DNA from: Veillonella criceti | Lineage (GTDB): Bacteria > Bacillota > Negativicutes > Veillonellales > Veillonellaceae | Assembly (NCBI RefSeq): GCF_900460315.1 | Contig: NZ_UHIO01000001.1 | Coordinates: 644,001-708,000 of the forward strand | Length of the DNA stretch: 64,000 bases | Direction of reading: 5' to 3' | In this document: positions 1 through 64,000 of the stretch, one piece after another | Position numbering within the stretch: the stretch's first letter is position 1 | Layout: each line of letters starts with the position of its first letter | Notes under the pieces: model-generated | Told to the model about the DNA's origin: nothing | Database searches by the model: none | What the model saw: only the letters and a program-made list of their open reading frames with translations | Position numbers and translations under genes: made by a program

Positions 1-94
1 TAATGATACCTTTCACAGCACATAATGTCAATAAAAAGGCCTGTTTTAACGCCATATATGAAAATCCCTCATCATTAACAAACCTTTCGTTATA

Positions 95-141
95 TATAAA
101 AATATCGCAGTATATGAACTTAGTCATCGTACTGCGATATT
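95..141 (-). terminator. Intrinsic terminator of the small-ORF transcript
   Basis: A perfect 12-bp stem (101-112 with 130-141, arm AATATCGCAGTA) is followed on the minus strand by TTTATATATA. It lies about 105 nt past the stop of the 19-codon ORF and closes a transcript of roughly 280 nt. Confidence 0.7.
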
Positions 142-245
142 CTCTGCATTTCATTATTGAATTGGTTTGTATAGCTCTCACTAAATTGCATTTTAAAAGC
201 TACCTCGCTGCTTACACTCACTATTATTTGAAATCATATACCAAA

Positions 246-305
246 TTATAGTGCTTTGTACCAGTCTTCAATCAATTGGTTAATTAAAATAAGAATTGCC
301 ATCAT
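246..305 (-). CDS. Candidate 19-residue hydrophobic small protein
   Basis: This tiny ORF reads MMAILILINQLIEDWYKAL. A good ribosome-binding site (AGGGAG) lies about 8 nt upstream of the tandem ATG codons, so translation may start at 305 or 302. The peptide has a hydrophobic first half and could form one amphipathic or membrane-associated helix. It sits between a MerR-type promoter (374-404) and a strong terminator (95-141), and it is the only minus-strand ORF with a ribosome-binding site that I see in this unit. I recognise no family. The promoter-RBS-ORF-terminator arrangement is visible; that the peptide is made, and what it does, is inference. The alternative is a regulatory RNA with a chance ORF. 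Confidence 0.45.
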   Translation of the reverse strand: MMAILILINQLIEDWYKAL

Positions 306-373
306 AATAAAAACTCCCTTTCTCAAAATCTAATTTCACTAGATTCTATAGATTATTTTTTATGTATGATGTT

Positions 374-404
374 ATTCTAAACTATAAAGTAGCTTTACAG
401 TCAA
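374..404 (-). promoter_or_regulatory. MerR-type promoter with 19-bp spacer
   Basis: On the minus strand a -35 TTGACT (399-404) and a -10 TAGAAT (374-379) are separated by 19 bp. The spacer holds a palindrome, TAAAGctaCTTTA. Over-long spacers with a central dyad are the hallmark of promoters activated by MerR-family proteins, and a MerR gene ends about 115 bp upstream. The promoter points away from that gene toward the 19-codon ORF. Confidence 0.65.
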
Positions 405-518
405 TAGCTTTTTTGATGAATTCCTATGAAATTTATATGAACTTTGTAAAAATACATTTGTCTTTTAATTTAGGAATTTTTACTATCTAATTTAAGCATT
501 ATAAACTAAATATTATCT

Positions 519-1367
519 CTATTCAACACGTTTTACAGGTACTTGTAACATAGAAAATACTTCATCATGTAATTCTTCATCAAAAGTAGTATCTAAGAAA
601 CAGGCGTCTACTACATCACCACATACCTCGTACCCTTCCTTTTCGATCCATCCTAACAAACGGTTCAACACGGTCACATCATTAGGACGACCTCGCTTGT
701 ACTGACATACATATGTCCCTTCTGGCAAAGTAACTAAGGTTGATTCAAAACCGGTTGATTCAATTGGAATTCGAATATAACAACCCCCATCTTTAAGTGG
801 TTTCTCAGTGAGCAATGACTCTTTTTTCAAAATCGTACCAAAGCTATAAGCTGGCAAAAATTCATGACTATATAAATCGCGCCACAACCCCATAGCTGTC
901 AGATGAATATTTTGACGGTCAATGTCACCCGTTTCACTTGCTTGAAAGGGATGAAAAATAATACTTCGCGGTTTATAATGTCGTATAAATGGTGTTTCTT
1001 GTGGTTGTGAAACCGCAATCACCGCTTCTTTATACATATATAGACGCTGTTGTAAAGCGAGTCGCTTACGTCCAAGCTCCTGCAATTCCCGCTCAATCTT
1101 ACCTTCTTGTTCTACTAATAATTGTAATTCCGCTTCAGGATTTCGTTGACTAATATGTTTTTGTATATCTTTTAGACTAACACCTAAGGATTTCAAAAAA
1201 CAAATTTCACGGAGAAGTGGAATTTGAATACGGCTATAATAGCGATAGCCATTATCGGCCACATATACAGGAGAAAATAGCCTTATAGAATCATAATATA
1301 GTAAAGTGGGTCTAGTTAAACCATGCAACTTTGCCATATCACTTATGCTGATTAAATTTTCATGCAT
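519..1367 (-). CDS. MerR-family transcriptional regulator with effector-binding domain
   Basis: This is a 282-residue one-component activator of the BmrR/BltR type. Residues 5-75 form a MerR winged helix-turn-helix, with the typical LLYYDSIRLFSP segment and a tyrosine-rich wing (NGYRYYSR). Residues about 80-115 are a Glu/Leu/Arg-rich dimerisation coiled coil. Residues about 130-282 look like a GyrI-like effector-binding domain. No Cys/His metal-site cluster stands in the usual place after the coiled coil, so a small hydrophobic ligand is more likely than a metal. No efflux pump is adjacent, unlike bmrR or bltR. The nearest candidate target is the 19-bp-spacer promoter just downstream. The start has a GGAGG ribosome-binding site and a TATAAT -10 is visible near 1382-1387. 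Family assignment is firm; ligand and targets are unknown. Confidence 0.85.
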   Translation of the reverse strand: MHENLISISDMAKLHGLTRPTLLYYDSIRLFSPVYVADNGYRYYSRIQIPLLREICFLKSLGVSLKDIQKHISQRNPEAELQLLVEQEGKIERELQELGRKRLALQQRLYMYKEAVIAVSQPQETPFIRHYKPRSIIFHPFQASETGDIDRQNIHLTAMGLWRDLYSHEFLPAYSFGTILKKESLLTEKPLKDGGCYIRIPIESTGFESTLVTLPEGTYVCQYKRGRPNDVTVLNRLLGWIEKEGYEVCGDVVDACFLDTTFDEELHDEVFSMLQVPVKRVE

Positions 1368-1399
1368 ACAAGGCCTCCTATATTATAACAACTAACAAT

Positions 1400-1450
1400 C
1401 ATTTGAATATTATTTGAATATTATTTGGATATTATCTAATCATTATCTAG
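1400..1450. repeat. Short 11-bp direct repeats upstream of merR
   Basis: Three consecutive units close to ATTATTTGAAT, followed by two looser ones (ATTATCTAAT, CATTATCTAG), recur with an 11-bp period just upstream of the regulator gene. The phasing is about one helical turn. It could be bent DNA or a protein-binding array, but AT-rich drift is also possible. Confidence 0.35.
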
Positions 1451-1597
1451 GTGTATTTAGGATTTATTTAAATATACTTAAAATATTACCTAATATAACC
1501 TGACTTTTATTAAATCTATTATATCATACGCCTATATCATACGCCCTATATAGAATATCTCCATATAATAGTTTATCTATCAAATGCCAATAGATAC

Positions 1598-1633
1598 AAA
1601 GAACTCGAATTCACTACGGAACTCGAGTTCTTT
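1598..1633 (-). terminator. Terminator of the large autotransporter gene
   Basis: An 11-bp stem (1598-1608 with 1623-1633, AAAGAACTCGA arm) lies 15 nt after the stop codon of the autotransporter gene. The following T-tract on the minus strand is weak. Confidence 0.55.
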
Positions 1634-1647
1634 ACTTATATTATTGA

Positions 1648-4600
1648 CTAGGCTTGTTTCATAGCTACCAATAACTGGCGCAATTCTTCTACTTGGCTCT
1701 GTAAGTCAGAGATCTTAGCATCACTTTGTGCTTTTACATCTGCTAACTTAACCTCATATTCTTTGCTTGTTTGTGCTTTGATATGTTCAGCCAACGTTTC
1801 AGCGCCATCACCAGAACCAATACGGAACGTAGCTCCCATATTCGCCATAGTTTTACCACCTTCGCCATAAGATAGACCCAAAGTATATTGTTGATCACTA
1901 TTTGGCGTATATGCATAACCAAGAGCTACCGCTTGTTTATTTTCATACACACCAACACCAGCCATAATTTGACCTTTTTCACCACCAATGTAAGGAAGTG
2001 GGTTAAGAGCCGCGAGAGCTGCTGTCATAGAACCTACATTATTACTGTGGTTTTTAGCATCACTACGAACACTTTCTAACTGCCCCATATTAGCCGCATC
2101 ACTAGCTAAGACACCATTGCCAACATTTTGAATGCGATTACCATGAGCATCAATTACAGCTTCTACAGTATTGCCATTAGTATCTTTAGTGGCAGGCGTT
2201 ACAGTTAATGTTCCTGGTACATTAATCCCATTTTTGAAATCAACCGGTTCGCCATCTTTGCCACCTAAACCATCTTTGTTAATAGTTACATAGATATTAC
2301 CTTCTTTATCTTGTAAACTAATACCATTAGCATCTACCGTTGTTTTATTACCCTCTTTGTCGGTAATTTCAATACCTTCCGGTTTCATAGAGGATGTATT
2401 CCCATTAGCATCAGCTAATGTACTGTCTTTTGGCGTAAGCGTATTGCTATTCCCCTTATCATCGATAAGAGTTAAACCATTGCCACTATAATTTGCACTA
2501 TTGCCATTATCCCCCTTAATAGTCAAGCCATCTTTACTATCCAGTGAAACTTTATCACCTAATTTTAAGCTACCATCACTCGTAAGATCAATATTCTTAG
2601 CTAGTTTAACTTCTAAACCAGCCGTACCATCTGCAACAACACCAATATTTTTGTTGGTCAAATTATCAGTATCTGACACACCACCTGTAAGGGTAAGTTT
2701 TGTGCTTAATGGTCTATGTACAATATCACCTGTATCACCACCAAAATCAAGGCCTGCTTGTGCTACAACTTGTAAATCTTGTACTGTTGTAATCTTATTA
2801 AGAGCTGAACCAGTAGTACCTAATAAACCACTAGTACCATCAGCACCACCAATAATAGCTTTTGCATAATTAGAGCCACGATTTTCTGAAGCATCAGAAT
2901 CTTTATCTACTTTAGCTAAACCTAACCCACTGGAGCCAGCATTGGAAGATAAAGATGTATTTCCTTCAGCCGTGCTATCTGCCGGTTTAGCGCCGTCATT
3001 GACCTTGCCATCGGTTACATCTGATGGATTATAGTATTTACCATCAACTTCAGTCAACTGCATACCATCAGCTGCCATTGGATTGCCCTTAGCATCCACT
3101 TTGTACACTTTATCATCAACAGCTATGACTTTATTACCTTTTTCATCAACTGTTTCCATACCACCAGCAGCACTGAACTTTCTTTCTAGTTCTTTGAACT
3201 GATTATAGTTAACCGCATCACCAGATTTTTCAGCAGCACCTACATTTTGAAGTCGATTGCCACCATTATCAAGGCCTTCTTTAGTTAAGGACACATTAGC
3301 TTTACCATCTTCTTTCGGAGTAATTGTCATACCACTACCATTGACAGTAGTTGTATTGCCATCTGTATCAGTAGCTACAACAGCACCATTTGTAGTAATG
3401 CCATCAGCATTTACAACTGTTTCTTTGTCGCCATTTTTAGACGTTACCCCTTCAGCCGTTAGGCTAGACTTTTTATCTCCATCTTTAGCTGTCAATCCGC
3501 TAGATGTTACCGATACCTCTTTTCCATCAGCCCCTTTAGTTGTAAGAGCGTCAGCAGTCAAAGTATTACTATTGCCAGCAGCGTCAATAAGTTCATTCTT
3601 TGTAGCTGTGGATGTATTGGTATTACCATTCTGATCTTTAATTTCAGACTGTGTGGCAGTAGTGCTGTTAGAATTACCTGCTTTGTCAGTCACAGTAACC
3701 CCTTTAGCATCGATAACATTGGTATTATTATCTTTATCGGTTAATGTAGCGCCTGCTGCGTTGGTTACAGTTATGTTACCTGCTTTGTCAGTTAAGTTTG
3801 TTCCTTCTGGACCATATACTGCTTTGTTACCCTCTTTTTCAACAGAAAGACCTTTGTCAGGCGTTAAGCTTACATCTTTGCCAAGACTTAAACTACCATC
3901 AGCACCAAGGTCAATGTTCTTAGCTAGTTTTACAATTAAACCATCAGTTTCATTTGCTACTACACCAATATTGTTATCAGTCAAATCCTCAGCTTTCGCT
4001 ATACCACCTTTAATAGCCAACGTATCGCTAAGTGGACGATGTACAGTTACATTTTCAGTATCTCCAACAAAGTTTAGGCCAGCTTGTGCTACCACTTGTA
4101 AATCGCCAATTGTGGCAACTTTACCTAAATCTTTACCAGATGCTTGCAATAAGCCCCCTGATTTAGTACCATCGGCGCCAATCTTACCGCCAACAAGTAC
4201 ATTAGCACCATTTTCACCATCATTAGCAATAGCGTTAGCATCATCACTCACCTGAAGGCCTAAGCCACTATTTGGTGTATTGGTGGCTGCAGAAATTGGA
4301 GTTTTGGATGTATCAATTGGCGTCACTTCATTACCTGCTTTATCAACTGCTTTCCCATCTTTAATCTCTGTGCCAACTGGATAATATTGACCATCAGATA
4401 ATTTCACCACTTCATTGCCTTCGCCATCAACCAATTTAGCAGGAGAACTTGTGCCCATATCAGCTACTTTATCTTTTAACTCTTTATATTGGTCAAAGTT
4501 AACTACATCGCCAGATTCTGTACCTGCCGCCACATTTTTAAGCTTATTTCCACCATTATCAAGGCCATCTTTAGTTAACGATACATTGCCTTTGCCATCT

Positions 4601-7600
4601 TCTTTTGGAGTAATTGTCATACCACTACCATTGACAGTAGTTGTATTGCCATCTGTATCAGTAACTACAACAGCACCATTTGTAGTAATGCCATCAGCAT
4701 TTACAACTGTTTCTTTGTCGCCATTTTTAGACGTTACCCCTTCAGCTGTTAGGCTAGACTTTTTATCTCCATCTTTAGCTATCAATCCGCTAGATGTTAC
4801 CGATACCTCTTTTCCATCAGCCCCTTTAGTTGTAAGAGCGTCAGCAGTCAAAGTATTACTATTGCCAGCAGCGTCAGTAAGTTCATTCTTTGTAGCTGTG
4901 GATGTATTAGTATTACCATTCTGATCTTTAATTTCAGACTGCGTGGCAGTAGTACTGTTAGAATTACCTGCTTTGTCAGTTAAGTTTGTTCCTTCTGGAC
5001 CATATACTGCTTTGTTACCCTCTTTTTCAACCGAAAGACCTTTGTCAGGCGTTAAGCTTACATCTTTGCCAAGACTTAAACTACCATCAGCACCAAGGTC
5101 AATGTTCTTAGCTAGTTTTACAGTTAAACCATCGATTTCATTTGCTACTACACCAATATTGTTATCAGTCAAATCCTCAGCTTTCGCTATACCACCTTTA
5201 ATAGCCAACGTATCACTAAGTGGACGATGTACAGTTACATTTTCAGTATCTCCAACAAAGTTTAGACCTGCTTGCGCTACAGCTTGTAAATCTCCAAGGG
5301 TAGCTAATTTACCAAGTTCATTACCAGATGCCTGTAAAAGTCCACCAGATTTAGTACCATCTTCACCAATCATACCACCAACTAATGTATTAGCACCATT
5401 TTCACCACCATTAGCAATAGCTGGTGTAGACTCATTCAGTTGAATACCGAGTCCACTATTTGGTGTATTTGTTGCAGCCGAAATTGGATGTTTAGATGTA
5501 TCAATTGGCTGTACTTCAGCACCATTATTATCAACGGTTTTGCCATCTTTAACTTCTGTACCCGCTGGGTAATATTGGTCGCCAATTTTAACAACTTCAT
5601 TACCTGCATTATCCACTAACTTAGACGGGGAATTAGTGCCCATATCAGCTACTTTATCTTTTAACTCTTTATATTGGTCAAAGTTAACTACATCGCCAGA
5701 TTCTGTACCTGCCGCCACATTTTTAAGTTTATTGCCACCATTATCAAGGCCATCTTTAGTTAACGATACATTACCTTTGCCATCTTCTTTCGGAGTAATT
5801 GTCATACCACTACCATTGATAGTAGTTGTATTGCCATCTGTATCAGTAGCTACAACAGCACCATTTGTAGTAATGCCATCAGCATTTACAACTGTTTCTT
5901 TGTCGCCATTTTTAGACGTTACCCCTTCAGCTGTTAAGCTAGACTTTTTATCTCCATCTTTAGCTGTCAATCCGCTAGATGTTACCGATGCCTCTTTTCC
6001 ATTTTCACCAATTAGTTTATTTTCAGTTGCTGTGGAGGTATTACTATTGCCAGCAGCGTCAATAAGTTCATTCTTTGTAGCTGTGGATGTATTGGTATTA
6101 CCATTCTGATCTTTAATTTCAGACTGTGTGGCAGTAGTACTGTTAGAATTACCTGCTCCATCAGTCACAGTAACCCCTTTAGCATCGATAACATTGATAT
6201 TATTATCTTTATCGGTTAATGTAGCGCCTGCTGCGTTGGTTACAGTTGTGTTACCTGCTTTATCAGTTAAGTTTGTTCCTTCTGGACCATATACTGCTTT
6301 GTTACCCTCTTTTTCAACCGAAAGACCTTTGTCAGGCGTTAAGCTTACATCTTTGCCAAGACTTAAACTACCATCAGCACCAAGGTCAATGTTCTTAGCT
6401 AGTTTTACAGTTAAACCATCGATTTCATTTGCTACTACACCAATATTATTATCAGTCAAATCCTCAGCTTTCGCTATACCACCTTTAATAGCCAAGGTAT
6501 CGCTAAGTGGACGATGTACAGTTACATTTTCAGTATCTCCAACAAAGTTTAGGCCAGCTTGTGCTACCACTTGTAAATCGCCAATTGTGGCAACTTTACC
6601 TAAATCTTTACCAGATGCTTGCAATAAGCCCCCTGATTTAGTACCATCGGCGCCAACCATACCACCAACTAATGTATTAGCACCATTTTCACCATCATTA
6701 GCAATAGCTGGTGTAGACTCATTCAGTTGAATACTGAGTCCACTATTTGGTGTATTCGTGGCTGCAGAAATTGGAGTTTTGGATGTATCGACTGGCGTCA
6801 CTTCATTACCTGCTTTATCAACTGCTTTCCCATCTTTAAGCTCTGTGCCAACTGGATAATATTGACCATCAGATAATTTCACCACTTCATTGCCTTCGCC
6901 ATCAACCAATTTAGCAGGAGAACTTGTGCCCATATCAGCTACTTTATTTTCTAAAGATTTTAACTGTGAATAATTAACTGCGTCAGTATCATTTTCACCG
7001 GCTTTTAAACCAGTAATAGCATCACCTTTCATATCCATACCGGTAGCCGATAAAACAGCTCCATCAGTAATTGTTACTTGTGCTGTAGAAATGCCATTTG
7101 TATCAACTGTTGTACTGCCTGTTGTTACTTTAGCTGTGATAACTCCATTCGTGTCAAGGGATGTATTACCAGCGGTTACTTTATTAGTTGCTACCCCAGT
7201 ATTATCAATAGTCGTAACCCCTGCTTTTACACTACCGGTATCCCCTAATTTGATATCTTTATTTAATTTAATTAACAAGCCGTCTTTAGTGTCATTGGTA
7301 ATTACGCCAATATTGCCATCAGTTAAGGTAGCATCATTTGCTACGCCACCTTGAAGAGTTAATTTATTGCTCAACGCACGATGTACCTCTTCACCGCGAT
7401 CACCAGCGAAATCTAAGCCAGCTTGTGCTACTGCTTGAAGATCTTTAATAGTGGCTACATTATTTAAATCTGTGCCATTTTTGCCTAATAAACCATCCTT
7501 ACCATTAGCACCGCCCACTACCGTTTTAGCTTCCGTTGCACTAATAGCTGGTGTAGCACCATCGGCACCAGGTTTGCCATTGGCTACTGTGCCATCAATA

Positions 7601-10600
7601 CCACTGGCTACATTGCCAATTTGACGGGCTGTATCATCACCTACAGTCACTTTAATATCTTCAGGTTTTACATCTTGCTTAATGGCAGGTTTGCCAGTTT
7701 CATCTACTGGATTACCATCTTTATCTAGCGTCGTTCCTTCTGGATAGAAGGTATCGCCAATTTTAACAACTTTATCACCATCCTTCGTTACATACGTAAT
7801 AGAAGATCCATTAGCTGTATTTTCTAAATTATTAATCTGTTTTTTGAAAGAATCAGATAAGTCAACGGTAATAGCCTTGTTTGTTGCATCTACAGTAGTC
7901 ATAATACGAGCATTATTATCAGCGCCCACAACATCAACTTTAGTATTATTTTTGTCTAAAGTAATTGGTGTAGAATTAGCGCCCGCACCAATTTGTAAAG
8001 ATTGAATGGAGTTAGTCGCACTATTTTTTACTGTATTCCATTCATTTTTCACTGTGCCCAAGTCTTGCTGAACTGTCCCTAAATCAGTTTGGAGCGTTGT
8101 AACGGTAGAAGTTAAACCACCTACTTTAGAAGTTAAGTCAGTTACAGACGTCTGAATACTAGGCACTGCTGCAATACTGCTTTCAGCAGCCTCTGTTAAA
8201 CCTACAGTAATAGAGTTACCAGATACAGCTGTAGACACACTCTTTAGACCTACAATATCTAAACGATTATTATCCTTTGTTAGCGCAACACCGCTTGCCT
8301 TATGATTAGTATCAGTGCCAACAGTAATTGTTTGAACGGCCGTATTTGCTACCTGCTTAGCTGCATCGGCAGTACCTTGAGCTTTATCTGCTGCACTTTG
8401 AGCCTGTCCTGCCGCAGTACTGGCTGTGTTAGCAGTACTTTGAGCCTTATCTGCTGCACTTTGAGCCTGTCCTGCTGCGGTACTAGCTGTGTTAGCAGTA
8501 CTTTGAGCCTTATCTGCAGCTCCTTGCGCGGTACTTGCTACTGTACTAGCTGCATCAGCTGTATTCTTAGCCGTATTTGCGATGCTATTAGCCGCTGTGG
8601 CAGTGCTATTCGCTTTATCTGCTACAGTTTTTGCATCACTAGCCGTACTATTTGCCTGTGTCGCTATATTATTAGCTCGTTCTGCTGTAGTTTTTGCTTC
8701 ACTCGCTGTACTATTAGCCTGTGTCGCGGTGCTATTCGCTTTATCGGCTACAGATTTTGCATCGCTAGCCGTACTATTAGCCTTTTCTGCCGTAGACTTT
8801 GCTGCCTTGGCCACATCTAATGCCTCTTGCGCCTTTGTATTATTAGCGGTTAATGCAGTGCCTGTAGAATTAGCTGTGCTTAAAGCAGTACTTGCGGCAG
8901 TACTTATACTAGCCACAGAGCTCAATGCTGTTTTAGCTGTATTAGATAAATCAAATACTACCTGATTTCCAGCAATACTCGTAACAATGTCTTTATTATC
9001 ATTGGCGCCAACAAAATCAGCACGAAAATTCGTTTTATTTAATTTAAATCCACCTGTTTTACCATCTTTATTAGCTCCAACAGTGAATTCCTGTACGGCC
9101 CCTGCCGCATTACTTACAGCTGTACTAATATTATTCATCGTCGTATTAAGCCCAGATACAGCAGACGATACAGTCCCCATTGTAGTGGATAAACTACCTA
9201 CTGTACTGTCAATGCGGGTCACCGCTGTACTAATACTTGGTACTGCTTTAATAGCGCTCTCAGCGGAGGAAGTTAAACCAATATTAATTGCATTCGTTCC
9301 CGATACAGCAGTAGTTACACTGCCTACACCTACAAGATTTAATCGATTATTAGTATTATTCAATGCTACCGTACCGGAATTAGGAGAAGTACCAACATTG
9401 ATTGTTTGAACGGCTGTATTTGCTTTTGTTAATGCCGTGTTTGCATTTGTATTAGCTGTGTTAGCCGTTTGCAACGCTGTATTTGCATTAGAGCTAGCTG
9501 TATTAGCGGCTTGTTTTGCATCGCTCGCATCCTTCTTAGCTACATTAGCATTGGTAGCCGCTGTATCAGCCGTTGTCTTAGCTTGTGCAGCTGTGTTGCT
9601 TGCTGTGGCCGCAACTGTTGAAGCTGCCTCCGCTTTACTGGTTGCCCCTGCCGCCGCGGTACTTGCTGCTTCAGCTGTAATCTTCACATTAGCCGCTGCC
9701 GTACTGGCTGCATTAGCTATAGTCTGTGCAGTGCTGGCATTTGTAACTGCCGTATTAGCCGTGCGCTGAGCTGTTGCTGCATCAGTTTTTGCTTGATTTG
9801 CTACTGCGGCAGTACTCGTTAAATTAGTTTTAATTGTTGGCACATCAGCAATAGCCGTCTTCGCCGTTTGTGACAAATCCACTGTATACGCAATAGTACC
9901 ATTAGTATTCGTTGTGTCATTAACGGCAAGAGTTAAATTATTGCTACCTACAGCCACATTAGTTTTAGTGATATTATTAGCTACTGCATACAACTGAGAT
10001 CCATTAATGGCATCCGTACTCGTCGCCGATACTGCACCAGGTGCCACATTAATAATCTGACGTTGTACTGTATTATTCCCTACAGATACAACGGCTCCTG
10101 GTTTAGATGTAATAGAGCCCGCAAAACTATAGGTAGTCCCTTTAATTGCCACATTACTTACTTGCACCGCATCTTTCGTTGTATGAGACGCCGTCCCTAA
10201 AGCAACAGAGCCCACTTTATCTGCTGTGGCTCCCATGCCGAGTGCCGTTGCGACATTTTTAGAAGCTTGACTTAATGCCCCTAAAGCTACCGCACCATGG
10301 CCAGATCCAATGGAACGCACACCTACAAAAACAGCACCATCTCCATTACCATAAGTAGGATTAGCATTATAATTCGTATAGTTTCCTTTGCCTGCTATCC
10401 AATTGTTATAACCGAATTGATTATAATCCGTGGCACCCGCAAAGGTATCTAAATCATCGCCACCAATACCGATAGTGCCATAACCACCTACACGTACATT
10501 ACCGCCTATGGCAATACTTTGATTACCAGCAGCACGAGTGAAGTTAGTATTCAAAGTTGCATCAGATCCACCAATAGCAATGGCTTGATTCGCCGATGCC

Positions 10601-10851
10601 TTCGCATTATCACCTAAAGCCACTGCTTGCGTGCCTTTAGCCTCTGCACTTGAACCATGTGTAGTTGCCGCCTGTACAGGGTGCTCCGTTCCTACGCTCC
10701 CTAACACAGCCATAAGAGCTAAACTTACACCTAATTTGACCATATTATTATTTTTACTTGCACTACTCTTCGTGTGCCCCTTAGCAAATTCAGACGCTAC
10801 CACATAGCAATGTTTAGTACGACTCCACACAATCTTATAAATCTTATTCAA
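1648..10851 (-). CDS. Giant trimeric autotransporter adhesin (YadA-type)
   Basis: A 3067-residue type Vc secreted adhesin, anchored in the outer membrane and expected to mediate adhesion or aggregation. The N-terminus carries an extended signal peptide (MNKIYKIVWSRTKHC, hydrophobic core near 38-58). Residues about 65-230 are YadA-head repeats (AIAIGG-type), with a neck near DAINGSQLYAV. Long Ala/Thr/Asn/Ser-rich coiled-coil stalks follow (about 350-480 and 650-830), then three near-identical 390-430 residue units. The last ~130 residues hold the YadA anchor (AALAALNPLPYIGG onward). A coiled-coil tail of about 50 residues extends beyond the barrel and ends LLVAMKQA, which is unusual because YadA proteins normally stop at the last strand. 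The start codon is TTG behind GGGAGGTG. It is a single-gene unit. Confidence 0.93.
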   Translation of the reverse strand: MNKIYKIVWSRTKHCYVVASEFAKGHTKSSASKNNNMVKLGVSLALMAVLGSVGTEHPVQAATTHGSSAEAKGTQAVALGDNAKASANQAIAIGGSDATLNTNFTRAAGNQSIAIGGNVRVGGYGTIGIGGDDLDTFAGATDYNQFGYNNWIAGKGNYTNYNANPTYGNGDGAVFVGVRSIGSGHGAVALGALSQASKNVATALGMGATADKVGSVALGTASHTTKDAVQVSNVAIKGTTYSFAGSITSKPGAVVSVGNNTVQRQIINVAPGAVSATSTDAINGSQLYAVANNITKTNVAVGSNNLTLAVNDTTNTNGTIAYTVDLSQTAKTAIADVPTIKTNLTSTAAVANQAKTDAATAQRTANTAVTNASTAQTIANAASTAAANVKITAEAASTAAAGATSKAEAASTVAATASNTAAQAKTTADTAATNANVAKKDASDAKQAANTASSNANTALQTANTANTNANTALTKANTAVQTINVGTSPNSGTVALNNTNNRLNLVGVGSVTTAVSGTNAINIGLTSSAESAIKAVPSISTAVTRIDSTVGSLSTTMGTVSSAVSGLNTTMNNISTAVSNAAGAVQEFTVGANKDGKTGGFKLNKTNFRADFVGANDNKDIVTSIAGNQVVFDLSNTAKTALSSVASISTAASTALSTANSTGTALTANNTKAQEALDVAKAAKSTAEKANSTASDAKSVADKANSTATQANSTASEAKTTAERANNIATQANSTASDAKTVADKANSTATAANSIANTAKNTADAASTVASTAQGAADKAQSTANTASTAAGQAQSAADKAQSTANTASTAAGQAQSAADKAQGTADAAKQVANTAVQTITVGTDTNHKASGVALTKDNNRLDIVGLKSVSTAVSGNSITVGLTEAAESSIAAVPSIQTSVTDLTSKVGGLTSTVTTLQTDLGTVQQDLGTVKNEWNTVKNSATNSIQSLQIGAGANSTPITLDKNNTKVDVVGADNNARIMTTVDATNKAITVDLSDSFKKQINNLENTANGSSITYVTKDGDKVVKIGDTFYPEGTTLDKDGNPVDETGKPAIKQDVKPEDIKVTVGDDTARQIGNVASGIDGTVANGKPGADGATPAISATEAKTVVGGANGKDGLLGKNGTDLNNVATIKDLQAVAQAGLDFAGDRGEEVHRALSNKLTLQGGVANDATLTDGNIGVITNDTKDGLLIKLNKDIKLGDTGSVKAGVTTIDNTGVATNKVTAGNTSLDTNGVITAKVTTGSTTVDTNGISTAQVTITDGAVLSATGMDMKGDAITGLKAGENDTDAVNYSQLKSLENKVADMGTSSPAKLVDGEGNEVVKLSDGQYYPVGTELKDGKAVDKAGNEVTPVDTSKTPISAATNTPNSGLSIQLNESTPAIANDGENGANTLVGGMVGADGTKSGGLLQASGKDLGKVATIGDLQVVAQAGLNFVGDTENVTVHRPLSDTLAIKGGIAKAEDLTDNNIGVVANEIDGLTVKLAKNIDLGADGSLSLGKDVSLTPDKGLSVEKEGNKAVYGPEGTNLTDKAGNTTVTNAAGATLTDKDNNINVIDAKGVTVTDGAGNSNSTTATQSEIKDQNGNTNTSTATKNELIDAAGNSNTSTATENKLIGENGKEASVTSSGLTAKDGDKKSSLTAEGVTSKNGDKETVVNADGITTNGAVVATDTDGNTTTINGSGMTITPKEDGKGNVSLTKDGLDNGGNKLKNVAAGTESGDVVNFDQYKELKDKVADMGTNSPSKLVDNAGNEVVKIGDQYYPAGTEVKDGKTVDNNGAEVQPIDTSKHPISAATNTPNSGLGIQLNESTPAIANGGENGANTLVGGMIGEDGTKSGGLLQASGNELGKLATLGDLQAVAQAGLNFVGDTENVTVHRPLSDTLAIKGGIAKAEDLTDNNIGVVANEIDGLTVKLAKNIDLGADGSLSLGKDVSLTPDKGLSVEKEGNKAVYGPEGTNLTDKAGNSNSTTATQSEIKDQNGNTNTSTATKNELTDAAGNSNTLTADALTTKGADGKEVSVTSSGLIAKDGDKKSSLTAEGVTSKNGDKETVVNADGITTNGAVVVTDTDGNTTTVNGSGMTITPKEDGKGNVSLTKDGLDNGGNKLKNVAAGTESGDVVNFDQYKELKDKVADMGTSSPAKLVDGEGNEVVKLSDGQYYPVGTEIKDGKAVDKAGNEVTPIDTSKTPISAATNTPNSGLGLQVSDDANAIANDGENGANVLVGGKIGADGTKSGGLLQASGKDLGKVATIGDLQVVAQAGLNFVGDTENVTVHRPLSDTLAIKGGIAKAEDLTDNNIGVVANETDGLIVKLAKNIDLGADGSLSLGKDVSLTPDKGLSVEKEGNKAVYGPEGTNLTDKAGNITVTNAAGATLTDKDNNTNVIDAKGVTVTDKAGNSNSTTATQSEIKDQNGNTNTSTATKNELIDAAGNSNTLTADALTTKGADGKEVSVTSSGLTAKDGDKKSSLTAEGVTSKNGDKETVVNADGITTNGAVVATDTDGNTTTVNGSGMTITPKEDGKANVSLTKEGLDNGGNRLQNVGAAEKSGDAVNYNQFKELERKFSAAGGMETVDEKGNKVIAVDDKVYKVDAKGNPMAADGMQLTEVDGKYYNPSDVTDGKVNDGAKPADSTAEGNTSLSSNAGSSGLGLAKVDKDSDASENRGSNYAKAIIGGADGTSGLLGTTGSALNKITTVQDLQVVAQAGLDFGGDTGDIVHRPLSTKLTLTGGVSDTDNLTNKNIGVVADGTAGLEVKLAKNIDLTSDGSLKLGDKVSLDSKDGLTIKGDNGNSANYSGNGLTLIDDKGNSNTLTPKDSTLADANGNTSSMKPEGIEITDKEGNKTTVDANGISLQDKEGNIYVTINKDGLGGKDGEPVDFKNGINVPGTLTVTPATKDTNGNTVEAVIDAHGNRIQNVGNGVLASDAANMGQLESVRSDAKNHSNNVGSMTAALAALNPLPYIGGEKGQIMAGVGVYENKQAVALGYAYTPNSDQQYTLGLSYGEGGKTMANMGATFRIGSGDGAETLAEHIKAQTSKEYEVKLADVKAQSDAKISDLQSQVEELRQLLVAMKQA
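3178..4456 (-). repeat. Autotransporter internal repeat, third in protein order
   Basis: About 1.28 kb that is nearly identical to the two following units, encoding stalk and head modules (NSGLGLQ, VHRPLSDTLAIKGG, AVYGPEGTNLTDKAGN). Boundaries are approximate, set by the recurring KELKDKVADMGT segment and its diverged counterpart at the end. Confidence 0.8.
4457..5638 (-). repeat. Autotransporter internal repeat, second, 99 nt shorter
   Basis: Same module as its neighbours, but with 33 residues missing between LTDKAGN and SNSTTATQ. The missing block starts TVTNAAGATLTDK in the other copies. The in-frame loss is consistent with recombination between short repeats. Confidence 0.8.
5639..6927 (-). 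repeat. Autotransporter internal repeat, first in protein order
   Basis: About 1.29 kb unit almost identical at the DNA level to the two copies downstream. It begins after a diverged SLENKVADMGT segment. A few substitutions and a small replacement (NKLIGENGKEASV in place of ADALTTKGADGKEVSV) distinguish it. Confidence 0.8.
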
Positions 10852-11880
10852 AATTTACACCTCCCTATGCCAATATACAATCTAACTTTTCTCTCCGTAG
10901 TATTACAGTAAAAACCCTTAGACTATACCCTAATCGCCTCTCACTAAATTCTCTAGCCCTAACTCTCTCACAACGTCATTTTATACTTATACAAATGGCC
11001 TCATTATTGTGAAGACTTATTTTAAAGTCTACCCATAAACTACGCATAGACTACTAATAATTTTTAACGATAGTCGATTAAAGTGATTACGCATTATTTA
11101 CTTACCTATATAATGCAGACCACTATTATCCCCTATTGAAGTAAATAAAAAACTACTTGAATATTTCTCAAGTATACGCCTATGTACAGATCCTATTCCT
11201 CATTTTCTATTCAATAAGTAAACATCATCTTTATTATTAGTTAATCATTTACTCATCAATTTTATCACAAAAATTTAATAATATGCAAATATCAAAATTA
11301 TATTTTATATCATATAAAATAAGCTTTTAAAGCAAAAACAAAATACCTATATTATTTTTTATTTTAAATAAACTAAATAATATAAAATTTTATGTTTAAT
11401 TTATATCATATTAATTCTAAATATAACTAATATTTATCCACCACTTTCTTACATAAAAAAATCAATATTTCTTCATTTTCACTATATATACCAATGATAA
11501 TAAACCTTTATTTTCAAAATCAGCATATCTATCTTTAAGAATAATTATCCTTAAACCTATCTTTACTTCTACAACACACCGAAAATCTCTATTCTTTTTT
11601 CATAAGTTGTACTATTAATAAACAACCAATTAAAAATACCCCTTAATGTAGGAGCTATTTGCTTCTAACATCAAGGGGTATTACTGAGTGTCCAAAATCA
11701 GTAATCGCCTGCTAAACTTAGATACTATATTCAGTTATATATCATAAACAACAAATTACTATTTCCTATCTATCGCTCATTACATAACTCGTGCAAATTT
11801 TCAACGCTTCTACCACATTAGCCAACTGTAGTTTTTTCTGTTTATTATAATGACTACATATATATTAACAACTTTATTAA
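10852..11880. other. Long AT-rich intergenic region
   Basis: About 1 kb between the autotransporter start and the end of the B12 operon. It contains the autotransporter ribosome-binding site, a small inverted repeat near 11012-11029, a very AT-rich stretch (11270-11530) and the B12-operon terminator (11632-11680). I see no ORF with a credible ribosome-binding site and cannot place the autotransporter promoter with confidence. Confidence 0.6.
11632..11680 (-). terminator. Terminator of the B12 uptake operon
   Basis: A long hairpin (outer arms TACCCCTTAATGT at 11637-11649 and ACATCAAGGGGTA at 11668-11680, with one G-T-type mismatch) is followed on the minus strand by TTTTTAATTGG. It lies about 200 nt after the btuB-like stop. 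Confidence 0.85.
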
Positions 11881-13770
11881 TTAAAATGTCATTTCCAAAC
11901 CTAGCTGATAGTTACGCCCCGGCATTGTCCACCAATCACGAGCACTACCATAGGAAACATTTGACATTTCAGCATAATAAACATCAAAGATATTATTTAC
12001 TCGTCCAAAGATTGTAATTTCATCAGTAATTCGATAGTTAGCACTAACATTAGTAATCCAATACGTATTCTTAGGGAAAAAATCGCCTTTGTCAACACTC
12101 ACTGAACGACCTGGACGATCAATTACACCACGCACATCTAAATGAGCATCCCATTTAGATGCATTATAATCTAAACTAAAATTAACAGCATGCTTTGGTA
12201 CATAACCATCAAGATTGGCACTTCTAGCACTTGTTGCATCTACATGAGTATATGTATAAGCTGCTTTAGCAGATAAATGCGATGTAATTTGTTTATATAA
12301 GTCCATACTCAAACCATAAGAATCTTCTTTATCAAAATTTTCATAAATATTATTCAAAGACTTTGTATCATAGCCAATTTTATCTTTAGCATGTCGTACA
12401 AAGAAATTCATATTTCCTAGCAATGTATCATCAAATTGATGATGAACACCAAAGTCTATTTCATACCCTGTTTCGGGTTTAAGATTCTTATTACCACCAT
12501 AAAGACCATATAACTGATAAGCAGTTGGTGCTAAGAAATATTCATTATAAGACACATATACGTTAGTCTTATCATTAACATCATAAGCCAATGAAATATG
12601 TGGCGAAGTATTCGTCCCAAAGGCTGAATGATGATCTACACGAAACCCTGGTATTAACGTCCACTTAGACGCAAACTGCCATTCATCTTGCACGTAATAA
12701 GACGAGTTAGTTAACTTCACTCCATTTTGACTATCTACTTTATCTTGGTGCCAGTCAAAACCACCAACAATAGTATGTGCACCAAGAGTATATGTAACTT
12801 GATCACCAATAGCTTTCGTATGTATTTCAGTATCATAATCACCATACATAGCATCTTTAGCACTTATATCATAATGATTATTTAACACATATAGTTGATG
12901 ACTTAAACGGTCATTAATTGTACTTTTCCAAATACCACGAAAAGAATCATTAGCCTCGGAATTATGGCGAATGTGAAATAGTGAAGCATTCGAATCCGCA
13001 TATTTTACGCCAGCTCTATACGAGTCATATGAAAACATGACATTATTCTTACTATCAACATTTCCACCAACCATAAAAGACGCTGTATGCCCATCCAAAC
13101 GCTGTGGAATTGTAAGACCATGGGCATCTTTATAACTACCCATTAAATCTTTCTGATAAGATGCACGCCAATATAGATCGCCTTCTTTCCCCTCATTAAT
13201 TACTTTATATTGTTCTTGGTCATAACTACCACCAATAGTTCGTACTGTTGTACGCATGCCTTCATCAGGTACTCTGGTAATCATGTTTATAACACCACCA
13301 ATTGCACCTGAACCATATAAGGTAGATGCGGCCCCTCGTACAACCTCTACTCTATCAATCCCATCCATATTTCTCATCATAGTTAGCGGTGGATTAACGC
13401 CTGTCGCATTCATAGTAATGCCATCTACCATAAAAAGCACATTATTACTGCCATTCATTCGTAGAGTATTAGAATAACCAGCACCTGAACCATAACTATC
13501 AAATTGCACACCTGGTACAATACGAAGAGCATCTCCTAAATTATCTTGATGGCGTTCTTGTAAATCTTCCCCTTGCAAAATTGTCACACTAGCTGGTACT
13601 TTATTAATGTTTTTCTCTGTGCGTGTTGCTGTTACAACTACATCAGGCAAAACATATACTTCCTCATTATCCCCTTCAGCCCATACAGTTTGACGCCCCA
13701 GTGTCGTTCCTACCAAGACTAATGTTACATATACAATTATTGCTTTTTTATTTTTTACTGATTGTTTCAT
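11881..13770 (-). CDS. btuB: TonB-dependent cobalamin receptor (BtuB-like)
   Basis: A 629-residue outer-membrane beta-barrel receptor. The signal peptide (about residues 1-31) is followed by a TonB-box region (VYVLPDVVVTATR), a plug domain (about 45-160, with the typical VEVVRGAASTLYGSGAIGGVINMI segment split over 145-170) and a barrel ending in LGLEMTF with the terminal Phe needed for barrel insertion. Length matches BtuB-type receptors, which are shorter than siderophore receptors. It is the last gene of a run that starts behind a cobalamin riboswitch and includes the matching periplasmic protein, permease and ATPase. Vitamin B12 or another corrinoid is therefore the inferred substrate. Receptor class is certain; substrate rests on the riboswitch and the operon. 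Confidence 0.85.
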   Translation of the reverse strand: MKQSVKNKKAIIVYVTLVLVGTTLGRQTVWAEGDNEEVYVLPDVVVTATRTEKNINKVPASVTILQGEDLQERHQDNLGDALRIVPGVQFDSYGSGAGYSNTLRMNGSNNVLFMVDGITMNATGVNPPLTMMRNMDGIDRVEVVRGAASTLYGSGAIGGVINMITRVPDEGMRTTVRTIGGSYDQEQYKVINEGKEGDLYWRASYQKDLMGSYKDAHGLTIPQRLDGHTASFMVGGNVDSKNNVMFSYDSYRAGVKYADSNASLFHIRHNSEANDSFRGIWKSTINDRLSHQLYVLNNHYDISAKDAMYGDYDTEIHTKAIGDQVTYTLGAHTIVGGFDWHQDKVDSQNGVKLTNSSYYVQDEWQFASKWTLIPGFRVDHHSAFGTNTSPHISLAYDVNDKTNVYVSYNEYFLAPTAYQLYGLYGGNKNLKPETGYEIDFGVHHQFDDTLLGNMNFFVRHAKDKIGYDTKSLNNIYENFDKEDSYGLSMDLYKQITSHLSAKAAYTYTHVDATSARSANLDGYVPKHAVNFSLDYNASKWDAHLDVRGVIDRPGRSVSVDKGDFFPKNTYWITNVSANYRITDEITIFGRVNNIFDVYYAEMSNVSYGSARDWWTMPGRNYQLGLEMTF

Positions 13771-13799
13771 CTAAAAACCTCCTAACACAGCACACTACA

Positions 13800-14729
13800 C
13801 TATTTTTTATAGCCATACACATCTATAGCCATCATTTCAACAGCATTGACCATAAACTGTGAGTAACTCATAATCCATCGCGCATCAATAACATACACGC
13901 GTTTATTTTGCACCGCTTTAATAGTTTGCAACGCAGGATCCCTATATATATTTTCTACCTCAATTTCTTTATACTGATCAAAACTATATACATTTGACGG
14001 CACAATAATTATATCAGGATTAATCCTTAATAAGTCTTCTCGTTTACCACTTTCGCTTACATCTAGCCCCAGCATAGCAGCCGCATTAGACGCATTAATA
14101 ATTTGACAAATAGTATCAAACGTACTGCCGAGTCCTCCTGTTAAACCTAATATACTATAAAAAGCAACCACTTTCTTCTCTGAAACGCCCTTTGTAAAAG
14201 ATTGCACCTTCGTTAGCCGTTGCTCCATATCAGCTACCATAGCTGCCCCTTTTGCCTGTTCATGCAATATGGAGGCTAATTCTTGAATTGTTACTTTAAT
14301 CTCTGATACAGTATGAGGCGCTTTATATACATAAACAGGTATTTTTAATGCCCGTAACATCGTTATCATTTCCGAATCAGACCAATCAGGGACAATCAAT
14401 AAATCAGGCTGTAATGCCATAATCGATTCGGCATTAAGCTTAATACGGTATTTAATTTGTTGCGACGCTTCAGGAAAATTATTGGGCAAATTACCAATGG
14501 CTAAAACTCGTTCATGCCCAATTAAAGAAATAACTAAATCTTCGGTACTAACCCCAACAGGAATAATCCGCGAAGGTCTATCAGGAATAGCTACCATAAC
14601 ACCAGTAGAATCACGGACTAAATGCATCCCCTCTACCAGCTTGGTTTCATCAAATGACTTGCAACCTACAATAGAAAATAATACTAATACTCCGAGTAAT
14701 AAAGCACAGAAACGGTTATATGTTGTCAT
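13800..14729 (-). CDS. btuF: Cobalamin ABC transporter substrate-binding lipoprotein
   Basis: A 309-residue class III periplasmic binding protein. A lipoprotein signal with lipobox (LFSIVGCKS, Cys about residue 23) predicts membrane anchoring. Two lobes follow, with the family features PSRIIPVGVSTEDLVISL, LQPDLLIVPDWS and INPDIIIVPSNVYSF. It would capture corrinoid delivered by the outer-membrane receptor and pass it to the BtuC/BtuD complex. Its start overlaps the end of the ATPase gene by 14 nt, which indicates translational coupling. By sequence alone, iron-siderophore or haem binding proteins look similar. The cobalamin assignment comes from the riboswitch-led operon. Confidence 0.82.
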   Translation of the reverse strand: MTTYNRFCALLLGVLVLFSIVGCKSFDETKLVEGMHLVRDSTGVMVAIPDRPSRIIPVGVSTEDLVISLIGHERVLAIGNLPNNFPEASQQIKYRIKLNAESIMALQPDLLIVPDWSDSEMITMLRALKIPVYVYKAPHTVSEIKVTIQELASILHEQAKGAAMVADMEQRLTKVQSFTKGVSEKKVVAFYSILGLTGGLGSTFDTICQIINASNAAAMLGLDVSESGKREDLLRINPDIIIVPSNVYSFDQYKEIEVENIYRDPALQTIKAVQNKRVYVIDARWIMSYSQFMVNAVEMMAIDVYGYKK

Positions 14730-15579
14730 AATTAGTCCGCCTCAATGCTATAGAAATATTTTTAGGTAATGGTTTTTCAGTGCGATACTGTTCTATGGTT
14801 GTTACATCCTTAGGAAACACAAAAATACGTTGTTGTTTAAAATAAGGATCTTCATAAACTGCCGCAGCTAACTGAAAAGCCTCTTTCAAATGACCTGCCG
14901 TTAACACATCTCGCGGAGTGCCATCAGCTAGTAACCGACCTTCTGAAAAAAGTAACAGACGGGTACAAAATTTTGCTGCTAATTCCAAATCATGAACAAC
15001 AATACAAATTCCTTTTCCCTGTTCACAATAGAATTTTCCTTGGCGAAAAATTTCATCAGCATATACTAAATCGAGTGCTGCTGTCGGTTCATCTAACAAT
15101 AATAAGTCTGTATCTTGTGCCAATGCTTTAGCAAGAAATACGCGCTGTCGCTCACCGCCACTTAATTCATTAATAGTGCGATGGCGAAGCGACCAAATCC
15201 CCACGTCTTTCATGACTTGATCTACAATAGCTTTGTCATGCGATGTTTCATTTTGCCACCATTTCAAATACGGATACCGAGCGGTTAATACTATCTCTTT
15301 AGCTGTATAACCGAAATTTAAGCTAATATTTTGTTGCATATAAGACACTTGCCGCGCAATCTGTTTATCTGTTAACTGCTTTATATTATGGCCATTTAAA
15401 ATAACCTCACCAGACTGTATCGGAGAGAGCCCCCGTAAAGACTTTAAAAATGTCGTTTTACCAGACCCATTGGGCCCAATAATACCTACGAATTCTCCAC
15501 TTCGAATGGTAGCAGATACATTATGTAATATAACTTGCCCACTTAAGGATACACTCATTTGGTGTACTGCTAACTCCAT
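14716..15579 (-). CDS. btuD: Cobalamin ABC transporter ATP-binding protein
   Basis: A 287-residue ABC ATPase of the FecE/BtuD group. It has Walker A GPNGSGKTT (about residues 36-44), a Q-loop with MQQNISLNFGY, the signature LSGGERQR, Walker B LLLLDEPTAALD and the switch His in IVVHDLELA. It powers corrinoid import through the BtuC-like permease. The gene abuts the permease gene directly (stop and start adjacent) and overlaps the binding-protein gene. The C-terminal ~40 residues beyond the ATPase core (after VFPKD) are poorly conserved in the family. Confidence 0.88.
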   Translation of the reverse strand: MELAVHQMSVSLSGQVILHNVSATIRSGEFVGIIGPNGSGKTTFLKSLRGLSPIQSGEVILNGHNIKQLTDKQIARQVSYMQQNISLNFGYTAKEIVLTARYPYLKWWQNETSHDKAIVDQVMKDVGIWSLRHRTINELSGGERQRVFLAKALAQDTDLLLLDEPTAALDLVYADEIFRQGKFYCEQGKGICIVVHDLELAAKFCTRLLLFSEGRLLADGTPRDVLTAGHLKEAFQLAAAVYEDPYFKQQRIFVFPKDVTTIEQYRTEKPLPKNISIALRRTNYDNI

Positions 15580-16614
15580 CTAAATGCCTCCTTTTTGACG
15601 AACACGACGCAATAAATATAAAAAATATGGAGCCCCTAAAAGGGCTGTCATAATGCCTACCCTAATTTCACTTGGTGCCGCTACTATACGTCCTAATGTA
15701 TCACAAAGCACAAGGAATACAGCCCCTGCCAGCGCTGATGTTGGTAATAAAATTCGATGATCTGGCCCCACTAAAATGCGCACGATATGAGGAACAATAA
15801 GTCCTACAAACCCAATAGCGCCACTCACACAAACAGCTACAGCTGTAATAAAAGAGGCAAGAAATAAAAAGAGTACTCGATATAACATAACAGGAGCACC
15901 CAGGGCCTTAGCTTCTATTTCACCAAGAACTAGCACATTTAATTGACGTCCTAGCATCATTAAAATAGAACTACACACTACAAAGGGACCTACTGCTAGC
16001 AAGACATGCTCCCATCGTCTAAAATCAAGACCACCTACCATCCAAAACAAAAATTCTCGCAAACGATATTCATTCATCAGTGTTAACATACCAGAAGTAA
16101 AAGCCCCCAATAACATACTAACAGCAACACCTGCCAATAATAACGTAGCCGTTTCTACACGCCCCCCTTGCATAGTCAATATAATAGTTATCGCCACAGC
16201 TAAAAAAGCCCCTATAAAGGCAAATAAAGGCATATAAAACATACCTAGCGATGTTAACCCCAATGAAATAGCAATAACCGCACCTAACGAAGCCCCCGCC
16301 GAAACGCCCATAATACCAGGGTCTGCTAACGAATTTGAAAAAATGCCTTGCATAACAGCCCCAGCTAAAGCCAACGATGCACCAACCATAAGACCTATCA
16401 ATACCCTCGGCATTCGAATATACCACAGTACCGCTTCTTGTTCTGGTTCTAATGGTGTAATGATTTCTATTGGTAACCCCATCCCCTGAGCCAAGCTCTC
16501 TAGTCCACCCACAATCGGAACTTTAATGGTCCCTACGTGTAAAGCAGCAAGTACTACTATAATCAATACGCTTATTAAGGCCAAAATACTAACAATTTGT
16601 TTTCTTCTTCTCAT
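15580..16614 (-). CDS. btuC: Cobalamin ABC transporter permease (FecCD family)
   Basis: A 344-residue, roughly ten-helix inner-membrane permease of the BtuC/FecCD family. It shows the family landmarks RMPRVLIGLMVGASLALAGA (about 70-89), SGAIGFVGLIVPHIVR (about 265-280) and a C-terminal LLGAPYFLYLLRR. It is expected to form the dimeric channel with the adjacent ATPase. It follows tonB by about 57 nt and is directly joined to the ATPase gene. The family also moves ferric siderophores and haem, so substrate specificity is inferred from the riboswitch. Confidence 0.86.
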   Translation of the reverse strand: MRRRKQIVSILALISVLIIVVLAALHVGTIKVPIVGGLESLAQGMGLPIEIITPLEPEQEAVLWYIRMPRVLIGLMVGASLALAGAVMQGIFSNSLADPGIMGVSAGASLGAVIAISLGLTSLGMFYMPLFAFIGAFLAVAITIILTMQGGRVETATLLLAGVAVSMLLGAFTSGMLTLMNEYRLREFLFWMVGGLDFRRWEHVLLAVGPFVVCSSILMMLGRQLNVLVLGEIEAKALGAPVMLYRVLFLFLASFITAVAVCVSGAIGFVGLIVPHIVRILVGPDHRILLPTSALAGAVFLVLCDTLGRIVAAPSEIRVGIMTALLGAPYFLYLLRRVRQKGGI

Positions 16615-16671
16615 ACATTGTTTCCCATTCTCTTATTTTCATTTTCTCACCTATATTCACATCTACAGGTA

Positions 16672-17409
16672 TTACCTTAATTGAAACTCTACATTCAAAC
16701 TTGTCCTAGTACTCACAGCTTCCGCACCTCGTCTAGCCGGTTCAAACCGCCAAGTACTTACTGTATCTAAAGCAGCTTGATCTAGTATTTCACTGCCTGA
16801 TGAATCAACTACCCATACAGATTCTACATTTCCATCTACTCCAATAGTTAAGCCTACACCCACACTACCACGAACGCCTTGATTTCTAGCTGAGCGCGGG
16901 TATCGTGGTTTTGGTGTATAAATTGGCACCGGTCGATAAAAAGTCGCATCCACTACTTCGCCATTTTCATCGCCTTGAATGCCTGGTTGGTCACCCGTGC
17001 CAAAACCTGCGCTACCACCACGCCCATTACCTGACGTTTCACCACCAAAAGTACTTTCTAAACCAGCCCTATCATCGCCCTGTTGCTTAATATCCTGATG
17101 CTTAGTAATGATACTATCATCATTACTACTCGTTAAGGGATCCGAATATTCAGGCAAAGTAGTAATAGGTGCTATGGCTGGTAAATTGACCGTAAAATTA
17201 CCACTACCATCACCGCCATCCCCGCCACTATCAGGTGAGCCTTTCGGTACTGGCCGTTTAATTTCTACATAGTCAACCTCAATATGATTCTCAGGCTCCT
17301 CAAATTTCGGTGTTTCAGGCCAAGGTAAAAAAGGAATTGATAGCAAAACTATGGCGTGAAAGACTAAGGAGGCTATCCAAGGTTTCGTCCACATATTTTG
17401 ATAATTCAT
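16672..17409 (-). CDS. tonB: TonB energy-transducing protein
   Basis: A 245-residue TonB. One N-terminal membrane anchor (about 8-28, SLVFHAIVLLSIPFLPWP) is followed by a periplasmic linker rich in Gly, Asp and Ser. The linker lacks the long Pro-Glu/Pro-Lys rod of enterobacterial TonB. The C-terminal TonB domain (about 155-245) contains YPRSARNQGVRGSVGV and DTVSTWRFEPA. It couples the proton-motive force gathered by ExbB/ExbD to the receptors. It sits 11 nt after exbD. Placing tonB-exbBD under cobalamin control suggests a TonB set dedicated to, or co-induced with, B12 uptake, although it may also serve the second receptor nearby. Confidence 0.9.
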   Translation of the reverse strand: MNYQNMWTKPWIASLVFHAIVLLSIPFLPWPETPKFEEPENHIEVDYVEIKRPVPKGSPDSGGDGGDGSGNFTVNLPAIAPITTLPEYSDPLTSSNDDSIITKHQDIKQQGDDRAGLESTFGGETSGNGRGGSAGFGTGDQPGIQGDENGEVVDATFYRPVPIYTPKPRYPRSARNQGVRGSVGVGLTIGVDGNVESVWVVDSSGSEILDQAALDTVSTWRFEPARRGAEAVSTRTSLNVEFQLR

Positions 17410-17420
17410 TACAATTGCTC

Positions 17421-17825
17421 CTATCTTTCCTCAGCAGCGATTGATACTTTTTGTATGCCTGACTTTTTCACTGTATCAATAACACTAACTACACGCCCAT
17501 AATTTACACCAGCATCACCCCGAACAATAATAGCCAAACTAGGATTTTTACTAACCTCGGTTTCTAAACGGTGTCTTAATTGTCCCTCTGGCACTACTTC
17601 TTTTTCTAAATAAATTGTCCCATCTGATGCAACGGTAATAGGAAGCACTTCATCTAAACTGACTTTAGACGTAGCTGCTTGTGGCAATTGAATAGGTACA
17701 CTTTTTTGAACAACCATAGTAAGCATACTCATCATAAAAAAGACAAGTAAAAAGAAAATAATATCGATCATAGGGATAATCATTAATTTGGGTTGATGAT
17801 CTATTTTCATGGATTTAAGCTTCAT
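17421..17825 (-). CDS. exbD: ExbD biopolymer transport protein
   Basis: ExbD/TolR family, about 134 residues from the chosen start. One membrane helix (PMIDIIFFLLVFFMM) carries the conserved proton-path Asp, followed by a periplasmic domain ending near VSIAAEER. The ATG at 17825 is preferred because CAGGT lies 8 nt before it; an upstream ATG at 17840 has no ribosome-binding site. The gene overlaps exbB by 11 nt, so translation is probably coupled. It works with ExbB as the proton channel that energises TonB. Confidence 0.88.
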   Translation of the reverse strand: MKLKSMKIDHQPKLMIIPMIDIIFFLLVFFMMSMLTMVVQKSVPIQLPQAATSKVSLDEVLPITVASDGTIYLEKEVVPEGQLRHRLETEVSKNPSLAIIVRGDAGVNYGRVVSVIDTVKKSGIQKVSIAAEER

Positions 17826-18432
17826 AGCGATTACCTGCATTCGTATTAATTACATAGATTGACGTTACATATTCTATATCAGCAATCAACACATTGACAC
17901 GTTGTGCTAAATAGGTATGAATCACTAATGCTAAAATAGCCACTAACAAACCTGTAGCAGTAGCAATTAAAGCTTCACCTACACCGCCAGTAATAGCAAA
18001 CGGTTCACCTGACTCAATAGATAACACACTAAAGGAGCCAATCATTCCAACTACGGTACCTAATAAGCCCAATAAAGGGGATAGAGTAACAATCGTTTCC
18101 AAATAATTTAAATATTTTTTCAACTGAAATACTTCATGCATAGCAATACTTTCAGCTACATCATTAGCATTTAAATCCTCCGTCCGTTCATCAATTGCCT
18201 CTTTAATAATCTTACCAGCTACACCACCAGCTTCCTCACAGATAACTTTAGCTTCTTCTAATCGATTATGTCGTAATAATTCAGGTAAACGCTCTTTTAA
18301 CAATTCAATGTTTGCAACAGCTCCTTTATAACATAAATACCGATTAACCCCAATAGCGACTGCAATAATAGATGCCAGTAAAATGGGGTACATAACTAAA
18401 CCGCCCTTGTGAAATAATGCTAATAAATCCAC
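17815..18432 (-). CDS. exbB: ExbB / MotA-TolQ family proton channel protein
   Basis: A 205-residue inner-membrane protein with three predicted helices (about 13-32, 105-130 and 150-175). The family core is ETIVTLSPLLGLLGTVVGMI, with the conserved Thr and Gly residues of the channel and the second stretch GGVGEALIATATGLLVAI. The start is GTG behind GGAGGGA. It is the first gene after the cobalamin riboswitch and attenuator, so transcription of the whole seven-gene set should fall when cobalamin is plentiful. TolQ is an alternative name, but adjacency to exbD-tonB and the receptor favours ExbB. Confidence 0.88.
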   Translation of the reverse strand: MDLLALFHKGGLVMYPILLASIIAVAIGVNRYLCYKGAVANIELLKERLPELLRHNRLEEAKVICEEAGGVAGKIIKEAIDERTEDLNANDVAESIAMHEVFQLKKYLNYLETIVTLSPLLGLLGTVVGMIGSFSVLSIESGEPFAITGGVGEALIATATGLLVAILALVIHTYLAQRVNVLIADIEYVTSIYVINTNAGNRYEA

Positions 18433-18460
18433 GACTATAATCCCTCCAGCCTAAAGGTAA

Positions 18461-18492
18461 AAATAAAAAAGACACATCTACGAAGATGTGTC
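18461..18492 (-). terminator. Riboswitch expression-platform terminator (attenuator)
   Basis: A perfect 9-bp stem (GACACATCT at 18471-18479 and AGATGTGTC at 18484-18492) with a 4-nt loop is followed on the minus strand by TTTTTTATTTTT. It lies between the cobalamin aptamer and exbB, where a transcription-terminating expression platform is expected. Confidence 0.85.
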
Positions 18493-18535
18493 TATAACAT
18501 AACTAAGAAAATAAAAAATTCACAATTTATATTAT

Positions 18536-18720
18536 CGCCAATCCCCTCCCCATCGCTCGTAGGTAAAACGGTGATTCTTCTATAGGCAGTTCTCCTGGCT
18601 TAGATTCATAGCTTACCTCGCCTTCCCAGATTTAACCAGTGGCAATGTGAGGTTTGCTCCTCTTACAGTGGCGGGACCGCATCGGCTTATACCGATTTCC
18701 CTATTAAGTCTAATGACACC
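18536..18720 (-). promoter_or_regulatory. Cobalamin riboswitch
   Basis: The minus strand shows the conserved blocks of a cobalamin aptamer in order: AATAGGGAA, GATGCGGTCCCGCCACTGT, GCCACTGG, GGGAAGGCG and the B12-box AGCCAGGAGAACTGCC. Its position upstream of the exbB-exbD-tonB-btuC-btuD-btuF-btuB set, with a terminator hairpin in between, predicts premature termination when the ligand is bound. Which corrinoid form binds best cannot be read from the sequence by eye. Confidence 0.93.
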
Positions 18721-18753
18721 TATATATTCTCTATTTAATTAAGTATTAACTAT

Positions 18754-18782
18754 AGTTTATATAACTCTAGTATGACTGTCAA
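18754..18782 (-). promoter_or_regulatory. Promoter of the B12 operon
   Basis: A -35 TTGACA (18777-18782) is followed by a weaker -10: TAAACT at 17-bp spacing, or TATAAA at 15 bp. It lies just upstream of the riboswitch aptamer, in the short gap after the PepSY gene. Confidence 0.6.
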
Positions 18783-18831
18783 CCATATACCTATATTTAA
18801 TTTTTAAAGTTATAAAATCAAATATTTTAAC

Positions 18832-20088
18832 TTATTTTTTTAAATTTATACCTCGTAAATTAACGCCCAATAACATAATGCTCAAAATTCCACAAACTAT
18901 TCCTGCATAAGTACCAATTAATCCATACAATGGCAATATTAAACAACCACAAGTTAACAAAAAAATACCTTGACTCAACGGATACTTAATATTGACTTTG
19001 ACCCAGATACCTCGTAATGATTTAATAAAAAGCACTATCATCATTAAACAGCTAACTACTAAATAAAATATCCAAATTAATTGTAGTACTGGATGTTCAT
19101 GGTTTTTTAAATGTAAATCTACACCCTTGGCCAACCACTTAATATACCAAGGTGACACCGCTTCATAACGCATCATATTATTCTTCTTATATGCTGATAC
19201 CCATAAACTGTCAGTTGATAAATAGCCTTGATAACAGTCTGAAACCGATTCTTTATCTACTAATCGAAAATAATAGGTACTACTACTCGCTTGCGTTAAC
19301 GCACTGACTGAAGGGATATTAATTGATACTACTTCTTTATCTGGATATATATCCTTAACCGCTTCAAATATTTCAGTATAGGAATAGATATCCCCATCAA
19401 CAGATTGAAAACTAAAATATTCCTTAGCTGCTAAATTATGCTCTAAATAGTCTATTTTTGAAAAATAAGAGTAACCAATTAATAAACCTCCCGAAATAAA
19501 TAAAATAATACAATAAGGAGCTGCTATAAGCCCTAATATTCTATGAAGTGAATAATAGCCTATTGTACTTTTTCTATTAACTAATCTTCGATGTAAAAAA
19601 TACCCTGCAAAACACGTAATTAAACTTATAAAAGTAAAAACCAACAATATAATACGACCATAATTTCCTAACCCTAAATTACTATGTAATTTAGCCAACC
19701 AACGCGTTAGTACATTCAAATAGTCATTATTATAATAGCCTGGTATAAATTCATTATTTACTGATATCCATTCATCATTTTTACCATAAAAATGATAACG
19801 AATTAATCCATCACGCCCCGGTTCTTTAAAACGAATCGTTAGCATCGACTTTTCAGGTCTAATAGTCATTGAATCAAGTTGCAAATTAGAATTTTCTTTT
19901 AATACTTCTTGTACTTTAACATCACTATTGCGCCACATTGCTGCCCCTGTATAAGGCGTTCCAAGTTGATCAAAATGCACAAAAGAAATACTTCTAACCA
20001 TAATCACTAAACCTGAAAAGCAAAGTAAAAAGAAAATTGCTAAACTAACTATACCAGCATACTTATGTACTCGATACCAACGTCTCAT
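18832..20088 (-). CDS. PepSY-associated membrane protein
   Basis: A 418-residue inner-membrane protein of the PepSY_TM (PiuB-like) family. It has an N-terminal helix (about 10-32, with RVHKYAGIVSLAIFFLL), a periplasmic PepSY-type segment, a helix pair near 140-165 and 185-210 (RILGLIAAPYCIILFISGGLL), a second periplasmic region (225-330) and three C-terminal helices. It starts 15 nt after the TonB-receptor stop, so the two are co-transcribed. Proteins of this family often accompany siderophore receptors and are thought to help reduce or release iron at the inner membrane. Any exact role here is inference. Confidence 0.8.
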   Translation of the reverse strand: MRRWYRVHKYAGIVSLAIFFLLCFSGLVIMVRSISFVHFDQLGTPYTGAAMWRNSDVKVQEVLKENSNLQLDSMTIRPEKSMLTIRFKEPGRDGLIRYHFYGKNDEWISVNNEFIPGYYNNDYLNVLTRWLAKLHSNLGLGNYGRIILLVFTFISLITCFAGYFLHRRLVNRKSTIGYYSLHRILGLIAAPYCIILFISGGLLIGYSYFSKIDYLEHNLAAKEYFSFQSVDGDIYSYTEIFEAVKDIYPDKEVVSINIPSVSALTQASSSTYYFRLVDKESVSDCYQGYLSTDSLWVSAYKKNNMMRYEAVSPWYIKWLAKGVDLHLKNHEHPVLQLIWIFYLVVSCLMMIVLFIKSLRGIWVKVNIKYPLSQGIFLLTCGCLILPLYGLIGTYAGIVCGILSIMLLGVNLRGINLKK

Positions 20089-20103
20089 ATATTTATCAAC
20101 CTT

Positions 20104-22338
20104 CTAATATTCATAACGAACACCTAAGGTATAAGTGCGACCAGCCGTTGCTTCATTATCGTAAAATTCTCTATCAAATATATTATCAATGCTGAATTTA
20201 ACTGTAAAATCAGGTGTTACTCGATAGCCCACACTTGTATTGACTAAGAAATAACCATCATAAGCCCCATACTCACCACCTGGGGCATTGGCATTTTGAC
20301 GAGGACTCACATATTGCATATCTAGCAAGGCAATCCATTTCGCTCTATCATACGCTAGCCCTGCATGGAAAATATGTTTAGGCACACCATAATCAACTTG
20401 ATTATTATAACCAGATTGATTCGTATTTGTGATTTCAGGCCCACTCACTTTGCCCATCTGCCAAGCATAATTAATATACGAGCTTAAATTATCATTAAAT
20501 CTATGTTCATAATTTAACTCAATGCCACGACGATTTTCTTCCCCATAGTTAATATATTGTTTATATTCAACAATACTACTATTAGGCGCATAAAAATATG
20601 TATAAGCTACTTTATCTTTTGTTTCTACTTGATATAAAGAAATATCTAATGTATCTTTATCAGTTAAATGACGTTTCATCCCCACTTCCCAGGTCTTAGA
20701 TATTTCAGGATCTAAATCTGGATTAGGAATTACATTTCCCATACCTGACCCACCAAACCGATAAATATTATACAAAGCTGGTGGATTAAATGATTCTCCA
20801 TATGATACATAATAATTCATATTCTCATTGGCTTTATACTCTAAGGCAACCTTGGGACTTATATGATTATACGTTTTACCCTCTGAAGTTGTATCATAAC
20901 CATTTTTACCGCTACGCCAGAATTTTCCATCCCCTTTTTTGAAACGATCATAACGAGCACCAACAAACAAAGACCATTCATCATCAAATTTATATTCATC
21001 TTGAACGAAAACCGCTAAGTTTTTCACTTTCCCTTCGTCCTGTGCATATTGCTCAATAATTGAACCCTTATTATGCCAAGAAGATAAATCATAACGTTTT
21101 TGAATCATTTCTTCTTCGTGATAAGAAACCCCTGCATTAATGGTATGTTTTCCAATATCATGCCACGTCTTTTCAATTTCATAGGCCCATTTTTTACCTG
21201 GATGTTGCGAATAATCACCAACCCCGGCCCAATCAATCCCTGTATATTTACTTGGAACCGTAGCCGATGTAAATCCATCAACTTTATCATGCGCATAACT
21301 TGCTCTAGCTAAGAAATCATTCGCCGTATCCTGATACGACAAAATATGCGTGTCCCGTTTATTCTCACTATCATAACCTAAAAAATTTTTAGGAGAGAGA
21401 CTTATATATTTATTCTCGCCAACTAATATATTACCTTTCCAAACGGGATTTCCCTTAGCATCACGTACATAAGTAAATGGATTCTTATAAAAAGACTGAC
21501 TATTCGTTCTTGAATAACTATATGTTAACAGTTTATCTTGATTAAAATTATAGCCAATCTTAAAGCCATAATTTTCATGTTCCCATTCTTTTTCACCACG
21601 CCCACCATATAAATAGGTACCATTACTTAATTGTTTCAAATCAGCACTAGCATCAATTTTAGTATTCGCTTTCACCGTATTAGCTGAAGCTGCCCGATAA
21701 AAACCACGATATCCATCAGACGAACGCTTTTCATAATTCACTCCTAAAGACCACTTATCAGATAATCTAGAGTTTACTGTAACAGCTTTTTTCCAAGTAT
21801 TGTTACTACCATATGACATATCAGCTACTACAGAAGTACCTTCCTCGGGCACTCCTTTTGTAATAATATTAATAACACCTGCTACTGCGTGGCCCCCATA
21901 CAAAGAGGATGCGCCCCCTCTTAGAACTTCAATACGTTCCACATTCGTAATGGGCACCATATTAAAATTCACTACACCATTGTATGAACTATTTTGCTGT
22001 ACCCCATCGACTAAAACTAGTACATCCGTCGAATCCATGCCACGCATAGTTAAGCTGCCTTGAGCACTCTGATCAATAAAAATACCAGGCAAAAATTGTA
22101 AGGCTTCTTGCACTGACGAGATATTCTTATGCTCTATATCTTGCGACGTAATAACACTTACACTAGCTGGCACATTCGCAATATCTTGATTAGTTTTAGT
22201 AGCAGTTACTACTACTGTCCCCAAATCATAATCCGATGTCACTACACCTTCTGCAGCTACAATTGAACTACTCAATACAATGCCAATACTACTACAACAT
22301 AGTAATGCAACAAGTCTTGATTTATTCTTACCTAACAT
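20104..22338 (-). CDS. TonB-dependent outer-membrane receptor, probably iron-related
   Basis: About 744 residues from the ATG at 22338, preferred over upstream starts because AGGAGGGG lies directly before it. A signal peptide (LVALLCCSSIGIVLSSSIVAAE) precedes the TonB box (DLGTVVVTATKT), a plug with RIEVLRGGASSLYGGHAVAGV, and a 22-strand-type barrel ending YTLGVRYEY. The length and the co-transcribed PepSY protein suggest a ferric siderophore or haem receptor rather than a B12 receptor. There is no riboswitch upstream. A strong promoter and a weak Fur-like element are present instead. The substrate cannot be fixed from sequence alone. Confidence 0.85.
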   Translation of the reverse strand: MLGKNKSRLVALLCCSSIGIVLSSSIVAAEGVVTSDYDLGTVVVTATKTNQDIANVPASVSVITSQDIEHKNISSVQEALQFLPGIFIDQSAQGSLTMRGMDSTDVLVLVDGVQQNSSYNGVVNFNMVPITNVERIEVLRGGASSLYGGHAVAGVINIITKGVPEEGTSVVADMSYGSNNTWKKAVTVNSRLSDKWSLGVNYEKRSSDGYRGFYRAASANTVKANTKIDASADLKQLSNGTYLYGGRGEKEWEHENYGFKIGYNFNQDKLLTYSYSRTNSQSFYKNPFTYVRDAKGNPVWKGNILVGENKYISLSPKNFLGYDSENKRDTHILSYQDTANDFLARASYAHDKVDGFTSATVPSKYTGIDWAGVGDYSQHPGKKWAYEIEKTWHDIGKHTINAGVSYHEEEMIQKRYDLSSWHNKGSIIEQYAQDEGKVKNLAVFVQDEYKFDDEWSLFVGARYDRFKKGDGKFWRSGKNGYDTTSEGKTYNHISPKVALEYKANENMNYYVSYGESFNPPALYNIYRFGGSGMGNVIPNPDLDPEISKTWEVGMKRHLTDKDTLDISLYQVETKDKVAYTYFYAPNSSIVEYKQYINYGEENRRGIELNYEHRFNDNLSSYINYAWQMGKVSGPEITNTNQSGYNNQVDYGVPKHIFHAGLAYDRAKWIALLDMQYVSPRQNANAPGGEYGAYDGYFLVNTSVGYRVTPDFTVKFSIDNIFDREFYDNEATAGRTYTLGVRYEY

Positions 22339-22425
22339 ATTACCCCTCCTAAGTAAATCCCCGCTAAATATACCCATACACCTATGCGCTACATGAAAAC
22401 TTCATAAATAGCCTTTATAAGTCGA

Positions 22426-22454
22426 ATTATACTGCCCTATATTACCCCAGTCAA
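22426..22454 (-). promoter_or_regulatory. Strong promoter of the receptor-PepSY operon
   Basis: A -35 TTGACT (22449-22454) and a perfect -10 TATAAT (22426-22431) are separated by 17 bp on the minus strand, about 90 nt before the receptor start. Confidence 0.75.
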
Positions 22455-22466
22455 CGAAATACACAT

Positions 22467-22486
22467 AGTAATGAATTATTATCATA
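22467..22486 (-). promoter_or_regulatory. Weak Fur-like element
   Basis: The minus strand reads TATGATAATAATTCATTA. The first half fits the Fur 7-1-7 pattern TGATAATNATTATCA, but the second half matches only in its first three positions. It lies upstream of the -35 rather than over the promoter, so this is a tentative call. Confidence 0.3.
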
Positions 22487-22531
22487 ACTCAATGCCTATT
22501 TTTGAATAAAAAGTAAAAATTAATAAAATAC

Positions 22532-22562
22532 AAAAAATCCCCCAACCATAAACGGTCGGGGG
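22532..22562 (-). terminator. Terminator after the restriction-modification operon
   Basis: A GC-rich stem (CCCCCAACC 22539-22547 with GGTCGGGGG 22554-22562, one mismatch) is followed on the minus strand by ATTTTTTG. It lies 13 nt beyond the stop of the GIY-YIG gene. Confidence 0.85.
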
Positions 22563-22574
22563 AGGGGATAAATA

Positions 22575-23444
22575 TCAACTGTTTAATACTTTTTCTTCTA
22601 ACGCTTTTTCTATTTCACCTAATGTCATACCATCACTAACTCGTTTCCAAACTAGTAACCCATTAGCACTAGCAAAATGTACAAAGGTCGCAGCAGCAGA
22701 AGGGGAAGAAAATAGTATATCTTCAATTAATTTTCCATTTTTTATTTTACTTTTATACTTATCTCTATTACGTATTACATAATTAGGACAACTAGCTGTT
22801 TTTTCTTGAACAACTTCACTACCTTTAAATACCATAAAGCCATCATTTGTCCGTTTACCATAAGCCTTATAACCTTTTAAAGTAGTAATCAACTTGTCTT
22901 CTTTCGTTTTTGTGCTTTTACCAATAGGATCAAATATTTTATAGCCCATTGTCCCTATAATCATTTTAATATAAGAAATAAACTCTTCTAACACACATTC
23001 TTTTTCTTCAGAAATATTGCCAATTGTAGGCTCTACATTATTTGTAACTTTATAACGGTTACCTTTCTTTGCCATATTACAAAATTTATTTTCCAAAAAG
23101 CTTATTTCTGTAGGGCCAAAAGAGTCATCTGATGTTGTGATAATAATAGCTTCCGTCCAATAGTCAATAGATTGATGTGCTTCTACTGCTCTAGATAAAA
23201 CGCCTAACCCATTTTTTCGTATTCCTCCCTGCCCTATATAAATACTGGCGTTATCATCTTTATCAGTTCCCATTAGAAAATAAACACCACTTTGTTGTAA
23301 ATATTTTAAGTCATTACAATTATCCGCTAAGGTTCTGGGGATTTTATACACTACACCTGGGCGACCTTCCATACTCCCCTTAATACGACCAGTTGGCTCT
23401 TTATCTAATAAAAATAAGGTAATAACTGCTCCATCTATAGCCAA
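22575..23444 (-). CDS. GIY-YIG nuclease-family protein with DUF4357 domain
   Basis: A 289-residue protein. A GIY-YIG-like core lies at about residues 45-100 (SGVYFLMGT then IYIGQGG), and a C-terminal DUF4357-type module at about 225-280 (KLIEDILFSSPSAAATFV followed by SANGLLVWK). Proteins of this architecture are often found beside restriction-modification genes. Here it follows hsdR by 8 nt, starts with TTG, and shares the operon terminator. It may be an accessory nuclease of the defence locus or a modifier of HsdR activity; neither is shown. Catalytic Arg and Glu residues were not checked against a structure. Confidence 0.7.
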   Translation of the reverse strand: MAIDGAVITLFLLDKEPTGRIKGSMEGRPGVVYKIPRTLADNCNDLKYLQQSGVYFLMGTDKDDNASIYIGQGGIRKNGLGVLSRAVEAHQSIDYWTEAIIITTSDDSFGPTEISFLENKFCNMAKKGNRYKVTNNVEPTIGNISEEKECVLEEFISYIKMIIGTMGYKIFDPIGKSTKTKEDKLITTLKGYKAYGKRTNDGFMVFKGSEVVQEKTASCPNYVIRNRDKYKSKIKNGKLIEDILFSSPSAAATFVHFASANGLLVWKRVSDGMTLGEIEKALEEKVLNS

Positions 23445-23452
23445 TAGTATCC

Positions 23453-26400
23453 CTACTTTCTCCGCAATGGTAAAATATCCTTTTCTATCATCTGTTTCAA
23501 ATCAGTGGTTATAGCCCTTTTATATTTTAATCTAGAAACCGGTTCTTCAGTAGTTTCCTTATATTTAGTATAATCAGCAGTCTTAACTAACTCAGATTCG
23601 CCAGGTTGTATTTCATTTCGTGGATTATAGGTATCACCCATATATGATACAATATGCTCTTTTACGCCCCATTTTCTTGAGAAAGTTTGATATGCATACT
23701 CCCGTGCTTCTTGACTTTTATCTTCTAACAGCTCTGAAATATTAACATCTCTATATTCATTTGGATTAGACAAAATACCTTGCCAAATCTCATCTAGCAT
23801 TGTAGCAATCTTAGGATTTGATTTAAATAATTCTTCAATAAATCCATTAACTTCAGCCTCTGCTTTTTTCCCGATAGAAGTAAATAAAACCTCTTGCCCT
23901 TCACTAGAGGTACTAGGCACATAGCTTTGAATTAAAGAAATAATATATTCATAATTTATTTCTTCTGTATGAGTCGTCTCTAGCTCATAACTAACATCAA
24001 ACTCTATATTATCACCTGAGTCATCGCCTGTCCCTCTACGTTTTTTTAATTCATCAATAACATTTTCATATTTCCCTCGATACTCTTCCCACTTATCAAA
24101 TGTTATTGAAAACTCTGTTCCTAACATAGATTCGTCAAAATCACTATACACTCGAATCGCACTAAATGCTTTATCTACATTTTGAAATGCCTTAGCATAT
24201 CGCCGTAAGGATTCATCTGAAGCCCCTTGGATAACTATATCGCTAACATTAGGAGCAATTAATAATAATGCCTCAATAGCTTTTATAAAATTATCTCTTG
24301 ATTCTTGCCAAGTAGGTGCCAATACATCATTCTCACCGCCATTTGAATATAAAATTAAAGCATTTTTAACGTGCTCCTCAAACAAAGCCGGCGTTTGGAA
24401 TGTTACAATCTGTCCAAATTTTTTATCTACTGTAAATAGTCGATTAGTTCGTGAAAATGCTTGAATTAAATTCTGCGGTTGCATAGGGGCACGATCAATA
24501 AATAAAGTACTCATACAAGGTGCATCAAAGCCTGTCAATAAACGATCAACAACAATTACAATATCCAACTGTGCAGCTCGACTTAAATATTGACTCTTCT
24601 TTCGTGCTAACCGATCATTAATATTGCTATTATATTGCCGAATCGTTTCCATTGAATAGCTAGTTCCAAATTCTTCATTATAATCAGCAATACACTCTTT
24701 CATTACGCGCTGATTCTCAATAGATGTTTCATCATTTTCTGAAATAGAATAAGTTATAGCTATCTTTGGAAAATCAGGTAATACCTTTTTAATATTTTCA
24801 TCAACTTTTATTTTTGAAGTCCCGTTTTTAACAGCCTTAAATAACTTATAATATTTCTGAGCCTGTTCGATAGAACTCGTTGTTAATAACGCATCATATG
24901 TCTGTCCAGGTCCTTTTATAAAACCTAATTTATTACGTGAACGGTTAACAATAGAATCTACTACTTGTAACATATGTGATTCTGATAAAAACACCTCTGC
25001 TGGAATTAGTTTTTCTTTATCCTTAATTTCCATATCCATAATAGTACGTAGAACTTCCGGACTTAATTCCTCATGGCTATTCCCCATTTTAATACGAGCA
25101 ATCATTTCATCTAATTGATATTCTGGAATTGTCCGTTTATATTCCACTTGAAAACCTAATACAGCTCTATCATGAATAGCTTCTTTTACTGTATATTGAT
25201 GTAAACGTTTACCATATTGTTGCTCTGTAGTTCTTGGCAATTCCCCTACTTCAGCATGAGCATTTTCTGCAAAAATAGGAGTACCTGTAAAACCATACCA
25301 CAATGAATTAATAAAAAATTTCTCAATCTCATGTTTTTTCTGTGCTGAAATTGCTCGATGACATTCATCAACAACAAATGCTAAATTTAAATGCGTAAGC
25401 TTCTTATACCTAGGTGTATCTTTTTTAGTTTCAAATCGTCGCATTACATGATGTAACTTTTGAATCGTCGTCACAATAACATTACGATTTGCAGAAAGTA
25501 ACCGCTCAATCAATTCATTAACATTATCCGTCTCATCAATATCAATGACATCATTTTCTGCATATGACTGAAAAGATGCAGTCGTTTGTTGATCTAAATC
25601 AACTCTATCAACAATAAAAATAGTTTTATCAATCGATGGAATCATTAATAAATTACGTGCCACCTTATATGAAGTTAATGTTTTTCCGGAGCCAGTTGTA
25701 TGCCATACATAGCCCGATATTCTTGTTTTAGAAGCCTCTTTAACAGCTTCAATTGCATGAATCTGATAAGGACGTAATGCAATCAACGCCTTCTTATCAT
25801 TATCTATCACTGTATATTGGGTAACCATTTTATGGGCCATAGGAATTGATAGAACCTTATCTGCAAAATTAATATAGTCATCTACAGGTTCATTGCTTTC
25901 ATCAACCCATTTAGTTAAAAACTGTTCATTTAATTTTGTATCTGGAGCAGTTGCAATATATCGAGTATCTGTACCATTTGAAATGACAAATAATTGTAAA
26001 CAAGAATAAATACCTGTAAACTTACCTTCTTGTAAATATTTCTTTATTTGTCTAAAACCATCCATATACGGATGTGTTCTATTTTTTAATTCAATATGGA
26101 TCATTGGTAATCCATTAATCAATAGCGTTACATCAAAACGACGATTTTGATCCATCCCAGAGCGTTTTACAGATTGAAACTGATTAATGACTTCATAACT
26201 CGAAATACCACCAGCAATATCTTGGCGATTAATGACACGTAATCTAATTGTACCTAAGGTAGCATTCTCACGCTGTACTTGTACTTTGGCAATACCGTTT
26301 TCTCCAGCTAACCATTTTGCTGCATCATAAAAAGTAGGAAAATTTAATTGATTTTTTATTTGTTGAAATTCAAGATTAGTTAAAGGAACTCCATCAAGTA

Positions 26401-26557
26401 CATCAACATTATTCTGTTCTAACTTTTTTCTAAAATTATCCCATAAATCATCTTCTGTTCTTAAATCTGGACGCTCTGTCCACTGTGATACTCCAGATAC
26501 TAGTTGATTGATTAACTCTCTCTCCATTTTACTTTCAGATGTATATTGCATGCCCAT
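23453..26557 (-). CDS. hsdR: Type I restriction endonuclease subunit R
   Basis: A 1034-residue motor/nuclease subunit. The N-terminal nuclease domain shows a PD-(D/E)xK core ([12 protein letters not shown] then IHIELKNR, about 135-165). SF2 translocase motifs follow: Walker A HTTGSGKT (about 287), DEAH-type VDECHRA (about 395), [10 protein letters not shown], and the C-terminal lobe with [10 protein letters not shown] and QAFSRTNR. The start has AGGAG 7 nt upstream. With HsdM and HsdS it cuts DNA lacking the modification. The specificity subunit lies on the far side of the recombinase segment, so hsdR is transcribed separately from hsdM-hsdS. Length is normal and no lesion is visible. Confidence 0.95.
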
Positions 26558-26648
26558 GTAGCCACTCCTAACTATTTTATATGCAACTTAAAATTTCCTC
26601 ATGTAATAATTAATTCTAGTATATCATGATATATTCCATATTGCTTGA

Positions 26649-27845
26649 AAAAATAACGCTATTCACCCTTGGGAACAGCGTAAGTTAGGAGAAGTCACTC
26701 TAAAAATTACTCGGAAAAACAACAATCTAGAGTCAATATTAGTCTTAACTATTTCAGGCCAACTAGGATTAATATCTCAATTAAAATATTTTAATAAAAC
26801 TGTTGCTGGAAAAGATTTAAAAAACTATTATTTAATCAAACATGGAGAATTTGCTTATAATAAAAGTTATTCAGTAGCAGCTCCTTGGGGAACCATTACT
26901 CGTTTAGAACGCTATAAATCAGGTGTTTTATCAACCCTATATATATTATTTAAACCAGTAGAGTCAATTATAAATTCTAATTATATGGCTGCATATTATA
27001 AATCAAATCATTGGCATTTTAATATTTCTAAAATAGCTACTGAAGGTGCTAGAAACCATGGATTATTAAATCTATCTCCTCGTGATTTTTTTAATACAAC
27101 TCTTAGCTTTCCACAAAATAAAAATGAACAAAAAAATATAGCTAGTCTAATTAATTACTTAGAAAAAACAATTGAACTTCACCAGCGTAAGTTAGAAAAC
27201 TTAAAATTATTAAAGTTAGGATTAATACAGAATTTATTCCCCGCAAATGGAAAATTAAGGCCTATGATTAATATAACTAATAATGTTGAAAACTGGCAAC
27301 AGCTTAAGTTATTTGATGTTTTAGAGATACCGATAAAAGAAAGACTAGAGAATCCAGCTTTAAATAAATTAATAACGGTTGGATTAAACTTAACTGGAAT
27401 TCGGGTCGGTAGCGCCCGTGAAACATTAGACATAGGTGCTACAACTTATTATGTTAGAAGAAAAGGCCAGTTAATTTATGGCAAACAAAACTTTTTTAAT
27501 GGATCAATGGCAATAATAGACGATAAATATGATGGATATGCAACATCTATTGATGTCCCTGCACTGAATATTAATAACAATAAAGTAGATTCTAAGTTTT
27601 TATATTATTATATTTCTCGACCATGTTATTATAAAAGAACAGAGGCTCAGGCTATAGGTACTGGCTCTAAACGCATTCATGAAAAAACTTTATTATCATT
27701 TGAAATATATTTACCTCCACTTGCAACGCAAAAAAAGATTGCTAAATTAATTAATAATATTGAAAAATATATTGCTAAACAAAATGTGCTACTAAATAAT
27801 TATATAAATATAAAAAATAAATATTTGCAATTACTTTTTATTTGA
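26649..27845 (+). pseudogene. Silent, start-less hsdS cassette (specificity reservoir)
   Basis: An open frame of about 398 codons on the plus strand begins right after a stop at 26646 and has no start codon for its first 112 codons. It reads HPWEQRKLGEVTLK and continues through a full type I S-subunit body: first recognition domain, central helix (LHQRKLENLKLLKLG), second recognition domain, and a final helix ending LQLLFI. Only the first ~20 residues of a normal HsdS are absent. It shares a 21-bp sequence (26669-26689) with the expressed hsdS on the opposite strand. Both recognition domains differ from the expressed ones. It is best read as a donor activated by inversion rather than a dead gene. 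Translation from an internal ATG at 26985 would give a truncated protein. Confidence 0.85.
26669..26689 (+). repeat. 21-bp inverted repeat, silent hsdS copy
   Basis: Starts TTGGGAACAGCG and encodes the WEQRKLG motif of the silent cassette. It is identical to 29769-29789 and 30384-30404 in reverse complement. It is the likely crossover site for inversion. Confidence 0.85.
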
Positions 27846-27909
27846 TTATAGCCTCCTTAAAATAAAATAGGTAATTTTCCCCTTTTTTATTATTAAGGAG
27901 GTTTTTCTT

Positions 27910-28839
27910 ATGACAAGAAGACGAAAATCAAATTTATTATTTAGTACGTACTACAGAGAATGGATTCAGCTTTATAAAGTGGGAGCTGTACGAGAGGTTA
28001 CACTTGATAAATATTGGAATACTCATCAACGAATTATAGAGTTAGCTCCTAATCTTCGAGTCCATGAAATTGACAGAGTTTTATATCAAAAACTGTTAAA
28101 TGATTATGCTGAGACACACGAAAAACAGACCACTTTAGACTTTCATCATTTGCTAAAAGGCGCTATTAGAGATGCAATTGAAGATGGGTATTTACTCTCT
28201 GATCCTACTAGAAAAGTAGTAATAAAAGGTAAATCACCTAGAGAAAAGAAAATAAAATATTTAAATCAATTTGAACTACAAGCACTTATAAAGCAATTAA
28301 ATTTAACCCCTAATTTAAATTGGGATTGGTTTATTTTATTAATCGCCAAAACAGGAATTCGTTTTTCAGAAGCTTTAGCTATTACTCCAGAAAGCTTTGA
28401 TTTTTTTACCCAAAAATTAACAATTTCACAAACTTGGAGTTATAAAAAAGGTGATGGAGGGTTTCAACCTACAAAAAATCATTCTTCAATACGCAAAATA
28501 CAATTAGATTGGCAAATAGCAATGCAATTTTCCCAACTTACGCAAGGATTACCACATGATAAACCTATATTTGTTACAAAGCGAGTATTTAACTCAACAA
28601 TCAATAATCGCTTACAAAAGCTGTGTTTAAAAGCTAAAATACCAATTATTACTATACACGGATTACGACATACTCATGCATCTTTACTGTTGTTTGCGGG
28701 TGTTTCAATCGCTAGTGTCGCTGCCAGATTAGGTCATTCAAGTATGTCTACAACACAGGAGACCTACTTACATATCATTCAAGAATTAGAAAACCAAGAT
28801 AATGATAAAATTATGAGACATTTAGCATCGCTTATTTAA
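27910..28839 (+). CDS. Tyrosine recombinase (phage-integrase family), probable hsdS invertase
   Basis: A 309-residue site-specific recombinase. The N-terminal SAM-like core-binding domain spans about 10-95. The catalytic domain (about 110-305) shows Arg in KTGIRFSEAL, the box HGLRHTHASLLL, LGHSSMSTTQETYLHI with the His and the nucleophilic Tyr. A strong ribosome-binding site (AAGGAGG) precedes the ATG. It lies between the silent and expressed hsdS genes, inside the segment bounded by inverted repeats. Comparable recombinases switch type I specificity genes in streptococci and mycoplasmas. No phage genes or tRNA target sites surround it, so a resident switch enzyme is more likely than a phage remnant. 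Confidence 0.88.
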   Translation: MTRRRKSNLLFSTYYREWIQLYKVGAVREVTLDKYWNTHQRIIELAPNLRVHEIDRVLYQKLLNDYAETHEKQTTLDFHHLLKGAIRDAIEDGYLLSDPTRKVVIKGKSPREKKIKYLNQFELQALIKQLNLTPNLNWDWFILLIAKTGIRFSEALAITPESFDFFTQKLTISQTWSYKKGDGGFQPTKNHSSIRKIQLDWQIAMQFSQLTQGLPHDKPIFVTKRVFNSTINNRLQKLCLKAKIPIITIHGLRHTHASLLLFAGVSIASVAARLGHSSMSTTQETYLHIIQELENQDNDKIMRHLASLI

Positions 28840-28843
28840 AAAA

Positions 28844-28903
28844 TAGGGACTGTAACATAAATGGCAAATAAAAATCACATTTCGTTACAGTCCCTACTTT
28901 TTT
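28844..28903 (+). terminator. Terminator of the recombinase gene
   Basis: A perfect 13-bp stem (TAGGGACTGTAAC at 28844-28856, GTTACAGTCCCTA at 28884-28896) is followed by CTTTTTTT on the plus strand, 5 nt after the recombinase stop. Confidence 0.88.
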
Positions 28904-29073
28904 ATAAATAATAAATTAATATAGACTTTCTTCAAAATTTTTAAGAATTTCATTCTATATTGGTAAAACTTACTTGTTCCATTGAAGAAAGTTAAAAATA
29001 CATTTAATTTATTTTGGAATATATTATATCTAGAAACCCCTTGTGGTAATAAAGCCAATTTCTTTAGTATATT
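28894..29073 (-). other. Degenerate coding remnant downstream of hsdS
   Basis: A 60-codon stretch without stop or start codon on the minus strand reads LKKLALLPQGVSRY and later FLTFFNGTSKFYQY. It looks protein-like in composition and overlaps the recombinase terminator. I do not recognise the family; it could be the tail of a lost gene. The rest of 28904-29287 holds only the hsdS remnant described separately. Confidence 0.3.
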
Positions 29074-29204
29074 TTAGATCTCAAAGAGTAAGCCGTATAG
29101 TGATTATCTAAAATGACTGTTGGGTTAAAACCAAAACAAAAATTATTTAAATAAGTAATTTATTGAACAGAAATATGTTTAAAATCATCTTTTATTTTTT
29201 TGAT

Positions 29205-29287
29205 TCCCCTGAGTAAATTTTACCAAATTTCCTTAATTTAGGCTGTTTCCATATATTAAAGCCCCTAAATCTTATTATTGGGTTTAT
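29205..29287 (-). pseudogene. In-frame hsdS continuation past the stop codon
   Basis: Directly after the hsdS stop, and in the same frame, the minus strand reads INPIIRFRGFNIWKQPKLRK. This parallels the expressed inter-domain segment TNPIIRFSGFNTNWEQRKLG. It is a decayed copy of the junction that precedes a recognition domain, left from an earlier cassette arrangement. It ends at a stop about 25 codons later. Confidence 0.65.
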
Positions 29288-30460
29288 TTATCCTTTTTCA
29301 GGGAATAAATATCGTAAATATATACTTTTTATCTTTTTTAAAGCTTCTAACTTACTTTGGTGAAGTTCAATTTTTTTATCTAATAAAAAAATAAACTTTG
29401 AAATCTTTATCATTTCACTTTTAGAAGGGAGTTTAATGTTAACAACTTTTATATTTTCTTTAGATAAGCTAGGAACGCCTGTAGATTCATCTAATTTATT
29501 CCACTTAATTTGTTGAAATAATATAAATAAAAAATAGAGTGAAATATATTTATTGGGAATTACATAAAATAAAGTATCAACAGTCCAAAAAGGAGCGTTT
29601 AAAATAAAAGGCTTATTAATAGTGCCTTTTCTGCCAATTCCAACAGCATCCTTATCATATGACAAAGCAGAATTAACCTTTGTCAATACTCCGCCAGTTC
29701 CATAAACAGGAATTGTACCTTTATTTAAATGTTTATAGTCTTTTCCATTATTAATAATACATACGTCCCCTAACTTACGCTGTTCCCAATTTGTATTAAA
29801 ACCACTAAATCTTATTATCGGATTTGTTTGTTTCTTTTCAGGAAATAAACATTGTAAATATCTACTTTTTATTTTTTCTAAAGATTCAAGCTTACGCTGG
29901 TGAAGGGTGATAAGGTGGTCGAATTTTCTAAAGAAAACACTTATTTTTGTCTGTTCTTTTCGATAAGGATAGTTTAAATCTATTTTTTCTAAATCAGAAT
30001 TGTGGAGATGGACTATAGATTTACCTTGCGCCATTTTTGCCATATCCTTATGCGCCTTTCCATTGGATATACTAATAGCTAAAAATACAGAATCAATTTC
30101 AGATAATGGTGTAATTATATTTAAGTCACCGCCCAGCAAAATACCCGACTTTTCAACGACTGAGGCTATGGAAATATCTTCAGCAGTCTCACCAGAAGCC
30201 GGAACTATAACTTCTCCACCATTACTATAAACAGAACCTATTTTACTAAATGTATATGTATCTACGTCAGTTATTACCATCTCATAGTTGGTATAAAGTC
30301 TACCATATAAAATAATTGGCACTCCTTCTTTTTTCAAATCTGCTTTCGAATACCCTATTCCTTTAGAAAAATTAACAATCTCCCCTAACTTACGCTGTTC
30401 CCAATCGTCTGTAAACCCTTTAAAACGTAATACTGGTGCTCTTCTTTGCTCTTTTTTCAT
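29288..30460 (-). CDS. hsdS: Type I specificity subunit S (expressed allele)
   Basis: A 390-residue HsdS. After a short lead (MKKEQRRAPVLRFKG) come WEQRKLGE and recognition domain 1 (about 30-165), central helix LHQRKLESLEKIKSRYL (about 175-195), a second WEQRKLGD (about 215), recognition domain 2 (to about 350) and a closing helix LHQSKLEALKKIKSIYL. It sets the bipartite target of both the methylase and the nuclease. Its start overlaps the hsdM stop by 4 nt (ATGA). The 21-bp repeat at 30384-30404 lies in the codons for the first WEQRKLG. An inversion there would swap everything downstream for the silent allele. Confidence 0.93.
   Translation of the reverse strand: MKKEQRRAPVLRFKGFTDDWEQRKLGEIVNFSKGIGYSKADLKKEGVPIILYGRLYTNYEMVITDVDTYTFSKIGSVYSNGGEVIVPASGETAEDISIASVVEKSGILLGGDLNIITPLSEIDSVFLAISISNGKAHKDMAKMAQGKSIVHLHNSDLEKIDLNYPYRKEQTKISVFFRKFDHLITLHQRKLESLEKIKSRYLQCLFPEKKQTNPIIRFSGFNTNWEQRKLGDVCIINNGKDYKHLNKGTIPVYGTGGVLTKVNSALSYDKDAVGIGRKGTINKPFILNAPFWTVDTLFYVIPNKYISLYFLFILFQQIKWNKLDESTGVPSLSKENIKVVNIKLPSKSEMIKISKFIFLLDKKIELHQSKLEALKKIKSIYLRYLFPEKG
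29769..29789 (-). repeat. 21-bp repeat copy inside hsdS (second recognition domain)
   Basis: Same 21 bp as 26669-26689 (reverse complement) and a direct repeat of 30384-30404. It encodes the second WEQRKLG motif and offers an alternative crossover point. Confidence 0.85.
30384..30404 (-). repeat. 21-bp inverted repeat at the 5' end of expressed hsdS
   Basis: Identical over 21 bp to the silent-cassette copy in opposite orientation. Recombination between the two would invert about 3.7 kb that contains both hsdS bodies and the recombinase gene. Confidence 0.88.
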
Positions 30461-32046
30461 CGTTTGAACACCGCCTTTGTTGCTTCAATAATATCTCGTG
30501 TCTCATCCGTTACCTGTAATTCATCAAGCATAGCTAAAAATTCTTTTTCAGTTTCTTCAATTTCTTTATTGATAGAGATTATCTCTTTACTCAATTCAAT
30601 AATATCAATAGGTTCTTCTTCTTCAAAAGTATCTACATATCGTGGAATATTAAGATTAAAATCATTCTCTTTAATTTCTTCAAAAGATGCTACATGAGCA
30701 TATTTATCTACATCTTCTCTATTTTTATATGTATCTAAAATTTTCTGAATATGCCCTTCTTCTAATAAATTTTGATTTTTACCTTTAGTAAACTCATTAG
30801 AAGCATCAATAAATAAAACGTCCCGATTGGTTCTATTTTTCTTCAAAATAATAACTGTAGTAGGAATTGAAGTATTAAAGAAAATATTGGCAGGTAAACC
30901 AATTACTGTATCAATTGCACCATTCTCTAACAAAACTTTTCTTATTTTGCCTTCTGCATTGCCTCGGAATAATACACCATGTGGTAGCACTATCGCCATT
31001 ACTCCTGTATCTTTTAAATGATAATAACCATGTAACAAAAATGCAAAATCAGCCTTAGATTTTGGTGCTAATACACCATATGTAAAGAAACGCGGGTCAT
31101 CTAAAAATCCTTTTTCAGCTCCCCATTTGGCTGAATATGGTGGATTCATTAAGACTGCATCAAAGTTTGTAGGTTCCTCTGTTGGCCAATCTTGATCTAA
31201 AGTATCTGCATTATGTAGATGTTGGTTTTCAATAGGAACACCATGAAGAATCATATTCATACGTGCCAAATTATATGTAGACGTATTTAACTCTTGCCCA
31301 AAATATTGAATCATACCTGGCATATTTGAATATTTTTTTGCATTTAAAAGCAATGACCCAGAACCCATAGTTGGGTCATATACTGAAAATCCAGGCATAT
31401 CTTCACGATCATTCAACACTATCCGGGTCATAAGAGTAGATACTGCTTGAGGAGTATAGAATTCCCCAGCCTTTTTTCCAGAATCAGAAGCAAATTGTCC
31501 AATTAAATATTCATATGCATCACCCAACACATCCCCACTATGTGCCAAATCTAGATTCGCTAATTCTTTCATAACTCCAGAGATAGTCTGGTTTTGCTTT
31601 TGAGGCGTATTTCCTAATTTTTTAGAAAACAAATCTATATCTTCAAATAAATTAGCAAATACAGGAGAAGATAATTGAATATCAGATAAACCTTGTGCTA
31701 AATATTCTAAATGAAACTCTCCAGTATTCATTAATTCTACCAAATAGGTAAATGTTAATTCAGGTTTAATAATGTACGATATATTTTCATACACATCTTT
31801 AATAAATTCTTCGTCATCAATATTCGTTGTATATTCACGTTCAAAAATACGTTGTGCTTCTATTAAATCCTCTGTTGGCTCATCTAATAGTTCAGCAAAA
31901 GTTAATAATAATTTATCACTTAAATATTTATAGAATACAAGACCTAATAAATATGACTTATACTCATTCGCGTCCATCTTAGACCTTAATATATCTGCAC
32001 AATTCCATAGTGCTTGATACAAAGTTTTTGAATTAGATTCTGCCAT
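30457..32046 (-). CDS. hsdM: Type I DNA methyltransferase subunit M
   Basis: A 529-residue N6-adenine methyltransferase. The N-terminal HsdM helical domain covers about 1-150. The catalytic domain has FYTPQAVSTLM and the SAM-binding VYDPTMGSGSLLL (about 215-235), and the catalytic NPPYSAKW (about 305). The C-terminus is a Glu-rich coiled coil that contacts HsdS. The start lies behind GGGAGG. It is the first gene of hsdM-hsdS and overlaps hsdS by 4 nt. A 23-bp palindrome lies about 50 bp upstream in its promoter region. Confidence 0.95.
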   Translation of the reverse strand: MAESNSKTLYQALWNCADILRSKMDANEYKSYLLGLVFYKYLSDKLLLTFAELLDEPTEDLIEAQRIFEREYTTNIDDEEFIKDVYENISYIIKPELTFTYLVELMNTGEFHLEYLAQGLSDIQLSSPVFANLFEDIDLFSKKLGNTPQKQNQTISGVMKELANLDLAHSGDVLGDAYEYLIGQFASDSGKKAGEFYTPQAVSTLMTRIVLNDREDMPGFSVYDPTMGSGSLLLNAKKYSNMPGMIQYFGQELNTSTYNLARMNMILHGVPIENQHLHNADTLDQDWPTEEPTNFDAVLMNPPYSAKWGAEKGFLDDPRFFTYGVLAPKSKADFAFLLHGYYHLKDTGVMAIVLPHGVLFRGNAEGKIRKVLLENGAIDTVIGLPANIFFNTSIPTTVIILKKNRTNRDVLFIDASNEFTKGKNQNLLEEGHIQKILDTYKNREDVDKYAHVASFEEIKENDFNLNIPRYVDTFEEEEPIDIIELSKEIISINKEIEETEKEFLAMLDELQVTDETRDIIEATKAVFKR

Positions 32047-32092
32047 GATTGCCTCCCTACTAATACTACATATATCATTGCTGTTATATACA

Positions 32093-32115
32093 CTTACACT
32101 GATAATCAGTGTAAG
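32093..32115. promoter_or_regulatory. 23-bp palindrome upstream of hsdM
   Basis: Starts CTTACACTGAT and is symmetric except at the central base. On the minus strand it is followed by TATATAAC, a possible -10, so a bound protein would sit over the -35 region of hsdM. There is no T-tract, which argues against a terminator. No regulator gene lies next to it. Confidence 0.55.
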
Positions 32116-32193
32116 CTCTTAATATATTATTGTAGACAAATTTTATACAATAGAACAGTACATTTTGGTCATACTCTTATTACAATTCTAAAT

Positions 32194-32240
32194 AAAAAGA
32201 CAGATAATATCACTTTTTTCTAGATATTATCTGTCTTTTT
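32194..32240. terminator. Orphan bidirectional terminator-like hairpin
   Basis: A perfect 17-bp stem (32194-32210 with 32224-32240) whose arms begin and end in A5/T5 runs, so either strand gives a T-tract. It lies between two divergent genes rather than after a gene, and may insulate the restriction locus from its neighbour. Confidence 0.6.
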
Positions 32241-32394
32241 ATAATATGCATTTCAAGTATATTTATTTCAACCAATTATAATATTTCCGCCTAATATATC
32301 AATATAGAAATGCTTCTATTTTAATGGAATTACGCAATTGACTCAAACATTTATTCGATGTATTATTTTAGTAAAGGTACAGGAGGTGACATAT

Positions 32395-33927
32395 ATGGGT
32401 TACATTAATTACGATTTAGAGCCACGTGCTGATATTGCATTTATTGACATGAAGTCTTTTTATGCCAGTGTAGAGTGCATCGAACGAGGGCTTAATCCTC
32501 TCACCACTTCGCTATGCGTTATGAGCCGAGCAGACAATTCCAAAGGGCTCATCCTTGCCTCATCACCTACTTTCAAACATGTATTCGGTAAGCAAAATGT
32601 CAGTCGTTCCTATGATTTACCCTTTGATATTGAAACTCGACGTTTCAATTTAAAAAGAGTCCTCCAAGAGGGCTTTCCTATCAATAATACTTATATAAAT
32701 TACATTGAAAGCTGGGCTAAGCGAACCCTGATTGTGCCACCTCGCATGGGCTTATATATTGTAAAAAATATTGAAATTCAACAAATTTTTCGTGAATATG
32801 CAGCAACTGAAGATATTTGCCCCTATTCAATTGATGAAGGGTTTATTGATTTAACCCGTTCACTTAATTATTTTGTGCCTCAGCCAGAACTTTCACGCCG
32901 TGAAAAACTCGATATTCTCTCTGCTAAAATCCAACATGATATCTGGCGTCGCACGGGCATATTTAGTACGGTTGGCATGTCCAATGCGAATCCCCTACTG
33001 GCTAAACTAGCCCTAGATAATGAAGCTAAAACTACCCCTATGATGCGTGCCAATTGGTCCTATGAAGACGTACCAAGTAAAGTATGGCAACTACCTAAAC
33101 TAACGGACTTTTGGGGCATTGGTCAGCGCACAGCACGCCGTTTAGAAAAACTAGGTATTCATACAATCAAAGAATTAGCCCATGCAAATCCAGATAGTTT
33201 GAAAAAAGAATTCGGTGTCATCGGTGTACAACTCTGGTTTCATGCCAATGGAGTTGATGAAAGTAATGTACGCGAACCCTACAAAATACAATCCAAAGGC
33301 ATTGGCAACTCACAAATTTTACCGCGCAACTACACCAAACAAGAAGACATAGAGTTACTTCTTTCTGAAATGGCCGAACAAGTTGCTATCCGCTTACGCC
33401 GTAGTCACCAACAAACACAATGTGTCGCTATCTATATAGGCTTTGCCAAAGAATCTTGGAGCGCTAATACTAATCTAGCTACCACTAACACTAATACTAA
33501 TCTCGCTAATACTAACACTACTAATGCTAATCTCACTGACATAACTAATACTACTCCTCTTACTACTCGTAGCACTATACAAGCTCAAATGAAAATTGAA
33601 CCGACGCAACTAACAAAAGACCTTACACAACATATTCTCACTCTATTTCGTAAACATTATAAAGGTGAACCGGTTCGGCAAATTGGAGTCCGTTACAGTC
33701 AATTACTACCAGAAACACTCCAATCTATTTCACTCTTTGATAATCCTGAAACAATTCAAAAAGCCCATAATTTAGAACACACCATTGATGATATCCGTCG
33801 CCATCATGGTTTTCTAGCTCTCCAAAAGGCTTCAGCCTTACTAGAGGGATCCCGCGCTATTGCTCGCAGTAAACTAATTGGTGGCCATGCAGCCGGCGGT
33901 GCTGGAGGATTGGATGGTCTCTTATGA
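32395..33927 (+). CDS. Y-family DNA polymerase (UmuC/DinB-like)
   Basis: A 510-residue translesion polymerase from the ATG at 32395, chosen because AGGAGGTGA lies 7 nt upstream; an upstream TTG lacks one. The palm begins FIDMKSFYASVECIERG with the first catalytic Asp. YSIDEGFIDLT holds the Asp-Glu pair. FSTVGMSNANPLLAKLA follows, then a helix-hairpin-helix (FWGIGQRTARRLEKLG) and the little-finger domain. The little finger carries an Asn/Thr-rich insertion of about 40 residues (33460-33580). The partner genes downstream match the UvrX/YolD-type arrangement of Firmicutes. It is expected to bypass DNA lesions and raise mutation. Confidence 0.9.
   Translation: MGYINYDLEPRADIAFIDMKSFYASVECIERGLNPLTTSLCVMSRADNSKGLILASSPTFKHVFGKQNVSRSYDLPFDIETRRFNLKRVLQEGFPINNTYINYIESWAKRTLIVPPRMGLYIVKNIEIQQIFREYAATEDICPYSIDEGFIDLTRSLNYFVPQPELSRREKLDILSAKIQHDIWRRTGIFSTVGMSNANPLLAKLALDNEAKTTPMMRANWSYEDVPSKVWQLPKLTDFWGIGQRTARRLEKLGIHTIKELAHANPDSLKKEFGVIGVQLWFHANGVDESNVREPYKIQSKGIGNSQILPRNYTKQEDIELLLSEMAEQVAIRLRRSHQQTQCVAIYIGFAKESWSANTNLATTNTNTNLANTNTTNANLTDITNTTPLTTRSTIQAQMKIEPTQLTKDLTQHILTLFRKHYKGEPVRQIGVRYSQLLPETLQSISLFDNPETIQKAHNLEHTIDDIRRHHGFLALQKASALLEGSRAIARSKLIGGHAAGGAGGLDGLL
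33460..33580 (+). repeat. Asn/Thr trinucleotide-rich low-complexity tract in the polymerase gene
   Basis: Repeated AAT/ACT/AAC-type codons encode runs such as TNTNLANTNTTNANL inside the little-finger domain. The repeats are imperfect and in multiples of three, so slippage would alter length without breaking the frame. Confidence 0.7.
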
Positions 33928-34307
33928 TTAATCGTTCCTACTTACCATTTCAATCGGCCCGCACCTATAAAGACCGAAAAATGGCCAAATGGATGGGCTT
34001 CTTCTTATCCGATCATCAGACAGCACTTTTGCAGTCACACGTTTCAGTAAATTTTGGCCAAACTATGGAGCAAGAAGAACGTTTAATCTGGCTAGGACGT
34101 CTTTATGCGCAACAATGTAAAGCTACATTTTACATAGAAAAACAATTAAAACAAGGGCTAAACGTGCAGCAATTGCAAGGCTATGTACAAGATGTAAACT
34201 TACAGGAAGTCATTATAAAAACAGCTAAAACTTCAGAATTTGTAACTGTTTCACCAGATCAAATTATTCGTATTACCACTGAGGAGATGGACGAAAATGG
34301 AAACTAG
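33924..34307 (+). CDS. YolD-like protein
   Basis: A 127-residue protein whose start overlaps the polymerase stop by 4 nt (ATGA), implying coupling. The N-terminus (RTYKDRKMAKWMGFFLSDH) and the closing beta-rich part (LQEVIIKTAKTSEFVTVS) resemble the YolD-like family. That family is encoded beside Y-family polymerases in Bacillus and is thought to act in the SOS response, perhaps as a UmuD analogue. There is no catalytic motif. Assignment rests on position and partial resemblance. Confidence 0.6.
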   Translation: MINRSYLPFQSARTYKDRKMAKWMGFFLSDHQTALLQSHVSVNFGQTMEQEERLIWLGRLYAQQCKATFYIEKQLKQGLNVQQLQGYVQDVNLQEVIIKTAKTSEFVTVSPDQIIRITTEEMDENGN

Positions 34308-34593
34308 AGAGTTTCAACGTAATCAACTACAATTTGCTTATTTTACGCCCAATTACTTACAATTCGAAAATGATTTTTACGAGTATTCAGCGTTAGATAC
34401 ACCACTCACCTTTTTAACCGATGATATTTTACAAAGCATGGCCCATTCACAACAGAATTATTTTAAATTAAATAAAGAAAACGCCAAAGACAATCAAGAC
34501 CATTATTTTTATTTCAAAATTCATACCGTTGAACACAAACGCTTAATTCGCCAATATGTATATGACGGACATGCCTTACATAAACGAGATTAA
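34297..34593 (+). CDS. Small uncharacterised protein (possibly DUF5960)
   Basis: A 98-residue soluble protein rich in aromatic and acidic residues, including FTPNYLQFENDFYEYSALD and LTFLTDDILQSMA. It overlaps the preceding gene by 11 nt and ends the three-gene polymerase operon. From memory it resembles small conserved proteins of streptococci and Veillonella labelled DUF5960; I cannot verify that here. No catalytic motif or membrane segment is visible. Confidence 0.6.
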   Translation: METREFQRNQLQFAYFTPNYLQFENDFYEYSALDTPLTFLTDDILQSMAHSQQNYFKLNKENAKDNQDHYFYFKIHTVEHKRLIRQYVYDGHALHKRD

Positions 34594-34649
34594 TACCTAT
34601 CCAAGTACACTCTATCCCCAATCTAATTAATACATCTAAAATCAATATA

Positions 34650-36116
34650 TTATTTTTTCTGGAGCACAGTATAATTTGATAAACTATCTATCATACTCCA
34701 TGTACCACCTACATCCTGAAGAAAATCTGCCATACGACGATTCTCTACTATAGCTAATACTTGCGGGGTAATCACTACTTTCTCTGCAGCTAATAAAGGC
34801 ATGACATTTTTAGTATTCCAATCCATATTGGACGGTTTCATATGTGGAATATCTTCAGATTTTTCAATTCGATACACTAATCGCCCACTGTAATAATCTA
34901 TTGACGTTTTATAATTACCATAGCTAACAACCATGTCCTGAGCGGTTACATGATCTGCTACTATATAGCCAATATTCTTAGCTGAATATTGAGCACATAA
35001 TGGAATCACTACAGCAAATGTAAGAATAGTATATAAAATAATATTGTTCAACACTACACGTTTCACAAAGCTATAACGCTCATGTAATTGACGGGCAACT
35101 AATAGAGCAATTGGTAACAAATAAGGAAATGTATATGTTGTATACTTTGTAGCCATCAACTGGTAAAATACCACAATTATAAGTGCCCAAATTAATAAAA
35201 AAGTCGTTGTCTGATCAAAAGTGCACCATCGTTGCCAAAAACTCTTGGTGTTTAATTGAGAACGACGGTCTTGCCAATATCGTTTTAACATGGCAGGCAC
35301 AGTAAATATCCACGGGAAAAATCCAATAACAAACATGCCTAAATAGTAATACCATACATTATCTCGCGGATGCTCTGACACAGTAGCCCGCAATACATTA
35401 TGTACGCCAAAGAACACATTGATAAACTCCATGCCATGTGTCTTATACATAAAATAATACCAAGGTCCGGCCACTAGCAAGAAAATAACTGTACCACCTA
35501 GCCATTTCATACGAAGTAATTCTTTATAATTTTGTTGACTTATTAAAAATAAAATAACGATAAGTCCTGGTAGAAGCAAGCCAATAGGCCCCTTTGTCAA
35601 CACAGCCAGCCCCGCAAAGAAATAGGCACCATAATAATAATTCCGTTGCAAACGACTGTACCCTAAGTAAAAGCAAATTAAGGCTGCATTGAAAAAGACA
35701 AACAATGTCATATCTGTAATCACAGCTTTAGCAATAAGCCAGTATTCAAAAGAAGTACCTAAAATTAAAGCCGACATAAAACCAATAGCTCGGTTATAAA
35801 CTTTATATCCAAACCAATACGTCATAAATAATCCTAAAACACCAAATAGCGCAGGGAAAAAACGGGCGCCCCATTCATTAATGCCAAAGAGTTTAAAGCC
35901 TGCTATCACTTCCCAATAGAAAAAAATGGGCTTATCATACCAATAATGACCATAAATTTGTGGTGACAAATAATTCTGAGCTAATAGCATTTCTTTAGCT
36001 GTTAGTGCATAGTTCGATTCTACAGGATCAGTAATAGCAATGGCCCAATTACCAACTAAAAATAGGTATAAGGCTATCCCTAATAAGGTAGCACACTGTT
36101 TTTTTACACTAGTCAT
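34650..36116 (-). CDS. GT39/ArnT-like membrane glycosyltransferase
   Basis: A 488-residue polytopic membrane protein with about ten helices. The first loop has the conserved acidic motif (AITDPVESNYALTAKEML), and YDKPIFFYW matches the ArnT/PMT family. These enzymes move a sugar from a polyprenyl-phosphate donor to lipid A or protein at the periplasmic face. In ArnT the product gives polymyxin resistance, but the acceptor here is unknown. It starts 11 nt after a PAP2 phosphatase gene, a sensible partner because polyprenyl phosphate is recycled. The C-terminal ~110 residues are a soluble periplasmic domain. Confidence 0.85.
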   Translation of the reverse strand: MTSVKKQCATLLGIALYLFLVGNWAIAITDPVESNYALTAKEMLLAQNYLSPQIYGHYWYDKPIFFYWEVIAGFKLFGINEWGARFFPALFGVLGLFMTYWFGYKVYNRAIGFMSALILGTSFEYWLIAKAVITDMTLFVFFNAALICFYLGYSRLQRNYYYGAYFFAGLAVLTKGPIGLLLPGLIVILFLISQQNYKELLRMKWLGGTVIFLLVAGPWYYFMYKTHGMEFINVFFGVHNVLRATVSEHPRDNVWYYYLGMFVIGFFPWIFTVPAMLKRYWQDRRSQLNTKSFWQRWCTFDQTTTFLLIWALIIVVFYQLMATKYTTYTFPYLLPIALLVARQLHERYSFVKRVVLNNIILYTILTFAVVIPLCAQYSAKNIGYIVADHVTAQDMVVSYGNYKTSIDYYSGRLVYRIEKSEDIPHMKPSNMDWNTKNVMPLLAAEKVVITPQVLAIVENRRMADFLQDVGGTWSMIDSLSNYTVLQKK

Positions 36117-36127
36117 GATAAATACTC

Positions 36128-36829
36128 CTATTTTTCAGTATAATAATTATCTAAAGAAGCACTAACTATTTCAGATTTTGCCATATTTTCTATCTCTTCT
36201 TCATCATTATTAAATTTCTGATGTAATATAGCAGGCGCCATTCCTCCATTAACATAATCGTTTATACAATTAGGTAGTTTATCTCCATATACAGTTAATA
36301 AATAATTCAGTACATTTAAACTTATGCAGCCAATAAGAATTCCTAATATCATACCAACCAATACATCTGTAGGAAAATGTGCATATAAATAAATTCTTGA
36401 GATCCCGATAAAAGCAGCTAAACCAAGTCCCCAATAGCGTCTAGGAATTTTATCTAACATTAAGATTGTAGCTATAGCAAAAGATGACCAAGTGTGACCT
36501 GAGGGAAATGAATAGCCCTGAGGGGCTGTAATTAATAATTGTAACGTTGGTTGCCATTCAAAAGGTCGAATACGTCCTACTAAAGGCTTAATTCCTAAAT
36601 TACAAATTAAAAAGCCTAATGCTAACGCTACTACAATAGCGATACCAGTCTTGCGATACTCTGATCGCCAAAGTAAATAAATCCCTACGGCAATCCAAAT
36701 AACGCCACTATCCCCTAAAGTAGTAATCGTAATCATGAATGAATCCAACCAATTTGTATGCCCATGTAACCAAATATAATTTAAAATAGCAAAATCAACT
36801 TGTTGTATATAATTTAATACACTCTCCAT
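36128..36829 (-). CDS. PAP2-family membrane phosphatase
   Basis: A 233-residue membrane phosphatase with about five or six helices. The three PAP2 motifs are present: KPLVGRIRPF (about 85-94), PSGHTWSS (about 111-118) and SRIYLYAHFPTDVLVG (about 143-158). Likely substrates are undecaprenyl diphosphate or another lipid phosphate at the outer face of the inner membrane. It is first of a two-gene operon with the glycosyltransferase. The C-terminal ~50 residues after the last helix are a soluble extension. BcrC-type and lipid A phosphatases cannot be told apart here. Confidence 0.85.
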   Translation of the reverse strand: MESVLNYIQQVDFAILNYIWLHGHTNWLDSFMITITTLGDSGVIWIAVGIYLLWRSEYRKTGIAIVVALALGFLICNLGIKPLVGRIRPFEWQPTLQLLITAPQGYSFPSGHTWSSFAIATILMLDKIPRRYWGLGLAAFIGISRIYLYAHFPTDVLVGMILGILIGCISLNVLNYLLTVYGDKLPNCINDYVNGGMAPAILHQKFNNDEEEIENMAKSEIVSASLDNYYTEK

Positions 36830-36942
36830 ACTATGCCTCCTGGATTTTTCTATATAGATAGTATATAAAGGCTTATTAAACTCTCCTTACAACAAATTTA
36901 AATTATAAATAAACTTTCTATTACTAATTTTAAAATTCAACA

Positions 36943-36980
36943 ATAAAAAGCTATTATCGACCATCGCCAATAATAGCTTC
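36943..36980 (-). terminator. Terminator of the two-component operon
   Basis: A stem AAGCTATTAT (from 36948) with ATAATAGCTT (to 36979) is followed on the minus strand by TTTTTATTG. It lies about 100 nt after the response-regulator stop. Confidence 0.75.
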
Positions 36981-37075
36981 TATACTCATCCTATACAATT
37001 ATCCTTCTTAAATACATCTACTTATTGTATGATAAAGAGTCTGCTTCACCCTATAAGATACATGCCTTAACATTC

Positions 37076-37771
37076 TTATAATTTAAACCGATATCCTGCC
37101 CCCCATACAGTTTCAATATACTGAGGATTACTAGGATCATCTTCAATTTTTTCACGCAATCGATTAATATGAACTGGCACCGTCGCTACATCCCCAATAG
37201 CATCAAGCCCCCAAATCCGTTCATATAGAGTTTCTTTATCAAAGACTAAATCCCCATTACGCACTAAGAATAATAATAGCTCATATTCCTTATTTTTAAG
37301 ATTAATTTCTTGGTTGCGCACAAATACACGATGTGAACCTGGTTGAATTTGTAAATGACCTACTTGGATTTCAGCTAACGTATCTGCCTGTTGCCCCTGC
37401 TTCAATCGGTCATACTGTGCCAAATTTGCCTTTACACGAGCCACTAAAATACTAGGTGAAAACGGCTTTTCAATATAATCATCAGCGCCAAGACCTAAAC
37501 CACGAATCTTATCAATGTCTTCTTGTTTAGCCGTCACCATAAGAATCGGAATATCTAACGTTTTGCGTAATTGTTTACAAATTTCAAATCCATCTATAGT
37601 AGGTAACATAACATCTAATAAAATTAAATCAAAATTCCCTGTTAATGCCATGCTTAACCCTTCGGCACCATCATGGGCTAAGGCCACTTCAAACTGACTA
37701 AGTTTTAAATAATCTCGCTCAATTTCAGCAATCGCTTGGTCATCTTCGATAATCAAGATTCGTTTAGACAC
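37076..37771 (-). CDS. OmpR/PhoB-family response regulator
   Basis: A 231-residue response regulator. The receiver (1-120) has the acidic pocket IIEDD, phospho-acceptor Asp in LILLDVMLPTIDG (about 53), and Thr and Lys in MVTAKQ and IEKPFSP. The winged-helix DNA-binding domain (about 135-231) has LKNKEYELLLFLVRNG and VPVHINRLREKIE. It follows the histidine kinase gene by 53 nt. The operon also encodes an antiporter and an unknown protein, so pH, ion or envelope stress is a plausible input, but that is inference. Confidence 0.93.
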   Translation of the reverse strand: MSKRILIIEDDQAIAEIERDYLKLSQFEVALAHDGAEGLSMALTGNFDLILLDVMLPTIDGFEICKQLRKTLDIPILMVTAKQEDIDKIRGLGLGADDYIEKPFSPSILVARVKANLAQYDRLKQGQQADTLAEIQVGHLQIQPGSHRVFVRNQEINLKNKEYELLLFLVRNGDLVFDKETLYERIWGLDAIGDVATVPVHINRLREKIEDDPSNPQYIETVWGAGYRFKL

Positions 37772-37824
37772 AATAGTTCCTCCTTCAATGTATAGTAATA
37801 AACTAGCTGTTATTATTTCAGTTC

Positions 37825-39288
37825 TTAGTGATTATCTGCTTTAGTATAACGCGGAATCCTCATTACAATCTGTAATCCATGCGGTTCCACCTGCGCAGCA
37901 TTAATAGACCCCTTCATTTGTTGTACCATCTTTTTCACAATGGCAAGACCTAGACCACTGCCTTTATGAGGATTACTACGTGCCATATCATCACGATAAA
38001 ACACATCAAATAATCGTTCTAGATTAGAAGCGGTCGTTCCCGGTCCATCATCGGCTACACACACAATAACAACATCGTTTTGCTGTTCACACACAATTTG
38101 TAAATGCCCCATATCATTAGTTTTGTATTTTACACTATTATCTGCCAAATTCATTAAAATATGACGAATTTGAAACGGATCAGCCCAAATTTTAAAGGTA
38201 TCCCCCACTAACCGATAACTTACATAGAGTCCTTTATTCCCATAGGATACACCCTCATTACGGACAAAATTTATTATTTCTTGCCCTAAATCAACTTCTT
38301 CAGGATAATTGGGATACTCTTCCATTTCCATTTTAGAAAATGTAAATAGATTACTAATCATTCGTTCCATTTCATCGGCTTTAGTCTGAATCATACGAAT
38401 ATACTTAGCTTCTAATTCAGGTGTAGTAGCAATACCGTCTTGAATGCCTTCAGCATACGCTTTAATAGAAGTTAGCGGTGACCGTAAATCATGCGATATA
38501 CCTGCTAATAGCTCTTTTCTATTGTTTTCCTGCTTTTGGATAAGTTCTACTGACTCTTTAAGTCGTTGTGCCATATCATTAAAATCATCACAAATTGGTG
38601 CAAATTCATCCTTGCCCGTATACGAAAGTTTAACTTCTAAATTGCCATCACGAATCTGGCGCACGCCCTTAGCTAATAAATCAAGAGCACTCCGAATCCG
38701 ATGAAATACAAAGCGAGTTAATAAACGATTGGCCATAAGTATGCCAACTACAACGACACAAAAAATAAAAATTAGCGTCCATTTTACCGTATTCTTAGCG
38801 GGCCACACATGAGGGTGTATTTCAGAGCCAAAAATATACACCCTATAATTCCCGTGCAAAGTTTGAATATCTCTAAGCGCTACAGCATGCGTACCAACTG
38901 AAACAATCCCATTTTCTTTTAATTGCATAGCTAACTCTTGTAACTGATTAGTATATACATCAGGCTCTTCGCCCCACCCCCACATTTTATGTTCAGAATC
39001 TTCAATATAAACAGTATAGCCTGTAAGCAGCCGTAACGAACTGCCTACATCAGATAATTTAGGATCACGTCCTTGTGCCGAGGTTTCTTTTAATTTACCT
39101 TCAATTTGTGTTAATAAAAAAGAACTTGTTTTTTCAAAATCATCTAAATCTCGTACTCCAATATTATTTTCTTGTACAATAGGTACCCAAAGTGCCGTAA
39201 TTGTGAAAAAACTAATAATTAACGCAATTAATACAGGGATACCAATCATCAGAAAGTTAGAAATGGTTAATCGCCGTTTAATCGTCAT
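37825..39288 (-). CDS. Membrane sensor histidine kinase
   Basis: A 487-residue kinase. Transmembrane helix 1 (about 12-36) and helix 2 (about 172-192) bracket a ~135-residue periplasmic sensor of unknown fold. A HAMP domain follows (about 195-250), then an H-box with phospho-His (AGISHDLRSPLTSIKAY, about 268), and an ATPase domain with the N-box (NLADNSVKY), G1 (VADDGPG) and G2 (GSGLGLAIVKK). It begins 3 nt after the antiporter stop and precedes its response regulator. The sensor domain gives no clear ligand clue. Confidence 0.93.
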   Translation of the reverse strand: MTIKRRLTISNFLMIGIPVLIALIISFFTITALWVPIVQENNIGVRDLDDFEKTSSFLLTQIEGKLKETSAQGRDPKLSDVGSSLRLLTGYTVYIEDSEHKMWGWGEEPDVYTNQLQELAMQLKENGIVSVGTHAVALRDIQTLHGNYRVYIFGSEIHPHVWPAKNTVKWTLIFIFCVVVVGILMANRLLTRFVFHRIRSALDLLAKGVRQIRDGNLEVKLSYTGKDEFAPICDDFNDMAQRLKESVELIQKQENNRKELLAGISHDLRSPLTSIKAYAEGIQDGIATTPELEAKYIRMIQTKADEMERMISNLFTFSKMEMEEYPNYPEEVDLGQEIINFVRNEGVSYGNKGLYVSYRLVGDTFKIWADPFQIRHILMNLADNSVKYKTNDMGHLQIVCEQQNDVVIVCVADDGPGTTASNLERLFDVFYRDDMARSNPHKGSGLGLAIVKKMVQQMKGSINAAQVEPHGLQIVMRIPRYTKADNH

Positions 39289-39291
39289 CCG

Positions 39292-40653
39292 CTATCGCTC
39301 CTGTCCATCATAGGTAAGCCATCGTTTATAAAAATAATCCATACAAATCGCTCCTATTGGCGAAGTTATTACAATGGCCATGGCCGAAGCTGCTAGTACT
39401 AAAGGACCACTCGAAAGACCCAATGCTAAAGGAATCCCTCCAATAGCAGCCTGCACGGTCGCTTTCGGTGCATAGGAAATAGCACAATACGCTCTTTCCT
39501 TTCGATTTAATGGAGTCTTCCATAATGAAATAACTACCCCCATCGTACGCCCTACTAAACCAAGAGCAATCACGGCTATTAACATACCACTCATACTAAG
39601 CATATAGGTTGTATCAATAGCAGCCCCCACCAATACAAATAAAATAATCTCTATAGGAATCCAAAGTTGGTTTACCATACGATTTAGCATTTGCCCCAGT
39701 TCATAAGATACTTGCCCTTTTACAACGCTAGCCATAATCATAATAGCTAACAATCCTGAAACAGATACCAAAGGTTTTAACCAATTACTTATAGCGACTA
39801 ATACAAATGAAACGGCTACAATAACAGTTAACAATAGCGTTGCTTGTTGAGGTGTTACTAAAAATTCTTTAACGGTCCTAGTCTCTTTAGCTTTTACTTT
39901 AGCTTTTTCTTTGTCATTAACTATATTTTGTACGTCCTTATGTAATAATAGCCTACTCAACTTCAGTATCTTAGCTTTAGAGATAGTTGGTGCACTATGA
40001 CTCATATATTTAGCAATATACGCTACAATAAAGCCACTTACTAAGCCCAATATAATCCCTCCAACTAAGGCCACTGGCACTTGACCAAAAGCTTCCAGAG
40101 CCCCTAAACCCTCAGGAGCTTCTACATGAGCTTCTACTAATGTCAACACAAGTGAAAACACCACTACAACGACAATATCTTCTAATGAAGAAGCTACCAT
40201 AATTAATTGGGGAATTTTTTTAGCAATACCATATTTTTCTTCAATTAGATGAATCATTCGAAATACAACTACGGCTGGTGAAACGGCACATACAGCTGTA
40301 GCCAGTAATACGGCCTCTAATCCATGTAAATTGAAAATAGTTAATCCCAAATAAGTTAAGACAACAAGCTCCAACAAAACAGGCACGGTAGACATCATCA
40401 GTAAGGGACGCCCTAAATTCCAAATATCTCGTAAATTAATCGCTAAGCCAGCCTTAACTAAAATAATAAGCAATGCCATTTGTCGTAAGTCTGGCGAAAT
40501 CGTTAGCATCGTGCTATCTAAGCAATTATACCCTTGAGGACCTAATAGTAACCCTGCTAACATAAGCCCTATAATTGTAGGCAGTTGAATACGGCGGCAC
40601 AGCCCTGCTAGAGCTGCCCCACCTAATAAAATAAAACCTAAAGAGGTTAACAC
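39292..40653 (-). CDS. CPA2-family cation:proton antiporter
   Basis: A 453-residue membrane protein with about 12 helices of the Na+/H+ exchanger fold (LPTIIGLMLAGLLLGPQGY at the N-terminus). A charged cytoplasmic loop of about 45 residues sits near 225-270 (HKDVQNIVNDKEKAKVKAKE), and there is no C-terminal TrkA-N domain. It likely exchanges Na+ or K+ for H+. Co-transcription with a two-component system suggests that ion or pH homeostasis is sensed by the pair, or that the antiporter modulates the sensor. Ion specificity cannot be inferred. Confidence 0.85.
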   Translation of the reverse strand: MLTSLGFILLGGAALAGLCRRIQLPTIIGLMLAGLLLGPQGYNCLDSTMLTISPDLRQMALLIILVKAGLAINLRDIWNLGRPLLMMSTVPVLLELVVLTYLGLTIFNLHGLEAVLLATAVCAVSPAVVVFRMIHLIEEKYGIAKKIPQLIMVASSLEDIVVVVVFSLVLTLVEAHVEAPEGLGALEAFGQVPVALVGGIILGLVSGFIVAYIAKYMSHSAPTISKAKILKLSRLLLHKDVQNIVNDKEKAKVKAKETRTVKEFLVTPQQATLLLTVIVAVSFVLVAISNWLKPLVSVSGLLAIMIMASVVKGQVSYELGQMLNRMVNQLWIPIEIILFVLVGAAIDTTYMLSMSGMLIAVIALGLVGRTMGVVISLWKTPLNRKERAYCAISYAPKATVQAAIGGIPLALGLSSGPLVLAASAMAIVITSPIGAICMDYFYKRWLTYDGQER

Positions 40654-40664
40654 ACTAAGACCTC

Positions 40665-41870
40665 CTAATAGTCAAAATCATTTTTATCTTCCAAATCTAA
40701 TCGTTTTATAACCGATTTAATCTTATCCATAGGATACGGTGCTTTCTCAACTTGATGATATTCAATAGCTGTCACCAAACCACGATTAGTATGTCCATAA
40801 GCTCCAACAGGTACCAATACCCAGTCACCTGTATTGATGTTTTCATCATTGCATAAATACGCATATGTTTGGCCATGCTCTGAAAATTTTATAAGAGCAA
40901 AACGACGATCAGAAGCTAATCTAACTTCTCTCTCATAATATTTTTCTTGAAACATTTCCCCCAACAATATATACGATTCTAAATCCTCAAGATACGTGTC
41001 AATAAACTTCCACCAATCAATAGGTAAATGATATCGATCAAAGCTATCTTCACACACATAAGTAACGCCTTTTTTACTGTGTGTCTCAATCCAATATGTA
41101 ATCTTCATGTTCTCATTAGCCGGCTCATCGACCAATATAGTCGGCTCCCGTTTATCTATAAAAGCAGTAGCTCCCAATGAGTTCAAAATATCTAATACCA
41201 ATGGATTCATCTCTAAAATTTGCTGAGTCTTACAACCATCCGAATGCCAAATTGTATAGATTAACTGATTAGTATTGCGAAATAATTGAAATTGTTCCTT
41301 ATGATGATTACTCTGAAATGGCTCTCCTTTTGAAAAATCCCACCCTTCATCACGGAAATATGTTCGCGTTTCCCTCTCATAATTAATCGTTAATTCATCC
41401 AGACGATCAGGATTACCATCAAATAAGTACAAATCGGATACATCTAACAAATCTCGAATAATATCACAAATATTATGACCTTCATAATAACGAATATCAT
41501 TAAAAAATAATGGTCCTGTAAATGGTATAGAACTCTTATTTTGACTGATTAAATTAATTTCCCAATACCCTACATCTGTAACAAACATATACTCATGTTC
41601 AGCTTGCAAATAATATCCAATATAATCAAAAATTTTTTTCATGGTTTCAATAGGTAAGGAAATCTTTTTGTCTTCAATTACAGAATATGGTTTACAGCCA
41701 TTTCCAAAAGTAAAACGCTGAATTCTAGCATAGCCATCCCGCCTAATCGTTAGCTGTTGTTCAATTTCATCTTTCTCATCTAATATTCCAAACACTATAG
41801 CATTTGATACTATATGAATTTCATTAAATCCTTCATCCCACAAAGATCTATAACTGCTCAAAAGAACCAC
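40665..41870 (-). CDS. Uncharacterised 401-residue protein
   Basis: A soluble acidic protein with no signal peptide or membrane helix. The last ~85 residues (RFALIKFSEHGQTYAYLCNDE, GDWVLVPVGAYGHTNRGLV) look like a small beta-barrel that resembles the N-terminal fold of PriA helicase and recurs in Clostridia hypothetical proteins. The N-terminal ~300 residues are unfamiliar and rich in aromatic and acidic residues. It is the first gene of the run leading into the antiporter and two-component genes (11-nt gap). Function unknown. Confidence 0.75.
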   Translation of the reverse strand: MVLLSSYRSLWDEGFNEIHIVSNAIVFGILDEKDEIEQQLTIRRDGYARIQRFTFGNGCKPYSVIEDKKISLPIETMKKIFDYIGYYLQAEHEYMFVTDVGYWEINLISQNKSSIPFTGPLFFNDIRYYEGHNICDIIRDLLDVSDLYLFDGNPDRLDELTINYERETRTYFRDEGWDFSKGEPFQSNHHKEQFQLFRNTNQLIYTIWHSDGCKTQQILEMNPLVLDILNSLGATAFIDKREPTILVDEPANENMKITYWIETHSKKGVTYVCEDSFDRYHLPIDWWKFIDTYLEDLESYILLGEMFQEKYYEREVRLASDRRFALIKFSEHGQTYAYLCNDENINTGDWVLVPVGAYGHTNRGLVTAIEYHQVEKAPYPMDKIKSVIKRLDLEDKNDFDY

Positions 41871-41977
41871 TCCTTATTCATCTGAATCCATTTATTACCT
41901 ATCTCATCAGAATATGTTCCCATCGCTTGTATTCTTTACATTATAATTTGCTTATATATCTAATAAAATATATTTTC

Positions 41978-42592
41978 TTAAATATTCACCATAGATACCA
42001 TTAAAATACCTTCGCCCACTTTAATATGAGCGGTACCTTGCCACTCATTGCTCACACCAATAGGGAATGTATTTTTTAACGTAGCATTTGTTAGTTCATA
42101 CGTTGTGCCAGTGACAGTAACATTTTTACATTCATCAGTCATAGCTAATACAGATAATGAACAATCTTCTCTTGGTTCGATAATAAGTTCACCATGATTA
42201 ATAAAATAACTATCCGTATCTTGATTAACCATACGCACTACAGCGCCTCGGCTTGCTGCATACATAGCCGCCTGTACATTACCCATTAAATGATCAAAAC
42301 GTCCACCAAAAGCACAATATAAGGTTAGATCTAAATATTCATTATCTAAAGCATACCGAATAGCAGCCATCGTATCCGTATCATCTTTCATCGTTGGTAA
42401 ATCAAGAGTTGGAATCCCCTCAGTGACAACACCATGATACGAATCAAAGTCGCCCACCATTAAATCCGGCTCTAAATTATACTCTTTTAAATACGCATAC
42501 CCTCTATCACAAGCAATAATAAAATCAGCTGTATCAATTCCGTCTAAGGTGGAAAATAAGCCCCCTAATACAATGGCACAATGTTTTTTCAT
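41978..42592 (-). CDS. thiN: Thiamine diphosphokinase
   Basis: A 204-residue thiamine pyrophosphokinase: thiamine + ATP gives thiamine diphosphate. The catalytic half has FIIACDRGYAYL, PDLMVGDFDSY and the Asp-rich motif LPTMKDDTDTMAAIR with GGRFDHLMGN (about 28-105). The C-terminal half is the thiamine-binding beta-sandwich. It appears monocistronic, and no TPP riboswitch is visible in the 200 bp upstream, so thiamine control of this gene is not suggested. Confidence 0.93.
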   Translation of the reverse strand: MKKHCAIVLGGLFSTLDGIDTADFIIACDRGYAYLKEYNLEPDLMVGDFDSYHGVVTEGIPTLDLPTMKDDTDTMAAIRYALDNEYLDLTLYCAFGGRFDHLMGNVQAAMYAASRGAVVRMVNQDTDSYFINHGELIIEPREDCSLSVLAMTDECKNVTVTGTTYELTNATLKNTFPIGVSNEWQGTAHIKVGEGILMVSMVNI

Positions 42593-42713
42593 AGATGGTC
42601 TCCTAAGTATACACTCATATATGATTTACTATACACTAAACAGCCAAAGAATGAAATAGATACTACCAAAAGTGCCTTAATATTTATTAACTCTTTGTTA
42701 AATTTTTCTTAAA

Positions 42714-42772
42714 CTAAAAAGAGACTGTAACGCAATGCTAGATAACCTCTGCATTCATTACAGCCTCTTTTT
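42714..42772 (-). terminator. Terminator of the DoxX gene
   Basis: An imperfect long hairpin (AAAAAGAGACTGTAA from 42716, TTACAGCCTCTTTTT to 42772) with a T5 tract on the minus strand, about 25 nt after the DoxX stop. Confidence 0.75.
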
Positions 42773-42796
42773 AGAAAATTTTTTATGCTTTTTATA

Positions 42797-43216
42797 TTAG
42801 CCTTTATGCGCTAATTTGTGGTCCATACTGAAACGACCAGGGCCAGCAATTAACAACATAATAGCACCAAACATCATTTGAGATGGATAATCCCAAGCAA
42901 AGAAGCCATTACCTAAAGCTAACACTGTAGCTACAAATAATGTGCCAATAATAAGTAAAGCTCCCAAACGAGTAGCCAATCCTAATACAACTAATAAACC
43001 ACCGATTAATTCAGCAGCCGCTGCCATAGCACCAAGCACTAGATAACCGCCAGTAATGCCAAACACACCTAACATACTGCCTACGCCGTATAAAGACTGT
43101 TCCCCACCAGCAAATTTCAAATACCCATGAGCCATCATAGATAAGCCAAATACAATGCGATAAAACAACAAACCATTATCTTGATACCGGAATAAATTCT
43201 TCAATAAAATATTCAT
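42797..43216 (-). CDS. DoxX-family membrane protein
   Basis: A 139-residue protein with four membrane helices and the family pattern (FYRIVFGLSMMAHGYLKF at the start, LGAMAAAAELIGGLLVVLGLATR centrally). DoxX proteins are quinone-linked or redox-associated membrane proteins often controlled by thiol or redox-responsive regulators. Its own strong promoter (TTGACA-17-TATAAT at 43309-43337) starts just 3' of the rrf2 gene and is overlaid by a TGTAA-N9-(T/A)TACA site. Rrf2-type control is therefore the likely regulation. Confidence 0.85.
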   Translation of the reverse strand: MNILLKNLFRYQDNGLLFYRIVFGLSMMAHGYLKFAGGEQSLYGVGSMLGVFGITGGYLVLGAMAAAAELIGGLLVVLGLATRLGALLIIGTLFVATVLALGNGFFAWDYPSQMMFGAIMLLIAGPGRFSMDHKLAHKG

Positions 43217-43284
43217 ACGTCACAACTCTCTTTCAAACTATATCAACTACACAAATCATAATTTACAAATATACGTTACAAACT

Positions 43285-43345
43285 AGTAACTTTCTTAATT
43301 ACAAGTATATTATATAGTTCTTGAGTTGTAATGTCAATAGATACA
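43285..43345 (-). promoter_or_regulatory. DoxX promoter with paired Rrf2-type sites
   Basis: A -35 TTGACA (43332-43337), 17-bp spacer and a perfect -10 TATAAT (43309-43314). Two 19-bp sites of the form TGTAA-N9-TTACA overlap it: 43327-43345 (over the -35, one mismatch) and 43285-43303 (near the transcription start, one mismatch). Their starts are 42 bp apart. Confidence 0.75.
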
Positions 43346-43347
43346 TT

Positions 43348-43803
43348 TTAATTTTCTTCAGTTTGATTATCTTTTTCAATTTGTGCTTCAGCCTCTTCAA
43401 TAACCGAAGCCAAGGTAATACTCTTTAATTCACGCTCCAATGCATTTTGAATTTGAATTAAACGATAATCCAATACATCATGAATATGATTACCTACAGG
43501 ACAATCTTTAGCCGGATTTTCATGAAAACTAAATAATTGACCATTATCCAAAGAATCTACAGCATTAAAAATATCTAACAACGTAATCTCCGAAGGGCAT
43601 TTGGCAATCTTAATACCAGAACTCCCTTGACGTGAATCAACAAGGCCATGAGCCTTTAGCATAAGCACAATATTACGAATAATTACTGGATTCACATTAA
43701 TACTGCCAGCTAAAAATTTACTAGTTACTTTATAATTCTTCTCGGCAATAGCGATACAAGTAAAAATATGAACCGCTATTGTAAAACGACTGGATATTTG
43801 CAT
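43348..43803 (-). CDS. Rrf2-family transcriptional regulator
   Basis: A 151-residue Rrf2 protein. An N-terminal winged helix (about 1-65: SRFTIAVHIFTCIAIAE, VNPVIIRNIVLMLK) is followed by the dimerisation helix and a Cys-containing segment (HENPAKDCPVGNHIHDVLD, Cys about residue 104). A second Cys is in AKCPSEIT. The family includes cysteine- or Fe-S-based redox sensors. It lies between the DoxX and NAD(P)-binding genes, both of which carry matching palindromes, and a perfect site (43923-43941) lies upstream of its own start. This resembles ywnA-ywnB of Bacillus. Confidence 0.88.
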   Translation of the reverse strand: MQISSRFTIAVHIFTCIAIAEKNYKVTSKFLAGSINVNPVIIRNIVLMLKAHGLVDSRQGSSGIKIAKCPSEITLLDIFNAVDSLDNGQLFSFHENPAKDCPVGNHIHDVLDYRLIQIQNALERELKSITLASVIEEAEAQIEKDNQTEEN

Positions 43804-43922
43804 ATCAAAGCCTCCTTAATTCATGTTACACTCGATAACAATTAAATATATCTCATGAATTACACAGTACGTAAAACTATATCATATATAACAAACGGCA
43901 CTGCATTTCTATCATACACCCT

Positions 43923-43941
43923 TGTAATATTAAATATTACA
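43923..43941. promoter_or_regulatory. Rrf2-type operator upstream of the rrf2 gene
   Basis: TGTAATATTAAATATTACA is symmetric apart from its central base and fits the TGTAA-N9-TTACA pattern exactly. It lies about 120 bp upstream of the regulator start, suggesting autoregulation. Confidence 0.65.
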
Positions 43942-44077
43942 TTTTTAGTATACCATGAATTCATTAAATTTACTATAGCGGTTCAAATTTACACAGTTAT
44001 TTGGACAAAATTTATTCTTTTTTGATTATTTTATAAATAATTTTTAAGTTAATCTCTCTTTTTTAAATATATTATTC

Positions 44078-44707
44078 TTATTTACCGACTACACTAATAC
44101 GTTGTTGTATATGATTACCTTTTTCAATTTCATCTATCATAGCCACTGCGTAATCAGCATAACTAACAACACTTTCACCACGTTCATTAAGAGTAAACTC
44201 TTCGCCACCTAAGATATATTCACCAGTGCGCTTCCCTTCTGGATCAAACTCTGCAGCAGGACTTACAAATGTCCATTTCACATCATTACGTTTGCGAAGT
44301 TCTACTAATTCATCTGTTTGTGCTTTTGCTAATGGATAGTATTCTTTTGGAAACTCTGGAGTATCTAATAACTGAGTTGTGTGTTCTTTATTTACATATA
44401 AACTACCAGCACCACCAACTACCAATAAGCGTGTATTAGTATTAGCAACAGCATCTGCTAAATGCATCAATGACTTAGTGTGTAATTCTAATGTTTCTGG
44501 TGCAAAAGTACCAAATGCATCAACAACAGCATCAAAACCAGCTAAATCAGCAGCCGTAATATCAAAAATATCTTTTTTCACAAACTGCGTAGCTTCTGAT
44601 TTATTTTCGCTACGCGCAAACCCAGTCACTTCAAAGCCACGACGAAGTGCTTCAGCCACTACTAAACGACCTACTTTACCATTAGAACTAACAACTGCAA
44701 TTTTCAT
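44078..44707 (-). CDS. NAD(P)-binding Rossmann protein (YwnB-like)
   Basis: A 209-residue atypical short-chain dehydrogenase/NmrA-like protein. It begins MKIAVVSSNGKVGRLV, a Rossmann nucleotide-binding turn, and continues with GFDAVVDAFGTF and RLLVVGGAGSLYV. It lacks a clear Tyr-x3-Lys catalytic pair, so it may be a reductase with unusual chemistry or a sensor of the NAD(P) pool. Its promoter holds two TGTAA-N9-TTACA sites with the same 42-bp spacing as at DoxX, so both genes probably answer to the Rrf2 protein. Confidence 0.85.
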   Translation of the reverse strand: MKIAVVSSNGKVGRLVVAEALRRGFEVTGFARSENKSEATQFVKKDIFDITAADLAGFDAVVDAFGTFAPETLELHTKSLMHLADAVANTNTRLLVVGGAGSLYVNKEHTTQLLDTPEFPKEYYPLAKAQTDELVELRKRNDVKWTFVSPAAEFDPEGKRTGEYILGGEEFTLNERGESVVSYADYAVAMIDEIEKGNHIQQRISVVGK

Positions 44708-44782
44708 AATAAACGCTCCTTTAATTAATACACAATACCTTTTACATAATTCATTAGGTTTTATTAACTCCGAAGTTTAACT

Positions 44783-44843
44783 TGTAACATTTCTTATTAC
44801 ATATTAATTGTATATCCTTTTAGTTGTAATGTCAATACTTACA
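44783..44843 (-). promoter_or_regulatory. Promoter of the NAD(P)-binding gene with paired Rrf2-type sites
   Basis: A -35 TTGACA (44830-44835), 17-bp spacer and -10 TACAAT (44807-44812). Perfect TGTAA-N9-TTACA sites lie at 44825-44843 and 44783-44801, again 42 bp apart, overlapping the -35 and the region just past the transcription start. Confidence 0.78.
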
Positions 44844-44846
44844 AAA

Positions 44847-44888
44847 CAAAAAAACGACTCCTGCCAGTATCACGGCAAAAAGTCGTTT
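44847..44888 (-). terminator. Terminator of the TerC gene
   Basis: A stem AAACGACT (44852-44859) with AGTCGTTT (44881-44888), strengthened by inner CTGCC/GGC pairing, and a T7 run on the minus strand. It lies 34 nt past the TerC stop and immediately before the next gene's promoter. Confidence 0.8.
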
Positions 44889-44921
44889 CTATTTATTATT
44901 CAAATGTTACTATTAACAAGG

Positions 44922-45599
44922 TTATTCAGCTATTGTTTTAGATTTTCGTAACCGTTTTACAATCAAAGTAGCTACTACAACTAATACTACACCACCAATT
45001 TCAATCAATCGTTCATAACCAGCAATATATGGTTTCAATAACGGTTCAGCGGTTACCATTTCACTAGCTACCCAAGCAAGTAAACTACCACCAGCCCAAA
45101 GAATAATTGGATATTTATTAATGATACGAGCTAATAAACGAGACCCGTAAATCAATAATGGAACGGTAATTAACATGCCCACAACGACCAATTCTAAATG
45201 CCCTTTAGCCGCCCCTACTACACCAATTACATTATCAATACTCATCATGGCATCCGCTACAATGATAGTGACAATCGCCCCACGCAAAGAATCTTTACTT
45301 TCAATATTGGCATTATCATCATCGCCAATCAATAAGTGAAACGCAATCCAGAGCAATACTAAACCACCAATAAAGTGTAATCCCGGTATATATTCCAACG
45401 CCTCTACTAAGATCGTGGCAAAGATTAAACGCATTGCAATAGCACCAAATGTCCCCCACATAATGGCCTTTTCACGCAGTCTAGGCTCTAGCTTACTTAC
45501 AGCCATCCCAATAACAACAGCATTATCCCCTGCTAATAAAATGTCGACAACTATGATTTTCCCAATCATAATCCATGTGCTTAATTCTAAAAATTCCAT
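44922..45599 (-). CDS. TerC-family membrane protein (YjbE/YkoY-like)
   Basis: About 225 residues with seven or more helices. The family motif IIVVDILLAGDNAVVIGMA lies in the first helix pair, and a matching second half is IVADAMMSIDNVIGVVGAA; both carry the conserved Asp-Asn. Relatives export Mn2+ or help metallate exoenzymes. The ATG at 45599 (MEFLELSTW) is preferred, because the longer frame starts with TTG and has no ribosome-binding site. There is no room upstream for a yybP-ykoY manganese riboswitch and I see none. Metal specificity is inferred from family. Confidence 0.85.
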   Translation of the reverse strand: MEFLELSTWIMIGKIIVVDILLAGDNAVVIGMAVSKLEPRLREKAIMWGTFGAIAMRLIFATILVEALEYIPGLHFIGGLVLLWIAFHLLIGDDDNANIESKDSLRGAIVTIIVADAMMSIDNVIGVVGAAKGHLELVVVGMLITVPLLIYGSRLLARIINKYPIILWAGGSLLAWVASEMVTAEPLLKPYIAGYERLIEIGGVVLVVVATLIVKRLRKSKTIAE

Positions 45600-45730
45600 A
45601 TATACCGCCATTTCCGCAACTATTTCTGTCAATGTTTGCTAATATGTATTCTCTTAATTTTTTATTATCAGTCTATTCAATAGGTACCACTCTCTATGAT
45701 TAACCATAAAGACTTAGTAAATTCAGATAC

Positions 45731-46261
45731 TTATTCTACATAATATACCCAATTTTCTTTACGAGGACTTGCTTTAGGTTCTACCCCTTTTACATAACCA
45801 ATTACACAATGCCCAATTCCTTCATAGTCTCCTTCAATGCCCAACGATTTCAGTAATGCTTGGCCTTCAAAAGATTCAAATTCCTCTTTAGCTCGATGAA
45901 TCCAACAACTGCCAAGGCCTAAAGCATGAGCAGCTAACATTAAATTTCCCATAACAAGGGTGCCATCATATACATGAGTTGGTCGTTCTTTAGCAGCCAA
46001 TACGATAAGCACAACTGGTGCCCCATAAAATGGATCCATATCAGTTCCCATAATCTTTGCATTGCGCTTTGCTAATTGATTACGCAATTCTTTATTAGTA
46101 ACGGCTACAATAATCGGCGATTGTTTACCCATACCAGTCGCTGCATACGTACCTGCTTTAATCACTTTATCAATTAATTCCTTTGGTACTGCATCGGGCT
46201 TAAAGCTACGAATACTACGCCTAGTTTCCATCAACTGTAACATATCATCAGCTATTGTCAT
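45731..46261 (-). CDS. Nitroreductase-family flavoprotein
   Basis: A 176-residue FMN-dependent nitroreductase-like protein from the ATG at 46261, which has GAGGG 8 nt upstream; an earlier ATG at 46276 overlaps that site. The FMN-binding start RRSIRSFKPDAVP, the GTYAATGMGKQSP segment and the late GLGSCWIHRAKEEF are present. It likely uses NAD(P)H to reduce quinones or nitro compounds. It stands alone between the TerC and ACT-domain genes and adds to the redox character of this region. Confidence 0.88.
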   Translation of the reverse strand: MTIADDMLQLMETRRSIRSFKPDAVPKELIDKVIKAGTYAATGMGKQSPIIVAVTNKELRNQLAKRNAKIMGTDMDPFYGAPVVLIVLAAKERPTHVYDGTLVMGNLMLAAHALGLGSCWIHRAKEEFESFEGQALLKSLGIEGDYEGIGHCVIGYVKGVEPKASPRKENWVYYVE

Positions 46262-46334
46262 ATGAATTGCCCTCATTTCTATTTTCTCATATATGATAAA
46301 CTTTTTATATAAATATGAACGTTCTCACAAATAA

Positions 46335-46703
46335 TTAGCGACTTATCTCATATCCATTTTGACTTAATACAGTTAAGGCATTTTCAAAGTTTTCTTCTTT
46401 AACTAAAATATAATCTGTATTATAGGTAGATACAGCAAAAATTCCAATCTTCGCTTCCGCTAAAATTGTAGATAATTTAGATAGAATCCCAATTAATGCA
46501 AAATCAAGTTCGCCTTCAATTCGAACAGCACGCCAAGTCGTATCTACTTGAGTGGCATTCTGCGGAACATATTTTACCGAGCATACTAATGAATTCTCTT
46601 CATCTGTCTTACCAATAAAAACAAACTCATCTTGCCAATTAACATCACTGTAATCAGCTACTTTACAAACAGCTAAGGTATTTTTAATTACTTTTAATTG
46701 CAT
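46335..46703 (-). CDS. ACT-domain protein
   Basis: A 122-residue protein with tandem ACT-like folds; the second half (AVRIEGELDFALIGILSKLSTILAEAKIGIFAVS) is the clearest. Such stand-alone proteins bind amino acids or small ligands and have no enzymatic motif. The gene is divergent from niaR. Its upstream region contains the inverted repeat TTGTAAAA-N13-TTTTACAA (46720-46748), which may be an operator. Ligand unknown. Confidence 0.8.
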   Translation of the reverse strand: MQLKVIKNTLAVCKVADYSDVNWQDEFVFIGKTDEENSLVCSVKYVPQNATQVDTTWRAVRIEGELDFALIGILSKLSTILAEAKIGIFAVSTYNTDYILVKEENFENALTVLSQNGYEISR

Positions 46704-46719
46704 ACTCTCATTCCTTTAC

Positions 46720-46748
46720 TTGTAAAAGTTAGTACTTTAGTTTTACAA
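46720..46748. promoter_or_regulatory. Inverted repeat between the ACT-domain gene and niaR
   Basis: TTGTAAAA (46720-46727) and TTTTACAA (46741-46748) are separated by 13 bp that contain a second dyad (AAAGT/ACTTT). It sits 17-45 bp before the ACT-domain start and about 105 bp before niaR. It could control either gene. Confidence 0.45.
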
Positions 46749-46851
46749 TAAACTAAACTTTAATTTTTAAGTTTTCTCTTTTAATTTTATCACAAATTCT
46801 CTATAGTCAGTAAAAAATTATAACTATTTTATCAATAAGGTGACCTACCAT

Positions 46852-47367
46852 ATGAAAAAGACAGAACGACGACGTCAACAATTATTAACTATGCTAAGCC
46901 ACAGTTTGGCACCTATCACTGGTGAAAATCTAGCCCAAACATTTAATGTAACAAGACAAATTATTGTCAATGATATCGCCCATCTACGAGCTGATGGCTA
47001 TCCTATTACGTCTACAGTCAAAGGTTATGCCATGTGTAATACCCCCACACAAGGTATTTTACGGACAATTACATGCCATCATACGGCGGCTGATGTTCGC
47101 ACCGAACTAAGTACCATTATCCAATTAGGTGGCATTATTCATACTGTATCCGTTACCCACGATGTATATGGCGAATTAACAGCACCTCTCCCCATCAACA
47201 ATTTAACCGATATAGATATCTTTTTAAACAAACAAAAAAAATCTTCCAGTGGCCTATTATCTAAATTAAATAATGGTGTACATACTCATCTTATTGAAAC
47301 ACAAACCCTCGAAGATATGGACGCCATCATTAAGGCGTTAGATAAATTACATTTTTTAATTATTTAA
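46852..47367 (+). CDS. niaR: NiaR-type niacin-responsive repressor
   Basis: A 171-residue regulator from the ATG at 46852 (AAGGTG upstream). Residues 5-60 form an HTH_11 domain (RRQQLLTMLSHSLAPITGENLA). Residues about 70-165 are a 3H domain, with three conserved His in TCHHTAAD, IIHTVSVTHDVYGEL and NNGVHTHLI that bind metal and nicotinate. NiaR represses NAD-biosynthesis and niacin-uptake genes when niacin is present. The next gene is a NiaP-like transporter, which supports the call. Confidence 0.9.
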   Translation: MKKTERRRQQLLTMLSHSLAPITGENLAQTFNVTRQIIVNDIAHLRADGYPITSTVKGYAMCNTPTQGILRTITCHHTAADVRTELSTIIQLGGIIHTVSVTHDVYGELTAPLPINNLTDIDIFLNKQKKSSSGLLSKLNNGVHTHLIETQTLEDMDAIIKALDKLHFLII

Positions 47368-47387
47368 CTTCATACCAATCTAAAATT

Positions 47388-47459
47388 AGCCCTTGCTATC
47401 TGCAAGGGCTTGTTGTATATTAAAAACTATACACTTAAGTAATCTGTATAGTTTTTTTT
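47388..47459 (+). terminator. Tandem hairpins between niaR and niaP
   Basis: Hairpin 1 (AGCCCTTGC 47388-47396 with GCAAGGGCT 47402-47410) has a poor T-tract. Hairpin 2 (AAAACTATAC 47423-47432 with GTATAGTTTT 47446-47455) ends in a T8 run. Together they terminate niaR, leaving only 40 nt before niaP. Hairpin 2 could instead be an operator for niaP. Confidence 0.7.
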
Positions 47460-47499
47460 ATTTTTATCTTTTATTATTTAAAGATTAGGGGATGACTTC

Positions 47500-48822
47500 A
47501 TGATTATCGACGAATTAAATGCAATGAAACCCAATCGATTTCATTACAAACTCTTACTCATTGCAGGTCTAGGCTGGGCTTTTGATGCTATGGATACGGG
47601 GATTATTTCCTTCATCATGCCAGTACTTACCAAAGAATGGCACCTTACTAGTACTGAAATCGGTATGCTAGGTAGCATAGGCCTCTTAGGTATGGCTATA
47701 GGAGCCATTTTAGCAGGCGCCTTAGCTGATCATATAGGCCGGAAAAAAATTATTACCTGGACTATGTTACTATATGGTATCGCAACTGCCTTATCGGCTT
47801 TAGCCCCCAATTATGAATTCTTACTCTTTTGTCGGTTACTCGTAGGCCTTGGACTCGGTGGCGAGCTCCCCGTTGTAGCCACGTTAATTACAGAATATTC
47901 ACCACAAAATTCTCGTGGTCGTTTCATGGTTATGCTCGAAAGCTTCTGGGCTATTGGCTGGTTATTAGCCGCTCTCATTGCCTATCTAGTCATTCCTCTA
48001 TACGGCTGGCGTATTGGATTAGCCGTTGGTGCTTTACCAGCCCTATACACAGGTGTCATTCGTGCGCATATGCCCGAATCTTTGCGTTATTTAATGAAAC
48101 AACAAAAACTAGCAGAATTAAATGAAACAATTTCACAACTAGAAAGAGCAACGGCAGTACCATTAACACGTTGTACCAAACAAGAATTAAAGGCTTTAAA
48201 TACTCAACCAATTAATTCAAATCTTAGTACCCTATGGAGTAAGCAATATGCACTACGTACGGCTATGTTATGGATTACTTGGTTTGGGATTATCTTCAGT
48301 TATTATGGCATTTTTATGTGGCTCCCTTCTTTAATCTATCAACAAGGTTTTACTATTGTAAAATCCTTTGAATATCTTTTAATCATGACCGTTGCCCAAT
48401 TTCCCGGTTACATTTCAGCTGCTTACTTAGTTGATAAAATAGGGCGACGCTATACCTTATCCCTTTATTTACTTTGCAGTGGTATTAGTAGCTATTTCTT
48501 TGGTCACGCTACCTCTGAAACGGTATTGTTAACATCAGGTATTTTCATGTCCTTCTTTAATCTAGGCGCTTGGGGTGTCATCTACACCTATACACCAGAA
48601 CTATATCCTACAGAAATTCGTGGCCTTGGTTCTGGTTGGGCTGCTGGCATTGGACGTATTGGTGGTATTATTGCACCGATTCTCGTGGGTTTTCTCTTAT
48701 CCCAACAACTACATATGGATTCTATTTTTTATCTATTCGCATCTGTCTTTGTCCTTATTTCTATTGTAGTGCTTTGCTTTGGCAAAGAAAGTAAACAACA
48801 AGCGTTAGAGTCCATAAAATAA
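47500..48822 (+). CDS. niaP: MFS niacin transporter (NiaP-like)
   Basis: A 440-residue, 12-helix major-facilitator transporter. The A-motif-like GALADHIGRKKIITW lies between helices 2 and 3. Its counterpart YLVDKIGRRYTLSLYL is in the second half. The helix 1 signature GLGWAFDAMDTGIISFIMP is typical of the NiaP/YceI group. It is encoded directly after niaR, the expected repressor, so nicotinate import is the likely role. A ribosome-binding site (AGGGGATGA) precedes the ATG. Related transporters of aromatic acids cannot be ruled out by eye. Confidence 0.85.
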   Translation: MIIDELNAMKPNRFHYKLLLIAGLGWAFDAMDTGIISFIMPVLTKEWHLTSTEIGMLGSIGLLGMAIGAILAGALADHIGRKKIITWTMLLYGIATALSALAPNYEFLLFCRLLVGLGLGGELPVVATLITEYSPQNSRGRFMVMLESFWAIGWLLAALIAYLVIPLYGWRIGLAVGALPALYTGVIRAHMPESLRYLMKQQKLAELNETISQLERATAVPLTRCTKQELKALNTQPINSNLSTLWSKQYALRTAMLWITWFGIIFSYYGIFMWLPSLIYQQGFTIVKSFEYLLIMTVAQFPGYISAAYLVDKIGRRYTLSLYLLCSGISSYFFGHATSETVLLTSGIFMSFFNLGAWGVIYTYTPELYPTEIRGLGSGWAAGIGRIGGIIAPILVGFLLSQQLHMDSIFYLFASVFVLISIVVLCFGKESKQQALESIK

Positions 48823-48866
48823 AAAAAATTCTATTTCAGAATACACGATAAAAACACAATTATAAA

Positions 48867-48920
48867 AAGAACTGTAACTACTTGTCATTGGCAATAATTA
48901 CAGTTCTTCTTTATTTTGAT
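48867..48920. terminator. Bidirectional terminator between niaP and the acetyltransferase
   Basis: An 11-bp stem (AAGAACTGTAA 48867-48877 with TTACAGTTCTT 48898-48908). T-rich tracts follow on both strands, serving two convergent genes. Confidence 0.8.
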
Positions 48921-48954
48921 ACCTATTATATTTTGCTGTTTTATATTTTAATCT

Positions 48955-49269
48955 TTATTTTGCTAATACATCCGCATATTCAATCTTCTTTTCAAACTCG
49001 CGTTTGGCAAAGGGACATAAAGGAATAATTTTTACACCTGCTATACGAGCCTGATTAACAATTTCAGCCACCAATCGGCCAGCAATGCCTTGTCCACCAT
49101 AGCCTTCATCAACTAATGTATGGTCAATAATCCATAAACTAGCGGATTTTGAAATCGTACTTTCGCCAATATTTTGCTGACCATCATAGGCCGCCGCTCT
49201 ATTTTTCTCAGTTTCAAATACTATATTTACCATAGACTTGTCTCCATATACAGCATCAAATTTACTCAT
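48955..49269 (-). CDS. Small GNAT-like N-acetyltransferase (YjdJ-like)
   Basis: A 104-residue GNAT-fold protein of the Gtn/YjdJ type. The core has AAAYDGQQNIGESTI, then LWIIDHTLVDEGYGGQGIAGRLV with the acetyl-CoA-binding loop, and IIPLCPFAKREFEKK. These short proteins lack much of the normal GNAT N-terminus and their substrate is unknown. It lies next to a YjdI-type Fe-S protein, the same pairing as yjdI-yjdJ of E. coli, and may share a transcript with it (65-nt gap). Confidence 0.85.
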   Translation of the reverse strand: MSKFDAVYGDKSMVNIVFETEKNRAAAYDGQQNIGESTISKSASLWIIDHTLVDEGYGGQGIAGRLVAEIVNQARIAGVKIIPLCPFAKREFEKKIEYADVLAK

Positions 49270-49334
49270 TTATTTTTGCATATTAATATTACGCATTAAT
49301 ATGACTCATTACTTCCAAATGTAATTACAATAAT

Positions 49335-49544
49335 TTATTTTCGCGTATAACTTAGTGCCCCTGAAGGACATTTATCAATAACTTTAGTAATTAAATCAGT
49401 GGTTCCATTTTCCGGCTGAATCCAAGGTTTACGTCCCACATCAAATACTGCTGGCGCACCTTTTACACATTCAGCTGCATGTTGACAAAGTTTTGGCTTC
49501 CAACTAATCCTTAATTCATCTGTTTCATATATCTTTTCACTCAT
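49335..49544 (-). CDS. Mono-cluster [4Fe-4S] protein (YjdI-like)
   Basis: About 69 residues from the ATG at 49544, chosen because AGGGG lies 9 nt upstream. It has the divergent single-cluster pattern: WKPKLCQHAAECVKGAP with two Cys, then DKCPSGALSY with a third Cys near the C-terminus. It likely carries one Fe-S cluster for electron transfer or sensing, with its fourth ligand unclear. It pairs with the YjdJ-like acetyltransferase downstream. Confidence 0.85.
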   Translation of the reverse strand: MSEKIYETDELRISWKPKLCQHAAECVKGAPAVFDVGRKPWIQPENGTTDLITKVIDKCPSGALSYTRK

Positions 49545-49615
49545 AATTTTCATCCCCTACAAACTATGCATACACTGTATAAAATAAACTTTATGTTTTA
49601 TTTTACACTCATTAA

Positions 49616-50455
49616 TTAATACTCAACACTATCTTTTATAAAAGTGCCATTACGAAGTTCTGCAAAAGCTTGTTGTACTTCCTCCTGCGTATTCATAACA
49701 ATTGGTCCAGCCCAAGCAGCCGGTTCTTTTAACGCTTTAGAACTAATATATAATACTTGCCCCGCTTGTTCTCCCATGGTTAAAGTCACTTCTGTACCTG
49801 CCGTTAATTTAACAGCGGTCTTCTCTTCAATTAATTCATCGTTTACATACACATCACCAAGTAAAGTAAACAACATGACTGAATCATCTTCTTTAGAATC
49901 AATGGTAATGACTGCCTTGGGCTCCATATGCACATCATAATAATCTAAGGGAAGATGTTCACCACGGTACCCTTGGTGTTCCTTATATTGCCCTGCTAAT
50001 AAACGAATTTTGCCACCCTCAAACGGAATTTCTTCAATATCTGTTCGCTTAATAGAATGATAACTTGGTTTGCTCATCTTTTCAGCTTTTGGCAAATTTA
50101 ACCATAACTGAACACCTAATAAACGATCAGCCGCTGGTACCATTTCTTCATGCAAAATACCAGATCCCGAATTCATCCACTGTACTTCGCCATCTGAAAT
50201 ACCTTCTTCATTACCTAAACTATCTCGATGCACCATTTTCCCTCGTGAAACATAACTAATTGTTTCAATACCACGATGTGGATGCATAGGAAACCCCGCT
50301 GTATAATCATCTGGATTTGTACTATCAAATGAATCCAACATCAAAATTGGATCAAACTCTTCAATTGTACTATTCCCCAAAACACGAACTAAACTTACGC
50401 CCGCCCCATCTTGTGTTCTGAATCCTTTTACTTTTGTTTTCACTGTCCGTTTCAT
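49616..50455 (-). CDS. Pirin-family protein
   Basis: A 279-residue bicupin. The N-terminal cupin holds the metal-binding set in FPMHPHRGIETISYV and GSGILHEEM (His residues about 57, 59 and 101 with Glu 103). The C-terminal cupin spans about 170-275. Pirins are Fe(II) proteins; some are quercetinases and others act as redox switches. Its promoter region holds a long perfect palindrome (50533-50556) typical of a MarR-like operator. It stands in a run of redox genes but is transcribed alone. Confidence 0.9.
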   Translation of the reverse strand: MKRTVKTKVKGFRTQDGAGVSLVRVLGNSTIEEFDPILMLDSFDSTNPDDYTAGFPMHPHRGIETISYVSRGKMVHRDSLGNEEGISDGEVQWMNSGSGILHEEMVPAADRLLGVQLWLNLPKAEKMSKPSYHSIKRTDIEEIPFEGGKIRLLAGQYKEHQGYRGEHLPLDYYDVHMEPKAVITIDSKEDDSVMLFTLLGDVYVNDELIEEKTAVKLTAGTEVTLTMGEQAGQVLYISSKALKEPAAWAGPIVMNTQEEVQQAFAELRNGTFIKDSVEY

Positions 50456-50532
50456 ATATAGTCCCTCGTTTCAAATTTAACATACTATTTTGAATTTTAA
50501 ATATAAATATTCCACTTTCTTTGTTTTATTGC

Positions 50533-50556
50533 AATTATATCTAATTAGATATAATT
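50533..50556. promoter_or_regulatory. 24-bp perfect palindrome at the pirin promoter
   Basis: Centre ATCTAATTAGAT, extended by TATAATT on each side. The right arm on the minus strand doubles as a TATAAT -10, so a bound dimer would block the pirin promoter. The size and AT-rich half-sites suit a MarR or TetR protein, not encoded nearby. Confidence 0.6.
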
Positions 50557-50596
50557 GATGTAGTTATATTATAATATATTTTTCTACATATGTAAA

Positions 50597-50643
50597 TAGA
50601 GACTTATAGATATTCTACCAATAGATTATCCATAAGTCTCTAT
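50597..50643 (-). terminator. Terminator of the FrnE-like gene
   Basis: A stem ATAGAGACTTAT (from 50597) with ATAAGTCTCTAT (to 50643) lies about 100 nt after the FrnE-like stop. The T-tract on the minus strand is short. Confidence 0.55.
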
Positions 50644-50739
50644 TTAATAAATCATAACCATTCACCAGTAGCTATTACCTGACAAGTCTCCCCTACCTCA
50701 ATGCGCCACTTATCCTCATTGACACTATCCCCGATTCTA

Positions 50740-51408
50740 TTATTCAGTTTCACTAGCTTCTTCCATAACACGACGTAATGCGGCTACGATTTGTTCATAA
50801 GGCTGAGCTCCTGAAAATACATATTTATCATTAAGTACAAAAAATGGTACACTCTGTACATTATTCTGCTGTGCCGCCAATAAATCGCTCTGTACATCTA
50901 TTTCATATTCAGTAGATGTAAGTACATTAATAGCATCTTGTGAAGGTAAACCCACTTCTTTAACAGCATTTAATAATACTTTATAATCAGCGATAGAATC
51001 ATTATCTTCAAAATACACTTTATAAAATCTAGCAATCAAACGACTTACTGTCTCTTTATCCGCCGTTGCTTTTGCCCATTTAATAAGCCGATGGGCTGAC
51101 ATTGTATTGGTAGGAATCGCATCCGCTGCGTTTAATTTTAATCCATCAGTGGCCGCCATTGCTTCCATCTGATTAAATTGATCACGAGCCCGTTCTCTTG
51201 AAATAGCATGACCTAGAGCAAATTGATCCAACATAGTCGCTTCTGTTTTTAATGGTGCCTGTGGATTCAATTGAAATGCTTTCATTTCTAAATCATTAGG
51301 ATCTAGGCCGACTGTTTCCATTGCTTTTTTCATGCGAGTAGCTCCAATATAACAATATGGGCACGCAATATCTGACCAATATCTTACACTAATTTTTGAA
51401 TTGTTCAT
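50740..51408 (-). CDS. DsbA-family oxidoreductase (FrnE-like)
   Basis: A 222-residue cytoplasmic thioredoxin-fold protein. The active site CPYC lies near the N-terminus (DIACPYCYIGATRMKKAM, about 15-32). The helical insert and VPFFVLNDKYVFSGAQPYEQ near the C-terminus (cis-Pro) match the FrnE group. There is no signal peptide, so it acts in the cytoplasm, probably as a thiol-disulfide oxidoreductase in oxidative stress. It precedes no partner gene on the same transcript. Confidence 0.9.
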   Translation of the reverse strand: MNNSKISVRYWSDIACPYCYIGATRMKKAMETVGLDPNDLEMKAFQLNPQAPLKTEATMLDQFALGHAISRERARDQFNQMEAMAATDGLKLNAADAIPTNTMSAHRLIKWAKATADKETVSRLIARFYKVYFEDNDSIADYKVLLNAVKEVGLPSQDAINVLTSTEYEIDVQSDLLAAQQNNVQSVPFFVLNDKYVFSGAQPYEQIVAALRRVMEEASETE

Positions 51409-51517
51409 CTCGTTTACTTCCTTCCTAGTTTATAATATTTCTATCTATTTTACTTCTTTTATTTACTTCTTTTACACGATGACTTTTCTGACTGTTCTAA
51501 ACTAAATTGTCATTTAC

Positions 51518-52561
51518 CTATTTTACATTTTTTACTACATCTGCTAATAACTTATAAGAATATGCCTGTTTTTGTGTATCATAAATCAAACTATTAGCCA
51601 TAATCTCTTCAAATGTTACTCTCTGTTGTAATTCTTGTAATTGTTTAGCCGCTGTTTCAGGGTTACCAATTAAAGATACCGAAGCCATTTGTCTTACAAT
51701 AGCCTGTTCCCTAAACGCTAAATCCTCTGCTCTAAAAGAAATAGGTCCAAAATGAGGTGCTGTTCTAGCTGCTACATAGTTATCCCAAATTTCACTATCT
51801 GATTCGACTGGTGGTTGTAAGCCTTGACGGCTATTCGTAACAACACCTAAGAAACTTTGTGTCTGTGTAGTGGCTAAATACTGAGCTTCTTCGTCTGTAT
51901 CAGCTAAAATAGCATTTAATCCTAAAATTACATAAGGCTCCGTCAATACATTAGAAGGTTGGAATCGTTCACGATAAATAGCAATCGCATCTTCCATCAT
52001 AGCTGGTGCAAAATGAGATGCAAACGAATAAGGAAGTCCTAATTCAGCTGCTAAGTAGGCACTATCAGTACTAGAACCTAAAATATAAAATGGTACTTCA
52101 ATCCCAGCAGCTGGATACGCATGTACTGGATTTGTATCTTCAAAGTATCCTTTTAACTCCGCCAATTCACTAGCAAAATCTGTGTATAAATTGTGAGTTC
52201 GACGTAAAGCTCTTGCGGTTACTTGATCTGTCCCTGGTGCTCTACCAAGCCCTAAATCAACACGACCTGGATACAAAGTTTCTAGTGTCCCATACTGTTC
52301 CGCCACAATATACGGACTATGGTTAGGCAGCATAACGCCACCAGAACCAACTCGAATAGAATTCGTATTGGCTAACGTGTGTTGAATCAACAATTGAGTA
52401 GCACTACTTCCTATATTTTTCATATTATGGTGTTCAGCAATCCAATACCGCTCATAACCAAAGGATTCTACCTTTTTCGCCAATTCAACCATATCATGAA
52501 ATGCTTCATTATGTGTCTGTCCTTCTCGTAAAGGAACTAAATTTAAAACGGATAACTTCAT
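51518..52561 (-). CDS. Luciferase-like (LLM) flavin oxidoreductase
   Basis: A 347-residue TIM-barrel flavoprotein with the family start LSVLNLVPLREGQTHNEA, then YERYWIAEHHNM, VGSGGVMLPNHSPY and the GRVDLGLGRAPGTD segment. Members use reduced flavin from a partner reductase; substrate unknown. A promoter (TTGACA-17-TATTAT) lies near 52730-52760, with an inverted repeat TTAT-N14-ATAA over it. It is separate from the flanking genes. Confidence 0.87.
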   Translation of the reverse strand: MKLSVLNLVPLREGQTHNEAFHDMVELAKKVESFGYERYWIAEHHNMKNIGSSATQLLIQHTLANTNSIRVGSGGVMLPNHSPYIVAEQYGTLETLYPGRVDLGLGRAPGTDQVTARALRRTHNLYTDFASELAELKGYFEDTNPVHAYPAAGIEVPFYILGSSTDSAYLAAELGLPYSFASHFAPAMMEDAIAIYRERFQPSNVLTEPYVILGLNAILADTDEEAQYLATTQTQSFLGVVTNSRQGLQPPVESDSEIWDNYVAARTAPHFGPISFRAEDLAFREQAIVRQMASVSLIGNPETAAKQLQELQQRVTFEEIMANSLIYDTQKQAYSYKLLADVVKNVK

Positions 52562-52942
52562 ATGTACCTCCTATAATTAGGTCGTTATAAAATAACCTAT
52601 ACTATATAAAGCCTATTCAACTCAGCTTTAATGTCAGGATAATTAACAAGTAAGACAAATCACTTTACTTATTCATTATCATTTTATTAAATCTATATTT
52701 CGAGATTTATCTATATATTATACCTATATAATACTCGTTATCAGTTTCATTGTCAATAACCTACTTTATACTTTTTTGTATGATATAAAAATATTAAACA
52801 AAAAGACTGTATCTACCTTGCGAACGTATCCCTAACATTAAATCAATTAAATCTAATATTAGGGCCCCATTTATGGCAAGTTAAATACAGTCTTCTTTCA
52901 TTTCAAATGAAAAAACAGAAGTTATTCTCACGCTATATTCAA
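52562..52942. other. Regulatory intergenic region
   Basis: About 380 bp holding the LLM promoter region, an inverted repeat AAATCT-N8-AGATTT (52689-52708), and the terminator of the next gene (52799-52898). No ORF with a credible ribosome-binding site is visible. Confidence 0.6.
52799..52898 (-). terminator. Long-stem terminator of the RclA-like gene
   Basis: Outer arms AAGACTGTAT and ATACAGTCTT are about 90 nt apart, with an inner hairpin formed by CCCTAA/TTAGGG-type arms. TTTTTG follows on the minus strand. It is longer than a usual terminator. Confidence 0.65.
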
Positions 52943-54280
52943 TTAAGCAAATAAATCATTCAAACTTTCTGACATAGTTGGATGTGTATAAATAAAGTCA
53001 CGCAATACTTGATAATCTAAGTTTTGATCAATAGCTAATTTAATTAAATTAATCATTTCATAAGACTCTGCACAGAATAACTGAGCACCAAGAATTTTAT
53101 TATCAGCATCAATTAATGCTTTCAAAACACCTTCTGTTTTACGAAGTACTTTTGCTTTTGGAATTGCATTAGCCGACAAGGTTACTACACGATACTCAAT
53201 ATTTTTTGCTTTCGCTTCCGTTTCATTAAGACCTACTCGTGAAAATGGTGGATCAATAAATACGGAATACGCAAAAGCACCACGATTATTAATAGTTCGC
53301 TGACTATTTCCTGCCATATCATCTAAAATAATGCGACTATCATCTAAAGAAATATATGTAAATTGCAATCTACCACATACATCGCCAGCAGCCCAAATAT
53401 TAGCTACATTTGTACGTAAATGTTCATCTGTCTCAACGGCACCACGTTTAGACAAGGTAATCCCAGCCTTTTCAGCAGCCAATTCATCAGTATTAGGCCA
53501 GCGACCAGTAGCAATTAAAATATCATCAGCCGTAATGGTCTGAACTTCATTACCTTTACTATAATATAAAGTACCTTCTTTAATTTCAGTCGCCGTAGCC
53601 CCTGTAATAATCGCTACCCCTTTAGCAGCTAATACATCTTGAATGCTTTTTGCTATATCTGCATCTTCACGTGGCAAGAATACATCACCATCCTGCACAA
53701 CGGTTACCTTACTACCAAAATTTGCATATAAAGCGGCAAATTCAAGACCAATATAACCGCCACCTAAAATCGTTAATGTTTCAGGAAGTTCCGCCAAATC
53801 CATAAGCGTTTCAGACGTATACACCTTAGCACTATCTGTTACCCCTTTAATGTCTGGTAATACAGGTGTTGCCCCTGTATTGATAACAAACTGTTTACCT
53901 TCTAGGGTCATTGTTTCTTGTTGCGTGCGGACTTCGATATGAGTGGCATCTACAAAAGAAGCAACCCCATCAATCACGGTAACCCCTGCTTGAATCAATT
54001 TATCATAATTAGCTTTACGTAAAGCACCTATCAATGCTCGCTTTTCTTCAATCGCTTGTTTATAATAAATAGCTTTAGCAGCAAAATCAGTTTTAGGCGC
54101 CATAGCAGCATCAGTCACTAACCGTTTAGACGGAATACAGCCCACATTAATGCAAGTGCCACCATACATATGAGCATCTTTTTCAATTAAAGCAACTGAT
54201 TTTCCTTGTTTAGCTAATTTGCCAGCTAGTGTTTTACCCGCTTTACCAAAACCGATTACAATAATATCATACGTTTTCAT
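52943..54280 (-). CDS. RclA-like pyridine nucleotide-disulfide oxidoreductase
   Basis: A 445-residue flavoprotein from the ATG at 54280 (AGGAGG upstream, 1-nt overlap with the preceding stop). FAD binding is at IIVIGFGKAGKTLAGK. The redox-active pair is GGTCINVGCIPSKRL. NAD(P) binding is at TILGGGYIGLEFAA, and the second FAD motif is NIWAAGDVCG. The C-terminus has YTHPTMSESLNDLF. This ending and the lack of an N-terminal metal domain fit RclA/YkgC, which in E. coli reduces hypothiocyanous acid. That role would suit an oral commensal but is inferred from resemblance. Confidence 0.82.
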   Translation of the reverse strand: MKTYDIIVIGFGKAGKTLAGKLAKQGKSVALIEKDAHMYGGTCINVGCIPSKRLVTDAAMAPKTDFAAKAIYYKQAIEEKRALIGALRKANYDKLIQAGVTVIDGVASFVDATHIEVRTQQETMTLEGKQFVINTGATPVLPDIKGVTDSAKVYTSETLMDLAELPETLTILGGGYIGLEFAALYANFGSKVTVVQDGDVFLPREDADIAKSIQDVLAAKGVAIITGATATEIKEGTLYYSKGNEVQTITADDILIATGRWPNTDELAAEKAGITLSKRGAVETDEHLRTNVANIWAAGDVCGRLQFTYISLDDSRIILDDMAGNSQRTINNRGAFAYSVFIDPPFSRVGLNETEAKAKNIEYRVVTLSANAIPKAKVLRKTEGVLKALIDADNKILGAQLFCAESYEMINLIKLAIDQNLDYQVLRDFIYTHPTMSESLNDLFA

Positions 54281-54981
54281 TATAAGCCTCCTACTTCTCT
54301 CATTGACTGCATGCACCAGCTAAAGCCTTTGGCACAGCGTACTTCTGTATCTTGAAAATGATGACCTGCATTCCATTCCAACGTACACGCAATCCCTTGC
54401 TCCTTTAATATAGCCTGTTGTTCTCGAATACGCTGACCAGCCGTTGCCATTACAGGGTTCTTAGTTTTATCTTCTCGATCACCTAAGCTAAGATATATAG
54501 CTTTGGTTGCTGGCACATGCTCTTTAACATACGTAATCCAATCTGGATACCACAAAGAAGGTGAAATAGCAGCAATAGCTGAAAATCTCTTACTTTGGCA
54601 AGCACTCCATATAGAAAACAAACCAGCCAATGAATAGCCACCTAATATGATTGGCATAGTATCTTTAATTTGATACTTTTTGGTTAACTCTGGCAATAAT
54701 ACCATCTCTATATACGCAAGAGTCTCTTTAGCTTGATCCCCAAATCCCTCTTTGCCGAATACAGCGGGCGCTGACCAAGGGGTTAACTCATCATGCCAAT
54801 GTTCAATCGTTATCGCTACCAATAAAAATGGCTTATCTACAGCCTCTCTCATTAATTCAACTTGATGATCTAATACTTTAAGATCAAACTCATCTACCGG
54901 TTGAATTAAAATGTATTCTGGATTTTCAACTTCATATATAGTACACGTCTTTTGCCCAATATTTATTTCTTTCTTGGCCAT
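54280..54981 (-). CDS. Alpha/beta hydrolase (esterase-like)
   Basis: A 233-residue cytoplasmic alpha/beta hydrolase. The nucleophile elbow is GGYSLAGLFSIW (Ser about 126). The Asp may lie in SLGDREDKT, and the His in WNAGHHFQD (about 215). It looks like the IroE/esterase-D group (PF00756) but has no signal peptide. It is co-transcribed with the RclA-like gene (1-nt overlap). A role in detoxification is possible. Substrate unknown. Confidence 0.8.
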   Translation of the reverse strand: MAKKEINIGQKTCTIYEVENPEYILIQPVDEFDLKVLDHQVELMREAVDKPFLLVAITIEHWHDELTPWSAPAVFGKEGFGDQAKETLAYIEMVLLPELTKKYQIKDTMPIILGGYSLAGLFSIWSACQSKRFSAIAAISPSLWYPDWITYVKEHVPATKAIYLSLGDREDKTKNPVMATAGQRIREQQAILKEQGIACTLEWNAGHHFQDTEVRCAKGFSWCMQSMREVGGL

Positions 54982-55092
54982 TAATCCACCTCCTTTTATA
55001 CTAACATCTTAACAGATATTCCTAGATTATTTAGCATACACTATTATATTTAATTTATTCTTTATAGTTTTATTATATCAAAAAATAAAGAT

Positions 55093-55125
55093 ATTAAAAA
55101 TAACACCTTACTTGAGAAAATAAGG
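55093..55125. repeat. 33-bp direct repeat, copy A
   Basis: Identical over 33 bp to 59696-59728. It contains most of an AACACCTTA...TAAGGTGTT hairpin; in this copy the right arm carries one mismatch. Copies A and B flank the autotransporter pseudogene. Confidence 0.85.
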
Positions 55126-55149
55126 GGTTGTAGAGAGATATTATAGAGT

Positions 55150-55230
55150 CGATAAAATAATACAGACACTTCCTTTAGTGACAACGTTAAGAAAACCTAA
55201 TAGCTATCACCTTTAAAGGGAGTGTCTGTA
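55150..55230 (-). terminator. Terminator of the second autotransporter
   Basis: A long hairpin (TACAGACACT 55161-55170 with AGTGTCTGTA 55221-55230, further inner pairing around CCTTTA/TAAAGG) followed by TTATTTTATC on the minus strand, 35 nt after the stop. Confidence 0.7.
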
Positions 55231-55264
55231 TATTATAACTATACTAATTTACCAAATAGAAAGT

Positions 55265-58200
55265 TTATTTATGACGTACAACACGTACACGTTCTACAGT
55301 TGGATTGCCATCTTTATCAGTATGAACTGCATCAACTGTGAAACGTTCTAATTCAGGTGCAAATTCAGTAAGAATCTTATCAGATAATGTAGCACCATTT
55401 AACATAGCTCGATACAACATTGCGGCAAATTCATAGCGCGTCATTGGACGATTACCGTCATAAGTACCATCAGGATAGCCCTGTATCATGCCATTACCAG
55501 CAAGAGTGGCCACGTATTCATAAGCCCAATGATTTTGAGGTACGTCTGGGAAGAGTTGAAGTTTGGAGGTATCAACTTTTCGACCTGCATGAGAGTCAAG
55601 CATAGCGGACTTCATAGCTTCCATTTCACGTCGCATATCTTTAATTTCTTTTGCCATCGCTACACGAGATGTAGAAACATTGTTACCTTGACCAAATTTA
55701 AGCGATACGCCAGCGTTAAACATATTATCGCCATTGCCTAGAGTACCACCTACACTAAACATAGTATCTTCATTTGGACGATAGAATGCCCCTAAAGCCA
55801 TTGCATTTTCACCGCGATAGTTGCCATAACCAGCTACAAAATCCCATTTATCATCTGGATCAAAGTCAAGTGGATGAAGTGCTGCTAAAGCAGCTGCACC
55901 AGCGCCAACTTTATCAATCCGATGATCTAATTGGTTTACTTTATTCCCTAAATTATTAATCGCTATGCTATTATTGGTCACTTGATGGTTAACACTTTGA
56001 AGTTGTTCTTCGGTGGCCGCACGACCTACAGTGGCAAAATCATCAGCATCAAGAGTAGTATTAGTTAAGCCAGTCACTTCACCTTTACTACCATTCACTG
56101 AAATATTACCAACCTCTGCCATACCAGTTGTACCATTCACAGTGACTTTCTTACCTGCTTCAGTACCTACCTGTAAAGTACCTTCGCCACCATCAACCAC
56201 TACCTGAGTATGGCCTTCACCAAGAGTAATCTTTTCACTGAGACCAAACTGTAAATTAGTTCCGTCTTTTGTTACGATGATATTTTGGTTACCAGCCTTG
56301 TCTTTAGAGCCAGAGAAGTCTACGGTAGCATTATTACCTACAGCCTGGCTATCTTCACCATTGACCGAAACATTCCAGCCTTGATAAGCACTTCCTTTTA
56401 TACCTTCTAAATCATTTCTAACAAGTTGTAATTGCTCTTCTGTAGCTGCACGGCCTGCACCACTTGCAAATCCATCATAATAAATAGTTTTATTAGATAA
56501 GCCTGTAACATTGCCTGTAGCGCCATCAATTGCTACGTTACCTATATTAGCCGAACCAGCTACACCATCTAGAGTTACTTTTGTTTTTTCTACAGTTCCA
56601 ACTATTACTTTTGCCGTATTACCATCGATAGCAACTTTATTAACACCTGCGCCTGCAGTTACTGTGCCCTTTTCTCCATCAATTGCTACCGTATTATCTC
56701 CAGTACCTACATTAACAGTGCTATTAAGATCAAAGGTTAAATTAGTCCCTTTTTGACTTACTACGATATTCTTATGATTGTTTTTATCTTTTGCACCAGA
56801 GAAATCAACTGTATTGCCACTGTTTACAGCAACACCAGTACCACCTTCAGCAGATACAGTCCAGCCTTTATAGGCATTACCCTCGATTTTAGTAATAGCC
56901 GCATTCAACTGTTCTTCAGTAGCCGCACGGCCTGATTTTGCAAAACCATCAACAGTTAACGAAGTATTAGTCAAGCCTGTTATTTGACCAGCAGTACCGT
57001 CAATCGTAATAGGATTATTCCCCTCTTTAGCTTCACCAATAGTAATAGTATCTTTTAGCTTAATATTGTAGTCTGTAATATTAGTCTGATTATTTTCAGT
57101 CGGTGTCAAAGTAAAATTGTCGTCTACACTGACACTAGCATTCTTAGCATTGACAATATATTGTGGCTTGCCATCTTCAGATGTGTCTGTACCTATTGAT
57201 GCAATATTTGTGCCTGCTACTACCTCACCACCTGCAGCGGCTATTTTAGCATTCAAATCATTAGTTAAATGATAAATTTGACTACCATTAATAGCGTCAT
57301 AGGAATCTGATGATATACGACCTTTGGCTACATTAATAATACGACGTTTAGATGAACTATCACCAACAGAAAGTACGCCATATGTACCATCACTGCTAGA
57401 AATATTCCATTGTTTATTATAGAAATCGCCTAATTCTTTCTTAAATTCTGTTAACTTAGCGCTCGTAAACATGTCGTCAGTTTTTACTTTACTATTATTA
57501 CCTAAGGCCACACTATAACTAGTATTAGCTGCAACATCAGTTGCATAGCCGATGGCTGTACCTCCTGAACTACTAACGCCGGACTTAGAGCCTACAATAG
57601 TAGCATATTTAATGTTATCTCCAATAATCGACTCACTACCACCAATAAAGGAGTAGTCTGAACCAGTGCCAATATTAGATGACGCCCCTAAAATAGAACT
57701 CGATGCACTTTTTGTACTAGTTTTATGTCCCACTATTGAAGAGCTACCCGATCGTTCCTCAATAGTCGCATTACTTCCTAACGCTACGCTATAGCCTGTC
57801 TTAACCTGAGTATCATTACCTAGCGCTATCGAATTACTAACATTACCTGCTTTAGTAATAGTTCCAGCTCTAGCACCGATAGCAATATTACTACTCCCCT
57901 TAACAGTAGAATTAGAACCTATAGCAATGCCTCCACCTGACCAAGACTGTACTTTAGATTTAACACCAATAGCTACACTACCATTTGCATTGCTCTCAAT
58001 CTTAGTTTCTGGTCCAAGAGCAGTAGCATTTTCTACACTACTTTCAAGTGTTGATTGATAACCTAAAGCTACAGAATATCTACTTTCAGGTTAACCTGCC
58101 TTACCAATATGTGCATCATTACCTATAGCTAAACTAGACCGACCTGTTACCTCCGCACTATAGCCGATGGCCGTACCATACCAAGTGCCATCGGATATTT

Positions 58201-59227
58201 TAGAGAATGAGCCAAGTACAGTGCCATGAGCTGCATCCTTACCGATTTTTGCTCCAGCGCCACCAATAACAACGGATTGGTCAGATGTATCACCGATTTC
58301 TACTTCGTGCCCCATAGCAATGGCCCAATCTACATTTGTACCAATTTTGGAATATGAGTATTCAGAATTACTTGAACCGATAAGTATAGAGTTTGCTGAG
58401 TCATCCGCAATCGTCGCATGAGCACCAATAACTACGCTAACGCCGGCAGAGCTCCATTTATCCCCCATCTTAGCATTGGCACCAATAACTACGCTATATG
58501 GAGACTGGTTAGAAGCGGAGTCACCAATTACAACTGAACCATTACTACCTACCAAATTTGACTTATTTGAAGCAAGTTCTGGAAACACCCCATTTTTTGC
58601 CTTATTACCGATTACAACGGAGTTGTTAGTTCTTTTTCCAAACTCCATGCCACTACCTATTGCTACAGAGTCCAAAATATAATCAGTTACCTTATTCTCA
58701 TTGCCTATAAAAATAGTGCTATTAATTTCATCAGCTGAGGTGTTTCGACTACCTAAAATAAGTGATTTACTAGCATTATAGTATCCATCATTTGTATGTA
58801 TCTTATTGCCGCTGCCAATAATCCACGATGTACCTAAACTAGAAATTTCATTGTCATCACCAATTACGTAATTATAACTACCGGACTTTAACGTGTTATT
58901 ATCACCAGTAACCTCATTATTACTGGTATTTACCGTATTGCCATCACCAATAACCTTATTCTTTTCTGCGCTTGAGCCCATCGTATTGGCTGTATCAATA
59001 TGAGCTGTAAAATTCCCCTTCGCATCTGATCCTGTTGTCCATTGCTGGGCAGTTGCTGCTTCAGTAATAGCCGCTGAACTAGCTGTCAAAGCCAGCACAG
59101 CAAGAACTGTGGCCATTTTTCTTGTCACGCTACTGCCTGGCTGTTTTGTGCAACTATGAACTAACTCAGACACCACCACAAAACGATGTTTCACCTTACT
59201 CCAAATAACATTATAAATCCCATTCAT
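55265..59227 (-). pseudogene. Trimeric autotransporter with C-terminal SLH domain, interrupted by one stop codon
   Basis: A 1321-codon frame broken only by TAA at 58091-58093. The first part (378 residues) has an extended signal peptide (MNGIYNVIWSKVKHRF) and YadA-head repeats. The frame continues after the stop without shift through 119 more head codons (PESRYSVALG onward), a neck (DAINGSQIYHL), stalk modules, a YadA anchor (AALAALHPLDFDPDD onward, about codons 1106-1182), a short coiled coil and an SLH domain (FPDVPQNHWAYEYVA to MTRYEFAAMLY, about codons 1225-1280). The SLH part would bind peptidoglycan from the periplasmic side, giving an unusual adhesin-plus-tether. It may be a recent nonsense mutation, a sequencing error or a stop that is read through. 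Confidence 0.85.
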
Positions 59228-59695
59228 AACGCATGTCTCCTTTCTTGGTTAGCTACTGACATGATTCTTTTACTATTCTGGGTATTTTTATAAATTTTAT
59301 AAAAAAGTAAACATCATATGATAATTACCGGTTCATTAAAGCTATTATTTACATCTTTTTTTCAGTATAGCACACCATTTTTCATAAATCTATCATGATT
59401 ATTGAACCTTTTATTATCCTTTTAATATGATATAAATCACTTATATAAATAATATATCCCTATAAAACTAATTGGAAAATCACATTCTATTTTGATTGCT
59501 TTCATATTATTTTCATCAATTATTAAAACAATAAATTCAAGATGATATCCCCATATGGCAGATTACTATCATATTTTAGATAAAATTAGATATAAATATA
59601 TCTCACCTCTTTTTTACTAACTATTTGATTACTAATATTACTCAGTAAGTCTATTTATATACCAAAAATTTTATGCAAAAAATTAAATAAATTAC

Positions 59696-59728
59696 ATTAA
59701 AAATAACACCTTACTTGAGAAAATAAGG
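59696..59728. repeat. 33-bp direct repeat, copy B
   Basis: Identical to 55093-55125. Extended by four bases it forms a complete terminator-like hairpin (AACACCTTA / TAAGGTGTT) with a T5 run on the minus strand. No gene ends here on that strand, so it looks like the leftover terminator of a lost neighbour. Confidence 0.8.
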
Positions 59729-59774
59729 TGTTATTCCATAGCATTATACTAACTTTTTTCAGCCATAAAAACCG

Positions 59775-59802
59775 TTGTATAAAATTAAACTTCATTATAC
59801 AA
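59775..59802 (+). promoter_or_regulatory. Aldolase promoter with inverted repeat
   Basis: TTGTATAA (59775-59782) and TTATACAA (59795-59802) form an inverted repeat with 12-bp spacer. The same bases give a -35 TTGTAT and -10 TACAAT at 17-bp spacing, so a dimeric regulator could block the promoter. Confidence 0.55.
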
Positions 59803-59868
59803 TGAATATGCAATATAGATAATCTATTAACTTATAACAGGTTTTATTACATTATAAGGAGGTTTATT

Positions 59869-60660
59869 ATGGCTATGATTAAAGATTATTTGAAAAATGA
59901 ATTTAAAACAAATATTCAAAAAGGAAATGTGCAATATGGCGTAGCACAAGAAATTCCTTCTGCTGAAGTGGCAGAAATTTTAGCCACCTCTAATTATGAT
60001 TGGTTATTTGTTGACGGTGAACATGGTGCCCATGATATTAATTCCATCGTAGCTATCGCTCGAGCAGTGGCACCCTACAATGTGACACCAGTATTCCGTG
60101 TTCCTGAAGCAGGTACGGGCATTATTAAACAACTCTTAGATTCTGGTATTCAAAATATTATTATTCCTAAAGTAGAAAGTGCTGAAGAAACAGAAAAAAT
60201 TATGTACTGGGCCTCCTATGCCCCTCGTGGAAACCGCGGTATGGGAGCCGGTGCCGTGCGAGCAGGACGCTATGGTCGTATCCCTGATTATTTAGAACGC
60301 ATTGCTAATGAACTTTGTATTTTACCACAAATTGAAAGCAAAAAAGGGCTTGAAAATCTTGATGCGATTGCCTCTGTCCCTGATATTGGTGGTATATTCT
60401 TAGGCCCTATTGATTTAGCCGTTGATATGGGCTATGGTTTAGATGTATTTCATCCAGAAGTAGAAGAAGCTATGGATTATGCAATCAAACGAGTTCAAGA
60501 ACATAATATACCTGTCGGCACTATCGCACTAAGCCCTGAACAAGCCAAACGTTTTATTGATTTAGGCGTCAGCTTCTTGGGCATTGGTATCGACACTAAA
60601 TTCTTAGTAAGTGGTGCTGATACGACCTTAGAAACATATAAAAAGACTATAAAGGGATAA
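59869..60660 (+). CDS. HpcH/HpaI-family aldolase
   Basis: A 263-residue class II aldolase of the HpcH/HpaI (pyruvate-dependent) family. Landmarks are [13 protein letters not shown] (catalytic His), [27 protein letters not shown], the metal-site Glu in [14 protein letters not shown], and [13 protein letters not shown]. It cleaves a 2-keto-3-deoxy or 4-hydroxy-2-oxo acid to pyruvate and an aldehyde. No pathway genes lie beside it, so the physiological substrate is open. The start has AAGGAGG. Confidence 0.9.
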
Positions 60661-60715
60661 TAAAAATAAAAACTCTGAGGTTATAAGAGAAAGATAAAAA
60701 TAAAGATAAAAACTA

Positions 60716-60770
60716 AAATAACTGTTGGGATAACATCGCGTCGATGCCATCTCAACAGTTATTTTTTATT
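60716..60770. terminator. Bidirectional terminator after the aldolase gene
   Basis: A stem AATAACTGTTG (from 60717) with CAACAGTTATT (to about 60763), plus an inner ACATCG/CGATG helix. T-tracts follow on both strands, serving the aldolase and the convergent 60-residue gene. Confidence 0.85.
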
Positions 60771-60788
60771 ATTCTAAATTATTTTAAA

Positions 60789-60971
60789 TTATTTTAAATC
60801 ATTATAAATAGCAATAATACCTAAAACAATACTGGAACCGCCTAATAAAATAATCCCAACTAATATGAGCAAATTTTCTATATCTTTTTCAGCCTTGTAC
60901 TGTTTAACATATTTGGGAATCATTAAAACTACACCTATCCCAAATAATAAAAAAGCAATTCCTTTTAGCAT
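60789..60971 (-). CDS. Small two-helix membrane protein
   Basis: A 60-residue protein with two hydrophobic segments (GIAFLLFGIGVVLMIP and LLILVGIILLGGSSIVLGIIA) joined by a charged loop (KYVKQYKAEKDIE). The start follows AAGGAG. It is followed by a shared terminator, which supports a real gene. No family is recognised. Confidence 0.6.
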   Translation of the reverse strand: MLKGIAFLLFGIGVVLMIPKYVKQYKAEKDIENLLILVGIILLGGSSIVLGIIAIYNDLK

Positions 60972-61153
60972 TATAGCTCCTTAAAGGGAAGATTCAAATC
61001 TAACGTATTAACACTTATTTGGTTGCCATGCATCTGGTAAACATTATTTGGCTGTATTTTATCTTCTATCTTTGCGTATGACAACCGCTACAAGAAGTCC
61101 ATCGTCCGCTAATGACAGCGTGAGAGCCTTATTTTTCTTTTGAAGCTCTATTG

Positions 61154-62143
61154 TTATTTCATCTTCATAAATACATCACCAATATCCCCATCAATGCAGA
61201 TACTTCTATTGGCAATCTCGCTCGGACAAAACGCTTCACCATAATTGATACAGACATACACTGCTTTTTCATTCGCCAATGTCATCTGCCAAAAAGGATA
61301 TTTTACTATAACAGGGGTATTTGCTCCCACGCCAAGCTCCAGATAGAGCACATGAAGATTCTCAGCCTTAAGAAGGAAATCCGCATATGCCGCCGATGCC
61401 CTGTACCAACCTTCATCTTCGACAAAGGAATCATCTACGCGAAGATTCGTGGTCACATCAGATCCGTCATCTGGGCATTTCGGAATAAGCTCTGTCGCAA
61501 TACGCATAGTTATATTGCCATCCTCTGGCACCTTGAACACATCGTTCGCATCCTTCACAAAGCCTTGTGCCCCCATTGCTTTTATTACCCATTCTTCATT
61601 GTCATAGGTCTTCCGATTAGATGGATCAACGCTTTGGAACAGGCCGTAGTCCCCCTGCGTATAGAACAAACGCTTTTTATCGAATCCCGCTCTCTGGAAC
61701 TGATGATCTACATTCGTAGTGATAACAAAATAATCCTTATCCGCCACAAGTGAAAGTAACTCCTGATAAACAGGTTTCGGCGCATCAATATATCGATTGT
61801 AATAGATGTGCCTTGCCCACCATGCCCAGCGAGTTTCCTGATCTGGAAACGGATAGAAGCCACCGGAATAAATATCCCGAACACCATACTTTCTTGCAAA
61901 ATCAAAAAAATAACTGTCAAATCGAGCTCCACTATAAGTCAGTCCTGCAGCTGTAGAAAGTCCGGCACCCGCTCCAATCACTATAACATCTGCTGTTTGA
62001 ATCTCGTTCTTTAATCTGGATATTCGCTCCTCCTTAGAGCCTGTTCCGAATGACATATTTCTGCTAAAATATCGTACCGCACTGAGTCCCTTCTTAATGC
62101 TCTCCTGATAGCCGTTCGGCCTTTCTTTATATAAGTGCTTCAT
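61154..62143 (-). CDS. Class M sirtuin (SirTM), protein ADP-ribosyltransferase-like
   Basis: About 329 residues from the ATG at 62143 (AAGGA 7 nt upstream, overlapping the macrodomain gene). It has the NAD site GAGAGLSTAAGLTYSG, the altered core TTNVDHQF, and YTQGDYGLFQ where typical deacetylase sirtuins have a catalytic His. Such changes mark class M sirtuins, which ADP-ribosylate a lipoyl carrier protein. A typical zinc CxxC is not intact (IPKCPDDG). In known loci GcvH-L and LplA2 accompany the pair, but neither is in view here. The G+C is clearly higher than in the rest of the window, suggesting transfer. Confidence 0.85.
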   Translation of the reverse strand: MKHLYKERPNGYQESIKKGLSAVRYFSRNMSFGTGSKEERISRLKNEIQTADVIVIGAGAGLSTAAGLTYSGARFDSYFFDFARKYGVRDIYSGGFYPFPDQETRWAWWARHIYYNRYIDAPKPVYQELLSLVADKDYFVITTNVDHQFQRAGFDKKRLFYTQGDYGLFQSVDPSNRKTYDNEEWVIKAMGAQGFVKDANDVFKVPEDGNITMRIATELIPKCPDDGSDVTTNLRVDDSFVEDEGWYRASAAYADFLLKAENLHVLYLELGVGANTPVIVKYPFWQMTLANEKAVYVCINYGEAFCPSEIANRSICIDGDIGDVFMKMK

Positions 62144-62930
62144 AGTATTCCTTGTCTTCATCTTTAAAAACATTAAAGATCACCCTTTCCATAGCGCTCG
62201 GATGCTGTGAGAGCCATCTATCTACTGTGCTGACGGCAATCTGAGCTGCCCTCTTGTTCGGAAAATGAAATACGCCTGTAGAAATACAACAAAATGCCAC
62301 GCTTTTCAGATTATTTTCCAGACACATATCCAAGGTATTTCGATAGCAGTCCGCCAGATTCTTCTCAAGTTCCGGCGTCAACTTATATTGCACGATGGGA
62401 CCTACGATATGAATGACCTTCTTTGCAGGAAGATTATAGGCATCCGTCAGCATAGGAATAGCCGTCGGCTGCTCATAATCCTTGCCATGTCTAATCCGTA
62501 ACTGATTCATCTGCCTGTTGCACTCTACTCTAAGCTGCACACCGGCAAAGGTATGGATGCAGTTGTCAATACAAGTATGCATTGGAACAAAGCAACCTAG
62601 CATCTGCGAATTGGCTGCATTGACGATGGCATCTACGGCAAGTCTTGTGATATCACCTTGCCAAATAGATAGTTCATCGCGGATTACCGGAATGTCATAA
62701 AGACGCACGATACCTTTTTCTTCGGCTCTGCCTACCAGATATTCATCCTGAACCGAAAGCACATCATTTGAAAGTACTTTCGGCATACGGATGTTCATAA
62801 GCGAACGAAGGATGCGCCGCTTTCCTTCGGTGTCTTTCGGCGTTTCCAAATCTTTATATTGAACAGAATCCGCTTTGAATTCCTCAACGAGATAATCCAG
62901 TCGCTGATGCTGTGCTCTTTTTTCACCCAT
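62127..62930 (-). CDS. Zinc-type macrodomain ADP-ribosylhydrolase
   Basis: About 267 residues from the ATG at 62930 (GAAGG upstream). An N-terminal helical part (1-70) precedes the macrodomain. SIWQGDITRLAVDAIVNAANSQ is the ADP-ribose site. The insert LGCFVPMHTCIDNCIH supplies the Cys/His zinc ligands of Zn-macrodomains. CISTGVFHFPNKRAA is the second ligand loop. It should remove the modification made by the adjacent sirtuin, a known pairing in Firmicutes. It overlaps the sirtuin gene and begins 4 nt after the flavin/ferredoxin gene. Confidence 0.88.
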   Translation of the reverse strand: MGEKRAQHQRLDYLVEEFKADSVQYKDLETPKDTEGKRRILRSLMNIRMPKVLSNDVLSVQDEYLVGRAEEKGIVRLYDIPVIRDELSIWQGDITRLAVDAIVNAANSQMLGCFVPMHTCIDNCIHTFAGVQLRVECNRQMNQLRIRHGKDYEQPTAIPMLTDAYNLPAKKVIHIVGPIVQYKLTPELEKNLADCYRNTLDMCLENNLKSVAFCCISTGVFHFPNKRAAQIAVSTVDRWLSQHPSAMERVIFNVFKDEDKEYYEALI

Positions 62931-62934
62931 AGTA

Positions 62935-63555
62935 TTACCTTCTTTCCACCGCGCCAACCAGACATGCCTTCATGCAGTTACCGCAATGCAGGCAGTGCTC
63001 CTGCTGAACCACATATGAAACTCCGTCCTGAATGATACAATCCTGCGGACAAACCGCCGTACATCTTCCGCAACCGATACATGCATCTGTGATGAAATAT
63101 CCCTCTGCCTTCATCTTCACTCCGCCAAAGGTAAAAGACGCACGCTCTATCGGTTTCTTTGAAAGATCAAACCACTCACCACTGCCCTCATAAATCTGAA
63201 ACACCGTCAGAGCCCGCATAGACTCCTCTGTAGGATATATCTTGCGCATGTACAGATTTTTCTCGAACAATTCCGGAATCTTATCATATCCAAGCTCCCG
63301 AACTTTACCACGGATAGATACAGCCACACTGCTCATAGTATCCTCACCTTTCATCGCAGTCAGGGCAAGAAACTCTCTTTTCTTCAGCCTGTCATAAAAG
63401 CCTTTACCTTTTGCTGTGAGGAAATACAATCCATTTGAATCACAGTCCATCATATCGATTGCTGCCGTCACGGGAAGACCGTCGTCATCGACGGTAGCTA
63501 CAATCGTTCTATGTATCTCATTCACAATATAGTCAAGATAGTCTTTTGCTGTCAC
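62935..63555 (-). CDS. Flavin split-barrel protein fused to a 2[4Fe-4S] ferredoxin
   Basis: A 206-residue fusion. The N-terminal ~130 residues are a PNPOx-like FMN-binding barrel (IHRTIVATVDDDGLPVTAAIDMMD). The C-terminal ~60 residues hold two 4Fe-4S motifs (CIGCGRCTAVCPQDC and CLHCGNCMKACLVGA). It could pass electrons between ferredoxin and a flavin-bound substrate. The start is GTG behind AAGGAGGTG. It leads the macrodomain-sirtuin genes in one operon and follows the Rrf2 remnant. Confidence 0.85.
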   Translation of the reverse strand: MTAKDYLDYIVNEIHRTIVATVDDDGLPVTAAIDMMDCDSNGLYFLTAKGKGFYDRLKKREFLALTAMKGEDTMSSVAVSIRGKVRELGYDKIPELFEKNLYMRKIYPTEESMRALTVFQIYEGSGEWFDLSKKPIERASFTFGGVKMKAEGYFITDACIGCGRCTAVCPQDCIIQDGVSYVVQQEHCLHCGNCMKACLVGAVERR

Positions 63556-63611
63556 GTTAACACCTCCTTAGAAAAGGACTCCGAAGCTGTCTGCCCCAGA
63601 GGCTCATTTTG

Positions 63612-63901
63612 TCAGGCTTCTTTTGCCAGAATAACCTGCATTCCCATTCTCAAATCCGTTATTGTATACTTTTTCATCTCGTCCTCCATAACGGTTTGAA
63701 TATCTTTTAGCGTCTCATCAAAAAGGCCTGGATGTTTTTACCTACAGGACACTATAGACTCGGATTTTCATGGAACCGGAATAAGTCTCCGCCCTCCATA
63801 GGTCTATAGTCTGATATACATCATAGAAGGATATCTCTGACAGTTCTCTTATTAGCGAGATTCCATCGGTCCTTGTAAAGTTGTAATAATCATCATTTCA
63901 T
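63612..63901 (-). pseudogene. Decayed Rrf2-family regulator
   Basis: The minus strand preserves Rrf2 pieces in different frames: DGISLIRELSEISFYDVYQT, then DLFRFHENPSL, an in-frame TAG, CPVGKNIQAF, a frameshift, and DETLKDIQTVMEDEMKKY. The N-terminal winged helix is missing: an ATG (63899-63901) is followed within about 30 nt by the mid-protein sequence. At least two frameshifts and a stop confirm decay. Its promoter, including an Rrf2-type site, remains. Confidence 0.75.
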
Positions 63902-63925
63902 CTCGTGTGTATAATGTAGCACGTC

Positions 63926-63949
63926 ATAGATGTAGTGTCAATAGTTACA
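63926..63949 (-). promoter_or_regulatory. Rrf2-type operator and promoter upstream of the decayed regulator
   Basis: TGTAGTGTCAATAGTTACA (63931-63949) matches the TGTAA-N9-TTACA pattern with one mismatch and contains a -35 TTGACA on the minus strand. A -10 TACATT or TATACA follows. It probably still drives the flavin/ferredoxin-macrodomain-sirtuin operon. Confidence 0.65.
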
Positions 63950-64000
63950 TCAAAATTTTTCAAAAAAATTTTCCGGACGCTTTTTGTGCATCCGGAATTT

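Follow-up and report, generated by a model that had tools for sequence, protein, structure and literature searches.

Two described systems are closest to the locus considered here. In Listeria monocytogenes ST8/CC8, the locus LMR479A_0528-0532 comprises hsdR, hsdM and an integrase flanked by two opposed hsdS genes, and the passages of PMC4783014 that describe it report inverted pairs at the 5' end (agcttgggaacagcgt) and in the centre (ctatcgctcttcatcagcgtaagttagat) as well as four observed variants, A-D. In the cod (SpnIII, ivr) locus of Streptococcus pneumoniae, inversion at the 15-bp IR1 was reported to depend on PsrA, and IR1-like sequences were required within IR2 and IR3 (PMC4948785, PMC7096588). 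Inversions that do without PsrA were also reported there, at a lower frequency (PMC7096588), and a 2.5- to 3.7-fold increase in psrA mRNA was reported to shift the allele mix strongly (PMC11709252). Here, we analysed a window of 64,000 nucleotides from Veillonella criceti and conclude, with a probability of roughly 0.9, that it carries a complete type I restriction-modification system in which the specificity gene is reshuffled among four states by site-specific inversion and which has its own recombinase.

Organisation of the locus and its sites

The type I set is complete. The restriction subunit gene hsdR is located at 23453-26557 on the minus strand (TIGR00348, 342 bits against a cut-off of 285; Pfam EcoR124_C and HSDR_N) and hsdM, which encodes the N6-adenine methyltransferase subunit, at 30457-32046 on the same strand (TIGR00497, 366 bits against a cut-off of 243; Pfam N6_Mtase and HsdM_N); hsdS was recognised by Pfam alone, and NCBIfam assigned it no family. 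The hsdS gene at 29288-30460 (minus strand, 390 aa, ORF list), in which two Methylase_S stretches correspond to two recognition domains and the ATG of which overlaps the 3' end of hsdM, is probably the expressed copy, judging from its position behind hsdM. It is faced by a second, variable hsdS, hsdS', at 26670-27845 on the plus strand (Pfam Methylase_S on 26985-27845), the frame of which is open over 391 codons, beginning with a Trp at 26670 and closed by a stop codon whose last base is 27845. An in-frame TGA lies upstream at 26646-26648, none of the seven codons in between is a start and this copy is therefore predicted to be silent. Between the two genes lies that of a tyrosine recombinase of 309 aa (27910-28839, plus strand; Pfam Phage_integrase, E 1.2e-17), in which the stretches TGIR, HGLRH, LGH and TYLH, identified by reading the sequence, are what we take to be the catalytic motifs of the family. 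The NCBIfam tyrosine-recombinase models matched it with scores below their cut-offs, and the only sequences in the genome with more than 30% identity to it were the window copy and its duplicate on a second contig, C5. An inverted repeat 3' of the gene (28838-28902, plus strand; 19-nt arms, 95% complementary) resembles a terminator by eye and was not called by the terminator scan.

At the 5' ends of the two hsdS genes, TTGGGAACAGCGTAAGTTAGG forms an exact 21-bp inverted repeat at 26669-26689 (plus strand, site A) and 30384-30404 (minus strand, site C). This repeat is beyond chance because the 13-mer CAGCGTAAGTTAG is confined to this locus in the 2.2-Mb genome, with four occurrences each on contig C1 and on the alternative copy C5 and 0 for its reversed control. 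All of the elements named in a preliminary description of this stretch, i.e., the start-less hsdS facing an expressed one, the recombinase gene between them and the 21-bp sequence at both 5' ends, were found where it had placed them (ORF list, repeat search, translation, Pfam). Absent from it were a third copy of the 21-mer (site B, 29769-29789, minus strand), which opens the second half of hsdS, and a 15-bp inverted pair, CTTCACCAGCGTAAG, located between the first and second recognition domains at 27177-27191 in hsdS' (plus strand) and 29891-29905 in hsdS (minus strand), which was the pair seen inverted. The core CAGCGTAAG is common to all sites and they share one reading frame (Gln-Arg-Lys), so that every exchange preserves the frame. 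With exchange at the 21-bp pair, HsdS would retain its N-terminal 27 residues, 19 of which lie before the repeat; the earlier figure for the retained residues was about 20.

The presence of two inverted pairs, of 21 and 15 bp, makes the locus a predicted four-state shuffler rather than the two-state switch that had been proposed. In the mechanism that we envisage, the recombinase encoded between the facing genes would act on the short sites with the common core; as one pair precedes the first recognition domain and the other separates the domains, two inversions would allow either first domain to be joined to either second domain, giving four full-length HsdS proteins. Combining the pairs in the window sequence yielded four open isoforms of 390, 410, 407 and 393 aa, each of which is presumably functional. 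Up to four methylation and restriction specificities are therefore expected in a clonal population, and methylation presumably alters with switching. The locus may be phasevarion-like, as had been proposed, if switching changes the methylome and the expression of a regulon. Inversions between the remaining site pairs, with computed HsdS products of 615, 576, 446 and 241 aa, were rejected as there was no support for their occurrence.

Relatives and the conserved core

Relatives of the recombinase were present at 55 named loci, in 34 of which the gene was found between opposed hsdS-like ORFs; the full opposed pair was missing in the other 21 (14 with one-sided or same-strand hsdS, seven with none), some of which lie at contig edges. 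A stricter filter retained 30 loci; in 22 of these, the recombinase had the same direction as hsdM and in eight the opposite one, and its direction relative to hsdM differed between two Trichococcus species. An AU test rejected a single clade of the window recombinase and the 17 others of its order (p 1e-7), a result that is not clean because those 17 themselves form no single clade; the grouping that we relied on was a 21-row clade instead.

Sites coding for WEQRK read GAACAGCGTAAG in 79 of 122 cases compared with 3.2 expected from local codon use, counts that are not phylogenetically independent. Within the order of the window, WEQRK-type codings were exact in 46/49 cases within 10 kb of a recombinase and in 12/31 elsewhere, again without phylogenetic independence. 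The 12 exact sites far from a recombinase comprised three on fragments of a broken locus (G043), two in an hsdS of a genome in which the recombinase search gave no match at the threshold applied (G051), two in G041, in an hsdS located on a different contig, and five in G025, G055 and G060. On these codon statistics, the core CAGCGTAAG is codon-locked, i.e., conserved at the DNA level in the recombinase-bearing loci, and it can serve as a simple sequence signature for locating such switches. In G043, the site is the exact point at which two contigs (C13 and C21) diverge, a pattern that is less aptly read as an inversion than as two copies of one recognition domain.

The inverted arrangement and competing explanations

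Contig C5 (23,046 bp) belongs to the same assembly, and its flanks match positions 14984-38067 of the window with differences that are nearly all indels. On it, the segment 27177-29905 (2729 bp) is inverted and 100% identical, and both junctions fall within the identical 15-mer CTTCACCAGCGTAAG. The inversion at the central 15-bp pair, which swaps the second recognition domain only, is thus present as an assembled form, beyond prediction, and more than one arrangement is found in one assembly (C1 versus C5, at the central pair). This supports the earlier idea that a type I specificity switch can invert here and encodes its own recombinase, and does so more directly than the window sequence could. 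Two arrangements of a restriction and methylation shuffler that could adopt four states are represented in a single assembly. The assembly also retained an excised-circle-like form of a different element (C3) and therefore seems to keep alternative arrangements.

It could be argued that C5 is an assembly artefact or stems from a second strain and that the locus is static in the isolate, a reading with which the 45 and 65 indel positions in the two flank alignments would be consistent. However, the left flank (12.2 kb) is free of mismatches and the four mismatches in the right flank are each beside the junction or within a hybrid patch. Moreover, both junctions, 2.7 kb apart, lie in one identical 15-mer, which makes an artefact unlikely, and the apparent retention of alternative arrangements (C3) also speaks against this reading, which we regard as very improbable. 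The preliminary description, in turn, had placed the crossover at the 5' repeats, so that 26669-30404 (3736 bp) would invert and both domains would be replaced together. The exactness of the 21-bp pair and the codon-locked core in the relatives favour exchange at this position, and the 30-base hybrid patch of C5 behind site C, which differs by three edits from the silent TRD1' but by 11 from the expressed one (2000 random pieces of the window gave a minimum of 11 edits), may be a trace of it in inverted molecules. Furthermore, the equivalent of the 21-bp site coincides with contig ends in two other genomes (L019 and L014), and 3/30 contig ends started precisely at such a site. Together with the computed states, these observations suggest indirectly that the 21-bp pair may also invert in this strain, from which the evidence comprises the one 30-base patch. 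As the sole mode, however, it is contradicted by the assembled inversion, which uses the central pair and exchanges the second domain only, and two pairs give four states rather than two; a switch confined to the 5' repeats is hardly tenable.

The segment could also be inverted by general homologous recombination acting on the repeated parts of hsdS, in which case the recombinase would be incidental. Identical central repeats of 110-153 bp are found in some relatives (L014, L015, L016, L017, L022 and L025), and PsrA-independent inversions were reported in pneumococcus (PMC7096588). On the other hand, the core is codon-locked and found in the genome at this locus alone, and 34/55 named loci have the recombinase gene enclosed by opposed hsdS-like ORFs. 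In addition, the crossover pair in this locus is identical over just 15 bp, which is short for RecA-dependent exchange. We therefore consider this explanation unlikely and favour site-specific inversion, which, by analogy with the described systems, is presumably performed by the recombinase of the window.

The recombinase leader and comparison with known systems

The leader of the recombinase gene has a predicted hairpin at 27850-27903 (plus strand; -21 kcal/mol, z -5.2, 0/200 shuffles as stable), the 3' arm of which contains the Shine-Dalgarno sequence AAGGAGG (27895-27901) and is followed by a T run. A hairpin that buries the recombinase ribosome-binding site was found in 34 of the 53 leaders of relatives compared with 2 of 142 control genes. 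With 24 leaders aligned by MAFFT, RNAalifold predicted 0 pairs; because a sequence aligner fails to register the hairpin arms, an anchored swap test was used (52/53 leaders), in which the leaders' own arms formed 3.33 of six extension pairs compared with a mean of 2.73 and a maximum of 3.23 in 2000 swaps, with an anchor that misplaces several leaders, e.g., L014, L015 and L027. A search of 27700-28100 against Rfam gave sub-threshold matches only (best manA-II, 21.8 bits against a cut-off of 100), the terminator scan, which has a loop limit of eight bases, did not call the hairpin, and a sigma-70 promoter for the recombinase was not placeable (39 promoter-like matches compared with 35.2 expected).

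As the gene flips with the segment, the recombinase would lie alternately downstream of the active hsdM-hsdS operon or away from it, and the hairpin would block its synthesis from read-through hsdS transcripts. With the recombinase shielded in this manner, the switching rate would be independent of orientation, and the recurrence of the hairpin suggests how recombinase dose might stay so. It is feasible, though we put it at somewhat less than even odds, that an RNA hairpin that buries the ribosome-binding site and ends in a U run insulates the recombinase, and that the sites are a second constrained element, a codon-locked and frame-preserving core within conserved HsdS motifs, in which the protein motif is itself the recombination site. 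The same hairpin could be a point at which recombinase synthesis is regulated. Our literature searches found no description of a hairpin over a recombinase ribosome-binding site.

In the main text of a REBASE survey of inverting type I systems (PMC7394358), Veillonella has 0 mentions. By its published description, the cod/SpnIII locus of S. pneumoniae resembles the window in having a tyrosine recombinase in the locus and hsdS reshuffling that changes specificity; it differs in its three hsdS genes and in repeats of 15, 298 and 85 bp. The likeness to Listeria ST8 covers the gene set, the opposed hsdS genes around an integrase, two inverted pairs and four states, and the Listeria repeats overlap the window motifs ttgggaacagcgt and cagcgtaagttaga. 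The window differs in genome and lineage, in the third copy of the 21-mer in mid hsdS and in a central identical pair of 15 bp compared with 29 in Listeria; its two arrangements were found inside one assembly, whereas those of Listeria ST8 were found between strains, and the hairpin leader is a feature of the window that is absent from the account of the Listeria locus in the relevant passages of PMC4783014. On the strength of these parallels, the locus is best regarded as a new example of the published four-state inverting type I system of Listeria ST8, which is akin to the pneumococcal PsrA/cod system.

Organisation of the locus and its two arrangements

The hsd genes run on the minus strand in the order hsdM (30457-32046), hsdS directly after it (29288-30460) and, last, hsdR (23453-26557); the recombinase and a silent copy, hsdS', lie between hsdS and hsdR on the opposite strand. 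Translation confirmed that hsdS' is start-less, as the preliminary description had claimed: an in-frame TGA (26646-26648) precedes 391 open codons starting at Trp 26670, and a start codon is absent. The identical 21-bp sequence reported at both hsdS 5' ends was also found, TTGGGAACAGCGTAAGTTAGG at 26669-26689 (+; site A) and 30384-30404 (-; site C), together with a third exact copy at 29769-29789 (-; site B). The 15-mer CTTCACCAGCGTAAG forms an exact inverted pair at 27177-27191 (+) and 29891-29905 (-). The core CAGCGTAAG is common to all five sites (three 21-mers and two 15-mers) and translates as Gln-Arg-Lys, within WEQRK before a recognition domain and HQRK after one. Genome-wide, the 13-mer CAGCGTAAGTTAG occurs in eight places, all in this locus and its copy on a second contig, C5 (control 0).

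Two ARRANGEMENTS of the locus are present within one 5-contig assembly. The recombinase occurs in two copies, both at 100%, one on contig C1, which holds the window, and one on C5 (23,046 bp). In the alignment, the C5 flanks match window 14984-27191 at 99.6% and 29885-38067 at 99.2%, and window 29905-27177 is inverted (2729 bp at 100% identity), with both junctions falling within the identical 15-mer. Indels make up nearly all of the flank differences and cluster towards the contig ends and around the junctions, while mismatches number 0 in the left flank and 4 in the right; a long-read contig of thin coverage would be expected to show this pattern. In C5, site C is directly followed by TTAGGGAGAAGTTACTCTAAAAATTATTCG, after which the expressed sequence resumes. 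This patch is 3 edits from TRD1', the first recognition domain of hsdS', vs 11 from the expressed TRD1, and the best of 2000 random 60-base window pieces was at 11 edits. The patch is indirect evidence for a possible consensus mixed with molecules joining the hsdS 5' end to the silent TRD1'. The invertible switch of the preliminary description thus stands in that an inverted form is assembled on C5, but at the 15-bp pair, and inversion at the 21-bp pair left only a possible trace.

Computed on the window sequence, the C5-type product pairs the first domain of the expressed gene with the second domain of the silent copy in an open frame of 407 aa. All four computed hsdS states have open frames, with an expressed HsdS of 390 (window), 410 (21-bp inversion), 407 (central inversion) or 393 aa (both), and the four are presumably functional. 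With four states, the number of specificities would rise from two to as many as four.

Other elements were also observed. The gene directly after hsdR (22575-23444, -) matches the PADLOC candidate defence family PDC-S14 (E 4e-86; Pfam DUF4357), the ORF adjoining hsdM on the opposite strand (32338-33927, +) resembles by eye a Y-family (UmuC-type) DNA polymerase, and a 3067-aa open frame (1648-10851, -) perhaps encodes a giant surface protein. Contig C3 (L009; 8413 bp) matches, in circularly permuted form, 8.4 kb of the chromosome (C1:1783566-1792013) where a distant tyrosine-recombinase relative is encoded, so that this element was assembled in both an integrated and an excised-circle-like form. 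In C2 (L068), bases 1-1335 recur at 4551-5885, a pattern that a circular replicon of ~4.55 kb would give if its ends overlapped in the assembly.

Related loci and codon-locked sites

The species-genome scan, in which entries from the window's own genome or one very close to it may be missing, revealed 55 loci with a recombinase relative (57-76% identity), largely in Bacilli and Clostridia. The hsdS-like ORFs lie on both sides, on opposite strands and within 500 bp of the recombinase in 34/55 loci, on one side only or on the same strand in 14, and are lacking in 7. Thirty loci, of which 28 are named and 2 belong to the window's order, passed a tighter automatic filter that required hsdM no more than 2.2 kb away, reached through an hsdS, and opposed hsdS ORFs no more than 400 bp away; the recombinase points the same way as hsdM in 22 of them and the opposite way in 8. 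Like these 8, the window has its recombinase pointing against hsdM, but it fails this filter because its hsdS open frame is ~450 bp off. Trichococcus ilyis (L024) and T. flocculiformis (L065) have opposite recombinase orientations, and recognition-domain homologues occupy the first position in some loci and the second in others (for example, TRD1 in L070 and L093, TRD2 in L088 and L094). The 55 named loci extend to 30 contig ends, 3 of which begin exactly at the site, at position 1 or 2: two are the opposite ends of a 3357-bp contig of Listeria costaricensis (L019), and the third is from Anaerocolumna (L014); a repeat-to-repeat contig would be the remnant expected from mixed orientations at a 21-bp-type site.

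Among the hsdS-like ORFs of 45 loci (the window and named loci), 79/122 WEQRK sites read GAACAGCGTAAG vs 3.2 predicted from local codon usage, and 32/45 loci have at least one exact GAACAGCGTAAG site. The lock is looser at the central HQRK sites (CAGCGTAAG in 19/40). The recombinase was found in 18/61 genomes of the window's order (E 1e-60). Of 80 WEQRK-type codings in this order, 49 have a recombinase within 10 kb and 31 lie elsewhere. The exact site is present in 46/49 of the former (43/46 with the C5 duplicates removed), the other 3 deviating in the last base, and in 12/31 of the latter; since the sequences are related, they do not count as independent, and the Fisher p (2e-7) is purely descriptive.

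Further features of these loci were observed. The spacing from the central CAGCGTAAG to the next TGGGAACAGCGTAAG is exactly 117 bp in the window's hsdS, as well as in L070, L087-L090, L092, L094, L096, L098, L100, L103 and L104. In four loci of the window's family (L088, L089, L099, L101), the recombinase is accompanied by a silent half-cassette rather than a whole second hsdS, and the single recognition domain of this half-cassette ends in CTTCATCAGCGTAAGTAT. In genome G043, contigs C10, C13 and C21 (L101-L103) have 76-77 terminal bases in common and diverge at TGGGAACAGCGTAAG and CTTCATCAGCGTAAG; a single recognition domain is apparently present in both hsdS and a silent single-domain cassette adjoining a recombinase.

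A hairpin in the recombinase leader

The fold of window 27850-27903 has an energy of -21 kcal/mol (z -5.2; 0/200 shuffles equally stable), with the Shine-Dalgarno within the 3' arm and TTTTT thereafter. Of 76 rows for recombinase ORFs, 56 were kept (L010-L012 equal L070-L072 and were counted twice) after removal of 17 that had no GGAGG/AGGAG-anchored start and of 3 by length; 8 of the 20 removed rows belong to the window's order (L087, L088, L089, L093, L094, L096, L099, L101). At least four Shine-Dalgarno bases were paired upstream in 45/56 leaders, and z was below -3 in 45/56. In the second pass (GGAGG only), 38/56 recombinase leaders showed both vs 2/142 other genes of the same loci (7 hsdM, 7 hsdR, 10 hsdS, 3 silent, 115 other). 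Without duplicates the count was 34/53, with 19 rows dropped that lack a GGAGG-anchored start. Therefore, the hairpin is common but not universal among recombinase leaders. In 8/19 failing leaders a stable hairpin abuts the Shine-Dalgarno without covering it (L030, L036, L037, L042, L043, L052, L060, L092), four are borderline (L026, L034, L044, L064), and unusual stability is absent from L028, L029, L035, L058, L090, L095 and L100. The L091 and L097 leaders were negative in the first-pass fold test; in much of the window's order the hairpin is weak or the leaders are outside the count. In arm swapping, hairpin arms fitted their own partners better than those of other leaders.

The hairpin may act as a transcription terminator of hsdS, may block translation from read-through or may be a regulated leader, and these candidate roles are not mutually exclusive. 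Among the open-licence papers listed in our search, none described such a leader hairpin. Recombinase dose matters in the related pneumococcal system, where a 2.5-3.7 fold overexpression of psrA caused a strong change in the allele mix (PMC11709252).

Origin and comparison with known systems

In the tree, the window recombinase groups with sequences from Bacilli and Lachnospiraceae in a clade of 21 rows (support 96/93), although on a long branch that makes its exact place there unsure, and apart from the 17 recombinases of its own order, which suggests a separate horizontal acquisition. Among the open-licence papers listed in our search, none dealt with such a locus in Veillonella. Fagerlund et al. 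are reportedly the authors of a paper on an inverting hsd locus of Listeria. The general scheme of inverting type I systems is outlined in the REBASE survey (PMC7394358), and PsrA is treated in two further studies (PMC7096588, PMC4948785). The Listeria system (PMC4783014) has the same architecture as the window locus, with overlapping motifs and four variants.
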